This document shows, one piece after another, positions 1 through 64,000 of a DNA stretch of 64,000 nucleotides. Under the pieces are notes generated by a model. The model made no database searches and was not told the DNA's origin. It saw only the letters and a list, made by a program, of their open reading frames with translations. A program made the position numbers and the translations under genes. Source of the DNA: Carposina sasakii (lineage: Eukaryota > Arthropoda > Insecta > Lepidoptera > Carposinidae); the NCBI GenBank assembly GCA_014607495.2, contig CP053157.1:9052001-9116000 (forward strand), read 5' to 3'. Every line of letters begins with the position of its first letter. Within the stretch, counting starts at the first letter, position 1.

Positions 1-231
1 TATTGAAAACTTCCAAAGTTTCTTTATTTGTAAACATAGGTGTGTACCTTTACATAATGTAGATGTTACATAAACTAGGTCTCACCTTCTCCATATCTTG
101 TCAAAAAATACCTATTGTTAAATAACATAGTACCTACCTACTTACTCTTTGTCACATTGGCGTCCATCACCACCAGGCGATAACAAACACGTCTCATATA
201 AATATGCTTCAAATAACGGTCAAGTGTTTAA
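1..231. other. Unannotated AT-rich stretch
   Basis: I see no gene or clear repeat here, apart from the start of a direct repeat at about 192-217 whose second copy is at about 443-468. Confidence 0.4.
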
Positions 232-513
232 TAGCAGCGTTTTACCTGAAATAAAACGCTTATTAAATACTTACCTTATTTGAAGCATAACTTTAATCTC
301 TGCTTGTTGGATTTATCGACTCAATGATTCAAAATGAGCTGGGGTGCCTAACCTCCACTCACTACCTGGTGGATGATGAGTGACAGAGAAGGCAATACTA
401 GGGTAGACAAGGAGGTAAGAAGTAGCGGAAAACGGAAGTGCCTCTCTCATATAAATATGCTTCAAATAAGGTAAGTATTTAATAAGCGTTTTATTTCAGG
501 TAAAACGCTGCTA
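232..513. repeat. 57-bp inverted repeat with spacer
   Basis: Positions 232-288 and 457-513 are reverse complements over 57 bases with no mismatch that I can find, separated by 168 bp. The same segment is partly present as a direct repeat beginning near 192. The pair could be two copies of a short element or a rearrangement junction. No coding potential. Confidence 0.75.
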
Positions 514-1365
514 ATCTACACTAATATTATAAAGAGGAAAACTTTGTTTGTTTGGTTGTAATGAATAGGCTCAAAAACTACTGGACCGATTTTAAAAATT
601 CTTTCACCGTTAGAATCCTTATAGGACCTGGATGAACATAGGCTATAAGAATTTCCCGATATTCCCACGGGAAGGCGACAAACGGGAATTCTATATTTTT
701 TACGAAAACCACTATACATATGAAGCTGAAATCGGGCATATATGTTCATTGGGGAGAGCAAGGGAGGACTAAAAACGGATTTCCCGAAATTCCCACGGGA
801 AGGGGACAAACGGGAATTCATAATTTTTACGAAAACCGCTATACATATTAAGCTGAAATTGGGCATAGATGTTCATTAGGGACTGCAAGTAAGCACTAAG
901 GACGGATTTCTCGAAACTCCCACGGGAAGGGGACAAACGGGAATTCATTTTTTTACGACAAGCGCGATACATATGAATTCGAAATTAGACCTGTACGTTC
1001 ATTAGGGACTGCGAGGGAGCGCTAAGAACGAATTTCCCGAAATTCCCACGGGAAGGGGACTAACGGGAATTCAATTTTTTTACAAAAACCGCTGTACATG
1101 TGAAGCTAAAATCGGAGACTGCGGGGAAGCACTAAGAATTGATTTCCCGAAATTCCCACGGGAAGGGACTGTCTGTGCGTTTGTGCACGCTAATCTCAGG
1201 AACGGCTTAACCGATTTCGGTGCAGTTTTCAGGAATATATTGTGACAGGTCCCACTTAACATATAGGTTACTTTTTATCCCGGGAAAATGTTTTTATCCC
1301 GGATAATTTCGACATTTTTTTTTCTGTAGTCCACGCGGACGGAGTCGCGGGCGTCCACTATTCAC
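508..1365 (+). repeat. Composite lepidopteran interspersed repeat with about 125-bp tandem units
   Basis: The block opens with a typical interspersed-repeat head (about 513-600). It then carries five tandem units whose shared core is a CCCACGGGA motif, at about 649, 779, 906, 1031 and 1141, so the spacing is 131, 127, 125 and 110 bp. It ends in the CGCGGACGGAGTCGCGGGCG tail at about 1335. Relatives lie at 7968, 35744, 60850, 62250 and 62470. Minus-strand ORFs across it are made by the repetition and are not genes. Confidence 0.7.
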
Positions 1366-1421
1366 AATATAGATAAAAAACAGATGTTTAAAAAGCGAAT
1401 GACAATAGCCGATACGATATA

Positions 1422-1813
1422 CAGGGTGATTTTTGGTCGTCAACGTTCCCGAAAACCACGGAATCTCCTCATCATCACGATCATTTTTCTCCATGGAAGC
1501 ATGGAGCATACCTGGGAAGTGTCTGGTTTCCAAAATATTAGGGTCCAAAGTTGAGTAAATAGACTGCGTTTTTCTGCATAAATGCACATAGACGCGCGTA
1601 GCAGGATTTTTTCACGAAAAATAATTAATATCTGTCTATAAAAAACTAATATAATCACAAGACACTATAAATTTCGCACGATCAAGGAATTTAAAATTTT
1701 TTTTCAAAAAAAAAAAAAAAAAAAATTCCCAGCATTTTTTTTGGCATAAACTTACTTTATTTCATGTATAGAGTACGTACCCTTCGTTAAAGGTGGCCAC
1801 AAAAAACACCCTG
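1422..1813 (+). mobile_element. CAGGGTG-family MITE, copy 1
   Basis: A 392-bp non-autonomous DNA element. It starts CAGGGTGATTTTTGG and ends in the imperfect inverse CAAAAAACACCCTG, with TA on both sides. The interior matches the copies at 3081, 13992, 17615 and, inverted, 21250 and 27475. There is no transposase. TA flanks with short terminal inverted repeats suit a Tc1/mariner-type MITE; this is inferred. Confidence 0.85.
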
Positions 1814-3080
1814 TATATCGTAACAGCTAAAGTAAAACATGGAAAGCTAAAGTATGGCGGAGTTGCCATACTAAAAATTTCAATAAATTTAAAAATCTCG
1901 TAAAAAATTATATAGTGCGATACAAATTAAGAGAGTTTTTAAACCGAGGTTTGCTGTACCTGTTTTAGTTTTGCATTGTATCAATATTCTGATTTCTAAT
2001 TGATTTTATCCAGGATGATAATAATTGATTTAAAATGGAATCCCATCTTACTGGTATTATAGAATTGAAAATTTGTAGGAATGTAAAGATGTGTAGATTT
2101 CTTCTTTCAAGTAAATCTTACGAATATCATTTAGCTGATTTTCGCGATGATCGCGTATGTATCTATATGACAGCCTTTTATTCGTTTTCACGTTGCTACA
2201 AAACTGCAAAGTTTCATCATAATCATTCCAGAGTTTTAATGTGAAAGACTAAGTTACTATCGCACGCACATTATATAAATTCTTCTATTATTCTAAAATT
2301 TCAGTTAATACTATTCTCCACGGAGATACCAGTAGATTTTCCACACACTTTCGGCTTTTTTGGAAGCATTAACATATTAAATAGTAAGGCTTGATTTTCC
2401 ACTAGACGACACGCCCCCCCATAATAGATGACGAAATGTCATGGTTGCATCGTTGTCGTACCGTCTAGTTGAAAAACGCCCTTTCACGGAAACAAAACCG
2501 TATCACGTGGCGCATCATCGCGCAAATTTGTACAATCAAACGCCGAATGATGGCTCTCACTAGAACAAAGGATGCCAAGTTGAATGGAGGCAATTTTATC
2601 TGAGGCCCTCCGGTGGCGGAATAAGGGCTACAAATTGAATAATTATTCTACTGGATTGTCCTTTTGGTATGTCGATAATCGGACCGCTGACCTGGTTCTT
2701 TTGTTGTCCTAGCCGCGCCAAATAGGACGATTTATGCCGAAACGTAGGCTAAGCCGTTTTTAATTGAATCATTCGATATTTTAAAGACATTTTCAAGACA
2801 TTGTTTAAATTATAATGATAGTATGTGGCACAATATGATGATCGGTGGACATAGGTGCAAAAATCGTAATCAACCACTTAACTATAAACACATATTCTTA
2901 CCGTGCATGTGTTACGTTATTGGACGCTGCTTTACATTCCTTCGCCCAGCACACTAATTACTTAACTTTTTGATTTATGCAAGTGAAATGTCGCTGTCGG
3001 ATCTCCTTTATGATGCTGCAGTTCTGGCTACCCCATATCGGGAACACAGCCATAAGTATACCTATGTATCTGCGAATATT
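1814..3080. other. No gene recognised
   Basis: AT-rich sequence with no domain-bearing ORF. The 69-codon ORF at 2035-2244 shows no recognisable motif. Confidence 0.4.
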
Positions 3081-3462
3081 CAGGGTGATTTTTAGTCGTC
3101 AACATTCCCGAAAACTACGGAATCTCCTCATCATCACGATCATTTTTTTCCATGGAAGAATAGGTACCTGGGAAGTGTCTGGTTTCCAAAATATTAGGGT
3201 CCAAAGTTGAATAAATAGACTGCGTTTTTCTGTATAAGTGCACATTGACGCGTGTAGCAAGATTTTTTCACGAAAGAAATAATTAATATCTGTCTATGAA
3301 AAAACTAGCATAAACACTGGACACTATAAATTTCGCCCGATCAAGTAATTAAATAAAAAAAAATTACATCGTATCCCATAATTTTTTTTTGGCATAAACT
3401 TACTTTATTTGATGTATAGAGTACGTACCCTTCGTTAAGGGTGGCAACGAAAAAACACCCTG
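3081..3462 (+). mobile_element. CAGGGTG-family MITE, copy 2
   Basis: A full-length copy bounded by CAGGGTGATTTTTAG and ACACCCTG, collinear with copy 1 and differing by scattered substitutions and small indels. Confidence 0.85.
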
Positions 3463-4949
3463 TATTTAAGACTACTTCATTTCACATTGTTCCGTACCAG
3501 CTGTCTGTTGCCATCCAACCGCCGCGCTGTCGCGCACGCAAGAGAACAATCTCAAAAACTGTTTGACTCATATTTCGAGGCATCTCTCTCCTCCTGGACT
3601 TCGTACTAGTGATACCGGTGGATAAGTGTGTGAATATTGGACTGAAATATCTTCTTTTGACCTGTGCCGACCGCCCTAACACCCCTGAGCGTCGTCGCCA
3701 ACCTCGTGCGTGGTTCCATCGATTGAAGGGCAAGTCGCTGGATCCAGTCCAATATCATACACACATAATGATAATAGCTATAAAGTAGCTTTTATAAAAG
3801 TTTATAATGTTCACTTTGACGGTTTCAAAGCGTTCCACATAATAGTTTGGTTTGTTAGACGTAGTTAAACAATGGCCTAGAAAATAGCAATTATCCCAAA
3901 CCGAATGGAATACCAAACCTAGCCTATCTAGCATCTAAGTAATAAGCTCAGCTACTCGTAACCTAGGCTGCAGTAGAGTGAGATAAGCTGCACAAAGTAT
4001 GTTAAATTGCATGCTAATTCAAATGCCACGAGCATGCATTCGATGTTCCGGTTTCATTTAAGTAATCTTGGAAAGATCTGGAAGGCGGAACATACTCAAA
4101 ACGTTTTCGTATTCAAGATCCTAGATTGTTGCACTTTTCGTACCCGTTTGTAAACTCAAACTTCTATTTTCTTAATTCAAAAATAATCTGCCACTAAGAC
4201 AGTTATTCTGAGTATCTAGCTGGCATTCATGCTGTGGCTGACCTAGGTTTTGATGAAATTAATGTGAAACTACCAATTTCGTTGTTACAGGATTAATTTA
4301 TTGGAGTTACAAACATTTTCGTAAAAACGAAATTATGACGGGGTCAAAAGTGGCTCCAAATGGTTCGTGTAAATATACACACGGTGCTGTTCGCCAGTTC
4401 TGCTAGCTGAAACTTGGCTTTACACGCTACCGCGTGTCTAGATATATTACTTAGTTTTCCTAAGATTACCCTAGTGCATATATAAATATGAAAAGATGGG
4501 TCATCTGTTGAAACAAACGTCATTATTTTAGAAATCGGTTCATATGACGACAGCGTTTAGCAGACATCACACGTAGATGGTATAGTAGACAACATTGATT
4601 GAACATGTCGCCCGCATTCCGTTTGCACTTGCCTAAAGCTCTGGGGGCCAAGACAAAATGCACTCGCTATAAACTACGATTCCAATGCGAGCTTTTGGCA
4701 GTCATCATTGTTTATTTCTCTCTCTTTAGCTTCTAAATATAGATAGTGTGATATTTTAGTCATGAGAGGAGTATTGTGAAGATTTATACACGTTTAAGGG
4801 CCCGAGCAGACGTGACCGAAGATGAGTCGAGCGTAGAAGCAAGCGCACTAAAATTCGTTTTATAGAATAACTCCCATTTTGCAAGTACCATTTTTGTATG
4901 CAGTGACACAGATAATGTAGTTATACACAACAAGCACCATCATCCAGAG
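3463..4949. other. No gene recognised
   Basis: The 83-codon minus ORF at 3482-3733 is Arg-rich and more GC-rich than its surroundings but shows no motif I recognise. The rest is AT-rich non-coding sequence. Confidence 0.35.
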
Positions 4950-5135
4950 CAGTGGTCCCAAAGTGGTCTATGTAGACCCCCAGGGGTCCACAAGGGACTC
5001 GATGGGGATATACGTTGGCGTGAAAAAATGGGATTTCACAATTAATTTGTATGTGTTGTAAGTATGTAGGGGGTCCACCAGAACCAGTTAACTTTTGAAA
5101 GGGGTCTATGAAAAATAGAAGTTTGGGAACCTCTG
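4950..5135. mobile_element. hAT-type MITE with 8-bp target duplication
   Basis: A 186-bp element starting CAGTGGTCCCAAA and ending TTTGGGAACCTCTG, an imperfect terminal inverted repeat with the CAG...CTG ends usual for hAT elements. It is flanked exactly by ATCCAGAG at 4942-4949 and 5136-5143. The intact duplication supports a genuine insertion. No transposase is encoded. Confidence 0.9.
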
Positions 5136-5261
5136 ATCCAGAGTAACTGTTCGGTGAAACGCAGATTCCGCAGTATGATAAATTTATTTTCCACCAAATA
5201 TGTACTGATCCTAAACCCGACGGTGTGGATGATTCTCCGTATTTTCTACTACAAAGGGCCG

Positions 5262-5350
5262 ACATTTGTGCAGCATCATCATCAGCCTATTGCAGTCTAC
5301 TGCTGGATGTAGGCCTCCCCCAGGAAACGCCACAAGACTGCCATGGGGGT
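5262..5350 (+). repeat. Fragment of the CATCATCATCAGCCTATTGC lepidopteran repeat
   Basis: Shares the run from the CATCATCATCAGCC head through the GTAGGCCTCCCCCAG core and the CACAAGACTGCCATGGG stretch with the copy at 8883; inverted fragments lie at about 25970 and 54800. The short ORFs across it are not genes. Confidence 0.75.
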
Positions 5351-5839
5351 TTTTTATATTAAATTCTCATCGGTATTTATTTTTCGATGTTTCTTTCTTA
5401 AATTTTGTTCTTTTTGTCATTTTAGAGGTTTTTATTATTATTTTTTACTAACACAGTGCATGCGTAAATAAAAAAGAATATTAAATCGCGCTAAATAACA
5501 ACATTTTTGGTTATGGTTTAGCTTTGGTTTGGCTGGTGTGCAATTAAAAGCGTTTGAGAGATATTCAACATCTTTCTTTTACTGTTTCGTTTTTGTTTAT
5601 TGTTTGGTTTTAGAGAGTACGTTAAACCCACTATTGCCCTCCAGGCCTACTACAGATACACCTACTACAACCACACCTCCCCATTGTGTATTCTCCATGA
5701 GTGGAACACATAAGCCGCGCTGAGCTGTAATCCGTTCCAGGGTAGCTGTTGTGATTTCACGTCAGCTGGTTAGCTGGCTTATAGAATTTGTCATGTCTTT
5801 CGAGAATTATCGCTTACGATAAGAGGTATGGTATTAGGG
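5351..5839. other. No gene recognised
   Basis: T-rich sequence. The 64-codon ORF at 5529-5723 has a low-complexity Thr/Pro end and no domain. Confidence 0.4.
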
Positions 5840-5995
5840 GCACAATCTAATGTGCTACTTTGACACTCGAAATCACAAGTTTATTTTTCAAGATTGTATG
5901 AAAATTCCTGAGATGCTTAAGAATTCTTCATACTACATAGAAAAAATAAACATGGTGATTTCGAGTCTCAAACTTTGTGAACAGGTTCTCTATAG
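5840..5995 (+). mobile_element. AGAGAACCTGT-family MITE, copy 1 (degenerate)
   Basis: The right terminus (TTTCGAGTCTCAAA...AGGTTCTCTATAG) matches the right terminus at 7595. The left terminus is recognisable only through ACACTCGAAATCAC. About 156 bp. Confidence 0.55.
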
Positions 5996-7433
5996 TGGGC
6001 TATTTACGTATCTTTTTGCTTAACATACCCTTTTTGTTACGCCCTGTAGGCATGTGATTGTTTTCTATGTTGGTTACCTACGTGATTACATTGTTAAGTA
6101 TTAATCGACTTTTATGTATTTTGATCTCTTTCGTGTAAGAGTCGACTAAAAAACAGAGAGTTTTCTCTCAGCCGATGAGCTAGAAACTTGTCACTGTTAC
6201 AGTGTGTATATAATATAAACGTAGTAGTAGGTACGGGAGAGTGGATCACAATGAAGTATTAAAATGATCCTCGCATATTTTCTGGAAATAGTTTCTATAA
6301 TCTTAATTATAACTTGACAGTAGATACATATTCTTGAAATAAAAAAACTCAATTCTACATTAAAAATCTAGTATTTAAAAGTGACTATCAGCTTTTAACG
6401 TTAAGCTCAGCTCTTTCATTCGAAATCAAAGCGCTGCTGGGCGGCTTATGAACCCGGCATTGATGGGAGCCAATCAAATGGGCTTTGCTACAGTAGCATT
6501 CGCACATGCTACTCGAAACGGCTATGAACCTGTACTGTAAGCCTATCTGCTGTAAACTTTATGTTGAAGGCTTTTAGAGCTATGTTTCTATTGAGTACTG
6601 CCCAGTGGAACAGGGCTTAACGTGAACACATTCGCTGCATCATCTTTCATGCATATTGTAAAAGTCGACTAAGGAACTCAGAGGCGTTATCTTAGGCAAT
6701 CAGCTAATGACTTGATAAGGATCTTTTACACCTGGCTTCGCTATACTAAACGTGACTGTAATCTCCTTCATAATCCTGCAGTTATATCTACCTTATTTTG
6801 GGTTATATACCCATGAGTATCTAAATGTATCTACGAAATAATAAATACCTATGTCCGACTTAACATCTGAATTCGAATCCAAACTGACTTTCGACGCAGC
6901 AAGCAAGAAAGCTCCTACTTCTTAAATAGCACACTGAGGCACGGTTATGTGACATTATCTGTAGCGATTGATTTTAAAAACACTCCCAATAAAGCCAGCC
7001 AGTTTCTCAATTGAAAATTCCATAAAAGCATTTCGCGAAAGCCATTCGCTGCAGATCAAATGTTAATGCAACAGACAACGCACTCAGCGACTAATGGAAG
7101 AGCTATGGAGTACAAAATCAGATGCAGCGTGCACCGAAACATGCTAAAATCGGACAGAGGTATTTCGGCTTAATCTACGGGTTTCTGCCTGGTTTCTGTG
7201 ATGCACCAGCAAAAAGCGTACGATTTTTTAAATTTGGTTTTTAGTGCTGTCGTAACTAGTACTTAATATCATCATTCAACTGCGGGCTTTATTAACATCT
7301 TTGAGCTTTGGCGAAACTAAGCAATCGATTTTAATTTAATTTAAAGTTACTTATACTGGATGTAACAAAGGTTAGGTTAAGTTTAGGGTTAGATTGAGCG
7401 AATAACTACGAAAATAGCCTACTATAGAGAACC
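5996..7433. other. Non-coding stretch with a GCATCAGCACAGGA-repeat fragment
   Basis: No gene seen. About 6640-6850 resembles the inverted form of the repeat found at 9310 and 28880 (CGCTGCATC and GTCGACTAAGGAACT motifs). The remainder is anonymous. Confidence 0.4.
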
Positions 7434-7595
7434 TATCCATAAAATTTGAGATACGAAATCACTTTTTAGAGCCGCTCTTCATTTTTCCAGGGAGTATGAC
7501 TAAGTTTCTCAACTATCAGGAATATTCATACAATGTTGAAAAAAAAACTTGTCTTGGTATTTCGAGTCTCAAATTTTGGGGACAGGTTCTCTATG
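7434..7595. mobile_element. AGAGAACCTGT-family MITE, copy 2
   Basis: About 162 bp with imperfect terminal inverted repeats of about 38 bp (ATAGAGAACCTATCC at the left; GGGGACAGGTTCTCTAT at the right). No coding capacity. Superfamily not assigned. Confidence 0.7.
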
Positions 7596-7967
7596 GTTAT
7601 AGCTTTTCTCTTTACGCCTTTTATTACATCCTGTATTATTATAAAAAAACTTACTGAAGCGAAACGTTAGGATTTTCCGTTGAACGTAAACAGCATTCCA
7701 AAGTTTCGCATCTCAGTCTTACAAACCCTTGTTTACCTCGATACTCAAATAACTCACGGAATGCGAAGTGTTTTTTTATAAAGGTAAAAAAGGCAAAAAA
7801 AACTTGCTGAAAACCTTTGGATAAAAAGGTGGAGAACTCGCACATAATTTAATTAACCGCGATAAGGAGGATCGTAATGCTATTTGGGTGGGTAAAAAGC
7901 TTGAAAATTGTACCGTGATGAAATAATGGAATAAATATATGTTATCCTTTAGAATATAAAAATACTA

Positions 7968-8180
7968 GTGGACGCTCGCGACTTCGACCGCGTGGACTGC
8001 AGAAAAAACAAAATGTCGAAATACACATACGGATAAAAATATTTTCCCGGGCTAAAAAGTAGCCTATGTGTTAAACCAGGGTGTCAGCTAACTCCATACC
8101 AAATGTCATTAAAATCGCATCAGCCATTTTTACGTATATTTACTTACAAACTTTCGAGTTTATTAGTAGGATTGCATTAT
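7968..8180 (-). repeat. CGCGGACGGAGTCGCGGGCG-family repeat, inverted
   Basis: Begins with the GTGGACGCTCGCGACTTCG end and runs through the GATAAAAATATTTTCCCGGG segment, as in the copies at 62250 and (opposite strand) 60850. Degenerate, no ORF. The stretches on either side (7596-7967 and 8181-8566) show nothing recognisable. Confidence 0.65.
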
Positions 8181-8569
8181 TCTTTAGGATATTGGTCAAT
8201 ATTTTTCAATTATTATAATTTTATTGGTAAAGCAGTAAAAATGTTTTACAGCACTAAGCAGTTCCGCTGTTACTAGCTTTGCAATATCAATAAAAAATTC
8301 GGAAAGATTTTTTTTGTGAGGTTAAATCAAACATTGACCGATAAATAAGTCTTCGCGAGTTACATAATCGTTTACGACTTTTTCAAACTGCACAGGATGG
8401 GGTTGTTTAAGATAGTTCTATTACCATGTCATGTATTACCTGAGCAACCGGGGGTATTTTAAGGACCGATTTTTCCAATGGTCAGATAGCCTATATCTGG
8501 AGGATAAAGTACATGCTGTCTTTATCTTGATCAAGTTTTAGAGAAAGACAGCATCAAAATCATTCATAT

Positions 8570-8882
8570 ACAAGATGTTTTTTAGTCTTTAACGTTCCCG
8601 AAAACTACGGAATCTCCTCATCATTACGATCATTTTTCTCCATAGAAACATACCTGGAAGTGTCTGGTTCCCAAGATACTAGGGTCCAAAGTTGAGTTAA
8701 TAGACTGCGTTTTTTTTGCAATGCACATAGACGCGCGTAGCAAGATTTTTTCACGATATACAATTAATATCTATATGAAAAAGCTAGCATATACACTGGA
8801 CACTATAAATTTCGCCCGATCAAGTAATTAATTATTTTTTTTTACAAATGTTTACATCATTTCCCAGCATTTTTTTGGCATA
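8570..8882 (+). mobile_element. CAGGGTG-family MITE, copy 3 (right end missing)
   Basis: Collinear with copy 1 from the TTTTTTAGTC region to the CCCAGCATTTTTTTGGCAT segment, then stops where the repeat at 8883 begins. The left terminus is decayed. Confidence 0.7.
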
Positions 8883-9185
8883 TCATCATCATTATCAGCC
8901 TATTGCAGTCCACTGCTGGACGTAGGCCTCCCCCAGGGTATGCCACAAGACTGCCATGGGGGGTATTTGCCCATAGTCACCACGCTGGGCAGGCGGGTTG
9001 GTGACCGCAGTTTGTATTTTGGACTATGTTGTCAACACGGGAGGCGCTGCTGCCCACCTCGGAAACCCTTAATCTCCTCATACGATACCCACGGGCAGAC
9101 ATGGAGTGGTACGAATTCTACTCTACCGGCACCACGCGGCCCCCTGTATAGGCTATCTGACCATGGGAAAAAATCGGCCTTAAAA
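8883..9185 (+). repeat. CATCATCATCAGCCTATTGC lepidopteran repeat
   Basis: The longest copy in the window. It includes the core GTAGGCCTCCCCCAGGGTA and the following GTCACCACGCTGGGCAGGCG region. The 134-codon ORF at 8940-9344 runs across this and the next repeat in a chance frame with no domain. Confidence 0.7.
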
Positions 9186-9309
9186 ATCGTATACGTACTT
9201 GCCTACATCACTTTCCTAAAAAGGTCTAAACCTAATGCACTCCTCCGCTTATTAAAAAATACATTACATACGAGTAATATCCATACGTACATACACCCAC
9301 GGCTGTGTT

Positions 9310-9520
9310 CTCGAAATGGGGTAGGCATAACTGCAGGATCATAATAGACATCCCACAGCCACGTTTAGCATATACGGGGCAGATGTAACTTATCATTAAC
9401 CTACATCTGCCCCGTCTATCTGATCTTAGAGAATGCCTGAGTTCCTCAGTCGACCCTTACGACATGCACTGAGGGAGATGCATCTGATTCTAGTAAAGCC
9501 CCGCATTAGCACAGAGCAAA
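9310..9520 (+). repeat. GCATCAGCACAGGA-type repeat with internal hairpin
   Basis: Runs from GGGTAGGCATAACTGCAGG to AGCCCCGCATTAGCACAG. Related copies: 21596, 22390, 28880, and inverted fragments near 6640, 22880 and 31080. A perfect 14-bp stem (9375-9388 with 9403-9416) sits at the place where the copy at 28880 has a different stem. The ORF at 9433-9705 starts inside it and is not a recognisable gene. Confidence 0.65.
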
Positions 9521-10199
9521 AAGGGTCGACAAAAAATATTAGCTATTGGTTCAAATATGGCTCCACAGATACTTCTATCATTTTGGATAGAGGGAAACCA
9601 GAGAGCGACCAAGTTACATTGTCCATAGAATTTCAATTTGATTCTTGGCAGCTTTTACGCAACAAAATTAATGGCGAAATCGCGACTTTGAATTTTCCTC
9701 TTTAAAATTAATCTCGCGGGAATAATAAGAACTTTAATATTAAAGATGATTCGAGAAAGTTTGTATTAATTGGTTTTATGTTGATTTTATTGTTCGTCCG
9801 TTATCCACTCAATTTAATTCGTCAATTTTCTGCTTGAAATAAAGGCTGAATTTTAGAAGGAAATAGCATTATTGACGGTTTATAAGTTTATTAATGATTT
9901 TTCATTAGCGTTCCACTTTAGCATTCACTGTTAATGTTATTTCATTCATATTATGTAAATTTAACTAAGTCTAGGTAGGTTTAGTTAGGTACTATTAAAC
10001 TTTGAGAAGATCTTTAAGAAGGATATGCAGCTGATGTATTCTAGTAAAGCCCTGCATTTGCACAGGATGAATTAATATTTCATGGAAACAGCTATAAAGT
10101 CTATTTTTCTGTGCCGGAAATAAATCGGCCGTGTTAAAGGTAGTTCAACACTGTTATTTCTGTTCCCATGCGTGCGGAATTGGAGGTAAGGGGAATATA
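9521..10199. other. No gene recognised
   Basis: AT-rich. A short fragment of the GCATCAGCACAGGA-type repeat is visible at about 10025-10075. Confidence 0.4.
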
Positions 10200-10202
10200 T
10201 TA

Positions 10203-11298
10203 TTTCTTATTCTTATTCTTTATTGTACACATACAATTACATACAGACAGAAATTATGAAAGAAAATGTACAAAGGCGTGCTTATCTCTGAAAGAGATTT
10301 CTTCCAGCAAACCATCTGGGAAAGTGATAATTAAATATAAAAGGTAGATATGCGTGTACACAGAATATATGTATAACAAAATTTGAATTTAACAAATAGA
10401 TCAATATAATTAATAAAATATACCTATTATATTATAATATAATGTAATCAATATAATTAATAAAATATACCTACATAAACATACATAAATATCTATTAAT
10501 TAAATATATAATAGACAGACTCATTTCTATTGAAGCGAGAGGTAGTGGTTCTTTAACCTTTTCTTAAATGCAGCAACAGTTTGGCAATCTCTCACGGTGT
10601 GAGGCAGAGAGTTCCACAATTGGACTGCATACACGGTATATGAGTAATTATAAGCGATAGAATTATGCTGAGGAGTTTTAAGTAGAGTAGCAGTTGATGA
10701 GCGCAAGGGGCGGTCTCGTGGAAAGAGATAGTCGAAACGTTCTCGCAGATATACTGGAGAGGATGTGTTATATAAAATTTTAAACAGAAGAGTTAATATG
10801 TGAACATTCCGGCGAAGTCTAATAGGTAGCCATTTCAGCTCTTTTCGAAATTGAGTGACATGATCATATTTGCGTAGTCCGTATATGAAGCGGATACCCA
10901 GGTTTTGAAGTCGTTCGAGTTTATTGAGCAGCTCCTCGTTGGCATCAAGATAGCAAACATCAGCATAGTCCAGCAGTGGAAGAAGAAGAGATTGAGCTAA
11001 GGTAACTTTTGTTTTGTATGGGAGAAAATTCTGAAGGCGCTTAAGTGAGTGGAAAGATGAATGCACCCTTCTGCTCACCTCATTGACCTGTGGCGACCAA
11101 GAAAAAATATTATCAAAGATAACCCCAAGATTCTTAGCCTTTTCGGTATAAGGTATAACAATCCCATTATAGAAAAGCTGTGGTATGTCTGATTGGTTCA
11201 GTATGTTATGCATATACCTACTGCCCACTATCATGGCCTGAGATTTTTTTGGGTTAACAAGGAGGCCAAACGACTGTGCCCAGGTTTGATTTCTTCAT
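10203..11298 (-). mobile_element. 5'-truncated non-LTR retrotransposon (CR1/Jockey-like)
   Basis: Read on the minus strand, this begins inside reverse transcriptase coding sequence at about 11298 and ends at a short AATAAG-type simple-repeat tail at about 10203. That is the usual form of a LINE copied incompletely at its 5' end. The coding part is the pseudogene entry at 10527-11287. About 320 bp of AT-rich 3' UTR follows it. Confidence 0.8.
10527..11287 (-). pseudogene. C-terminal fragment of LINE reverse transcriptase
   Basis: The open frame of 235 codons from the ATG at 11234 can be followed upstream without a stop to about 11287; a TGA precedes it. The protein carries the post-catalytic part of a non-LTR reverse transcriptase: a KNLGVIFD block, a run of basic helices, a LLDYADVCYLD-like block, and the conserved LWNSLP motif and KRLKNH end typical of the CR1/Jockey group. 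The palm domain with the YADD-type catalytic motif and the endonuclease are missing, so it cannot act alone. The remaining frame is intact, which suggests a fairly recent insertion. Confidence 0.8.
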
Positions 11299-11499
11299 AA
11301 AAGCGAAAATTTGCCGTATGATAGGGGCTCGTATCAAGGACGTGCTGCATGGAATGATAAATCTGGTCTCTTCGGAACGGTTTTTATACGAATGGAAAAT
11401 AATGTCTCGGGGTATGTAAACCACCTTATACACCAGATAAGCTTTAGTTATTCAACTGATAGATTGTTATATTTATGCCCAAAAAGCGGCGATAGGCTG

Positions 11500-11690
11500 A
11501 CATTATTCCCCAAAGAGGTTGGGCAGAAGTGTGCAAATACACACCCACTTTTTATCAGTTAGCTAAGACACACGTGTTAAGTGGACACAAATACAATAAT
11601 CTACCTACCGGTAACAAATCCAATTGGACATGTTACTGAGTCATTCTAAATTTAGCGTCAGAGCCTTGTCGGCTAAACAAACAATTAAAA
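11500..11690 (+). repeat. Interspersed repeat shared with 36167-36390
   Basis: Contains GAGGTTGGGCAGAAGTGTGC, ACACCCACTTTTTATCAGTT and TTTAGCGTCAGAGCC in the same order as the copy inside the Polinton at 36167. Short overlapping ORFs (11311-11562, 11624-11950) look like chance. Confidence 0.6.
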
Positions 11691-13361
11691 TAAAGCTCCA
11701 TCCACACTTTCCAAACTCATCGAAACAAAAGCGCGCCAACATTATCAACAATGCGCACTGTCATCATGTGCGATCAACATACAGCTTGTTAAGCCAAGTT
11801 TTTGAAGTTACCTTAAGGAAACTTTCCGTGGAGGTTGTGGAGGCACCCGGGCAGTATTATCGGGTCTCAGACACGAAGTATTTGTTGGAACTAGTGGGTT
11901 TAACCCTTTTTTACAGGTTTAAAGTTACTGGACATGTCTTGAAGGTGTAACCTGTGCAATTTGTGCAATATTTTGACTTGCATTGTAATACTTTAGGACG
12001 CACTATAACATTCATATTTTTAGTCATACAGTGTTGTGTGTACGTATACGTAGTATTTTTAATAATAATAAACGAATATATCATCCTGCTCTTCCCGAAA
12101 CTGATATATCCCCGAATGATATTGCATTACGTTTTTTTTTTTTAAAATAGAAGAACATTTGCAACTCTAGATATTAAATTGGCCGTAACTAACTGTAGTT
12201 AGTTGTAGTTAGTTATAAACAACGTTCAAAAACGTTAGTTAATAACACGAATATTGTAACTGTTCCATGGCTCTTCCAGTATTTGAAGCTCTCTTTGCCG
12301 CCAGGACACGTCGAGCTGCCTAGCGGCGGAGCGCAATCACAGTCTGCTTTGTTTACAACACCCTTACAAGAGTTCACATACATCGGATACTTGCACGTCT
12401 ATTCTTCAATGAAGCACAGTTTACAATAGATAGTCAATAGATAACTTTGAGAACTTAAATAATTTTTGACACTAACAGTGATACATACTCGTATAGGTGA
12501 TGTGTACGAGTAAGTTCGACGAGGAAAAATATATCTGAAATAAGAAAACTAAGACGTTTTATAGGCAGAAAATACCTTTAGAGCAACCTGGTAAGAAGCA
12601 GTAAAAAAAATCACCTAAAAGTTTCAGTAAATACTCCTTAATCCTGATTGCTTAGAAATTGGCTAGGATTTATAAACCCGCTGAGAGAAAGCTAATGAAT
12701 TAAGTATTCAGCATTGTAGTATAAATGAAATATCATTAGTGTATTTTAGTACTTTTTGTGTTAAAATGGAAAGTATTGATCGATTCCAGGGTACTAAATG
12801 TAAATGGCCATTTACATCTAATATAATCCTCAACTAACTACAGGGTATCACTATAATAGACCGATCCTAAACGGCTTCACTCAGTAAAACCGGGTAATAT
12901 CAGTATCACTAAAATATCTCGCATATCTTCGCCGACCGGTCTCGAGGCACCTTTATTGATATCCAATATTCTAGTCCATGAACGAAGGGTTAAGAGGAGA
13001 TACGATACCATGACTAAGTCCACGCCATGCAGTATGCACCTTGGTGGAAACTGTAGGAGGAGACGCGGTAGGCAATGATGAACTGCAACTGAAAATGTAG
13101 CATAGGTACGAAACACCATAATGGACTAATCAATTACTAATATTTGCCTGTATCCTCCATCCGTGTGCAGCGGCGACAATGTTTTCCCTTTAATAACCTA
13201 TTTTTATGTACATTTCCCAACTCTTAGGCCCTTCCGTGATATAAAATTAAAGGTATATACACAATGTGAGACGCACGCTAACATAAATCTCACTATACTA
13301 ATGGTATGAAACCCATCGCGTCAGAAACGGTCACAACACGACACATTAAAAAACAATATAT
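11691..13361. other. No gene recognised
   Basis: AT-rich. Short repeats of TAGTTAGTTGTAGTTAGTTA lie around 12188-12220. The ORFs at 11954 and 12877 have no recognisable domain. Confidence 0.4.
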
Positions 13362-13935
13362 ATAAACTGACTTTTAAAAAAAAAATTTAACCGACTTCAA
13401 ACTTTAACTAAAAAGCGATAAATAACGTAACTAATTTATCTACTTAATACATATTAAATATCTCAAATTATTTAAATATTTACAACTTAATACCTAATAC
13501 TTTAACAAACTCATCTTTAACTATTTAAATATTTATAATTATCACTTATTTTTTGGAGTCGGTGCCAGCCTAGGTAACGTAGTGTTGATGGACGCGCGCG
13601 ACTGGCAAAGCCACACACACGGCAAAATATGTACAATACGGTGTAGTAGGCAGCGGTAATGCAATTTCCTATTCTTGGTTTTACTATTTAGTGTGGGTCA
13701 GTTTTCTTAATTACATTGATTTGTTTGGCTGGCACCGACTCCAAAAAATATGTGATAATTATAAATATTTAAATAGTTAAAGATGAGTTTGTTAAAGTAT
13801 TAGGTATTAAGTTGTAAATATTTAAATAATTTGAGATATTTAATATGTATTAAGTAGATAAATTAGTTACGTTATTTATCGCTTTTTAGTTAAAGTTTGA
13901 AGTCGGTTAAATTTTTTTTTTAAAAGTCAGTTTAT
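13362..13935. mobile_element. Foldback element with about 209-bp arms
   Basis: Arms at 13362-13570 and 13727-13935 are reverse complements with one mismatch that I can see, around a 156-bp loop. Each arm carries the AACCGACTTCAAA motif near its outer end and GGAGTCGGTGCCAGCC at its inner end. It has no coding capacity. The near-identity of the arms points to a recent origin or to gene conversion between them. Confidence 0.9.
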
Positions 13936-13991
13936 TTCTCGATTTTTAGTTGTGTTAATGCGTTGTGGACTTAAATAGATGCTAGTTTATA

Positions 13992-14377
13992 CAGGGTGAT
14001 TTTTGGTCGCCAACGTTCCCGAAAACTACGTAATCTCCTCATCATCGCTATCATTTTTCTCCTTGGAAGCATACCTGGGAAGTGTCTGGTTTCCAAAATA
14101 TTAGGGTCCAAAGTTGAGTAAATAGACTGCATTTTTCTGCATGAATGCACGTAGACGCGCGTAGCAAGATTTTTCACGAGAAATCATTAATATCTGTCTA
14201 TAAAAAAACTAACATAAACACTGGACACTATACATTTCGCCGATCAAGTACCTAATAAAAAAATTGTTTCAAAAAAATTTACATCGTTTCTCAGCATTTT
14301 TTTTTTGCATAAACTTACTTTATTTGATGTAAAGAGTACGTACCCTTATTTAAGGGTGGCAACGAAAAAACACCATG
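13992..14377 (+). mobile_element. CAGGGTG-family MITE, copy 4
   Basis: Full-length copy, CAGGGTGATTTTTGG to CACCATG (one substitution in the right terminus), flanked by TA. Confidence 0.85.
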
Positions 14378-14458
14378 TATACCTAAGGTTTTCATCATTA
14401 CCATCTCAGGAGTAGTATCTACCCGTATAAGTATCACGTTAGCCCTACATATATAGTT

Positions 14459-14556
14459 TCCATCGACCAATTGCAGTACTGTCCCCTAACTTCTAACCGT
14501 TAAGGAGTTCTGTAGCTTGACCATCAGCACAGCAGCATCAGATGTTGATTCAAGTA
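14459..14556 (-). repeat. Detached unit of the 129-bp minisatellite
   Basis: About 98 bp matching the array at 17997-18715, including the TAACCGTTAAGGAGTTCTG stretch and the GATGTTGATTCAAGTA end. It marks the left edge of the array that the retrotransposon at 14566-17585 later split. Confidence 0.8.
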
Positions 14557-14565
14557 TACCTCACA

Positions 14566-17500
14566 AGTAACAGATTGGCTTTGCCACGTTGAGGTCAGTG
14601 GTTTGCACCTGAAAAATCCTGAAAAAATAATTTTTCAGGAATTTTTCAGGAGGCACGTAAGCCTGGTCTGGTGAACGCCCGACGAGGGGGCCGCGACTTC
14701 CCGCGCCTACTGGAGGAGGGGCTACGGTGATATTTCGGTTTTTCCGCAATATCCCCCGCGAGATCCCTTTGGTGCTGGGGAGATCCCATAGTGCCACGTT
14801 ATCTTTGCGGACCTGTAGCTTCCGAACCAGACGTCGCACAGGGACGGGGTTTTCGGCCCTCGTCTTGTCGCTGGCAGGAGAGTTTGACACACCTGAAAAA
14901 TCCCATCAGGATTTTCAGGATTTTTCAGAAATTTTTTCAAAATTTACAAGGACCGGTCTGGCGAGCCCGCGACGAGGAGCCGCGGCTGTCTGCGCTCATC
15001 GGTAAGGGAGCTGTAGATTTTTTGACTCCTTGGCGGACATATTGGCCGCCATCTTGGAAAAACTTCGGCGGCAATAACTCGGGCCCGGGTGGTCGCAGAG
15101 AGCCGGGGTTTTCGCTGCTGGACTCGTTGGACGGAACCCTTTCTGACTAAACGGACCTCAAACTCTACATAGAGTTTCTGATAGAGTCAAAATTTTTATC
15201 TGACTTTGTTTCCCCTGTCAGCGACTTTAGTTTCTAAGTGACATCCTGAGCAGTATTCTGCCAGGATATTAGATAATAAGTGTTATTCCTTTCTTTTTCT
15301 TTGTTTTCCTTTTTTACTCTCTTTTATTGTATTTTAACTTTATTTTGACTATCACGAGCAGTTTTCTGTCGTGATACTAGATATAAGTTAGATTTAAGAC
15401 TGCTGCTGACCTAAAAAATCTGACAAAATGATGCCGGGAGCGCGAACCCCTGTAAGCAGGAATAAGCCCACTCCTCCACCGGAAGCTCTCTTGATATCTC
15501 CCGGGCCTTCCGGGAGCTGCAATCCCGATACTGGGACGCGATATTTCAATGCAGATATTGGGAAAATGACATACTACCACATCGGCGCAAACGCAAGAAT
15601 CCTCTCCCCGGCAAAACTCAAACAACCCGAGTCGACGCCCCAGGAGAGAATGCCAACCCGCTCCAGGGTCCTGGAGGCAACACAAGCGGCACGTAAGGCA
15701 CGGTCACTAATAGATAGCGGGCGTAACATCCGCACTGACATAAAGACCGGAGTGCTCTCAGCCATCGACGTCCTCCTGAAATTGGTGAAGGAGTCCGAAG
15801 GGGATAGGCGCACAGACTCTCGGGAGCTGAGGAGACTCTCCAGAGACACTCAAAAACCGATCGAGCCAGAAAAAATCGTGGACCCCCTGAGGACAACGTT
15901 AGAAGAACATGGCAAGATACTTCAGGACACGGCCCAGCAGCTGCGAGAGTTGAAGGAGGAGGTGGCTGAGCAGCGGAAGGAGGCGGAGGTACGAGGAGCG
16001 ACTTACGCCAGCGTTGCGGCTGGTGTCGCACCGAGTAACAGGCTGGAGCCTACAGCAAAACCACCGCTACACTCACTGGTGGTCACCTCAAACGTGGCGA
16101 CTGAGTCGAGCGACGAGATCCTCACCAAAATAAGAACGGCCATTGACGCCAAAAGTGGGGGCCTGAGAATCCACAGAGTGAGGAAGGCTAAAGGGGGTAA
16201 AGTGATTATGGGATGCGGGTCAAAGGAAGACAGAGATAAGGTCGCAAATAAAATAAGATCTGTGGGAAACCACCTCACTGTCGAGGAGGTCAAAAACAGA
16301 AACCCGTTGGTGGTTCTTAAGGGCGTGTTGCATTGTAACAGTGATAATGATATCATAAGCGCCCTTAAGGGCCAAAACGCCGATGTCTTTGCCAACCTCG
16401 AGAGTGGGGAGGACGAGGTAGAGATTCGCTACCGTAAGAAGACGCGCAACACGCAGCTGGAGCACGTTGTGGCTCAGGTGTCGCCCAAGGTCTGGGGGCG
16501 GATGACGTCGGCTGGGTCCATGTTTATAGACATGCAGAGGGTCAAGGTGGAGGATCAATCCCCCTTGGTCCAATGCTCTAAGTGTCTGGGATATGGGCAT
16601 GGCCGGCGCTTCTGTGATCGGGCCGAAGAGCGGTGCTGTCACTGCGGCGGGCCCCATATGCGTGCGGAATGCGCTGATTGGTTAGCGGGGGAGCCACCCT
16701 CATGTACAAACTGTACGCGGTCGGGACTGGCCAAGGCGGACCACAACGCCTTCAGCGATACCTGTCCAGTAAGACAGAAGTGGGACGCACTGGCCAGATG
16801 CTCGACTGCGTACAGTTGAGGGTACTTCAGGGAATCGGAACGGTTGTGATCGCTTAAACACAAGACTCTCATAGGACAGTTTAAAATATTTAAACAACTC
16901 TGCTTAGTAATTAAGAAGAGACACCAAAGTAGAGCCCGGAGCAACGAAAGTTGTTATAGCTGGAATAAGCGACAACAACCGTCCGTTAACCATAGTGCGA
17001 TAAATAATAGATGCTGTAAATAAAGTAATAAGTCTGTAAGTAAACTGCTATATATAGTTAGACTATATACATCCAGTTTTAAACTAATAGATCTTAACTA
17101 TAGTATGTACTAGAAGTAAGTTGGCTGACAAATACCCAGCACAGATAAAGATAATAGAACCTTAATATGCTTTAGATATAAGAACTGTTATAAATAGATT
17201 AAGTAAAAATTGGTAAAACACGTAATTAGATATAAGGTAACGTAATGTAAAATAGAGTGTAAAAATAAATAAATGTAAAAGCTGCTATCCTAAACCCATC
17301 CCAATAGACAAAATAATGACAACAAACAAATTTAAGAAGTAACTTAACAGATTAAGCGATGGCCCTGATCGCTAGATATACACACATGTAGGACACACAA
17401 AGTTGCAGAAAATAAGTATTTAAAATGTATGTATGAGATAGAAAACTGTAAGGTCGAAATAAATCTTGTAGACCACTCATTATAATAACGCCTTCAGCTA

Positions 17501-17585
17501 AAAAATAAAAATAATAGGTCAACACACCCCTGACATGACGTCAGGGAAGAAGCAGCAGCTACACAAAAAAAAAAAAAAAAAAAAA
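14566..17585 (+). mobile_element. ORF1-only non-LTR retrotransposon (R1-clade-like), no ORF2
   Basis: A long GC-richer 5' leader (about 14566-15427) carries two related units starting near 14600 and 14890, each with CCTGAAAAAT inverted repeats and a CGACGAGG...CCGCG block. It is followed by intact ORF1 (15428-16819), a 3' region of about 750 bp, a stem-loop at 17528-17546 (7-bp stem, 5-nt loop) and a poly(A) tail of about 21 at 17565-17585. Nothing resembling endonuclease or reverse transcriptase lies between ORF1 and the tail. It sits inside the 129-bp minisatellite: array sequence is present on both sides. The left boundary and target duplication are not resolved. Confidence 0.8.
15428..16819 (+). 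CDS. ORF1 (Gag-like nucleic-acid binding protein) of an R1-like retrotransposon
   Basis: 463 residues from an ATG shortly after the GC-rich leader. A predicted coiled-coil region lies at about 155-190, rich in Leu, Glu and Lys. It is followed by the globular domain typical of R1/LOA-type Gag proteins (about 225-380). Three CCHC-type zinc knuckles end the protein: C383-C386-H391-C396, C403-C406-H410-C415 and C426-C429-H439-C446. Known proteins of this kind bind the element RNA and form the ribonucleoprotein that reaches the target DNA. The frame is uninterrupted. The usual downstream ORF2 is absent, so mobility would need reverse transcriptase supplied in trans. Minus-strand ORFs across it are shadows. 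Confidence 0.85.
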   Translation: MMPGARTPVSRNKPTPPPEALLISPGPSGSCNPDTGTRYFNADIGKMTYYHIGANARILSPAKLKQPESTPQERMPTRSRVLEATQAARKARSLIDSGRNIRTDIKTGVLSAIDVLLKLVKESEGDRRTDSRELRRLSRDTQKPIEPEKIVDPLRTTLEEHGKILQDTAQQLRELKEEVAEQRKEAEVRGATYASVAAGVAPSNRLEPTAKPPLHSLVVTSNVATESSDEILTKIRTAIDAKSGGLRIHRVRKAKGGKVIMGCGSKEDRDKVANKIRSVGNHLTVEEVKNRNPLVVLKGVLHCNSDNDIISALKGQNADVFANLESGEDEVEIRYRKKTRNTQLEHVVAQVSPKVWGRMTSAGSMFIDMQRVKVEDQSPLVQCSKCLGYGHGRRFCDRAEERCCHCGGPHMRAECADWLAGEPPSCTNCTRSGLAKADHNAFSDTCPVRQKWDALARCSTAYS

Positions 17586-17614
17586 GCAACAAGTTAGCCC
17601 TACATACTACTATA

Positions 17615-17994
17615 CAGGGTGATTTTTGGTCGTCAACGTTCCCGAAAACTACGGAATCTCCTCATCATCACGATCATTTTTCTCCATGGAAGCATACCTG
17701 GGAAGTGTCTGGTTTCCAAAATATTAGGGTCCAAAGTTGAGTAAATAGACTGCGTTTTTCTGCATAAATGCACATAGACGCGCGTAGCAGGATTTTTTCA
17801 CGAAAAATAATTAATATCTGTCTATAAAAAAACTAACATAAACACTAGACACTATAAATTTCGCACGATCAAGGAATTAAATTTTTTTTTTTTAATAATT
17901 TTTTTTTCCCAGCATTTTTTTTGGCATAAACTTACTTTATTTCATGTATAGAATACGTACCCTTCGTTAAAGGTGGCCACAAAAAAACATCCTG
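17615..17994 (+). mobile_element. CAGGGTG-family MITE, copy 5, nested in the minisatellite
   Basis: Starts CAGGGTGATTTTTGG and ends ACATCCTG. The flanks are halves of a 129-bp array unit (CATACTAC before, TAGTTTCCATCG after), so it jumped into the array with TA duplication. Its last part, from about 17825, is included in the later tandem duplication. Confidence 0.85.
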
Positions 17995-17996
17995 TA

Positions 17997-18715
17997 TAGT
18001 TTCCATCGACCAATTGCAGTACTGTCTCCCAACTCCTAACCGTTAAGGAGTTCTGTAGCTTCATCGTCAGAACAGCAGCATCAGATGTTGATTCAAGTAA
18101 CACGTTAGCCCTACATACTAATAAATAGTTTCCATCGACCAATTGCAGTACTGTGGAGTTCTGTAGCTTCATCATCAGCACAGCAGCATCAGATGTTGAT
18201 TCAAGTAACACGTTAGCCCTACATACTACTAAATAGTTTCCATCGACCAATTGCTGTACTGTCTCCCAACTCGTAACCGTTAAGGAGTTCTGTAGCTTTA
18301 TCATCAGCACAGCAGCATCAGATGTTGATTCGAGTAATACGTCAGCCCTACACACTACTAAATAGTTTTCATCGACCAATTGCTGTACTGTCTCCCAACT
18401 CCTAACCGTTAAGGAGTTCTGTAGCTTCATCATCAGCACAGCAGCATCAGATGTTGATTCAAGTAACACGTTAGCCTTATATACTACTAAATAGTTTTCA
18501 TCGACCTATTGCAGTACTGTCTCCCAACTCCTAACCGTTAAGGAGTTCTGTAGCTTCATCATCAGCACAGCAGCATCAGATGTTGATTCAAGTAACATGT
18601 TAGCCCTACATACTACTAAATAGTTTCCATTGATCAATTGCAGTACTGTATCCAAACTCCTAACCGTTAAGGAGTTCTGTAGCTTCATCATCAGCACAGC
18701 AGCATTAGATGTTGA
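17997..18715 (-). repeat. 129-bp minisatellite array, open in frame (first copy)
   Basis: Five full or nearly full units and one partial, starting at 17997, 18126 (short, 108 bp), 18234, 18363, 18492 and 18621. The period is 129 bp, exactly 43 codons, and the minus strand stays open across several units (17942-18469 and 18506-18775). The repeating peptide contains the blocks STSDAAVLMMKLQNSL and QLVDGNYLVVCRAN. The unit includes a short palindrome, CTCCTAACCGTTAAGGAG. No promoter or known domain is visible, so I treat it as satellite DNA that happens to be open, not as an established gene. Confidence 0.85.
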
Positions 18716-18779
18716 CACCCTGAAGCATATACCTGAGTAAGACATGATTACGTAACAAAAGCACCATGCGTGCATACAA

Positions 18780-18990
18780 TTTTCGGTGGTTGCCCTTGAT
18801 TTCTCCTGGATCCCATCATCAGATCCTGACCTGGTGAAAATGGGACCACCTCAGAAGTGAACTCTATCCAACAAAAAAAAAAATTTTTGAAATCCGTTTA
18901 TAATTGACGGAAATATCGGTGAACATACATAAAAAAAAATTATACATACAGACGAATTGAGAACCTCCTCCTTTTTTTGAAGTCGGTTAA
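18780..18990 (-). repeat. AACCGACTTCAAA-type interspersed repeat
   Basis: On the minus strand it starts AACCGACTTCAAAAAAAGG and continues through AATTCGTCTGTATG to the GGATCTGATGATGGGATCC region. A related copy lies at 25528-25745 and the duplicated copy at 19945-20155. Confidence 0.7.
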
Positions 18991-20156
18991 TAAAAAAACT
19001 AACATAAACACTAGACACTATAAATTTCGCACGATCAAGGAATTAATTTTTTTTTTTTTATAAATTTTTTTTCCCAGCATTTTTTTTGGCATAAACTTAC
19101 TTTATTTCATGTATAGAATACGTACCCTTCGTTAAAGGTGGCCACAAAAAAACATCCTGTATAGTTTCCATCGACCAATTGCAGTACTGTCTCCCAACTC
19201 CTAACCGTTAAGGAGTTCTGTAGCTTCATCGTCAGAACAGCAGCATCAGATGTTGATTCAAGTAACACGTTAGCCCTACATACTAATAAATAGTTTCCAT
19301 CGACCAATTGCAGTACTGTGGAGTTCTGTAGCTTCATCATCAGCACAGCAGCATCAGATGTTGATTCAAGTAACACGTTAGCCCTACATACTACTAAATA
19401 GTTTCCATCGACCAATTGCTGTACTGTCTCCCAACTCGTAACCGTTAAGGAGTTCTGTAGCTTTATCATCAGCACAGCAGCATCAGATGTTGATTCGAGT
19501 AATACGTCAGCCCTACATACTACTAAATAGTTTTCATCGACCAATTGCGGTACTGTCTCCCAACTCCTAACCGTTAAGGAGTTCTGTAGCTTCATCATCA
19601 GCACAGCAGCATCAGATGTTGATTCAAGTAACACGTTAGCCTTATATACTACTAAATAGTTTTCATCGACCTATTGCAGTACTGTCTCCCAACTCCTAAC
19701 CGTTAAGGAGTTCTGTAGCTTCATCATCAGCACAGCAGCATCAGATGTTGATTCAAGTAACATGTTAGCCCTACATACTACTAAATAGTTTCCATTGATC
19801 AATTGCAGTACTGTATCCAAACTCCTAACCGTTAAGGAGTTCTGTAGCTTCATCATCAGCACAGCAGCATTAGATGTTGACACCCTGAAGCATATACCTG
19901 AGTAAGACATGATTACGTAACAAAAGCACCATGCGTGCATACAATTTTCGGTGGTTGCCCTTGATTTCTCCTGGATCCCATCATCAGATCCTGACCTGGT
20001 GAAAATGGGACCACCTCAGAAGTGAACTCTATCCAACAAAAAAAAAAAAATTTTGAAATCCGTTTATAATTGACGGAAATATCGGTGAACATACATAAAA
20101 AAAAATTATACATACAGACGAATTGAGAACCTCCTCCTTTTTTTGAAGTCGGTTAA
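18991..20156. repeat. Tandem duplication of 17825-18990
   Basis: About 1,165 bp repeated head to tail with only a handful of differences. Equivalent ORFs start 1,165 bp apart (17942 and 19107; 18506 and 19671). The copy carries the right part of the MITE, the whole 129-bp array (19162-19880) and the AACCGACTTC repeat. The high identity means a recent duplication or an assembly duplication. Confidence 0.9.
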
Positions 20157-20698
20157 AAATGAACCAATTTAGGTCTAAGATATAGTAGATCTTAGACTTA
20201 CAATTTCCCAAGTTACCCACCGAATATATAATAAACTACCATCGTCAATATAATAATTTCATCAACTAGCAGAAAAACCGTATGAGAACCAAGCAAAAAT
20301 GTTTAAAAAAACATAAGGTACTCATATATAAAAACAGATAAATAAAATAAAAGCGTATGTAACGGTGACGCTTTTTTTTAACATAAGTTTGTAGGTCAAC
20401 TCTTCTTTGCACTGGTTTAATGTTCTAATCCAGCTATTTGATACGAATGGGGATTCTGTAATGCCCCGTATCGGGAAACATGACAAGAGGTAGGCATATC
20501 GGGAATGTATGTAAATGGCGCTGCTGAAAGGTGACTTTAAAATGTTTCAAAATTTAAATATTTCGTTGACAGGTTGAATTTAAAATGTATTTTGTTTTAT
20601 AACAAATAGTAAATAGATTGTGAGCACAGTATAGTAAGTAGTACAAACACTGAATTTAAAAAATAAATATCGATACCCGCAGAGCACAGGTGACTCTT
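20157..20698. other. No gene recognised
   Basis: AT-rich non-coding sequence with no repeat family I can name. Confidence 0.4.
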
Positions 20699-20980
20699 GA
20701 CGGCCGATTGGTAGTAGTGACCCTGCCCGCCACGCCATAGGATCTGGGTTCGAATCCCGGTTGGTGCAGTCATGGACTTTTCTATTATATCTTCCTATAA
20801 TATGTATTTAACAATGTTTCTATATATTTATTTATATGATGATGATGATGATCTCTGACCGTATTTCAGCCAAGGCGACCAATCGCTAGGAGATGTATTT
20901 ATATACCGTTCCTTAGAACCCATAAGACAATACCTTAGGGATCTTAGTGTGGGACTAGGCTCGTGTGTTGTGAAGTATGG
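20699..20980 (+). mobile_element. tRNA-derived SINE, GACGGCCGATTGG family, copy 1
   Basis: The head has a polymerase III B box (GGGTTCGAATCCC, 20748-20760) and an A-box-like region. The body contains TATATACCGTTCC, ACCTTAGGGATCTTAGTGTGG and GTGTTGTGAAG. The same head and body order occurs on the minus strand at 28225-28440 and 56665-56905, which defines a SINE family. Confidence 0.75.
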
Positions 20981-21249
20981 AATATATACGGTTATTTCAC
21001 TTATCCGACTTGACTATCCAACCTGGAAGAGAAACGTGTTTTTCCCAAGCTTTACACTCAGAGGGGATTAATAGGAATTTTCATATTTCAACTGTGTTTG
21101 TAGGTAAGGATAACTAGTAAGATTTTAATCACCGAATGTCATGTCAATAGAAATCAGTCACCTAAGTTCAAGCATACTGCGATATTTTATTTTATTGTAG
21201 GGAAGATTTACAGCAGTATAACATCATTAACTTTAAGACTATCCATATA

Positions 21250-21472
21250 TAGGGTGTTTTTTCGTTGCCACCCTTAACAAAGGGTACGTACATACATCAA
21301 ATAAAGTAAGTTTTTTCCAAAAAAATGCTGGGAAACGATGTAATTAAAAAAAAAAAAAATGTTTCTAATTACTTGGTCGGGCGACCCAGGTATGCTTCCA
21401 TGGAGAAAAATGGTCGTGATGATGAGGAGATTCCGTAGTTTTCGGGAAAGTTGACGACTAAAAATCACCCTG
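21250..21472 (-). mobile_element. CAGGGTG-family MITE, copy 6 (internal deletion)
   Basis: Both ends are present (TAGGGTGTTTTTTCG and AAATCACCCTG), but about 165 bp of the interior is missing compared with copy 1. Confidence 0.8.
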
Positions 21473-21595
21473 TATACTATGCCAATCACAAATATCCGCG
21501 TATAAATATTGAAATTAGAGAGGTAGGTGTGAACGTATTATTACTCAGAGTTTTCGATACGAAGTCACTTTACCCTTGGAGTATTTCCGAAATAG

Positions 21596-22535
21596 GGTAG
21601 CCACAACTGTAGGATCATATAGTAGATTCCACAGGTCTTTCGTTGGTTAACACCACGATTATTCTTGCTAGTGGTCTTCTTTACCTATCTATGAGAGCGT
21701 TACGCCAGCAGAAATGTGACGAATATGGTCATATAAGTGTGATACATAATTAGAAATATAGCTTCTGTAAATGTTAAGCCTTTTTTTTAATTTGGTAAAG
21801 TGATAGTTTTTTAGTTATTTGAGAAAAACAGACTCGGCTGGCCCGGCTGGGGTAACGTTGCCGCAGCCAGATGTTTTGTTTTCTACGTGGTATTTTGCAA
21901 TAAATGTTATGTAAATAATTATATATCAATTAGAAATGAATGTTAAAACTTATTTTGTATTCGTATTTGCTATGGCTGCGACGATATTCAAAATCCTGCT
22001 GGAGTAACGTTTGCGCATTTGCTGGATCTCAGAATTGACTGAGCGAATAATTATATTTTTTTACAGAATATCCGGCTAATTAGTTATAATTTGGTACGCA
22101 ATAAAATAAATTATCAGTTTACCAAATTTGAAAATAGGCTTACCATTTATTTACAGAAGCTGTATTTCTAATTATCTACGAGTATCACCCTTAGATGCCC
22201 ATTTTCGCTACTTTTCGGCTGGCGTAACGCTCTCCCTCTCTATCATCTTTACCTTAAGACCATGGTGTCAAACGAAGAAGTCCAAAAGACTTATTGGTCG
22301 ATTGACACCATGGTATCCATCGCGCAATTGACAAAAGGTCCTTGTGCAGTTGACACCGCGGTGTCATCGGCTCGTGGTGTCAATCGACGAAAGACCTGAT
22401 TCCACAGCTATAGCAAGCATAGCGGTAACACATGTACATATCAGTGGTAAGTTTTTAGCATATCGTCTGAGAAAATGCCCGAGTTCCTTTATTTGCAGCT
22501 AATATTTACTCGTAAAGCCCCGCATCAGCACAGGA
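21596..22535 (+). repeat. Region with GCATCAGCACAGGA-type fragments and a dyad-rich block
   Basis: Copies of the repeat seen at 9310 occur at about 21596-21660 and 22390-22535. Between them, 22255-22400 carries several CACCATGG/GACACC motifs in both orientations. I see no gene; the ORF at 22128-22331 shows no domain. Confidence 0.45.
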
Positions 22536-25527
22536 CGTTTATTTATACTAAAGATAATTTCTATCCATTTTCTATCATACCGCGCTGTGAAATGCTGTAG
22601 TCTATGCATATTATATCGCTTATATACTTCATCTTGTAGTTCTTGTCGGAGATGCCTCGCCGGTAATCTCGCTGGGGAAAACACCGATAACATCAAGAAA
22701 ATTATTATAGTCACCGCGTCGTCGCCGAGAAAACTAGAGGTATTTTTATTTTTTACCGGCAACATGCCTTCAACGCTGAGTTTATAGTTTATCTATAAGG
22801 ATAAAGTGATTGTATAGTTTAGCCCTAGATAGGTAGTATAGGTATACAAACAATCAATTAAAATTTATAATCGTAGCACATTTTAGGTCCTGGTCTTCAT
22901 TAGAACAAATCAGCTGCATCTCCATCCCTGCATATAGTTAGAGTCGACAAACCCAGGGGTGATCTTTCACACGATGAACTAGCACTTGAGCGATGAACTT
23001 GTCGCATATCTTTGGCCTGGTAGGATTTCCTTAGTCATCCTACAGTTTTAGCTACCTCATGTTTAGCACATATCTGTTACATGTATTTTCTATACGACAA
23101 GCTCTGATTTGAGATTTCATTTCAAATAAACATACTCGCAAATAAAAGAAACATGTAACAGTGTTTTTTGTACTCCGACCGATGCACACGATGGTATTGG
23201 AATTGTAATTGGATTGAATCCCGGTTTAGAACAGATTGTTTTATTATTTTGAAAGTTTTTGATTTAACTATGGCACATACGGTACTTTTAAGAGTCATGA
23301 GTTTCAGTTTTAAAATGTACTTAATAAAATTCCTGGAAAATTCTTGGAACAAGTCCAATAGCAATTGCAAATGCTTAATTGCCTTTCAGTCATGCTGCAA
23401 TCAAACAAAAGCATTTAAATAATTCACTCCGTACTTTGAATAGTTTCATGAACGAGTATTAAACAAAATTGAAACAGCAGACATAGCTGGATTAATTCAA
23501 CTCACTGCAAAATTGCAGGTGTAGGCTACTCTAAGCTCAGTGAGGCCCTACCACGGAAACATAGTCAGTCGAAGATTGTTAATATTACATTCATAATAAT
23601 ATGACCCATTCTCTATGTAACATCTACTTAACTGTACTCGTAGTTTTTATGTTCGTTAATTGAGTTATATTCTCGATCTTTATGTGGTAACTGGCATACT
23701 CGCGACATGGGGCACTGGGTAATGCTTCAATAGAATAGAAAGTAAATAGTATTAATAAGTACTTAGATATAAGTGGTGGGGGACAAGGGTCATGCATAAA
23801 TCACCCAGGAATTATGTGACCCTTCATTAAAATTGTAAAAGAACCTATATTATATAATAAATAAAAAAATAAAAAAAAAGTTTAAGTCGTCTATTGAGAT
23901 ACAGCTTACATACAGTGATAAACCATGAAAAAATTAATTTCGTGTAATGAATATAGAAGTTGTTTCATGGTTAAATTTTTAGCATTTTGGCGCTCTAACA
24001 TCGAGTAAATTCATCTTAAGTAAAGCTGTATTAAAACAGTGTGTGCATGTATGAAATGTGGGAGGGTAACATCCATAGTACGGGATCAATTTTCCAACCT
24101 CGTTACAGCGCCAAAGACAATTTTCTCCGCGCAACTTCCGGGACAAATGTGATTACTGCGCTTACAGCTCTAGTCTGAAACTTTTCTAATTGTGTTTCAA
24201 CAACTTTTGGGTTATGTAAATTTTGATTTCGGACGCAATTGCGTGGCTGTTCATTTTGTCAACTACTTTATTTATGTACTGCTTGTTCAGTAATTACAAA
24301 TTACGGCGGGAGATGAAACTTTGAATGCCTTAGTTATTTCGGACTTGTGTTGACTTGCGCAATAATATTTTGGGTAACAATTAATGGAGTTTTCTTGAAG
24401 GGCTTTTGTCAGCCTACCAGAACAGACATACTAAAATATGTTTGCAAAAAATAACACTTTCACTATATTACATTCTGTAACTGCTTTGTTTATATGCAGA
24501 AGCATATCAACGTAAAAAGCACATATACATTTCAATACAAGCCATCTGTCATTTTCTGTTGACTGATCAAAAAATTTAACGTTAGAATACAATTTGATAC
24601 GGACAAAGTTTCCTTATACATATCCTTAAAAAAAACAGAAGATTTATGCACAAAATGTGATAACGTCTAATAAAAATACGAATATTTCTTCGTCTATTTT
24701 CTTCGGAAAAAAACTTGGTTGACATTTCGTTGGGTGAGGCGTTGACAGGCGAATCACAAGTCGCCGAAACTTATATCCTTTTTAGAGATGTTCGCGATAG
24801 GCAATCCATTTTTTGCGCTACATTTAGGGAAATCCTTATAAGCCCTATTTAGGAAATTGCCTCCTTTATCGCTCTTGTGGCTAACACGGCTCGCCTCGAC
24901 CCCGATTTGTGAAAGCTTTTTTGACAGACTTAAGTTTGAACGACTTATGTGTATTAAGAGTTTGCTAGTAGATTTTAGTTAAGTATTTATTGGCTAAGTT
25001 GTTGCTCTCGAGTTGACTGCAAAAAATACCAGGATTATGGTGACCTATTATTTATTTTGAAAGATTAACGGAGTGACTTCGGCAGACATAACATTAATAA
25101 GAATTAAATGTTCTCTTGTTACGTTGTGCATACTTACTAATGTATTCACATACAAAAGTTAATAACCACGGCCATGAACTCGTTCAGCAGGATTGTGTCC
25201 ATAGATGCTATAGTAGTGTAAAGTGACATTTCGCTTCCACATAAATAAAAAACAAATAAAGCAAGCCTAAACAGTAATTGAAATATCTCGAAAACTTTAA
25301 GGTTTCAGTACACCCGCGTTGCCGCCTATTGCACGGCAAATTACATAGTCCAGCCATTTGTCAGGATTCCACACTTTATTTTAATTCACAAAAAAGAAGT
25401 ATGGCTTCCAATGTAATTAGGTATAAGTTGTTATGGGTGACTCAATTTTGTAATACTGTTTAAAATTTTCAAAATTTATATATATAGAATTGGTTCAAAA
25501 TGAAGTATTGCGGTATATTATTTATTA
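22536..25527. other. No gene recognised
   Basis: AT-rich sequence. An inverted GCATCAGCACAGGA-type fragment lies at about 22880-23000. The overlapping ORFs at 22499-22787 and 23122-23422 are chance frames on opposite strands. Confidence 0.4.
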
Positions 25528-25745
25528 ACCGACTTCAAAAAGAGAGGTTATCAATTCGTCTGTATGTTTTTTAATTTTTTTTTTATGTGTGTTACCTTAG
25601 AACTCCGTCATTTATGAACCGATTTCAATTTTTTTTTAGTTGGTCATGGTATACTTCCAGGTTGGTCCCATATTCACCACATCAGGATCTGATGATGGGA
25701 TCTTGGAGAAATCGAGGGCAATCCTCGAATATTGTAGGCACATGT
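25528..25745 (+). repeat. AACCGACTTCAAA-type interspersed repeat
   Basis: Starts AACCGACTTCAAAAAGAG and runs through AATTCGTCTGTATG to the GGATCTGATGATGGGATC region, in the opposite orientation to the copies at 18780 and 19945. Confidence 0.7.
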
Positions 25746-25969
25746 AGTCTGTTTTTACACTTTTACTGAGCGTTTTAGTCACCTACATATAAAACATAAC
25801 ATCTGATGATGAAATCTCTAAGGAATCTAGGGATATCCTCAAATATAATAAGTACGAGTAGTCCGTTTTTAGATTTCCATAGAGAATTTTGGTCAGCTAC
25901 ACATAATATAAAGGAAACGAGGGTCTGATGATGGAGCCGCCGAAAAACAGATAGTGGAACTTTTTAGTA

Positions 25970-26235
25970 ACAAAATCCCCCTATGGCAGGGGAAGCCTAC
26001 GTCCAGTAGTGGACTGCAATAGGCTTATGAAGATGAAGATAATTGTGTTAAGTCGTGTAATTTTATGTTGCGTTAAGCCGTGTCCGAAGTAAGATGGTTA
26101 TAGAGGAAGAGGTAGACATGAGAATAACGAGATGACGGATAATAGGGATGACTGAAAGAAGAGTACCTACATATTGCACCGACCCCAAATGATTGGGAAC
26201 AGGGCGGGAAGAAGGAGTGTAATTATATGTTGCTT
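25970..26235. repeat. LINE or SINE remnant
   Basis: Begins with the inverted CCTACGTCCAGTAGTGGACTG core and ends with the CACCGACCCCAAATGATTGG motif, which I know as a common 3'-end sequence of lepidopteran retroelements. Decayed, no open frame. Confidence 0.55.
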
Positions 26236-27474
26236 ATATATTGTCAGACGTAAAGTTTCGAAGCCTAGTCATTTCTCTTCGGTCTACATACGGTCATACT
26301 TTTCGGGATTTAGTTACCAGAATAGTTTGAAACTATTCTGTTAACTTCATTCTTTCCCAAAAACGAATAACAGTACCTATAGATAGAGTGAATCAAATGC
26401 GATTATAGCTCTATTACTTTTCAAGTATTTCAATCAAAGCCTGTGCTCAATTGCTGTGATTGCGTTACAAAAAGCAGAATATACGAGTATTGTATCTGTG
26501 TAAATAAAACTATTTCATAACTGAGTAACTGAGAGATAACGTGCAGCTGATAAGTAATACTTTCTGTAGGATGATAATGGTTTGCAAGTATAACAGAGCA
26601 TTTCACTTATGTAATGACGAGAATTATAAGACAAATTCGTGAGCGACCACTATTAAAAAAAAAATTACATCAAAATTTCTTGTTTTAGCTTATATATTAT
26701 TAATATTAATTATATATATATTTTTTTTATTTTATACTTAGTATACGGTAGTTAATTCTGAGTAATGTGTTGGGTTTTAAAGTTTCATAATTAGTGGTTT
26801 ACTAATTTACCTACTAATAATTATGTAGATTATTAATCTAGTTTTTGATTTCGGAAATACTGCGATGTATTATCTTGCATGCTAGGTGCTCGGATCTGGT
26901 TTCTATTGGCGATTGTATTTTTTATGTATTTTTTAATTTTAATTATCATTATGTAGTAAATCAACCAATCCTATATTTTCTCATCAATTCAAAGAAGAAA
27001 GAAAGAAGTGTAGTATTAATTTTAAAAGAAAGAATTTTGCTGTTTTCTAAAAGAAAGAATCGATACATACATGCATGGTTTACTTATGATACACTGAGGT
27101 AATGTATTTTATGTACCTTCCTTTTAGACGGACCATTAACTTTATTGCATAGCCCTAATGTTTGGTTCACATTCATGATATTTTAAATTTATGACGTCAT
27201 AAAGTTCAGGTGTGATCATCAAGGTGTGATACGCAATGATAATGTCACGCGAATGATTTTGTCCATTTTGTATTCATGAAATATGTCATAGCTAACTAAA
27301 AACAACCGAATTATTAGCCTTCAGGACTATATTGGGTTTTCTCTAAGAGTTATGAAAGAAATAATTGGGTTTCTAGCACTATATCCGGAAATATTACCTA
27401 GATAAACCCATAACTATAAAAACCTTGAGGAATGCAAAAATCTTTTTGATCGTACAAAAAAAAAAAAGATTATA
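26236..27474. other. No gene; contains an interspersed repeat copy
   Basis: About 26758-26915 matches, in inverted orientation, the repeat at 29940-30228 (GTGTTGGGTTTTA, CTAGTTTTTGATTTCGG and TGCTAGGTGCTCGG motifs in the same order). The ORF at 26845-27102 lies over it. Confidence 0.5.
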
Positions 27475-27838
27475 CAGGGTGTTTTTTTGTGGCCACCTTT
27501 AACATAGGGTACGTATTCTATACATGAAATAAAGTAAGTTTATGCCAAAAAAAATGCTGGGAAATTTTTTTTTAAATTCCTTGATCGTGCGAAATTTATA
27601 GTGTCTAGTGTTTATGTTAGTTTTTTTATAGACAGATATTAATTATTTTTCGTGAAAAAATCCTGCTACGCGCGTCTATGTGCATTTATGCAGAAAAACG
27701 CAGTCTATTTACTCAAGTTTGGACCCTAATATTTTGGAAACCAGACACTTTCCAGGTATGTTTCCATGGAGAAAAATGATCGTGATGATGAGGAGATTCC
27801 GTAGTTTTCGGGAACGTTGACGACCAAAAATCAGCCTG
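27475..27838 (-). mobile_element. CAGGGTG-family MITE, copy 7
   Basis: Full-length inverted copy from CAGGGTGTTTTTTTG to AAAATCAGCCTG, collinear with the reverse complement of copy 1. Confidence 0.85.
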
Positions 27839-28224
27839 TATAAATAAAAGCTTTGGTACACAACTTTAGAAATAAATTGGGATACAGCATTTTGTTTCCA
27901 TTTTTACTTTATTTTTATTTCAGAATTGAAAACATATACAAAAGTGTTTTTCAATCTAAGGGTATTTACTTATACATCGCTTATTATCATCTTGAAGCTT
28001 AAAATATACTTCTTAAGACATCTATTATGCACGTAATTAATTTTTATTTTTCTTTAAAACGGTCCTCCTTATTTCTTAATTTGTAATGTAATGTAAATGT
28101 AATTTGTTTTTTAATACCATGATGAACTAATATATGTAGAGACCCCTCAATAGAGATTTGAACTTCCGAATAGTGACGCCTGATACAATTAAATATTTAA
28201 CTAATATAGGTCTTGACAAATAAC

Positions 28225-28440
28225 TCAACACATGAACCTAGTCCCACCCCTTAGGGATCTTAATACCTCAGGTCTTGTGTCATGGATACGGTACATAGAA
28301 ATATAGATAATTATAAACATCCAAGACTTGGAAACAAACATCGATAATTATCATATCAATGCTTTCACCTAAGGGGGTTCGAACCTAAGACCTAGGGCGT
28401 CGCAGGCAGGGTCACTACCAAATACACCAATCGGTCGTTA
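28225..28440 (-). mobile_element. tRNA-derived SINE, GACGGCCGATTGG family, copy 2
   Basis: Minus-strand copy with head at 28440 and body ending near 28225. The B box is readable as GGTTCGAACC near 28378-28387. More diverged than the other two copies. 27839-28224 holds nothing I recognise. Confidence 0.7.
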
Positions 28441-28879
28441 AAAGCTTAGCGTCAAGCGTCAAAAGCCTTCACATCTTTTGCGACTACTATGTATAAACTT
28501 TTAACGGCTTCCAAAAAGCATAAAGTTCAGCTACATGTCATTCTGCCCTTTCCCTCCAATAGTAAATTAAAAGACGTGATTTATGCACGCCATTCCGTCA
28601 CAAATGCAATGTGGGAAATGAGCTGACAAAGGTCTCGGTAACCCGTGGAACGGTCGGGGCTTTCGTGAAATCCGCGCGAAAAACCGTTGACTTTTTCGAT
28701 TTTATTACGCGACTTGGCAAAAACTTGGAACTTTTGACTGATGCCTCATGTTCTTCGACTTAAATTGATGTTCAGCTGTCGAGCTGTGCAATATTGTTTT
28801 ACTTTTCGGTTACAACGATTAATCAGACGAGTTTCTTTTCGCGTTTAGAATACATCTATATAGACACGGCTGTTTTTTC

Positions 28880-29055
28880 AAAATGAGGTAGCCACACTGC
28901 AGGATTATAAAGGAGATTCCACAGCGATAAGCAAGCATAAATTGCTTGCTTATCGCCTTAGAAAATGCCCGTGTTCCTAACTCGACTCTTACGATATGTA
29001 CGAAGGAGATGCAATTGATATTGGTATGCTAGTTAGCACCGCATCAGCACAGGAC
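28880..29055 (+). repeat. GCATCAGCACAGGA-type repeat with internal hairpin
   Basis: Best-preserved copy of the family. A GATAAGCAAGCATAAATTGCTTGCTTATC hairpin lies at about 28927-28955, followed by GTTCCTAACTCGACTCTTACG and GCACCGCATCAGCACAGGA. 28441-28879 shows nothing else recognisable. Confidence 0.65.
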
Positions 29056-29939
29056 ATAAAAATGTAAATATGAGATATATATTTATTTTCATGTCTCATC
29101 TGTTTTTAAACGTAATATTTTTCATCTAAGATTTTCACCCAAACACCGCCAGCCCAATTTTTTCCGCATGTAAAGCCCACGTATCACGAAAACAAACAAC
29201 AAATCAAAAACAATACAGACATGTCATCGCAAATATTAGCCCCGCTGGCATTCCGCTACATTTCAAGTGGCGGGTCGTTTGTCAGCCCCCATGGTAATTA
29301 ATACGGGCCACAAAAAGTGACGCTTCTGCGGGTTTATTTTTTGCCACAATCAAGAAAATATATGTAATGGAATTGGTCTGTCCTTTGAAATATGAAGACA
29401 ATACACTTTTTAATTTAAAGAATTGCTTTACTTTAATGATTAAAAGCAAAATAAACAATAATTTGTACTTACTACAGTCCATCTACTTTTTATCGTCTCT
29501 GAGTTAAGAGTTTTAATATAAAATTGAATGATCAAAGAGGATGCTCTTAACAAATGGATCATAACAAAATAAAGGTCCTTTTAAACCATAATAGTCTTCA
29601 TCAGAAAATACGTTGCATTGTATTTTATACAATCTTCTTTACTTTGCATTTAAAATGTAAATACATAGTAGAGGGCTGAAGCAATAATTTCTCGATGATC
29701 CAGCAGCAGTATCGAATGAATGCCAACGTTAAGTAAGCTCGATAAATTTAAAAAAAACAAAATTCGCTGACAGCGCCCTGCACATAGCATAAATTGTGGA
29801 CAGCGCAGCGCTGCATTTTGCTAATTATTACATTGAATATTGAATTTGGAGGCAAATATTAACAACATTGGGTTTATAGGTCTTTTTACAAGGTTTTTTA
29901 TACAGGTTTTTTTTACATGATTTAAAAGTTCATTATGGG
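29056..29939. other. No gene recognised
   Basis: AT-rich. The 66-codon minus ORF at 29282-29482 has no motif I recognise. Confidence 0.4.
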
Positions 29940-30228
29940 TGCGCCCACCACCGGGCCCTACACCCTCCACTGACCCTCGGATCTGAAACTCATAATTGCG
30001 ACAACAGGCACTTCCACTAACTACAATCGCCATGAGAAACCAGACCCGAGCACCTAGCATGCAAGATGATACATTGCACTATTCCGAAATCAAAAACTAG
30101 ATAAATAATCTACATATGTTTCGCCAACAACCGTGGCATCCTCAGGATTATAGAAATTAGTAAATTAGTAAACCACTAATTATTATGAACCTCTAAAACC
30201 CAACACATTACTTACACCAATCGGGTCA
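29940..30228 (-). repeat. Interspersed repeat, inverted relative to 26758-26915
   Basis: Contains, on the minus strand, GTGTTGGGTTTTAGAGG, CTGAGGATGCCACGG, GTTGGCGAAACATATG and TGCTAGGTGCTCGGGTC. The minus ORF at 29821-30060 falls inside it and is not counted as a gene. Confidence 0.6.
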
Positions 30229-30464
30229 TTTCTGTACCAGGTGTTGCCAACATTCAGAAACTAAAGTATTACAATTATAACTTCCCTTTCACCTTACAAA
30301 GGCAAAGTCAACTGTTTGTATGAAACTTTAAAAAAATTTGCTGAGCTACGAGTAGTGTGTATTCCTACAAAATAAAGAGTCTTTAATATTTAACTAATAA
30401 GTATTTTATTGATTAAAATTTATAACTTGTCATCTTAGTGTATGTGCAATAATGTGTATGCATA

Positions 30465-30930
30465 CAGGGTATAAAAAACGTTATTATTTTAATACCTCGT
30501 ATTCTTTATAACGTTACGATCACAATTTTTTTCTATGGAACCAACCCTGGTGTAAACGATTATGATGAAAATTATGAAAAAAATATCTAATTTTTTGCAA
30601 GCAATGTCACAAACACAACAATTTTAAAACCCATAATATTTCATTAAAAAAAGATAAGGGTATATTTTCCGCAACATAAAACCTAATTATATAATAGAAA
30701 TTTCTCTGCAATCTATTCAATCATTGATAAGTATTTGTCCCGATTTATTACTTACTAATGTGATATTTAGTAGATTGATATTTATATATAAATTATTTCT
30801 ATAGAGAATAAATATGGCTTTAATCCATTACATAGGTACAAGTCTATAGGGAACACCACAATTAGACTGACTGGGCAGTATACACATCTATTAACAGTCT
30901 TCTATAAATTAAAAACCTACTTACACCCTG
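30465..30930. mobile_element. Possible CAGGGTATAA-ended MITE
   Basis: About 466 bp between TACAGGGTATAAAAAACG and CTTACACCCTGTA. The ends resemble the CAGGGTG family but the interior does not match it. Only about 8 bp of terminal inversion is clear, so this is tentative. Confidence 0.4.
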
Positions 30931-31079
30931 TACGTAGGTACCACAAAAATAGTTGAATAAACCAAGCCATACCTACATAAGTACATGTTTTTATGGGAAC
31001 TCTGCCAAAGCCGAAAAGTATGTATATATGTTTATAGCTTGGATACGTATTCCATACATTTAAGTAATATTAAACACTA

Positions 31080-31265
31080 CGTCCTGAGCTGATGCGGGGC
31101 TTCACTAGAATACATCAGCTGCATCTCTTTCCGTGCATGTCGTAAGAGTCGACTAAGGAACTGATATGCGTTCTGACTATAAGCTCATCATTGATCTTAT
31201 ACATCTAGCCTTGCACTGCTAAACGTCTCTCCTTATTTCATCTTATAATCTCACAGCTGTGTATA
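31080..31265 (-). repeat. GCATCAGCACAGGA-type repeat, inverted
   Basis: Starts TGAGCTGATGCGGGGCTTC and continues CATCAGCTGCATCTC and GTAAGAGTCGACTAAGGAACT, the reverse complement of the family end. A short TA microsatellite follows at about 31263-31280. Confidence 0.6.
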
Positions 31266-32415
31266 TATATATATATATGTAGGTAAAAACATAAACACTG
31301 TCTACCTTCACAGTTCTTTTCCATAGTAACAAGGCTAATATTTATCCAGCCCGTATATATCATGACGTCACCTGCTGAAGCTACGTGATCGGGTTTGGAA
31401 GAATGTTGTCCAATTAATTAGGCACTTCCAATGGACACCGCGCTGGTTATTGTCTGGAAACGAAAGCGAGCGCGATTGATGCTTTGGCCCGGGTGGATGA
31501 AAGGGTGACCCTTCACGCAATATTTTTTTGGCCATTGCTATATCGGCGACGGCAGGTGACTAAGCTATGGGACTCGGCCGAGGGATAGATGGTAATTAGC
31601 AGAATTGCTGGGTATCAGTGGATGACGTTGGCCTAAAACGAGGCAAAGGCAAACATTTGACCAAATATAGCCTCACTTGATGGATAGCGATAAAACAATG
31701 TAGTTATATTTATAGGTTTATCTAGGCAATAGTATCATGAGGTAGTTAATAGCGATGTATTCAAAAGAAAAAAAAGACTCGCTTCAAACCTCAGTTTATT
31801 TATTTATTTACACACACAAATAACTAATATTTATCATATTTATCAGATGTGGCAGTTACCTATATTTTTAAAGTGGGTGTTGTTATACCCACCTTTTTGC
31901 TTTATATTAACAGTATATTTCAGGCGCGGTGGTTAATGAAATTCCAGTTGCAAGTTGTACTTATACCATGTAAAATGTACTCACGTTGGCAGGAAGTGGA
32001 AGGACCGACCTTCATTATAGGTAGGCCATTAGTTAGGGTCAACATTATCCTCTTAATAGGTCGCATTATTCCGATTATTTATCTTTTCTTATTATTCGGC
32101 GATATTCTGATCTCTTTGACCTAAAGTTAAAATAAAACCTTATTATTTCGTCATGTTTGTATGTCTCTCTGTGGCTAAGCTCATAGTATATCTACTGTAA
32201 TGATTAGAAGGTAAGAGTTTGAAAGTTTTTGTTTATTTAAAATTTTGTTAGATAAAAAGTCCTCTTTATTTTAAGCCAATATTTTGTCTATGAGTAAAGA
32301 AAAATTGGAAGGCCTGAATTTTTAATGAAGACTTGAGAATTAATTAAGTTTATAGCAAAACTATCACAGCTGAGTAGGTTTTAAATAGTTAACGAGTTAT
32401 ATATATATTTTTTTT
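31266..32415. other. No gene recognised
   Basis: AT-rich sequence. The 91-codon ORF at 31849-32124 is hydrophobic but has no recognisable family features. Confidence 0.35.
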
Positions 32416-32419
32416 AACC

Positions 32420-32625
32420 TTGGGAAAATGCGTTACGCATACCCGCCGGCGTGGGGTTCGCGGGGCGGGTTATGTGGGACTCGGCGCCAGGGAAAATAAA
32501 AGAAAACCCCGACGCAATACCCATTAAAAACCCAAGGGTGTTCCTCGTCGTCGCTTATGGGACTACTGAAGCATTCTACCACGGGACCCGCGGGATCTAC
32601 CACGGGACCCGCGGGAAAGTTATAT
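32420..32625. repeat. GC-rich repeat fragment with a short tandem duplication
   Basis: GC-rich island in AT-rich surroundings, likely part of a dispersed element. CTACCACGGGACCCGCGGGA occurs twice in a row at about 32576-32614. Confidence 0.45.
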
Positions 32626-32689
32626 AGTACCTAGCTACTGAAGTTGTAAAAAGTTAAATTTGACGCAGACTCCATTGAATTTTTAAAGT

Positions 32690-32930
32690 CTTTATTTATT
32701 TATTTAAAGAACATACAGCATAGTACATGTAACAAATCCAGCCTAATACTTAACTAAAGCCAATTACAATGTTTTACAGCTCAACTAACAAAAGTGAGAA
32801 AACATAAAAAACAATTAGATAACCATAAAATACTTAGAATAAACAACATTTGTGAGTGAGTAGTGTACGACTGTGAATATTAGTGTGTGTGTGTGTGTGT
32901 GTGTGTTTGTGTGAGAAAGTGTGTGTGTGT
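32690..32930 (-). repeat. LINE 3'-end-like remnant and GT microsatellite
   Basis: The TTTATTTATTTATTTAAAGAACATACA start, read on the other strand, looks like the A/T simple-repeat tail of a LINE. A (GT)n run lies at about 32880-32905 and another at about 32918-32930. The Polinton integrated just to its right. Confidence 0.45.
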
Positions 32931-32955
32931 ATTTATTGACGGTATGACGAACTAC

Positions 32956-32961
32956 TACGGA
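32956..32961. repeat. Left target-site duplication TACGGA
   Basis: TACGGA directly before the element; the identical six bases follow the right end at 50826-50831. Six bases is the size known for Polintons. Confidence 0.95.
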
Positions 32962-33159
32962 AGTAGTAAGTTATTGGGCACACCATCCCAATTTTGGGTG
33001 TGCCCAATAACAGCAATTAATTTTGATTGACTTACATAGCTCCCTCGTCTAAGCGTGCCACCATTGTATCACACCACCCATGTTTACATTTCTGTAATTT
33101 TAAAACAGTAATAGTTATTTTATGTTAAAATTCAGAACAGCTATTAAATTACAACATAA
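32962..33159 (+). repeat. Left terminal inverted repeat (198 bp)
   Basis: Matches the reverse complement of 50628-50825 with about 6 mismatches. It begins AGTAGTAAGTTATTGGGC. Protein-primed replication of related elements starts at the extreme ends, so this end is a likely replication origin and integrase substrate. Confidence 0.95.
32971..33010. promoter_or_regulatory. Subterminal hairpin in the left TIR
   Basis: TTATTGGGCACA pairs perfectly with TGTGCCCAATAA (12 bp). Past a 4-nt bulge, CCCAA pairs with TTGGG around a TT loop. The structure starts 9 bases from the end. It is conserved at the other end (50777-50816) because the TIRs match. A role in replication, end protection or integrase binding is inference. 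Confidence 0.75.
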
Positions 33160-33239
33160 CATCTATTACGATATCAGCTGTGTAGAAAGAACTAGAAATT
33201 TGTATTCCAAATTGCTCACGCCTTTCACAGTTAAATAAA

Positions 33240-34200
33240 AAAAGATCTGTGATCAGATTGACTCGAAGACATTTATTTCAACTATCAAAATTTAGATCAG
33301 ATCGACTCGTCATTCTACAGAAAAATATAATCTCATCTTTAAATAATAATCTGCGACCAGATAGGCTCGAAGACACCAGAATTTCAAACTTAGATATTCT
33401 GATCAGATTGACTCGTGTCGTTCCACAGAAAACAAATATATTTTTATTATTACCATATTTCTGTGACCAGATAGGCTCGAAGACACCAGAATTTCAAACT
33501 TAGATATTCTGATCAGATTGACTCGTGTCGTTCCACAGAAAACAAATATATTTTTATTATTTTAATTATTACCATATTTCTGCGACCAGATTGGCTCGAA
33601 GACATCAGATTACCTCATGTCGTTCCACAGAAAACATATATATTTTATTATTTTAATGATTACCACATTTCTGCGACCAGATAGGCTCGAAGACACCAGA
33701 ATTTCAAACTTAGATATTCTGATCAGATTGACTCGTGTCGTTCCACAGAAAACAAATATATTTTTATTATTTTAATTATTACCATATTTCTGCGACCAGA
33801 TTGGCTCGAAGACATCAGATTACCTCATGTCGTTCCACAGAAAACATATATATTTTATTATTTTAATGATTACCACATTTCTGCGACCAGATTGGCTCGA
33901 AGACACCAGATTACTTGTATCGTTCCACAGAAAACATAAATTATTTTAAAATTTCAATGCTTACTATATTTCTGCGACCAGATTGGCTCGAAGACACCAG
34001 ATTGACTTGTGTCGTTCCACAAAAACATTAATTATTTTTAAATATAAATTATTACCACATTTCTGCGGCCAGATTGGCTCGAAGACACCAGATTGTCTCG
34101 TGTCGTTCCACAGAAAATAACAATTCTGTAACGAGATTGGCTCGAAGATATCATAATTTCAACAATTAAAATTCATGTCATTCCACAGAAAACAGAAATT
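33240..34200. repeat. Minisatellite array inside the Polinton left arm
   Basis: About nine irregular units of roughly 90-120 bp. Each contains a GACCAGATTGGCTCGAAGACA core and most a GTCGTTCCACAGAAAAC core; the first cores fall near 33354, 33465, 33583, 33675, 33793 and 33884. The units are separated by A/T-rich linkers. The 84-codon ORF at 33249-33503 is repeat-derived. Confidence 0.85.
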
Positions 34201-34314
34201 ATATTTTAATAATGAAAGAACACCACAATTTTGAAATTATTAAATTTCTTATCAGGTTAACTTTTATCTTTCTACAAAATATAGGTACCGCATAGTGTTA
34301 CATTTATAATTGAG

Positions 34315-34352
34315 TTCTGAAAATGCTTTTAACATAAAATAACTATTACTTA
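34315..34352 (-). repeat. Internal inverted copy of part of the TIR
   Basis: TTTTAACATAAAATAACTATTACT at about 34327-34350 equals the inner part of the right TIR and the reverse complement of 33105-33135 in the left TIR. The minisatellite array therefore lies between opposing TIR-derived segments. Confidence 0.75.
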
Positions 34353-34931
34353 CTGAAAGTAGGGATAAAATTCTGGACAGATTGTCTCAGGTTATTCCAC
34401 AAATTTACGCATAAACACAAAATCCATCAGAAATTTATCAATAACTTGTATACTAGACTTCTAACACGTCAGTGGTAAAAAATAATACATCGAATGAATA
34501 ATGAATGAAAAAAATAGTGATGGGACAGACGAGTAACGTCCCGCATCGAGTTGGATACTCGGGAACTCAGGTTCTGAATAGTTTTTAGGATGTCAACGAA
34601 ACATATTATATAACTAATGAGCAAAGATAGATTAGCTTAGAATCACTTTAAACATCAGTTTAGTGTAAACATAGAGTACCTATTTATCTATCTACATACC
34701 ATCAGAGTATAAAAATATTTTTGAAAATGATTTTCTTTCATCACTAGCTATATCATTTTAATTCATTGTTATGGTCTTAAGTGCCTACCTACGTCATATA
34801 CCTAAGTCCAACCTCCAAATCGAGTTTAGCACCTATTCGAATTTTAACTCGAGTTATTGCTAAGCAGCACATTATGATTGCACATCACTAAATACTAATA
34901 TTCTACTACGTTGCAGTTTTATGTAACATAT

Positions 34932-35187
34932 CAGGGAGAGTCAATTCTTATAAATTTTTAAGTCGAAACGCCACAACTAACGAACGTTAACGAAATGCGG
35001 TGCAAGCAATATATGCTTTGTACGCTTGAGTAATAAGGTATATTTTGGCAGGCATCGGTCACGAATATGATAGAATTAAACAAATATCTTTCTTGTGCTG
35101 AAATGAATGTCTAACTTTGTTTTGAGTGTCTACAACGGTTCCGTTTCGGCTTCATGCTAACTCAAAACTTTTCGAGAATTGGCCCCA
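34932..35187. mobile_element. MITE (GGGGCCAATTCTCGAAAAG ends) nested in the Polinton
   Basis: Ends are inverted repeats of about 35 bp (left GAGTCAATTC...; right ...CGAGAATTGGCCCC). The interior matches 57422-57697 (AAGCAATATATGCTT and GTATATTTTGGCAGGCATCGG). It must have entered after, or together with, the Polinton. Confidence 0.75.
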
Positions 35188-35500
35188 GAGCTGAAGCAAG
35201 TACAGTCACGTACACGAATAAATGTCTTCTAATGCCGTAGGAAGCGGGGTAGGTTTAATTAATAATTCTGTTACACCGTTATTTTTCAGATATGACTTTA
35301 TGTTCAATCTTGTGACTTACAACTGTATTTCTAACGCGTATACGTAAAAATATATTTAAAATTATCTACTTACATACATATCATATTATCATATCGTATT
35401 AAATGAAGTCGGTGAAAAAGTCATCCCAACGACTATCCGTATTAGAACCCAGTATTCATACTTAGAAAGTACCTACCATCATCTTTGTATTATCTTCGCA

Positions 35501-35562
35501 ATTCTACAAGCTGTTTTAGTTTTATCTTCGACTGTACATAAAACTAAAACAGCTTGCAGAAT
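35501..35562. repeat. 25-bp-arm hairpin
   Basis: 35501-35525 and 35538-35562 are reverse complements with one mismatch and a 12-nt loop. Non-coding; function unknown. Confidence 0.7.
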
Positions 35563-35743
35563 GTAATATGAAACTCTCGCCTTTGTGAGTTGTTATGACG
35601 CGGGCAGGATATTGTGAAATCGTAAAACGATATCTAAGCAAGTTAACTAAATCGTATGGCTTTGCTTGTTGATGGTTACTACTTTATCGTATTATAGTAT
35701 GAAACAAGAGCATCATCCTACAAATCTACCTAAGATACATATA

Positions 35744-36042
35744 ATGAAATTGTAACGGATCGATTTATGTACATGGAAAATATATTAAAAACATTATAAT
35801 GGGTGGTCCTTATTCACGTAAGAGAACCTAAAACAATGTTTTTCCATTTTGTCTGTATATCTGTATGACCGCATGTCCGTATGTCTTCATATCTGTATGT
35901 ATGTATGTATGTTTGTGCGCGCTAGTCTCTTTCAATGCAGTTTTCAGGAAAATATAGTGACAGGTCCTACACATACCTACACATACAGAAAACATAATAA
36001 AACGAATGAGCGCACGCGGACAGAGTCACGGGTGTTCACTAT
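35744..36042 (+). repeat. CGCGGACGGAGTCGCGGGCG-family repeat nested in the Polinton
   Basis: Starts AATGAAATTGTAACGGATC like the copy at 62476, and includes GCAGTTTTCAGGAAAATATAG and the CACGCGGACAGAGTCACGGG end. The 76-codon ORF at 35849-36079 is repeat-derived. Confidence 0.7.
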
Positions 36043-36166
36043 AATTATTATAAACGCGAAAGTTTGTAAGTATGGATAGATGTTTGTTACTATTTCATAT
36101 AAAACCTACTGAATGGATTTTAGTGAATACATAGGTAGATAGGTACATAAAGATCATACCCATTAT

Positions 36167-36390
36167 TCCTAAGGAGGTTGGGCAGAGGTATGCAAATTAC
36201 ACACCCACTTTTCATCAGTTACCCTATTAAGCCCTACGTGGTAAGTGGTGAGCCTACCACCGCTTTTCGAGCACCAATATGACAATCTAGCGACCAGTAA
36301 CGAATCCAAGGAAATATTTTCGTGCAAAATAGGTATTATAAGCTATTTAGCGTCAGAGCCTCGTTCGTTAAATAGCAAGTGAGGTTGACT
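36167..36390 (+). repeat. Interspersed repeat shared with 11500-11690
   Basis: Shares GAGGTTGGGCAGAGGTATGC, ACACCCACTTTTCATCAGTT and TTTAGCGTCAGAGCC in order. Another secondary insertion in the Polinton left arm. Confidence 0.6.
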
Positions 36391-36799
36391 TAGGGTCCCA
36401 AAGTATGAGTCGAAGCCACTTACAACCCTTTTTAATGAAACTTTACATTAATATAGCGTATACATCGGAATAATACATGATGAACTATGAACGCCTGCGC
36501 TAAGTTAATAGCAATTCATCTAACATCCCGGTTATTGTTACTTTTTGGCTGGCGCTCTTTCTCATTTAGTTGTTTGTGCACTGTCATTGCATTATCTAAA
36601 CAATAGTTATCCTAAGGATAGCGAGAGTGATAATAGATAGTTATGTATACCTTTGTTATCTATTTTTGTTAGTGGTGGCGATGCTATTAGTCTCCTCTGT
36701 TATCTAGAGCTCATAACTTGATAAACATAATGGATATTAAATAAGTATAACATTTTCTTATGGGAGATGATTCTAATGTCGTGAAGATCTATTTATCTT

Positions 36800-36982
36800 T
36801 GTGATGATGATGATGACTAACCTCGTCTGCTTTGCAAAGGGTAGAATCATTTTGCTATTTAGATATTCAAGTTGTTTGCTCTTTGCATTCGCGACAATTT
36901 CACAAAAAGCACTCCGTGGGAATTGAACCCATAACCTCCGGGTAGAAAGTTAAACTCTTACTACTAGACCACAGAGACTGTA
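36800..36982 (-). mobile_element. tRNA-derived SINE nested in the Polinton
   Basis: On the minus strand the head reads GTCTCTGTGGTCTAGTAGT (A-box region) with a B box GGTTCAATTCC near 36920. It ends in a short ATC-type repeat near 36805. It is a different family from the GACGGCCGATTGG SINEs. Confidence 0.7.
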
Positions 36983-37502
36983 AAGTATTGTATAAAATTT
37001 AGGTTTCAAACCATTTAATTCACTTAGGTTCGATTAATATTTACTTACGGATCTCTAAAACACGTGCGCTCGCGTCAGCAATATTGGTAATGCAAAGGTT
37101 TCGATTGATATTAAAATGAATTATGATTTGTATTATTTGTAATGACATATGACTTTTCTACCTTAAACACCAATATTACAATAAATTGGAACACTTTTTA
37201 AATTTTTCATCATTCTTCGGATTAATTTTGAATCCTCGAGTTCACTCGTCGAAAAAGTGGTACATACTTACTTATCTGCTGAGTCTAGCAAGAACCTAAA
37301 AATGTACGTAAGTATTTTTTATTAATTATTATTATTTTATTATTATTTATATATACTTCAACATATAGGTACTAATAATATAACTTTTTATGTTTTTATA
37401 AGTACTATTTTTATTCATCTTTTAATTTTCACACAGTTCACTCCCGTTATCGATCGATGTACTTATAGTAACTATCTCCTAACATGTTTTATTGTCTTAT
37501 AG
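36983..37502. other. Non-coding stretch before the first + gene
   Basis: No clear ORF. The missing 5' exon of the gene at 37503 should lie here or further left. The donor-like sequence ATGTAC|GTAAGT at about 37302-37313 does not join in frame with 37503. Confidence 0.4.
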
Positions 37503-38226
37503 GTCTGACTCCGAGTGTGAACATGAGGTGGTAGCAGCTGTTCAGCCTAAGAAAAAGACTTCAAGCAAGCGCAAGAATTCAACGGAACCGAGTTCAAGGT
37601 AAATAACATTTTGTTATCTAAACGCGGTGTCGGTTCAATTCTTAAGACAAACCTACTATAGTGATAAATAACTATGTTTATTTCAAAGATATTTTAATTC
37701 ATGCTTCATAAGTCACGATAAACCCTTGGGTTCGATTACCCGGTACGGCTATTATAGGGTTTCAAAACACAGATGTCTCTGTTTATTTTTAAGTTATAAT
37801 GTTTATATTTGTAACGTACATGTTAGTAAACTTTTCTGTTTTTCTTATAGTAACCCAAAAAAGACGACAGTGCCGTCTAGAGGGAACGAGGACATCTTCG
37901 GGTTGGAGGCGGGGACGTCATTGACGACTACATCCTCGAAGGAGGAGTTGACGTGCTCGCTGGTCAGCCTCGTCGCAAACGGGAAGGTGCGACGTACATC
38001 GTCGGTCACAGGAACACATTACGTGGAAATCAAGGTGTACGATACCGCTGATGCAGCCTCCCTTCGTCCGACGGACCGCTGGAAAAAAGCGTTGATCGCG
38101 CTAAAGGTGCAGCTGAACAAAGACTCTCCGCAGTGGCGTAAGCTGCAATCGTTTATGCACGTCACGCACGAACTTTTTAATGATTCGGAGCCCATTTTTT
38201 ATAGTTCTAACATTAATTTTAAGTAG
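37503..38226 (+). CDS. Spliced small Polinton gene of unknown function (3' exons)
   Basis: Two exons are supported: 37503-37600, after the acceptor TGTCTTATAG and before the donor GTAAATAA, and 37851-38226, after the acceptor TTTTTCTTATAG. Joined, they keep one frame across a split Ser codon, giving about 157 residues: a Lys/Ser-rich nuclear-signal-like stretch (PKKKTSSKRK), then a globular-looking domain of about 110 residues, ending NFK. Exon 37503 starts mid-codon, so at least one 5' exon is missing. The final exon is clearly richer in G+C than PolB, which may mean different ancestry. I do not recognise the family. A replication role, such as a terminal protein next to PolB, is only a guess. 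Confidence 0.55.
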
Positions 38227-38345
38227 GTTATATTTTAAATATATTTAATCTTTTACTTTAAAATAAATTCCTAATTTTTAAATGATATACTTAGTTTACT
38301 TTTTAAAAATATATAGATAACTTTGATAAGATAATATTTGCTTTT

Positions 38346-38353
38346 TATAAATA
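38346..38353 (+). promoter_or_regulatory. TATA-like box before PolB
   Basis: TATAAATA with 32 nt to the PolB ATG at 38386. Transcription starting 25-30 nt downstream would leave a leader of only a few bases. Similar spacing is seen before the penton and PLA2-like genes. Confidence 0.5.
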
Positions 38354-38385
38354 CTCAACCCGCACGTTAAATTTAATATTTAAAC

Positions 38386-41300
38386 ATGCCTTTCTGCACT
38401 GTATGCAATATAAGTATTGAGCGCAGTCATTGGGTTGGTCATCTACGCAGTACTGAACATAAAAATCAGAATGTTGTACCATTTTGCGAAGGAGTTGAGA
38501 TCATAAACTCTGCTTTCCGCAACCGTATATCCACATATAGAATTGCCGCTACAGAGCAGTTGCAGCAATATTCTCTTACCAATTTTTTTGATAGCATTCA
38601 TAAAAAAATTAAACATGTAATCGATTTATCTTTAAAAGAACATGTTTGTCTTAAAGTTAATTTTGAATTTTTCGCTTTATTCGCATTAGTTAAAAATGAT
38701 TCAAGTGAGATGAAATCTTTTAATACAAAAAACTTTATTTTGTACCGGAATTACGACTTTGATTCAATCATGTATGAGGCTAAGAACATTATTTCGAAAA
38801 AAATTGAAGAGTTTCAAGACCGTGATAGCGGTTGGACATTACTGAACAATTCTCATCTAGAAATAAATGTGAACAAGTATCAACCTTTAAGTGGTTCCAA
38901 ATACATTGTATTACCAGCTCCAATCAAAAACAAAAACGCTTGTGTCAACATTTGCAACAAGGACGATTATTGTTTTTTGTGGTCGGTTACTGCAGCTCTC
39001 TATCCAGCTCAAGCTCACCCTGAGAGAGTTACGTCATATCCTGATTTTAGAGACGTGTTAAACGTGCAAAACTTGACATTCCCACTGACTTTCTCAGCCA
39101 TTGCCCAGTTTGAAGAGAATAATCCTGAAATTTCTATATTTATATACGGTTTAAAAAACAATAAGATTGTTATAGGACCTCTGTACAAATCAAAGTATTT
39201 AAATAGGAAGGTCATTCATTTGTTGTATTTAGAAAAAGGTGACCTGTCTCATTATTGTTTAATAAAAGATTTATCACGACTTGTTAGGAGTCAAATAACA
39301 AAACACCATAGCAAACTTTATTTATGTGATACTTGTCTATTATTTTTTAATACGCCTGAACAAAAGAGCTCTCACAGTTGTGGAGGTATTGTTACTAGCT
39401 TACCACCAAAGGGTTCAGTTATAAAGTTTGAAAATTATATTAAAAAGCAACTTCTACCATTTGTTATATATGCCGATTTTGAAACAATGCTGGAACGATT
39501 CGATTCTTGCGAACCTGACCCAAGTAAAGCAAGCACAGTTCAGAAACAGCGTCATGTGCCCGTAGCGTTCGCGTACTATCTGGTTTGTGCATTAGATAAC
39601 AGTCGTAATCATTTCGTCTCCTATCGCGGTCCGGATTGTGTTAAAAAATTTGTAAAATCTATTTATGAAGACGCAAAAAGAGTTTATGAGATTTTAAATA
39701 TTGAGACTCCAATGATATTTACAGATGATGACTTATACGATTTTAAAAATGCTGAAACATGCCACATTTGTGATCACTTTTTATTAGGTGATAGAGTCCG
39801 AGACCATTGCCATGTAACTGGTAAATATCGTGGTGCAGCTCACCAGTACTGTAATCTACAGTTCAAGCTTCCGAAATATATGGTGGTATTTTTTCATAAC
39901 TTATCTGGTTATGATAGCCACCTTTTCATAAAAGAGCTGGGAGAAGCTCCTGGTGCAATTAAAATTATACCGAAAACAAAAGAAAAATATATTGCCATCA
40001 CTAAATACATTCCGATTTCAAAGAAAAAAACCTTTCAAGTTCGGTTTGTAGATTCTTTTCAATTTTTAGGTACAAGTTTAGAGAAACTAGCTAGTACATT
40101 GGAAAAGCATCAATTTATTCAATTAAAGTCACACTATCCTAGTGAAAAGCAGCATAGTCTACTTATGAGAAAAGGCGTGTACCCATATGACTATATGTCA
40201 CAATGGGATCGTTACGAAGAAACGTCACTGCCCACAAAGGAACATTTTTACAACTCCTTATCTGATGAATTGATTACGGATGAGGATTACATGCACGCTG
40301 TATCTGTTTGGTCAGAGTTCAATATTCAAAATATGGGTGCTTATACAGATTTATATCTTAAAACAGATGTATTGCTGTTAACCGATATTTTTGAAAGTTT
40401 TAGACAAACATGCAAACGGTACTATAACCTTGATCCGGCATTTTATTTTACAGCACCGAGTCTCTCATTTGACGCTATGCTTTTGAAAACTGGTGTTCAG
40501 TTGGAATTGATAAGTGATATAGAAATTTATAGAATGATACAAAAAGGTATCAGAGGAGGAGTTTGTATGTGCGCGAAACGTTACGCTAAAGCCAATAATA
40601 AATACTTAGAGAACTATGATTCCTCTAAACCAAGCTCATTTATCGTTTATTTGGATTGTAATAATTTATATGGATACAGTATGTGTCAATATTTGCCGCA
40701 ATCAAATTTCAGATTTTGCAGCCAAAATGAATTAGATTATTTGAAATTGCATATCAATGATATTAGTGACTCAGCAACATTAGGCTATATTCTCGAAGTA
40801 GATTTAATTTATCCTGACAGATTACATAGTGATCACAATGATTTACCATTTTGCCCTGAAAAATTTTCACCTCCTGGAGGTAAAAATAAAAAACTTATTC
40901 CAAACTTGTACGATAAATATCATTATGTAATTCATTACGTACATTTAAAAAAATGTTTACAACACGGCTTGGTGCTGAGAAAAATACACCGAGCCATCAT
41001 TTTTAATCAAGGCTGTTTTTTGAAACAATATATCGATCTTAACACCCATTTGCGTCAACAAGCAAAGTCGACATTTGAGCAAGATTTTTTCAAGTTATTG
41101 AACAATAGCATTTTTGGCAAAACATTAGAGGATAATGAAAAACGGGTTGACGTAAAGTTAGTGAATCAATGGAGTGACATATTTAATAAAACGAAAAAGT
41201 TAACTGGTGCAGAAAAATGTATATCGAGAGCTAATTTTCACAGTACTGCTGTATTCTCGGAAAATTTAGTAGCAATACAAATGACCCCCACTCACGTAAT

Positions 41301-41901
41301 CCTTAATAAACCTATACATATTGGGTTTGCTGTTTTAGAATTGTCCAAAAGTCATATGTACGATTTTCACTATTCTATTATGAAGCCATTCTATGCCGAT
41401 CGTATAGAAATGTGCTATACTGATACTGACAGTTTCGTTTATGATGTTAAGACTAACGACTTTTACAAAGACCTTAAACGGAATTTTATGCAGTATTTCG
41501 ACACTAGTAACTATGAATGTAGCAATGGTTATAATCTACCTATTATAAATAAAAAAGTCCCAGGTTTATTCAAGGATGAAATGGGTGGAAAAATTATTAA
41601 AGAGTTTGTTGGACTGCGTTCAAAGCTGTATTGTGTTAAAACGATAAACAAAACTATTAAAAAAGCTAAAGGTACTAAAAAGTGTGTAATAAAACAATTA
41701 AGTATGTCAGACTATAAAAGGGTTTTGCAGGATTGTAATATCATCCGCAAAAAAAATATCCTGTTTAGATCGATCAAACATGAAATATTCACACAAAGTG
41801 TAAATAAAATTGCGCTCTCTAGTAATGATGATAAAAGAGTAATATCCTCAGATAAAATAACTACAGTTGCATGGGGAAGTGTAAATATACTTAAATGTTA
41901 A
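38386..41901 (+). CDS. polB: Protein-primed family B DNA polymerase
   Basis: 1,171 residues and intact; it replicates the element from its ends. Exonuclease motifs: D364/E366 (ADFET), the HNLSGYD block ending at D510, and the YLKTD block with D661. Polymerase motifs: A with D757 (DCNNLYG), B at 903-911 (KLLNNSIFG), C with TDTDS at 1012-1016, and a downstream SKLY (1079-1082). N-terminal extras are a C2H2-like finger (C4, C7, H19, H25), a CFLW block (C196) and a second Cys pair (C314, C317). An inserted Cys/His module (C459, C462, H474, H476, C489) resembles an HNH/endonuclease VII zinc site. It is the only large + strand gene of the element; AATAAA lies near 42024. Confidence 0.95.
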   Translation: MPFCTVCNISIERSHWVGHLRSTEHKNQNVVPFCEGVEIINSAFRNRISTYRIAATEQLQQYSLTNFFDSIHKKIKHVIDLSLKEHVCLKVNFEFFALFALVKNDSSEMKSFNTKNFILYRNYDFDSIMYEAKNIISKKIEEFQDRDSGWTLLNNSHLEINVNKYQPLSGSKYIVLPAPIKNKNACVNICNKDDYCFLWSVTAALYPAQAHPERVTSYPDFRDVLNVQNLTFPLTFSAIAQFEENNPEISIFIYGLKNNKIVIGPLYKSKYLNRKVIHLLYLEKGDLSHYCLIKDLSRLVRSQITKHHSKLYLCDTCLLFFNTPEQKSSHSCGGIVTSLPPKGSVIKFENYIKKQLLPFVIYADFETMLERFDSCEPDPSKASTVQKQRHVPVAFAYYLVCALDNSRNHFVSYRGPDCVKKFVKSIYEDAKRVYEILNIETPMIFTDDDLYDFKNAETCHICDHFLLGDRVRDHCHVTGKYRGAAHQYCNLQFKLPKYMVVFFHNLSGYDSHLFIKELGEAPGAIKIIPKTKEKYIAITKYIPISKKKTFQVRFVDSFQFLGTSLEKLASTLEKHQFIQLKSHYPSEKQHSLLMRKGVYPYDYMSQWDRYEETSLPTKEHFYNSLSDELITDEDYMHAVSVWSEFNIQNMGAYTDLYLKTDVLLLTDIFESFRQTCKRYYNLDPAFYFTAPSLSFDAMLLKTGVQLELISDIEIYRMIQKGIRGGVCMCAKRYAKANNKYLENYDSSKPSSFIVYLDCNNLYGYSMCQYLPQSNFRFCSQNELDYLKLHINDISDSATLGYILEVDLIYPDRLHSDHNDLPFCPEKFSPPGGKNKKLIPNLYDKYHYVIHYVHLKKCLQHGLVLRKIHRAIIFNQGCFLKQYIDLNTHLRQQAKSTFEQDFFKLLNNSIFGKTLEDNEKRVDVKLVNQWSDIFNKTKKLTGAEKCISRANFHSTAVFSENLVAIQMTPTHVILNKPIHIGFAVLELSKSHMYDFHYSIMKPFYADRIEMCYTDTDSFVYDVKTNDFYKDLKRNFMQYFDTSNYECSNGYNLPIINKKVPGLFKDEMGGKIIKEFVGLRSKLYCVKTINKTIKKAKGTKKCVIKQLSMSDYKRVLQDCNIIRKKNILFRSIKHEIFTQSVNKIALSSNDDKRVISSDKITTVAWGSVNILKC

Positions 41902-42410
41902 ATTTGATGGGATGAGTATTACTTATAGTATCTAGTAATGTAGTTAGCTATAATATACTATGTAATATAGATATAAGTGCCTACTTATAATTTGTAGTAT
42001 ATTTTAAGGTTTTATTTTAGTTAAATAAATTAACATAATATTATAAATTGTTTCCTTTTTATTCCCATATCAAAAATATCTTTACACCAGGTCACGTGAG
42101 GTTGTATTTCTACTTGTTTTAACATGTCTGATACCGAGCAATGACCTACGATGCATGCTGTAAGTAAACTATACCTAACAACAGCGTACAAATCTATGTA
42201 TCGGAAAATGAAACCTAAAGCTAATGAATTATAATTTATGTTCAGTCAACACTTTGCTCGAACTAAACGCTGACACCTATCGGTAAAACATAGGTACAGG
42301 AGCTATGGTGATAAATTTTTTAATATCATTACTTATTTGATTGACATCGCGTTCGCTCACGCATACCTAAGGTAATCCTGACATCTCTTTGATATTGAAA
42401 AATAGCTAAA
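41902..42410. other. PolB 3' flank
   Basis: AT-rich, with an AATAAA polyadenylation signal near 42024. No ORF. Confidence 0.5.
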
Positions 42411-42865
42411 ATGGTATGTACCTAGTAATTATGTTTTGATTAAAATTAATTTGTGTATAATATATTTTAATATTACTCACCTACTTATTTATTATATTTT
42501 TGTTTCAGGAAAATCTTAATGGGAATTTAAGTAATACCTTTTACTGGCCTCTTACCCCACCTACAAGTCCACAACCCCGCCGCCGACGTTCACCTACACC
42601 TCATCCCACGCTGCCGGTATTACGAGCGAAAAGGAATAAGAAGTCGGTTGAGAAAAACATCTCGTCCTATGTTATTAGCAAGCCGCCGCCGCCGCATTCG
42701 GGATTGCGACTCATTAAAGTAGAAGTGTTTGATTTATGTGAAAACAGTGATAGTGCGTCAATTAGTGCTCAATACGTGCAATTAGACGCGGTAGATGAAA
42801 TTATGGATTTAGCAGAAAATTTAGTGAAAAAAATATCTAGAAATATTTTAAACAAACATATTTGA
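42411..42865 (+). CDS. Spliced small Polinton protein, one-codon first coding exon
   Basis: The frame at 42509 follows a strong acceptor (TATTTTTGTTTCAG) and has no suitable ATG of its own. An ATG at 42411-42413 is immediately followed by a consensus donor, GTATGT. Removing 42414-42508 (95 nt) joins ATG to the frame and gives 119 residues. The N half is rich in Pro, Arg and Ser (TPPTSPQPRRRR, KPPPPH) and likely disordered and basic; the C half is acidic, then amphipathic. No family recognised. It lies downstream of PolB on the same strand and converges with the capsid block. Nuclear or DNA-binding action is a guess from the basic stretch. Confidence 0.6.
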
Positions 42866-43287
42866 GATAATTATTTTTTAAATATCATATCTTTTATGTA
42901 CTTAACTATTAAGTACTGTTCAAGTACCTGCCTATATTAGAGATGAAGGATTGTGAATGTGATGCTAATCAAATAAATAATCGTTGCTTTAAAGTTTTCT
43001 TTTATTCAAAAACCCGTAATTACATAAATCTTCAAGCAAACATAGAACGTAATTAACGTGCGATCGGTGTTAGCGTTTAATTCATACCGTTCATAACGCT
43101 AGGTCAGAGTGTTGCGTACTCGCTCTGTTTGATAGGACAGGTATAGCCTGGTTCAGCACAAAACAACGCGGCTGGAACGCTTTAACGCGCTAACCTAACG
43201 TATGTTAATTACGTCTTATGTTTGCTGAGGGCTTAAATCAAACACATAGGTATAACTCATTTATATATTATATGTATTTTTCATTAC
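42866..43287. other. Convergent intergenic region
   Basis: Separates + and - transcription. AATAAA-like signals: + at about 42974, and - (as TTTATT) near 42999. No ORF. Confidence 0.5.
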
Positions 43288-43782
43288 TTAATCTAATTCA
43301 ACAACATTTTTATTTTCGATATACCATTTTTTAATACTTAGTACATTTTTTAAAGCACAGTGCTTTGTGTGGAAAATACAGTTAAAATTATAATCTTTAC
43401 AATATTGGTTACATAATTGTAATAAATTACTACACCCCTTTTCTCCAACATCTTGTGGATTACAATTTGGTGTCAATTCCGTCAACCACTTTATTTTTTC
43501 CCCACCTTTCATTAAAACTGTTTTATGCTGTAAGTATGGTGAGATAATACGTTTAAATTCTCTATAATCGATGTGTCCCTCACTCCAATAAATGCCACGA
43601 TTTCTTTCTAACCATTTCACTTGCTTTTTTTCTTGTGCAGATAAGTAGTTAAACGAATATGGTGGTTTAATTAAAAATGTCTGTGTATAACACTGAGTAG
43701 CTATCGCCATCTCTTTGATAATAAATGTATTGCTTAAATCTTTAAATCCTTGGATATCCACTATTATTATATCAGGATTCAT
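43288..43782 (-). CDS. Conserved Polinton protein, possibly RNase H/exonuclease-like fold
   Basis: 164 residues. It opens with a DIQGF strand-like motif (D8) and a KEMAI block, followed by a KPPYSF block, WLERN, a KGGEKIKWL block and a Cys-rich C-terminal third ending in CALKN. I recall similar proteins in many invertebrate genomes beside Polinton genes, with an Asp/Glu layout reminiscent of 3'-5' exonucleases; activity is not established. It is last in the chain penton - 47-codon ORF - capsid - this gene, and its ATG overlaps the capsid stop by 4 bp (ATGA, 43779-43782), suggesting coupled translation. Confidence 0.7.
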   Translation of the reverse strand: MNPDIIIVDIQGFKDLSNTFIIKEMAIATQCYTQTFLIKPPYSFNYLSAQEKKQVKWLERNRGIYWSEGHIDYREFKRIISPYLQHKTVLMKGGEKIKWLTELTPNCNPQDVGEKGCSNLLQLCNQYCKDYNFNCIFHTKHCALKNVLSIKKWYIENKNVVELD

Positions 43783-44993
43783 GATATTTTCTTGACTAGA
43801 CCGCTCAATGGTTTATACTCGACTATACAATCGTTAAGGATAAGACAGTAAGCTGAAGTATTATCAGGTAAATCAGTATCACTCTCTATTTCCACTCTTA
43901 CGTCCACTACAGCTCCCGTCTTCAAGTTATCTACTTGTCTAGAACAGTCGATAACAAACAATGGTGCAATATCCTTAAATTGTTTGAGGTTAAGTAAGGG
44001 TTCCATGCGACGTCCGAAATAAGACTGTTGAAATTTAATATATTGCTCGTATAATAAACCGATATTATCTTTAGAAAAACTTATATTAAGGTTTTCGTAT
44101 GGAAAATAAGTCGAATTAAGATAAACCTTTACCTCCCGTAAATTACAATGATCAAAACGAGACATATCTGCGCTCGCATTATTTTTCCTGTTAGTTTGCA
44201 GACCTATTATCACATATCTAGGTTTTTCGATTTGAGTTGAAGTTTTGAGAGACCATGTATGTTTACTAGTTTTTGGTAATAAAGGATATTCATATAGATC
44301 CCAATTTCTGTACACTAATTGTATCGATCTGTCTTTGTCTAAAACTTTTAACAAAGTAAGTTTTTCTCTATCAGATACTTTTACATGTGGAACACGCCAG
44401 ATAATTTTGGTGATTTCGATATCGTCTAATACTTCACCTGTGTTCAGTTTCACAGCATTCAAGTTAGTATTACTTCTCAACAAGATTAATTCATGTTTAC
44501 AGTTTATTATAACTTTTTGGTAATCTTCAGCGAATCCCAGAATATAAGAGAGTGGTATAGAAGCAGAAAAATAACCAGAATTTACATTTTTCGTACCATC
44601 AATATCCCAGCCCCAAGCTTTAGACATTCTCGACTCGTTTTCATTCATAGAAAGTAATGATTTCATGGTAGTAGTGATACCTGCATTTTTTATCTTATCA
44701 ATTTCTATACCATTTAGCTCATATCGAATTTCTTGAAAGAAGTAGAGCAAAGGATTATTTGTAAAATGAACACTCGAAGCTGCGTCTTTGCTATCTTTTT
44801 TGTTTACGATAACTTTACCTTCCAAATATAATGTACTCGCTGATGGTAATATGTATAAATCTTGTTGATTAATCGGTATGCGAATCTCATCGTTCCTGTT
44901 GAAACTAGTTATATATGGTTTGTAAGAATGAAATTCTATGCTGTCCACTGTATTATCATAGGTCGGAGTTGACAATATGTCTAACATGTTCAT
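43779..44993 (-). CDS. Putative major capsid protein (double jelly-roll type)
   Basis: 404 residues from ATG 44993. The sequence is rich in predicted beta strands throughout, as expected of jelly-roll folds, and I recognise C-terminal blocks (RFDHCNLREVKVYLNS, PLFVIDCSRQ, AYCLILND) as those of an abundant invertebrate Polinton family. The size is close to compact double jelly-roll capsid proteins and below many Polinton capsid proteins. The position next to the penton-like gene fits. Both ends overlap neighbours by ATGA. The exact fold cannot be proved from reading alone; another structural role is possible. Confidence 0.7.
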   Translation of the reverse strand: MNMLDILSTPTYDNTVDSIEFHSYKPYITSFNRNDEIRIPINQQDLYILPSASTLYLEGKVIVNKKDSKDAASSVHFTNNPLLYFFQEIRYELNGIEIDKIKNAGITTTMKSLLSMNENESRMSKAWGWDIDGTKNVNSGYFSASIPLSYILGFAEDYQKVIINCKHELILLRSNTNLNAVKLNTGEVLDDIEITKIIWRVPHVKVSDREKLTLLKVLDKDRSIQLVYRNWDLYEYPLLPKTSKHTWSLKTSTQIEKPRYVIIGLQTNRKNNASADMSRFDHCNLREVKVYLNSTYFPYENLNISFSKDNIGLLYEQYIKFQQSYFGRRMEPLLNLKQFKDIAPLFVIDCSRQVDNLKTGAVVDVRVEIESDTDLPDNTSAYCLILNDCIVEYKPLSGLVKKIS

Positions 44994-45133
44994 TTTATCA
45001 ATCCGATTTGTTTAAGAAAGTTTATATTTTCTTGAGTAAGTTTACTTTTAGGTTTAGATGTTCCTTTTGAGATAGCTTGATGTGAACTGATCTTTTTACT
45101 TTTAGAACTTACATATTTATTATAGACTATCAT
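44990..45133 (-). CDS. 47-residue basic protein joined by ATGA overlaps on both sides
   Basis: Below common ORF cutoffs. ATG at 45131-45133 overlaps the penton stop (ATGA at 45130-45133), and its TGA at 44990-44992 overlaps the capsid ATG (ATGA at 44990-44993). The protein is Lys/Ser-rich, with a C-terminal amphipathic segment, LTQENINFLKQIGLIK. The perfect fit between two genes argues that it is real. It could be a small virion or scaffold protein, or the reading frame may serve mainly as a translational link. Family not firmly recognised. Confidence 0.75.
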   Translation of the reverse strand: MIVYNKYVSSKSKKISSHQAISKGTSKPKSKLTQENINFLKQIGLIK

Positions 45134-45801
45134 TTTTTCTTCAGATGTAAATAAAGTTGTACTTCCTCACCTCTTAAATTAACCAAATTATTGTGTATAT
45201 CCAGCAACCGGATATTAACACTATTAATGTTGTTCTGATTGATTGGAAAATAAATAATATTTTTTGGAACTTCTACGATTCTATATCCAGGTGGCACGTT
45301 TGGAGCGAACTCGTAAATTATATGACTAGGTTCTCCGTTAATGAATGATCCGCTTACTATATCACATTCAACCCTCACCACTGTCGTCGATAAAATGTTG
45401 ACAGGAAGATGTGACACATGTATTATATTGGCTTTGAGAGACTGCTTGTCAAAACCAAGCAATGATCCGAGTGAATTATTTTTCTCAAAATTTACATCTT
45501 TGGTGCAAAATATAGATGTTTTTAATGTATTATTGTTACAATTTAAATGAAAAGATGCATCTTTTATATTACTTTTTATGTAATCATTAATATCTTGAAG
45601 TTCGTACACTCCTTCTGGTATTTCAATTAATTTATTTTGGTCGTAATGAAATTTATTATTTCTACTGTCAATATTTGGAATAGAATTAAACGTAGACAAG
45701 TACACTAGTGCACATTCATATTCACCATCAAGTTGAAGAGTGGGTGAATAAAACGTGGATAAGACAGATGAGTTTCCAGTTATGGATAGAGTAAAGGTCA
45801 T
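45130..45801 (-). CDS. Putative penton/minor capsid protein (single jelly-roll type)
   Basis: 223 residues from ATG 45801. It has the block order that I recognise from the smaller Polinton capsid protein: a Ser-rich start with DGEYECALV, NSIPN, a short NNKFHYD turn, IEIPEGVYEL, GSLLGFD, HLPVNI, VECDIVSG, PPGYRIVEVP and a C-terminal LVNLRGEEVQLYLHL strand pair. The family is thought to form pentons at capsid vertices. It is first in the ATGA-linked capsid chain, with a TATA-like box 34 nt upstream of the ATG. Confidence 0.75.
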   Translation of the reverse strand: MTFTLSITGNSSVLSTFYSPTLQLDGEYECALVYLSTFNSIPNIDSRNNKFHYDQNKLIEIPEGVYELQDINDYIKSNIKDASFHLNCNNNTLKTSIFCTKDVNFEKNNSLGSLLGFDKQSLKANIIHVSHLPVNILSTTVVRVECDIVSGSFINGEPSHIIYEFAPNVPPGYRIVEVPKNIIYFPINQNNINSVNIRLLDIHNNLVNLRGEEVQLYLHLKKK

Positions 45802-45834
45802 TGTGAAAATGATAAATAAAATAACGAAGATTAA

Positions 45835-45842
45835 CTTATATA
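45835..45842 (-). promoter_or_regulatory. TATA-like box before the capsid gene chain
   Basis: TATATAAG on the minus strand, 33-34 nt before the penton ATG. No other TATA-like box is needed for the following three overlapping genes, which fits a single polycistronic transcript. Confidence 0.5.
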
Positions 45843-45868
45843 GACGTTTGCTGTTTATTCCAAAATCT

Positions 45869-46228
45869 TTATAGAAATTTTATACATAAATGTCCACAGT
45901 TAACTTCATTAAAGTTTTGATATCTATTATAATTATATAAAATATTTTTATTCTTGAGATACTGAAATAATTCTGACGGTGGTTTCAAATTACCAAAACT
46001 GTCAAAATATTCACAATAATTTTTAACTTTGACGTAAGCTACCCAATGAGTACCATTATTAACATGATTATCTAAATTGACAATTCCGCATTCAATGCGT
46101 TTTACTTTTGTTGGTAACTGATCTTTCATGAACACTCCACGAAAATATGGAATATTTTTTGCATATTTCAGAATATCTATATTACTCAAAGCACGCTTGG
46201 GTAGCCTACTAATTAGTTTTTTGAACAA
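45869..46228 (-). CDS. Adenain-like cysteine protease, probably made by -1 frameshifting
   Basis: About 119 residues of C5/adenain-type protease. Catalytic residues are readable: His in GTHWVAY, Asp in YFDSFG, Gln in RYQNF and the Cys in NCGHLC. Such enzymes mature capsid precursors in related viruses. The frame is open only from 46243 (TAG before it) and has no ATG until residue 34, which would remove conserved sequence (the part leading to PYFRGVFM). The position-1 codon at 46226-46228 is TTG. The frame begins in the overlap with the PLA2-like gene, exactly at a -1 slippery site. A fusion product is therefore likelier than a free start; splicing or TTG initiation are alternatives. Confidence 0.85.
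   Translation of the reverse strand: MFKKLISRLPKRALSNIDILKYAKNIPYFRGVFMKDQLPTKVKRIECGIVNLDNHVNNGTHWVAYVKVKNYCEYFDSFGNLKPPSELFQYLKNKNILYNYNRYQNFNEVNCGHLCIKFL
46213..46222 (-). promoter_or_regulatory. Candidate -1 ribosomal frameshift site A AAA AAC followed by UAA
   Basis: On the minus strand the PLA2-like frame reads TCA AAA AAC TAA. The heptamer A AAA AAC (46222-46216) is phased exactly as the X XXY YYZ consensus needs. A one-base backward slip gives next codon CTA in the protease frame. The same heptamer is used by some retroviral gag-pro junctions. I see only weak hairpins downstream (an AAGC/GCTT stem about 17 nt on), so a stimulatory structure is not shown. Confidence 0.75.
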
Positions 46229-46923
46229 TTCACAAATAATCCACTACCTTTTTTGTACGGTTTGATGTATAAACCTTTGCCTATTGATATAGTTTCCTTT
46301 CGTTGTGATTCAGGCCTCTGACGATTTTGTCGAATGTCGTTGATGGTACGAGCTAACGTTGCTGCTCCTCCTGCTAAACTTCCTAAAGCTGATAATCCAG
46401 CGAATATCGGTATTAGGGGAAGAATTCCTCCTGTTTTGGGTAAAGGAATGACACGTGGTACTCGGATTTTATGTTTTTTTGGAAAAAGTTTTTTAGCAGC
46501 TAAATATGCATATTTAATAGCTGTGTTTGTGTTTTTAGGTTTCTTTCTTCGAATTTGAGATCGTATATTTGATACTAATCCTTTAAATGTCTTAACACCG
46601 GCTCCCATCTTTAATTTAGTTTTCATTACTTTACTCACTAACCATGATGCAAGTTTTTCTCCTTTACCTGCATCTTTCGATTTTAGACGTTGTTTAGCCA
46701 TATTCAACAGTTCTAAGTCTGCTTTATGTCTCACAGGTAAATCCGAATTAATATAAGCAATGTCGTGCAACTTGCAAGCCTCATCTAACGCGTTAACTCC
46801 TTTATCACCACGCAATAAGCGCTCTTGTAATCTAGTTCCAGGTCCACAATAGTTGTATCCAGGTAAATGTGCTTCAAATGGTAGATTATTTATGATCGTG
46901 TTTACAAGTCCTCCACCACGCAT
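46213..46923 (-). CDS. PLA2-like virion protein
   Basis: 236 residues from ATG 46923. Residues 20-60 form a phospholipase A2-type core like that of parvovirus VP1: the Ca-binding loop YNYCGPGT (23-30) and the helix LDEACKLHDIAY with catalytic His53-Asp54. In virions such domains open the endosomal membrane. The rest is basic, with a long Gly/Ala/Leu hydrophobic segment (about 155-181) and a basic C terminus. Residues 1-5 (MRGGG) match the adenain cleavage pattern MxGG|x. The last codons form the frameshift heptamer leading into the protease. The 56-nt gap from the integrase contains a TATA-like box. Confidence 0.85.
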   Translation of the reverse strand: MRGGGLVNTIINNLPFEAHLPGYNYCGPGTRLQERLLRGDKGVNALDEACKLHDIAYINSDLPVRHKADLELLNMAKQRLKSKDAGKGEKLASWLVSKVMKTKLKMGAGVKTFKGLVSNIRSQIRRKKPKNTNTAIKYAYLAAKKLFPKKHKIRVPRVIPLPKTGGILPLIPIFAGLSALGSLAGGAATLARTINDIRQNRQRPESQRKETISIGKGLYIKPYKKGSGLFVNCSKN

Positions 46924-46959
46924 CGTCTAATAACTAATGTTATAGCATTTAACTATACG

Positions 46960-46970
46960 CTTAATATATA
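46960..46970 (-). promoter_or_regulatory. TATA-like box before the PLA2-like gene
   Basis: TATATATTAAG on the minus strand, 36 nt before the ATG at 46923, directly after the integrase stop. Confidence 0.45.
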
Positions 46971-46979
46971 CCTACTTTA

Positions 46980-47918
46980 TTAATTCACTATAGCATTTTT
47001 ATCAATCCAGCTATTACTATCATTGTTTAGACCAAGCCACTTCACGAACAATTTATTACCTTTCTTTTTAATAACTTTCTCTATTAAATAAATATTATAA
47101 TATTTTGTTTTTTGAAGTTCTTGTTCATAAAAAGTACCTAATATAGGTTGTTTTTGTTGGTCTTCTATTAAATAAGTTATAGGGCAGGTATTATTAACTT
47201 TTTTGATGATAAATATTTCCGTTGACCAGTTTGGTGTGTACCCCTTTTCAAAGCATTTTTTATATTTACTAATACGAACATAATCACCGACATGAAACTT
47301 ATTTTTGTAATTATTCTTCCTGTTTTTATTTTGTGATTTTAAAATATTTTTCATTACTAACGACTTGTTACAATTATCAACATCGGATGGTTTGAAGTTA
47401 GTGGTACTATGTTTTGTATTATTATATGTATACATTACATTAGTCAGCAGCTTACCTATCCATTTATAACTTCCATTTAGACTAAATTTTTTAAATAAGT
47501 TATTTTTTAGTGTTTTAATTAATCGTTCAACTATAGATGCCTTTTTAGTTGAATAAGTTGAATAATGTTTAATATTTACAGACAATAACAACCTTCTAAA
47601 AACATCATTATAGAACTCTGTTCCCATATCAGTTTGTAGATAATTAGGGTGACGATGATATTTTTGTAATATGCTTGCGAAGGCATTTGAGATTTCGGTT
47701 TTAGTTTTTGATTTTAGTGGTTTTGCCCAAGCAAATTTTGAGAAACAATCTATCACAACTAAAATATAATTAAATCCAGAGTTAAACTTTTTTAAATTTT
47801 GGAAATCAATCAGATCAGCTTGCCATAAGTCATCAATTCCTTTCAACACAACAGACCTTCGAATGAAATTTTTTCGCGCAGCTTTATGGATTTCATTAAC
47901 AACTTGTTGTTTTATCAT
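46980..47918 (-). CDS. Retroviral-type integrase with C-terminal chromodomain
   Basis: 312 residues. The rve catalytic core has D35 (WQADLID), D97 (LQTDMGTEF) and E131 (SIVERLIKTLK), with 33 residues between the last two. An SH3-like segment (about 208-241, HVGDYVRIS) follows, then a chromodomain (about 272-312, with VKWLG and SNSWID). In relatives this enzyme inserts the linear DNA and makes the 6-bp duplication seen here; the chromodomain may steer it to marked chromatin. An N-terminal HHCC zinc domain is not apparent. The start ATG overlaps the upstream stop as TAATG. Confidence 0.93.
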   Translation of the reverse strand: MIKQQVVNEIHKAARKNFIRRSVVLKGIDDLWQADLIDFQNLKKFNSGFNYILVVIDCFSKFAWAKPLKSKTKTEISNAFASILQKYHRHPNYLQTDMGTEFYNDVFRRLLLSVNIKHYSTYSTKKASIVERLIKTLKNNLFKKFSLNGSYKWIGKLLTNVMYTYNNTKHSTTNFKPSDVDNCNKSLVMKNILKSQNKNRKNNYKNKFHVGDYVRISKYKKCFEKGYTPNWSTEIFIIKKVNNTCPITYLIEDQQKQPILGTFYEQELQKTKYYNIYLIEKVIKKKGNKLFVKWLGLNNDSNSWIDKNAIVN

Positions 47919-48289
47919 TATGAAGGTCTAACTTGGTCCAAGTTCGCGTTACTGTAAATATTCTGAATATACTGATCGATAATATGTGGTATAGTTACTT
48001 TTAAAGCTTTTATCATTGTTTCAATATTATGTAAAATATTTGTATGTGAATTGTTAAGCAATGAGTCAACTTCCTCTTTTATGTAAAATTTCGATACAAT
48101 TTTATCAACATATTCTTTGTTTACAATATCATCTAATTCAGTAGGCATTCTTATACCCCTCATTCTCGCTGTTTTTAAATTAAATTCACCATTTTCCAAT
48201 TTCAGTATATTATTATTATTTTCATTTGAAATCATGTCCATAAACCGCATTCTTTTGTGAACGTGATGTCCGAATTTATCGATATTCAT
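47918..48289 (-). CDS. Conserved Polinton protein, fibre-like N-terminal features
   Basis: 123 residues from ATG 48289. It starts MNIDKFGHHVHKR, a block I recall from small Polinton proteins, then a short beta-like stretch and the motif DDIVNKEYVD, which resembles the repeated NKEYVD/NKKYVD motif of viral tail and fibre proteins. The C-terminal half looks helical. A virion fibre or attachment role is a possibility only. It is directly upstream of the integrase and shares one base with it (TAATG), so both probably come from one mRNA. No TATA-like box in the 64-nt gap before it. Confidence 0.65.
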   Translation of the reverse strand: MNIDKFGHHVHKRMRFMDMISNENNNNILKLENGEFNLKTARMRGIRMPTELDDIVNKEYVDKIVSKFYIKEEVDSLLNNSHTNILHNIETMIKALKVTIPHIIDQYIQNIYSNANLDQVRPS

Positions 48290-48353
48290 GTTGATATCGG
48301 ATAAGTTGAGAGGTTGAAAGTAAAGTGAGCTAATCTAGGTTTAACATCGACAT

Positions 48354-49292
48354 TTATTGATTGATAATACCACCCTCACGTAATTCTTCTACAATAGATA
48401 TTATTTCGTTATCTAACCCAGTGTTACCAGCATCTTTGGATGCAATCAACAGTTTTAATCTATCTACAAGTTCGTTCGGATCATTCCAATACACAAAATC
48501 TATATTTTTCTTCCATTGCTTCCTAATAGGTAAACCTTCTCCTTTTCTTTGTGTGATGGTACTAGGAGACTCTTTACTCATACGGAATAATGGTTTAATA
48601 ATTTGCAAGTACTTCTGACCCTTATTACTTTTTATAGCCTTTTCAGGATCATAGTCTCGACGATGCGCATTAGTATCTATTAACATAGTCTTATATTTTT
48701 TTAAATCGTCACTAGTTATAATACTTAGATCAGGGTTTTTTTGGAGCAAAAGTTGTTTCAAGCCCGGTGTAGTTACATACGTATTTCCTGCTACAGCAAT
48801 AGTATTATCATTAAGATCGATTGTACTCGAACCAAGCATTAATTTTCCATTTGTAATTCTTACTCCAAAAGGTACATTATCTAGTACCTCAGAAGATAAA
48901 GACCAAGATGATGTATTTTTTCCAACATAAGAATCCATAGACTTAAAAGATTCGTTTCCGATAGAAGTGTTATCATCAGTTTCATCATTATTGATTTCCT
49001 CTTCCTCGGATGCATAATCGTCAATAGTGATGCTTGGCTTTCTTTTTAATGTTTTATTCATGAAAGACTTATTACCATCCTTCATTTTTGACGTTATTAG
49101 GCGTTCACTTGATTTCTTATTAATTTCTAAGTTTTTGTTGCGGTGAACAATTTCATTGAGAGGATCTGTTACAGGTTTAAAGACCGATTCCAATGTTTTG
49201 TTACGATCCGTCTCGAGATCACGCATTTTACGAACTTTTCTCTTTACAGCTTCAGCAGCGTTCACAACTTTGTGTTTTAATGATTGTTCCAT
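48354..49292 (-). CDS. Conserved Polinton protein of unknown function
   Basis: 312 residues from the first ATG at 49292; the longer frame to 49316 would start with GTG. The N third is basic, followed by an acidic Asp/Glu/Asn-rich stretch that is probably disordered. The C-terminal 190 residues form the conserved part: VPFGVRI, TPGLKQLLLQKNPDL, then VYWNDPNELVDRLKLLIASKDAGN and EIISIVEELREGG. I recognise this end from many invertebrate Polinton loci but know no function. It lies between the ATPase and the fibre-like gene; a virion core or scaffold role is conceivable. Confidence 0.8.
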   Translation of the reverse strand: MEQSLKHKVVNAAEAVKRKVRKMRDLETDRNKTLESVFKPVTDPLNEIVHRNKNLEINKKSSERLITSKMKDGNKSFMNKTLKRKPSITIDDYASEEEEINNDETDDNTSIGNESFKSMDSYVGKNTSSWSLSSEVLDNVPFGVRITNGKLMLGSSTIDLNDNTIAVAGNTYVTTPGLKQLLLQKNPDLSIITSDDLKKYKTMLIDTNAHRRDYDPEKAIKSNKGQKYLQIIKPLFRMSKESPSTITQRKGEGLPIRKQWKKNIDFVYWNDPNELVDRLKLLIASKDAGNTGLDNEIISIVEELREGGIINQ

Positions 49293-49357
49293 TTTTAAAT
49301 TTGTTATACTATCCACTGCGTATTAATCAATAATAATGTGGTAAGAATAAAACATTC

Positions 49358-49366
49358 GTATATATA
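49358..49366 (-). promoter_or_regulatory. TATA-like box before the 312-residue gene
   Basis: TATATATAC on the minus strand, 65 nt before ATG 49292. A similar TATATAA lies near 50142-50148, about 65 nt before the ATPase ATG. Confidence 0.35.
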
Positions 49367-49389
49367 CCTAGATAGTATTTATGTAACAA

Positions 49390-50076
49390 TCAATCAAAGA
49401 CTACAAAAGTGTCAAATTTGTTACGATAGCATCCTTTGTTCTTGCTGCAATCTTTGTTGATTACTAAGTAATTATATGGTTTCTCCCAAATTCTTGAACA
49501 CATTTTTCGAAACTCATACCACGTCATATCAGTGTAAGCGTGTTCATCGTAGATATGTTTCATATTGATTTCGTCTTGCTTAAAAATAATTATTAAATTA
49601 GCATTATCCCTAATTAGTTGTTTAGGAATTTTACTGTAGGTTTGATTTAAATAGAAGGAATCAATATTTTTATGCCTACCCATGGCAAAATAATCTCGGA
49701 CATTATTTTGATTTTCACAAGCAATATCATCGAATATTATTACAGAATGAGGTTTGGCATCATGTGTACTCAATACTTGATCATTTTCACTAAACTTTAG
49801 AAATGATACATCAGGCACTCTTTTCAAAACTGACTCTAGAAAAATATACTTTGGTTGATAAAGGGTTTTGGAATAAACGTAAATATTTTTGAAGTTCAGC
49901 CCATTTTCATGTAAAATTAAACCAATCATTAAATTAGTCTTCCCACAATTTGAAGGTCCACAAATAATACAACGAATTGTATTCGGCAATAGTTTGTTAT
50001 GACGGTGACTTACATTTTGTGGCTCGATGCAAATATTTTTAACGCATAATGTTTGAGGTTGTTTTATAAATTTCAT
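49390..50076 (-). CDS. Genome-packaging ATPase (FtsK/HerA, A32-like)
   Basis: 228 residues from ATG 50076. The frame is open further up to 50220, but that extension begins with TTG and is Ile-rich and unlike the family. Walker A is GPSNCGKT (40-47) and Walker B is VIIFDD (112-117), followed by a polar sensor-like YLNQTYSKIP (132-141) and RDNANLIIIF. Proteins of this group pump DNA into preformed capsids; its presence supports virion formation. It is the first minus-strand gene from the right end, divergent from the 84-residue gene. Confidence 0.92.
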   Translation of the reverse strand: MKFIKQPQTLCVKNICIEPQNVSHRHNKLLPNTIRCIICGPSNCGKTNLMIGLILHENGLNFKNIYVYSKTLYQPKYIFLESVLKRVPDVSFLKFSENDQVLSTHDAKPHSVIIFDDIACENQNNVRDYFAMGRHKNIDSFYLNQTYSKIPKQLIRDNANLIIIFKQDEINMKHIYDEHAYTDMTWYEFRKMCSRIWEKPYNYLVINKDCSKNKGCYRNKFDTFVVFD

Positions 50077-50252
50077 AATAATTTGTCTTCTTACCAGTAT
50101 GGACGACAATGGAATGATGCTTATTATATTTTTTACATTATTATATACAAGTATATTTAAGTTTGTAATTTTCGTAAATCTTTTCACTATTGTAATATGA
50201 ACACAGGCGGTTGGACGCAAAGCAGGAATAAAATATTAACACAAATACAAAC

Positions 50253-50507
50253 ATGACACTATGTAAAGAAGTTATTCAGTCGTTAGATAAATCGATTATT
50301 CTAAACCACTTTACTAATGATATCAGAAAGTGGTACATAAATGGTTTATTACCTCAAAGCTTGATCGAAGACAAAGATATTTTCCCATACTTTACGCCTT
50401 GTGATGGACATCAAAAGAATCACAAATTAGAAGATTACGATCAACCAGACGGAGTTCTGCCGATGATCGCTTTTTGTTTTTTATGTGGCTATAAAACTCA
50501 AAAATAG
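50253..50507 (+). CDS. Small Cys/His protein near the right terminus
   Basis: 84 residues from ATG 50253, with a strong context and no frame breaks. The C-terminal half holds C50, H53, H57 and C75/C78 (positions approximate), which could bind zinc. It is the only right-arm gene on the + strand and ends 120 bp before the right TIR. Not recognised. It may be an accessory or regulatory protein. Confidence 0.6.
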   Translation: MTLCKEVIQSLDKSIILNHFTNDIRKWYINGLLPQSLIEDKDIFPYFTPCDGHQKNHKLEDYDQPDGVLPMIAFCFLCGYKTQK

Positions 50508-50627
50508 AATCAATCGCGAAACAAATATGATTACTTACACGGGCACGATATGCTTGCTCTTCGTACGTTCTATGTACAGAAATATATAATCAAAATTAAT
50601 ATTGTTCTCCTTACAATACTCTTAGAC

Positions 50628-50825
50628 TTATGTTATAATTTAATAGCTGTTCTGAATTTTAACATAAAATAACTATTACTGTTTTAAGATTATAGAAATG
50701 TAAACATGAGTGATGTGATACAATGGTGGCACGCTTCGACGAGGGAGCTATGTAAGTCAATCAAAATTAATTGCTGTTATTGGGCACACCCAAAATTGGG
50801 ATGGTGTGCCCAATAACTTACTACT
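50628..50825 (-). repeat. Right terminal inverted repeat (198 bp)
   Basis: Reverse complement of 32962-33159 with about 6 mismatches. Contains the matching subterminal hairpin at 50777-50816 and ends CTTACTACT. Confidence 0.95.
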
Positions 50826-50831
50826 TACGGA
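50826..50831. repeat. Right target-site duplication TACGGA
   Basis: Exact copy of 32956-32961. Confidence 0.95.
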
Positions 50832-53800
50832 AACATTATATTTAAATTTTTTTATTTTTATTATTACATATTGAAAGTTTTATTTTATTATAAATGTACA
50901 CGTACCCAACATTGGAACTTACAACATCAGCTGACCCTAAATTCGGGCGACTCATGATTGCCGCGTTGAGAAACTGAGAAACCTTAGTATTTTAATATTC
51001 TGACTTCCCATCTCGTATAAACGTTATTATACATGCTTCCCATATAATATGATACGAAGAGAGAAGCCCTGAAAATTTCAGAATAAGGCTGATTGATTAA
51101 CCTCTGGCAATCCTACTAAGTGTATGTCGGTGTAAGCAACATATTTAATATATAACCATATAGGGGAGAAACATGTTGCATTATGTAATAAATCAAAATT
51201 GGTTTTTTACAGGATCAATTAAAAATAATATATTTTTTTAACCTAAACAATTAAACCACACAAAAAACTATTAACTACTGGTATAAAAAAATACTTTAAT
51301 GATGGAACGTCAGCAACATTGCAAGTCAAGAGCACAACATAAAATACGATGATAGACGCTCTCTCACTCGAAAATCTTTTTTAGAACGTAATATATTGCT
51401 ATCATCGATACGATCGCACTTACATACAAAAGTACCCTATCGACGTTAGTAGCCAAAAACTAACGATATTCATAAATGCGGTCATATTTTTCTCTATAGA
51501 AATCTCTTACACACTGTAATAAAGGCAAGATTTGAGCCTCCTTCAAACCTAAGAAAATTAAGCATTGTAAACCAGTCTCTATCCCATCGCATTAAGGTTT
51601 CCGATATGCGCATAAAATTTCTATTGTTCCACTCTTCGAACCTTGCCCGGTAGGAACTCTATAAAGATCAAATAAATCGTATCGTAACATTGGGTTATAG
51701 CCCTAAGGGTGCAACGAAAAACTTTCCTAGAGCTATTAAGTTTATTTAAGAGTGTTATAAAGCGTTTTGAACGTTATCAGTTTCCCATGAGTCTAGTTTG
51801 GCGCGGTGCGGGGACAAAGCCGGGCTTACCTGCGTGTTTGTCTCAGGGGCTTAGCGGTGCGAAGTATGAAGCTGTATAGTCACACGGTACTTAGTGTTTC
51901 TTTTGCTTTTTAAAAGTTTTAATGGCTGTTCTGACGCCGTAATGTGAATTATTTATAAAATATTAATAAGAAAATGAAAAAAATTCTTCACCCTATTTAT
52001 TTCTATTTATGTTTTTTCTCTAGAATTTCGCGTGTTAACTAAAGAAAACATGTTTGTAACAATAATCTGTTCGGCATCCCTAGAATATTTGGTTTTGTTT
52101 CTAATTATAGAAAATAAATGCTTTGTTTTGGTTTATTCCTTATATGAAAGAAATCTAAATTAGAACAACGGCGTTAAAACAAAACCGCGTCTCAATTTAG
52201 TGACTATCCGTCTTTTTAGGCAATGTTTAGGCCAAATAAAGTTTAAATTCTTTTGTGATAACACTATCACGGTCACTACGAGTATCTAATATCCTCTGTT
52301 GTTCAATATATGTTTGATGTAGGTGGTAACTAAGACGAGGCTGAAGGCAGAGAAACATAGTCTAGTAACTAGTTAATCTTCGGCGAGTAAACTGCGTCGA
52401 GAAAAGGATATGTACCTTGCCCCTTTGTATACTCGACTTAGCAGAAGCACTTATACATATCAAGTCGGAGTCTGTGTTGTATTTGTCTGAAGTGTTATGT
52501 TGTGATGAGAAAGGTTTTTTACGATTTGTTTGATAATGGTTAGTTCTTTTTCAAGAATAATGAAAATAAATTGTATTTATATACTAAGACAAGCAATAGT
52601 GGTGCAATTGAATGAATAGCACTGCTATAAGTGAGACATAAAAACCAAAAGTACCTATACGAAAACTCTGACACTGATCTGTGTCTACCTGAAAGCACTA
52701 GATATGCTTCTTTCGGCTGAGGAGTAAGTAGCCGTGGGTTACGTAGGTAGATATATTTTGGTTATTTTTTTTCTGATTGATCGAGGTCAAGCATACAATT
52801 AAAGCTAAATGAGGTCTACCATGGTAGTCATGTCTAGGCCCTACATGGTAGCCCTATTTACACTACACGCGATATTAATAATTTTATTACATAATTTCTC
52901 CACTTCGGCCCAGGTAGGTTTGGGGTATTATATAGTGTCCTTAACATTAGACACGTAAGACTAGTTAAAATAGACAGTATACCGGACCCGGAAGCGATAG
53001 TTCTATGTGCGTGGAAGAAATCTTCAACATTCAGCGCATCGACAAATGTACGGAAATGAGGGACTTCCGACTATTGGCACGTCGATTCAATTTACTTTGT
53101 AGCACTACATTCTATGTACACACCTCAACACGGACAAATGTACCGAATTTTTTGTAAAAGATTTAGCTTTTGTGAAATTACGCTTGGCCTGTTTGTAAAA
53201 TGTAGTGCTACTGTCAGTGCGTCCATGAATCACGATTTTGTACTTGTATTTTTCTTTATCACCGAGGAAACTAAGAACTATAAGAGGAAGAAACTGCGAC
53301 CTTCACCGTAACCTAAGAAGCCCAGTATGGATCAATCGCTGGCTGACATTTATCTGTCCTCTCTGACCATATCGTCGCCATAGACATTAGTCATCGCCCA
53401 TCAACGACCAAGCACGCGTGGAAGCACAATATTTCTCTATACACATTTACAAACAGATTCCGTTACCACGACAATGTATGGCTCGAGGGGTCGAGATTAG
53501 AAGGCTATGGATGGCCCTGGACAGAACAATGCCACTATTTGGTATCGACGTTCACTATGGTAACACTGCCACCAATAGAAATTAGCCTTCATCACGTTAC
53601 TTATAGAAGGCGTGAAAATAAAGGCTTCCTATTGGAGCAATCGTGTCGATATCGAACCTCTTTCGATCAAGAAATAAAGTTACTGTGTCCAAGCCCCATG
53701 ATCGACTCCCAAGCGACTCTCCTCGAGTATAGGTCAACCTATTTCCGACTGTAACTAGTTGTTTATGTTTATGTCTTCCCCGGAATAATGCTTGGGCTTT

Positions 53801-54120
53801 TACATTATGAAATGTGACTCATTTGTGAGAATTTTCTCCTCTTTTCAACGGATTATTATGACGGTCAAAATATATGGTATAAGCTGTACTATCGCGAAGT
53901 TAAGGAAACTTGGTCGAAGAGTAAATAGAAATATAGGAGTAAATTCCTTTCATACCTATAAGACGGTTATTTGGATCATTATATTTCGATTGAATCGACA
54001 GTTTATTGAGGTTTTCTTGGTATTTTCTTATTGATATGACTGGAAAATCAAGGATGTCGTTTTGTATGTTTTCTTAATTCAATAATATGGTATTCAATGG
54101 GCTCGGGATGTTATGATATG
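50832..54120. other. No gene recognised
   Basis: About 3.3 kb of anonymous, mostly AT-rich flank. The ORFs at 53114-53311, 53539-53754 and 53792-54034 have no family features. Confidence 0.4.
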
Positions 54121-54124
54121 AGTT

Positions 54125-54590
54125 AATAATAATAATAATTCATTTATTTGGCCAAAATAATATTTTCACATGACATAGTTTGCACTCTAGCCCCACACTA
54201 GGATACCCTGTGTCGTGGGAACGAGTGACTTCCTATGGTTATGTAATTCTAGATCCATAAATACAAAAAAAAGAGAAATTAAAATAAACAATTTATATAA
54301 AAATTCGAATTACTAATTAACTACGATATAACAATTGAGTTAATGATTAATAAATTTAAAATTATCCACCCAACGATGCATCTCACAAATAATGTTAATT
54401 ATACATACTCGTATACATAATGGGCAAATGAGGAGAGTTGGTCTGTGTGTGTATTCATGCATATGTATGTGCAAGTGTGTGCTTATTTGGGTATGTGCAG
54501 GATTCATTCTGTGTCAGTGTAGTCTTTTGTCAATAATCAGTCCATAACTAGGCTTTTACATTTGCGACGTGTAGTGTTCAGTATATTTAA
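54125..54590 (-). repeat. LINE 3'-end-like remnant
   Basis: Starts with an AATAATAATAATAATTCATTTATTTGGCC-type tail (about 54127-54153), common at retroelement 3' ends when read on the minus strand. It then runs through decayed sequence with GT-rich stretches. No open frame. Confidence 0.45.
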
Positions 54591-54739
54591 TTCCTTTTGA
54601 ACCAGGCCGTACAAATGTGGACCGAGATATGACATTGTTCTCTTGGCAAACAAATTGGCTTGGGCCATGTGAACTGCCTTTGTGACCTACAAGTACTTCT
54701 GACCATTTGGGGGGCCAGCTTATGGAAACGCAGAAGAGC

Positions 54740-54865
54740 AGTTAAAGGCATATTTTTATGGTGACTGGAAAAACCTTCCCCTAATAGCAGTAGCTTTGTG
54801 GGGTGCCCTAGAGGAGGCCTACGTCCAGCAGTAGACTGCAATAGGCTAATGTGTGTGCACTTACA
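54740..54865 (-). repeat. CATCATCATCAGCCTATTGC-type repeat, inverted fragment
   Basis: Contains GAGGCCTACGTCCAGCAGTAG and TGCAATAGGCTAATG. The minus ORF at 54587-54898 is derived from it. Confidence 0.65.
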
Positions 54866-54921
54866 GATATTCACTTCTAGATGTGCAATTAGAAACAAAA
54901 AGGCGTGTTTAATGCTGTAAG

Positions 54922-55087
54922 CAGTGCCGGCCCGAAGTAAAGTTTAGAATGGAGCGAGATCCAATTATGGCGCTTCTCTTGTTTACTCCTAATAATATAT
55001 ACCTGTATCTTTACCATTTAGGCGCCCTCTAGGATTTGGCGCCAGGAGCGACGACTGCTCCGTTTGCGTACGGGCGGGCCGGCCCTG
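54922..55087. mobile_element. hAT-type MITE with 8-bp target duplication
   Basis: 166 bp, CAGTGCCGGCCCG to CGGGCCGGCCCTG, flanked exactly by GCTGTAAG at 54914-54921 and 55088-55095. Not related in sequence to the hAT-type MITE at 4950. Confidence 0.9.
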
Positions 55088-55095
55088 GCTGTAAG

Positions 55096-55675
55096 CATTT
55101 AATTATATACTCTAGTCTAGAACTACTCTTGTAGCTCGATTCGTAGCAGTGCTACGGAAATTGCTATAGCGTATAATTTCTATTCCGTCAGGCCATTCAC
55201 AGTATAAAGGAAGATATTATCTTATCTCACTATCCATACAAAGCGGAAGATTTAAGCGCTTCGCTCCTATCCAAACATTATTCTCCTATCACCTTCTGAC
55301 TTAATGCTCCAAGCATAATATACTAGAAAATAATTTTGCGAAAGCAAATTCACGTTTACGTATTAAACCGTCGACAGTAAAACATGTTGGAGCATAATAA
55401 AACAAAGAAGATCTCGTTCGTAAAATGTATTGCACGAAACTATGATAAGATGGTTACACACTTATGCAGTTGCGGTATAGCGGGTTGCGGGATTAGAAAA
55501 TAATTGCTCTCGGCATTGCAAGTTGAGAAATTAATGCGATTTACGCTATGAATAGAATTCATAACATTTGTAAGTTATGAGTAATATTTTCTCCTTGGGT
55601 TAAATTTTTTATTATTATTATGACTAAGTGTTTATATTTTATAAAATTATTAATAAAGAAATGGAAAAAAATCCT
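55096..55675. other. No gene recognised
   Basis: Anonymous AT-rich sequence. Confidence 0.4.
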
Positions 55676-55747
55676 CACCCGGGTGGGAATCGAACCCACG
55701 ACCTCTGCATTCCGCGTGCCAGCGTTCTCACCACTGAGCCACCGGGT
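55676..55747 (-). repeat. tRNA-like sequence (pseudo-tRNA or SINE head)
   Basis: The minus strand has an acceptor-like GACCCGG/CCGGGTG pairing (6 of 7), an A-box TGGCTCAGTGGTGAGAACG and a perfect T arm with B box GGTTCGATTCC. The anticodon arm does not fold canonically and lacks T33, so I do not call a functional tRNA. Confidence 0.6.
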
Positions 55748-56664
55748 CAATTTTTTACTTTAATTTAATTTTTTAATTTGTAATTTTATACTGAAATAAT
55801 AACAGGTTTTTATTATTGAAATCATATTATGGCAGCATGAGCGTTAGGTAATCATAATCGTTGATAGTGACTTAAAACTATTATTATTAAGATAATTATA
55901 GGAGAATGACCTAGTCATAAAATAGATTCTAAATGATTCTTTTGAAATTATTTCTATTTATTTGTTATCTTGGATATATGTACAAGGTTTTACTTTTATC
56001 ACTCCTAAATACTTCAATATCCACTAAGTATGTTAATAAACCTAAAACTGAAGAAAAACGTTTGTCATCCAGTCTATTGTGGAAAAAACATACATCACCA
56101 AAATAGTATGCATAAGGTCTTACTTTTACAGGTAAGTAATAGATCGGTACTCTCCTTAGAGATAGGTCGGAACATGTATATATCCTCGAAATTAATTGAA
56201 GTCTACCTGCGTGACAAGGGTCAGCTCTGGAGCCTTTCAGGAGGAAAGGGCAGGAAATGACGGCAATTTTTCTGCTGAATTTGCATTATTTGAAGTGTCG
56301 TATTTTGTCAGAAATTATAGATATACCGGTTATGTTACAAGTGTTTAAACCGGCATTTATTGGGACCATGATGTTTGGACATGAAGAAAAACGAAAATTA
56401 TTGTTTCGGAAAAGTAGTATTTGAGAGTAAATACTACCAAATATTGGCTTTATAATATAAGTTAATTTGTGTATGCACCACTAACTAGCAGAACCTTACC
56501 TAAACAGTCCGTTTGCGGGGTTCCAGACCCAAAAAATAAAATTTTTAATAATAATTGGTTACTTATATTTTACGTTCAGGCTGTTTCAGAAAAAAAAAAT
56601 CTGATTCGAGCTTTTATTTGTTTTGTTCCCATATTGTTTCCACGATTTAAACTATTTTTTTTAC
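55748..56664. other. No gene recognised
   Basis: AT-rich. The ORFs at 56030-56260 and 56469-56699 show no domains. Confidence 0.4.
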
Positions 56665-56905
56665 ACACTTCACAACACATTGACCTAGTCCCACACTAAG
56701 ATCCCTAAGGTCTTGTGCCGTGGATACTAAGTAACGGTATATAAATACATAAATAAGTATATAAACCCATGACTCGGAAACAAACATCGATATTCATCAC
56801 ATCAATGTTTGCACCACGGTAGGTGCAAACATTGTTGTGATTCGAACCCAGGACCCATGGCGTCAGGCAGGGCCACTCACTACCAACCACACCAATCGGC
56901 CGTCA
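56665..56905 (-). mobile_element. tRNA-derived SINE, GACGGCCGATTGG family, copy 3
   Basis: Head at 56905, B box GGGTTCGAATC near 56840, body to TGTGTTGTGAAG near 56670. An extra hairpin (CAATGTTTGCACC with GGTGCAAACATTG, about 56802-56834) is present in the body. Confidence 0.75.
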
Positions 56906-57421
56906 TTACGACCAAAATCACTGTTTACCAAAAATCGACAACAAACGAATAACAACCACACCGTTACTGGGCGAATCTTAGCTACAATCTTATGATTTTG
57001 AGTATAGATTTGGTTTACCAGGATAACGGTGAAGGAACTCATACGGCTGCGTTTCTAAGAAACTAAAGCTACCGACTGGTCAGTCAACTCGCAAAAATAT
57101 ATTCTTTACGTATTTTCTCCGCGGCGAAAGATAAGATGCTAGGTTTAGATGAGATGATTTATGGACCAATCCCATTCGGACCTAAGCTGGGCTGATAACC
57201 TCACACTATTCAATGTCATCATCTCACTGCCCTTCTGATATTTACCGATTTATCTATGAGATATATTTCTTTTCATAAATTGATTAAAACCAATTCTATA
57301 TAAGTATAGTTATTATAATTTTAATGAACTTTTACATCTGGATCCGCTAATCTGAACATGGCTTTTTTGATTACGTAGTTTTGGCTACTCTGGCTAAACC
57401 TTTTTGGAATACAGTCATGTG
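56906..57421. other. No gene recognised
   Basis: Anonymous sequence. Confidence 0.4.
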
Positions 57422-57697
57422 CAGGGGAGCAATTCTTGAAAAGTTTTGAGCCGAAACGCAACCACTAACGAACCGTTAACGGACCGGCGGTGCGAAGCAA
57501 TATATACTTACCGCTTGAGTAAAAAGGTATATTTTGGCACTCATCGGTCCCGAGTATGAGAGATTAAAAACAAATATCTGTCTCGTGCTGAAATGTGTCT
57601 AATTACTTCACTATAAAGTAAGTATTGCTCTGTTCTGAGCGTCTACACCGGTTTCGTTTCGGCTTCAACTCAAGACTTTTCGAGAATTGGCCCCCAG
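57422..57697. mobile_element. MITE (GGGGCCAATTCTCGAAAAG ends), second copy
   Basis: Left end CAGGGGAGCAATTCTTGAAAAG and right end CTTTTCGAGAATTGGCCCCC form an imperfect inverted repeat of about 35 bp. Collinear with 34932-35187. Confidence 0.8.
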
Positions 57698-60600
57698 TTC
57701 TAAATCAATAATTGATCGCATTCGCAACAAATATAAAGTAAGTCCAACATTTACCTCGTTCACATGTATAAATGTATGCATACGTATGAGGTTTCATTTA
57801 AAAATATTTTCAGCCGTTCTATTCCAATTTTACTCTAACAACGACTGACTAAAATGGAGTCATGATTCTTTGTGAAAAAGATGAAAGACTCAACGAATCA
57901 CATTACTTTTACGTCACATCTCAAGAGTGACCATTTTTCTTGTGAATCAGCTTTTTGGCGAAAATAACTTTTGCCAACAAATTCAGTACCTGTTATGATA
58001 TGTAAATTAAGTCATTGTATGTACCTACATGTAATATGAGAAATCTCGTGAAAAATGTCTACCGATCTGTCTGCTGGTTCTTATGCTAAAGCGGACGATG
58101 CCTATATTTTGTACATGTTATTCAAGTTTTAGAGAAAGACAGCTTCAACTTTATCCTTCAAATAGGCTATTTGACCATATGAAAATCGGTCTATGGGTTA
58201 CTTTTTTTGTCCCGGGCAAATAACTAATTTAAAAAAAATCTTCTTAAAATCACGACGTTTTATTTTCTTCATTTTTGTAAATGCAAAGCATTATGTACAA
58301 AGTCTTACGCTTGCTAAACACTACCAAAAAAGTTGTAACAAGTAATTTTTATATTCACCAGTAAAATATTTTCACATTTTAGCAACCAAATTAAAATGAT
58401 TAGTTTGACTATCTTCCTAAATAACATTACTTTTCCAGGCTTAAATTCTTTGTATATATACAGAAAATTTTCCGACAAAACCTTAATCATTTTAATCTCG
58501 CCGGTTTATACAGCTACAAGGTAATAAGAATATGTAATAAGTGTACTGCATTACTACCTTTTTGTGTCTAGAAAATATTCTATATCCACTCATTTGTATT
58601 AAATTAAATAAGGTTGAAATGGCGGCGACGAGAGATCCGCTAAAGTGTAGGCAAGCTTACGTATTAAGTACGTTTTATGTTGTTCCCATTTGTGCGGCGC
58701 GTCGCGAAATTAGCGAACCCGTGTTGTTAATGAGCGTTTCCTTTTTGATGGCTACATAACGTATGTTTCGTCTGCGCCCGCACAGACAGACGGCTCGTTA
58801 AATTAACCTTAAGCTATGGTTTTCTGGGATGACGGTGTCACATAAACTTGACGGCATGCATCACCTTGGTATTGTTGCAATGCCGTCAAGTCCGTGTAAC
58901 AATGAATAAATAATAGCAGCCGTACGAACGCCAGACAGCTTTCTTTACGGTGCCAAAATGTTATCGCACGACCGCTGATATGACTGCACCGATATCCTAA
59001 GAAACCAAAGCTTTAGCGCTCAGTGCCTGGTGATAACTTAGCGCGTCACTTTATTCATATTTTTACCGGCTACATGCGCAGGACATTCGTCATATGAGGA
59101 ATAGGTGGTTGCTTAGCAAAAAGCGTAAGCGCGTAGTCCCGTTTTTTTTACTACCTTTATTAAAATTCCTAGGTCGTAAATTCTTTTATGTCGAAAGTTT
59201 ATTCAAGTATTTTTAATTTAGGTCTTGTAGTTGTCTACTTATACCTACAGTTGAGGGATAGCGAATAGTGAGTGAGTGACACTTCATTTTTGGCTGGCAC
59301 AAGAGAAAAAAATAGGATTCAGTACTTACGAAATTCCTGATGTACATGAGTTGCAATAAAAACTTATGTTTATATTTCTCTATGCGGAAGTAGAGATACA
59401 ATGCCGCACTCAAAATTACATTTTAGTACTCTACTCGCAGTCAAAATGATAAACTTTTGGAGAAGTAATTTCATAAGTGTCAAAGTTTTGGATGGTAAAA
59501 CCTAGCACAGTACAACATGTATTCCTCATGATACAATAAAATAATATGCCAGATTAGGCAATAGGCATTACCGAGATAAAATTTCTCACTTTTTGATTTC
59601 TCAGTATAAATGCTCAGTTGTTGTTGTCAACTTGTTTTCTTGAACTCGAATAAATATTTGAATATAGTCGCCAAGTAATCGAATAGCATACCAGTACCCT
59701 TATCTATCACATAATGCGAAACTCAACTAGCATTATTGCTATCATTCACGATTCATATCAATTTAAAGTATATTACTGGTTTTATAAGTAACAATCAAAC
59801 TTATTACATTGCTAACGAGAAATGGTTTACAAACTAATTTTATATGACGTATTAAACCATTTTCAGTAAGAGGACTGCAGATGCAACAAAAACAGCACTC
59901 CCGCTTAACACGTGCGTGATGAAAGTTTCCCAGCTGTGAAATATGAGCGCTTACGTGAATTATGAGCTTGTCACATTGTGACCCGGTGCTTATCAATTAA
60001 TGTATTCCAAGTAGACGATTATGTCTCGCCTTCTTTGTTTTGTGGAAGGATTACTTTAGAAAGTACCGCTTATCTCCGCTTTCAAGTTCCACCGGGTGTG
60101 TCGACACCTTAACGTAAATTAAGCGGAGTGAGCTCTGATTTTGGCGGTTATTTCGACAGTTGAGATTTGGTTAAGATTTTGAGTTAAATTTAAACAAAAC
60201 ATTAAAAAGCTCTAAATAAAAAACATTTATATACCTATAGTATCACGTGAGTACATTTTCAGTTTAGAAAGTTGCTCATAAAGAAAATTTCGCTTAGAAC
60301 TTTACGATCAAATGGTAATCATATGTTACAGAATAAATTTCTTTTATCTTATCTTAATTAAGTATGAATTTAATTTGTTTTTAATTCAACTAAAGTCCGT
60401 TAAAATCACTGACATTAAATTTTAGTTTTATGTTTTATAATACTTCACTTCATAAAACAGCTACACAGTAGATACTCAAACCCTCAGATCGCCTAAAAGA
60501 GAACAAAGTGGACCTCAACACTTTACACCTTCCCACCCACCGGACATTATATGGAGCAAATCTAGTGTGAACAGGCCATGTAAAAACATAACTAACTTCT

Positions 60601-60849
60601 CTTACAGCTACCTAATATGTCAGTACAGGCCATTAGGCAGCCCTTTGAGTCGGGTCTGCCCTCAAAGGCACTGAGTGGCGCACTCCGTCTTTTCATCTTG
60701 CCTTACACGTCATCACACAATTTGGTTGAAAGGCATGATATGATAATACATTTTCAAGTGATCTCCAACTTTAGTTGTTAGTGTGGGGTATTGTAGTTAA
60801 GTTTTTATTGTGATGAGATTTTTTTTAATAATAATTTTATTTAATCACA
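57698..60849. other. No gene recognised
   Basis: About 3.1 kb. The short ORFs at 58541, 59213 and 59763 have no recognisable features. No RNA gene seen. Confidence 0.35.
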
Positions 60850-61050
60850 CTAATATTATGAAGGTATGAGTGAATGTATGAGTGTGTATGTTTATTACTT
60901 CTTCACGTCTAAACGGCTGAAGCGATTTAATTAAAATTTGGTATAGAGTTAGCTGACACCCTGGATTAATATATATGTACCTGTATTACATAGGCAAATT
61001 TTTATCTCGGGAAAATATTTTTATCCCGGATAATTTCGACAACAAACACA
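60850..61050 (+). repeat. CGCGGACGGAGTCGCGGGCG-family repeat, 5' part
   Basis: Head CACTAATATTATGAAGG and segment AAATATTTTTATCCCGGATA, as in the copies at 508 and 62470; the GC-rich end is missing. Confidence 0.6.
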
Positions 61051-62249
61051 ATATTATACTCCACGTGTATCTTAATAAAGCTTCCGAAATTAATTTCTAA
61101 AGATTCAGCCAACAAAATGCAAAATAACATAAGTCGCTACTTCGCGTAATTAATTCTAAAGTTAAAATTTTGTCAAAGTCCAAGGTATCAATACAAAGTT
61201 TGGGTTAATTTTCAAATTAGCAATTTAATTTGCACCAAGTTTACTTCAAGTGGATAAGTTATTCGTGAGATGAGTCTAATGTTATTATTGTATAGCTCTG
61301 CAAGTATAAGTTTGCGGTGGCGGTAATTGGTACTAAAATGGTGGAACCATTTCATTAATTTGACTTTGAGAGCCCAATTAAGGGAGTGTAGATAGTAGCG
61401 CCAGCGTGTATAATTTAAACTTTGTTATACCGTAGAAAAGTTACACAGAGCGATTGATTGGATGAATTGAGAACTTACTGCTAGTGATTTGATTATGTCC
61501 TGTATAATTTGTCCTATATGAAGGATTTATTTATTGTTTTAATGTTTTCGTATCAGTATTTACAGATCTGACAGTGTTCATAAACCTAAAATTAAAGCAT
61601 TTGTCCTTTATTTTTTTGTACTGGATAATTTCATTGAATCCGTCCTAATATGAATACAATTATAACAGTCGTTCACAGCCGAAGGTGAAATCATAAAACA
61701 TACATACACACAATAAATAAAATTATTACATTTATTTTATTTGTATTAAAGAGATTATACAATTAAAATATTAATAGTGAATTGTTTTGCCAGTTTTGCG
61801 TATAATGATAACATTACATAATTAAAATTTAATTACAGGATTTATAATTTATTTTGTAAATAATATGCACTTGCATATTCAATATCCTTATTAGTAAATA
61901 AATGTTACCCGCATAAATTATCAAACGCTTTAATATATAGGTAAGCTCCCTAACAAAAATATCACAGAATCAAATCCCCGTAAAAGCGAAATCCCTGTAA
62001 GAACCAAATCCTGCTTTATTGCCGTAGGATAAAAATCAAGTTGCGGTAACGACTGACCGTAGTTCAGTTGCATTAACCCTTCTCAAGGAACCTATCTGAC
62101 CTGAACTAAGGATCCTTTTTGATAAGGAACCCAAATGGAACCATGTAATCCGAGGAATTGCAGAAAAAGAGAATGTTATCTGAATTGATTCTGTTTGGGA
62201 ATAAGTGTCTTTCAGCATAATAAATAAATTCTAGTACATAGTTCTAACT
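61051..62249. other. No gene recognised
   Basis: AT-rich. The 60-codon minus ORF at 62036-62218 has no motif. Confidence 0.4.
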
Positions 62250-62460
62250 TATAGGAAACGGGTGGACGCACGCGACTCCGTCCGCGTGGATTGCTCAAGT
62301 CGAAATTATCCGGAATAAAAATATTTTCACGGGATAAAAAGTAGTCTATACTCTTTCTCAGGCTCTAGGCTACCTGTGTACCAAATTTCATTTCAATGGG
62401 TTCACTAGTTTTGGCGTGAAAGCTAGACAGAACAGAAAGACAGAGTACCTTTCGCGTTTA
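62250..62460 (-). repeat. CGCGGACGGAGTCGCGGGCG-family repeat
   Basis: Begins GGTGGACGCACGCGACTCCG and runs to AGAACAGAAAGACAG; inverted relative to the next copy. Confidence 0.7.
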
Positions 62461-62469
62461 TAATCTATA

Positions 62470-62685
62470 TATATAATGAAATTGTAACGGATCAATGTTT
62501 GTGCACGCTGATCTCAGAAACGGCTGAATCGATTTCGATGCAGTTTTCAGGAATATATTGTGACAGGTCCCACTTAACATATAGGCTACTTTTATCCCGG
62601 GAAAATGGTTTTTCATATTCCGGATATTCGACATTTTATTTTTTCTGCAGTCCACGCGGACGGAGTCGCGGGCGTCCACTAGTAT
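62470..62685 (+). repeat. CGCGGACGGAGTCGCGGGCG-family repeat
   Basis: Starts TATATAATGAAATTGTAACGG and ends CGCGGACGGAGTCGCGGGCG at about 62657-62676. The ORFs on both strands here are repeat-derived. Confidence 0.75.
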
Positions 62686-63469
62686 TAATATATTAAATTA
62701 TAACTAAGCATTTGTAACATCGAACCAGCTATGTTAAGTTTATTTAATGGAAAGGAAAATTGTGTTTGAATATGTAGTTACCTTATCTAGAATGCCTGCA
62801 ATCGGATTAGCTCCGACCGGCGCGGCGAGTCGTCTGCCAGGGGCTTTAAAAGTCGCCATTAAAAAAAATATGAAAATATACTCAAGTACCGGCTAACTAT
62901 TAAATTGAATGAAATATTGTGGTCTGCTATTTATTTTTATCATACTATAGGTAAATGCATTCTATATAAGAATATAAAATCGATAGGTATACAGAACACT
63001 GATCGTTTTAAATCACTTATTAAATAACACTCATTTCTAGTATACGTACAAAAACACAAATGCAAAACGATTACATGGGAAGTTACGAGTAGCACATCAA
63101 TTCAAAAAGTAATGGTTGTTATACCCGTACTGCAATTTTGTTTTACAATCGAAAGCCAAGTACTGTGTAACCTTTTAGTTCATCCTAACAAATTGGCTGT
63201 GTGAAGCTAAAAGGCTTGTATTGCTGGTTTTACAGGTTTATTGGTTTAACACCCTTATTCGTTGACATAAAGGCTTTTTTGACCACTTAAGTCGATTCCG
63301 CGTCGATATATGTGAGGAGACCCTTATAGTTTCTCCATGACCGTCTGTTTGTCTGTTTATCAATCCGATAATGACATAGGTTTGACTATTAAGAGAACAT
63401 CGCTACTTTATAATCTTCATGACCACCACCTAACATTAGCCTACAGATTTTTAGTACTACATCCTACTA
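62686..63469. other. No gene recognised
   Basis: Anonymous AT-rich sequence. Confidence 0.4.
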
Positions 63470-63820
63470 TTATTAATGATGATGATCTCCGACCGTATTT
63501 CGATCAAGGCGACCAATCTCTACGGAGATTAGCCAGGTACGCAGGAGATATTATAGTGCACAAGTGTGTGCACTATAATAGCACAGATGCACTCTCTATT
63601 CCGTTACTCTCATAGTCCGATGGGATGAAAAGCCGATACGACCGGAGAGAGATCAGGCGCAGGACTAACGGTTTTACGTGCTTTCTGAGGTACGAGCTAA
63701 GTGATAATTTTTCAACATTAAAATCTGTATATGAAATAAATTCATTGGTACAGGCCCGTGACTGGGATCCCGCTTCCCGCTTGGAAGGTGCACGTCTTAA
63801 CCACTGGGCTATCACCGCTA
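63470..63820 (-). mobile_element. tRNA-derived SINE, GCGGTGATAGCCCAGTGG family
   Basis: The minus-strand head GCGGTGATAGCCCAGTGGTT (63820 leftwards) carries an A box. The body includes the ATAGTGCACA...TGTGCACTAT hairpin at about 63553-63578 and ends GGTCGGAGATCATCATCATT near 63475. The tail motif is shared with the SINE body at about 20838-20890. ORFs on both strands here are not genes. Confidence 0.7.
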
Positions 63821-64000
63821 TTATTAATTATTAATAGTCCTATATTAAATGACATTTTCTGAATCGAAATCGTATATGCAGCTAAAGGGATAAATCAAGT
63901 TTATTATTTATTTAAATGACCCGTCTATGACTTAGCTAAAAACATTATTACCTAACAAACAGCACGAACCTGTACTTTAACATCTAGGTATAAAGTTGCT

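Follow-up and report, generated by a model that had tools for sequence, protein, structure and literature searches.

The window, i.e., the 64,000-nt stretch of Carposina sasakii DNA that was analyzed (GCA_014607495.2, CP053157.1, 9,052,001-9,116,000; coordinates below are positions in this stretch), contains a whole Polinton/Maverick element of the adintovirus type (Table 1). Two sets of features by which such elements are recognized were found. The element ends in terminal inverted repeats of 202 nt that are 97% alike and is flanked by a perfect 6-bp target duplication, TACGGA, at 32956-32961 and 50826-50831; furthermore, it encodes a double-jelly-roll capsid protein, an rve integrase, and an adenain-like protease (PRO). 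Long open reading frames (ORFs) that may encode the protein-primed DNA polymerase B (PolB) and the packaging ATPase are also present, with Pfam matches that lie below the cut-off or point to other domains. The PolB label is given to a 1174-aa ORF in which no PolB Pfam match was found, and rests partly on the sequence YTDTDS, which we take to be a polymerase motif. The 249-aa ORF directly 3′ of the protease is, judged from its position, perhaps the minor capsid (penton) protein. The element looks intact, and a decayed copy was set aside as unlikely because the repeats are 97% alike, the 6-bp duplication is perfect, and the long ORFs are preserved. The integrase ORF starts just before the catalytic core and is preceded by an overlapping ORF at 47918-48334; the N-terminal zinc-binding part that integrases usually carry is apparently missing from it. 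An imperfect inverted repeat with 46-nt arms (76% alike, 100 nt apart) lies at 43035-43226, just beyond the end of the genes on the capsid side.

Table 1. Features of the Carposina sasakii element and of the junction between its PLA2-domain and protease genes.
Feature	Position	Strand	Basis and remarks
Whole Polinton/Maverick (adintovirus-type) element, 17,864 bp	32962..50825		Inverted repeats and target site duplication
1174-aa ORF taken for PolB	38377..41901	+	Endonuclease_7, E 9.2e-5, just below cut-off
Double-jelly-roll major capsid protein	43779..45011	-	PF21738, E 1.2e-110
249-aa ORF directly 3′ of the protease	45130..45879	-	Without Pfam match
Adenain-like protease (PRO) frame, -1 relative to PLA2	45869..46243	-	Only ATG is codon 39 (46127-46129)
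TAA stop of the PLA2-domain frame, adjoining the heptamer	46213..46215	-	Sequence
A AAA AAC slippery heptamer in 0 phase, abutting the stop	46216..46222	-	Sequence; Lys-Asn tail in 120/120 listed relatives
TAG closing the protease frame upstream	46244..46246	-	Sequence
PLA2-domain protein gene, ATG 46923-46921	46213..46923	-	PF08398, E 2e-11
Integrase	46980..47927	-	rve, E 5.1e-10; chromo domain, E 1.8e-4, below cut-off
ORF taken for the packaging ATPase	49390..50235	-	Weak: ATPase_2, E 4.5e-4, below cut-off; label inferred

The protease is adenain-like (peptidase C5) by profile and predicted fold. Its profile matches 1avp (E 4.5e-4), and its predicted fold (mean pLDDT 87.2) has 4piq_A as the best PDB match by Foldseek (E 8.4e-5, TMq 0.61); against Pfam PF00770 it scores 14.8 bits, below the curated cut-off of 21.3. 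H66, D81, Q109, and C116 are invariant in 24 aligned sequences, and we take them to be the catalytic His and Cys, the conserved Gln, and the acidic residue of adenain, which together with the fold are the features expected of this family. The PLA2-domain protein begins with MxGGGLVN (consensus of 30 sequences; in the window from 46923), a possible target of the protease that resembles the adenain cleavage pattern (M/I/L)xGG-x.

The PLA2-domain frame, which runs on the minus strand, ends in TCA AAA AAC TAA, and the perfect A AAA AAC heptamer that the sequence-only reading had placed directly before the stop is present there. A slip of one base back leads, as that reading stated, into the protease frame, which is open across the heptamer and closed upstream by the TAG that it had named. 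Furthermore, its statement that no protease ATG occurs until conserved sequence has been lost holds for the window: the only ATG falls past the LPxRxL motif, and the earlier residues L14, P15, L19, and D23 are invariant in 24/24 aligned sequences, i.e., the window and 23 chosen from 120 relatives, among which relatives with late called starts are not represented. A heptamer of the form X XXY YYZ in 0-frame phase and an open -1 frame that lacks an AUG of its own are the marks of a eukaryotic -1 programmed frameshift site, and the junction is very probably such a site. Most ribosomes would terminate at the TAA next to the heptamer and release the PLA2-domain protein, whereas a minority would slip back by one base on AAA AAC, enter the protease frame, and produce a PLA2-protease fusion. 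In this element, and in many relatives, the protease would come mainly or entirely from the fusion, which would bring it into the particle attached to the PLA2 protein; this might set a low, fixed protease dose and package the enzyme as a fusion. What is observed is the junction sequence, the relation of the two frames, the lack of an early protease ATG, and the conservation at the protein level; the slippage, its rate, and the carriage are inferred.

How much weight the single sequence bears can be estimated by shuffling the codons of the PLA2 ORF. Among the shuffled sequences, 1.1% contained AAAAAAC in phase at some point of the overlap, 0.13% had it immediately 5′ of the stop, and 10.7% contained some heptamer of the shape X XXY YYZ (Y = A or T). 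The slippery shape alone is weak evidence because in-phase shapes also occur in other genes of the element, including 14 in the 1174-aa ORF. Because of these shuffle figures, the single sequence by itself constitutes moderate evidence, and the case is carried by conservation in relatives.

The conservation of the heptamer, a check proposed in the sequence-only reading, was found at the protein level. Among the best 120 of 1927 PLA2 matches, which are related sequences and therefore not independent counts, a Lys-Asn (KN) tail is present in all 120: it stands at the exact C-terminus in 114, and the other six end in KNM, KNL, KNVQ, KNC, KNY, and KNL, i.e., with one or two extra residues. The close relatives are known as proteins only, and the third bases and the choice between AAC and AAT are deduced from them. 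The residue before KN in the 114 exact tails is S in 73, T in 16, P in 15, Q in 4, A in 2, and L, E, G, or K in one each; all 114 can be encoded by an NNA codon, although residues that have no such codon make up 22% of these proteins and occupy 28/114 and 35/114 of the next two positions upstream. Because the residue before KN always has an NNA codon, the tails point to NNA AAA AAY and hence to the heptamer A AAA AA(C/T); a C-terminal protein motif would not require a restriction of this kind. The inferred codon phase also bears on a different account, in which RNA polymerase slips on the A run and adds one A to some transcripts, yielding the same fusion. Six A in the window and 11 A in a distant viral contig (L009, see below) would suit such slippage, and one added A gives the same frame change. 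However, polymerase slippage needs no codon phase, whereas the run in the relatives has a single inferred one (NNA AAA AAY); furthermore, the A runs are not lengthened, Lys preceding KN in only 1/114 relatives. We regard this account as improbable.

An equally improbable alternative is that the protease has its own start, at an upstream ATG, GTG, or TTG, at a near-cognate codon, or by reinitiation after the PLA2 stop, and that the A run merely encodes Lys-Lys (KK) in the protease frame. Judged from the window sequence, a near-cognate start may be possible, since the protease frame has TTG as codon 6 and, likewise near its beginning, ATT as codons 2, 3, and 11. The called starts of the protease relatives (the best 120 of 1249 matches) were compared along a tree calculated from 100 columns from the FRGV motif onward, with the start region excluded; it should be noted that an initial M in a database entry can represent ATG, GTG, or TTG alike. 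The window is grouped with 58 relatives (support 87/95), although many forks are unresolved and no strongly supported set holds the window, and one sequence (P0030) that joins this group weakly was counted among the other 62. A called start 0-4 residues before LP is found in 53/62 relatives outside the group vs. 17/58 inside (Fisher p 3e-10, with relatedness ignored). Outside the group, we read the protease as having an ordinary start. Of the 58 inside it, 25 are called with a start 5′ of KK, 17 with one in the short stretch between KK and LPxRxL, and 16 with none before LPxRxL; 17 of the 25 upstream starts are equidistant, and the position is common within some subclades. This scatter, in which many starts are late, agrees with the conserved lack of a protease ATG that was to be checked, and we read the start inside the group as mostly free of constraint, while the shared distance in some relatives may mean that normal initiation of the protease takes place there too.

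The junction itself can be followed in 20 PLA2/PRO pairs, which were matched by equal length of the longest contig, with adjacency assumed, and which all belong to the window's tree group, so that PLA2 tails are seen for that group alone. In six pairs the called protease start precedes KK, and A AAA AA(C/T) in -1 relation is the only sequence that fits both reading frames; the called start of one of them (P0002) must be TTG rather than ATG, which speaks against an own ATG there. In another six the called start lies between the heptamer and LPxRxL, and in eight the first called start comes after LPxRxL; the pair P0056/P0170, for which no compatible DNA was found at an unrelated KK inside the protease, is counted among these late starts. 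KN is kept by all 20 PLA2 partners, at the very end in 19 and as KNVQ in one. The upstream and near starts, their shared position in some subclades, the TTG of the window, and the listing of the protease as an ORF of its own in Spodoptera frugiperda Mavericks (in the available text of PMC5803895) are what an own start would predict. By contrast, it accounts poorly for the 8/20 pairs and 16/58 group members with no start called before LPxRxL, and a start located after KK would leave the A run without a coding reason, yet KN is kept in 14/14 such PLA2 partners. Furthermore, Cys and Trp are absent from the 40 residues before KN in 106/120 listed PLA2 tails, and because of this no ATG, GTG, or TTG is possible there in the -1 frame.

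Less probable still, and hardly to be expected, is that Lys-Asn serves as a functional tail of the PLA2 protein, for example in sorting or packaging, with the heptamer as a by-product and the protease start lost by decay. Such a motif would account for Lys-Asn throughout the 120 listed relatives; however, it gives no reason why the residue in front should always be one that an NNA codon can encode, or why further residues follow KN in 6/120, and decay of the start is at odds with an intact element. Splicing at the junction was also considered; it seems unlikely, as it leaves the conserved codon phase unaccounted for.

At the DNA level, conservation of the site is represented by L009, the IMG/VR contig IMGVR_UViG_3300046323_000841, whose protease is 34% identical to that of the window. 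Three codons before its end, the upstream ORF contains A AAA AAC in phase (2986-2992); the protease occupies the -1 frame, which is open from 2983, shortly ahead of the heptamer, and lacks an ATG upstream of VFM. The heptamer sits in a run of 11 A, a kind of run prone to assembly error, and L009 counts as one supporting case. In the region 2363-3411 the A11 run occupies a comparable place between a gene and the protease, and the product of the upstream gene is glycine-rich and of no assigned family; no PLA2 match was found for this upstream ORF, and its product has one database match, 100% identical and probably from the same virus. No further protease relative was found in the viral contigs scanned (a second record, L010, is the L009 contig again), and the phage records scanned gave no match. 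A viral contig with a 31% PLA2-like match (L001), in which the ORF beside the match is presumably a capsid gene and no protease was recognized by eye, was rejected, and seven short matches in bacterial records of genome contigs (L002-L008) were set aside.

A stimulatory RNA structure a few nucleotides downstream is usual, though not universal, at eukaryotic -1 sites. The pseudoknot search that had been proposed for the region downstream of the junction gave nothing above shuffled sequence: in a simple scan just downstream of the site in the window, the best pseudoknot was matched or beaten by 74/100 shuffles and the best stem by 79/100, and in L009 the corresponding figures were 24/100 and 12/100. 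The 91-nt downstream fold of the window has a z of -2.31, with 4/200 shuffles as good, a value owed mainly to a hairpin approximately 60 nt away. The site may work on the heptamer alone, or, as a speculation, the abutting stop, deduced for 114/120 listed relatives, may act as the pause. A farther-reaching version of the frameshift reading seems doubtful, namely that the whole group has lost the protease start, that -1 slippage is the sole source of the enzyme, that the stop replaces a pseudoknot as the pause, and that L009 does the same behind a different gene.

The sequence-only reading knew of no description of such a signal in Polintons or adintoviruses. This stands for the combination itself, since no case of a PLA2-PRO frameshift was found in the literature searched, in a search that was not exhaustive; it does not stand for -1 sites in general, as the available text of a 2024 preprint predicts them toward the 3′ end of the Penton genes of adintoviruses and also names fusions of hexon to adenain ("Hexain") (PMC11071296). 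Those cases share with the present one the virus group, the location near the 3′ ends of virion genes, and, as mentioned there, an adenain fusion, whereas the upstream gene differs, and neither a conservation test nor a PLA2-PRO case appears in the available text (PMC11071296). Frameshifting of the -1 type is a known mechanism, and here it would act in a setting where it had only been hinted at before. Spodoptera frugiperda Mavericks 1 and 2 likewise combine a CAP with a PLA2 domain and an adenain-like PRO of approximately 133 aa (Table 2 of that paper, in which, as available, the start position of the ORF is not given) in the same type of element; as listed there they are separate ORFs, whereas the junction here is read as a frameshift, and in the main text as available the whole word "frameshift" is absent and "frameshifts" occurs once, regarding errantiviruses (PMC5803895). 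The C-terminus of one Spodoptera frugiperda CAP from the database (P0144) is PKN. According to the available text, Mavericks are transcribed in a Spodoptera frugiperda cell line (PMC5803895), which makes direct testing possible. If the frameshift reading is true, a Polinton lineage sets protease dose and packaging in the retroviral manner, through a frameshift where a virion gene ends; the reading would also explain the scattered and late called protease starts and correct the annotation of many related elements.

One relative outside the window's group (P0103) carries the tail of a PLA2 protein and PRO in one open frame. It resembles the predicted product in joining a PLA2-protein tail to the protease and shows that such a fusion is possible without a shift; unlike in the window, no frameshift is needed, and the PLA2 domain was not found in the called protein. 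In retroviral gag-pro, an X XXY YYZ heptamer lies at the end of a structural gene, the protease is in the -1 frame, and the fusion is a minority product. At the present junction, too, the heptamer stands where a virion gene ends, the protease is in the -1 frame without a start of its own, and a minority fusion is predicted. The junction differs in that no downstream structure was found here, in that the element is of a dsDNA virus-like type with a PLA2-domain protein in place of Gag, and in that the protease is a cysteine protease of the adenain type and the stop directly follows the heptamer.
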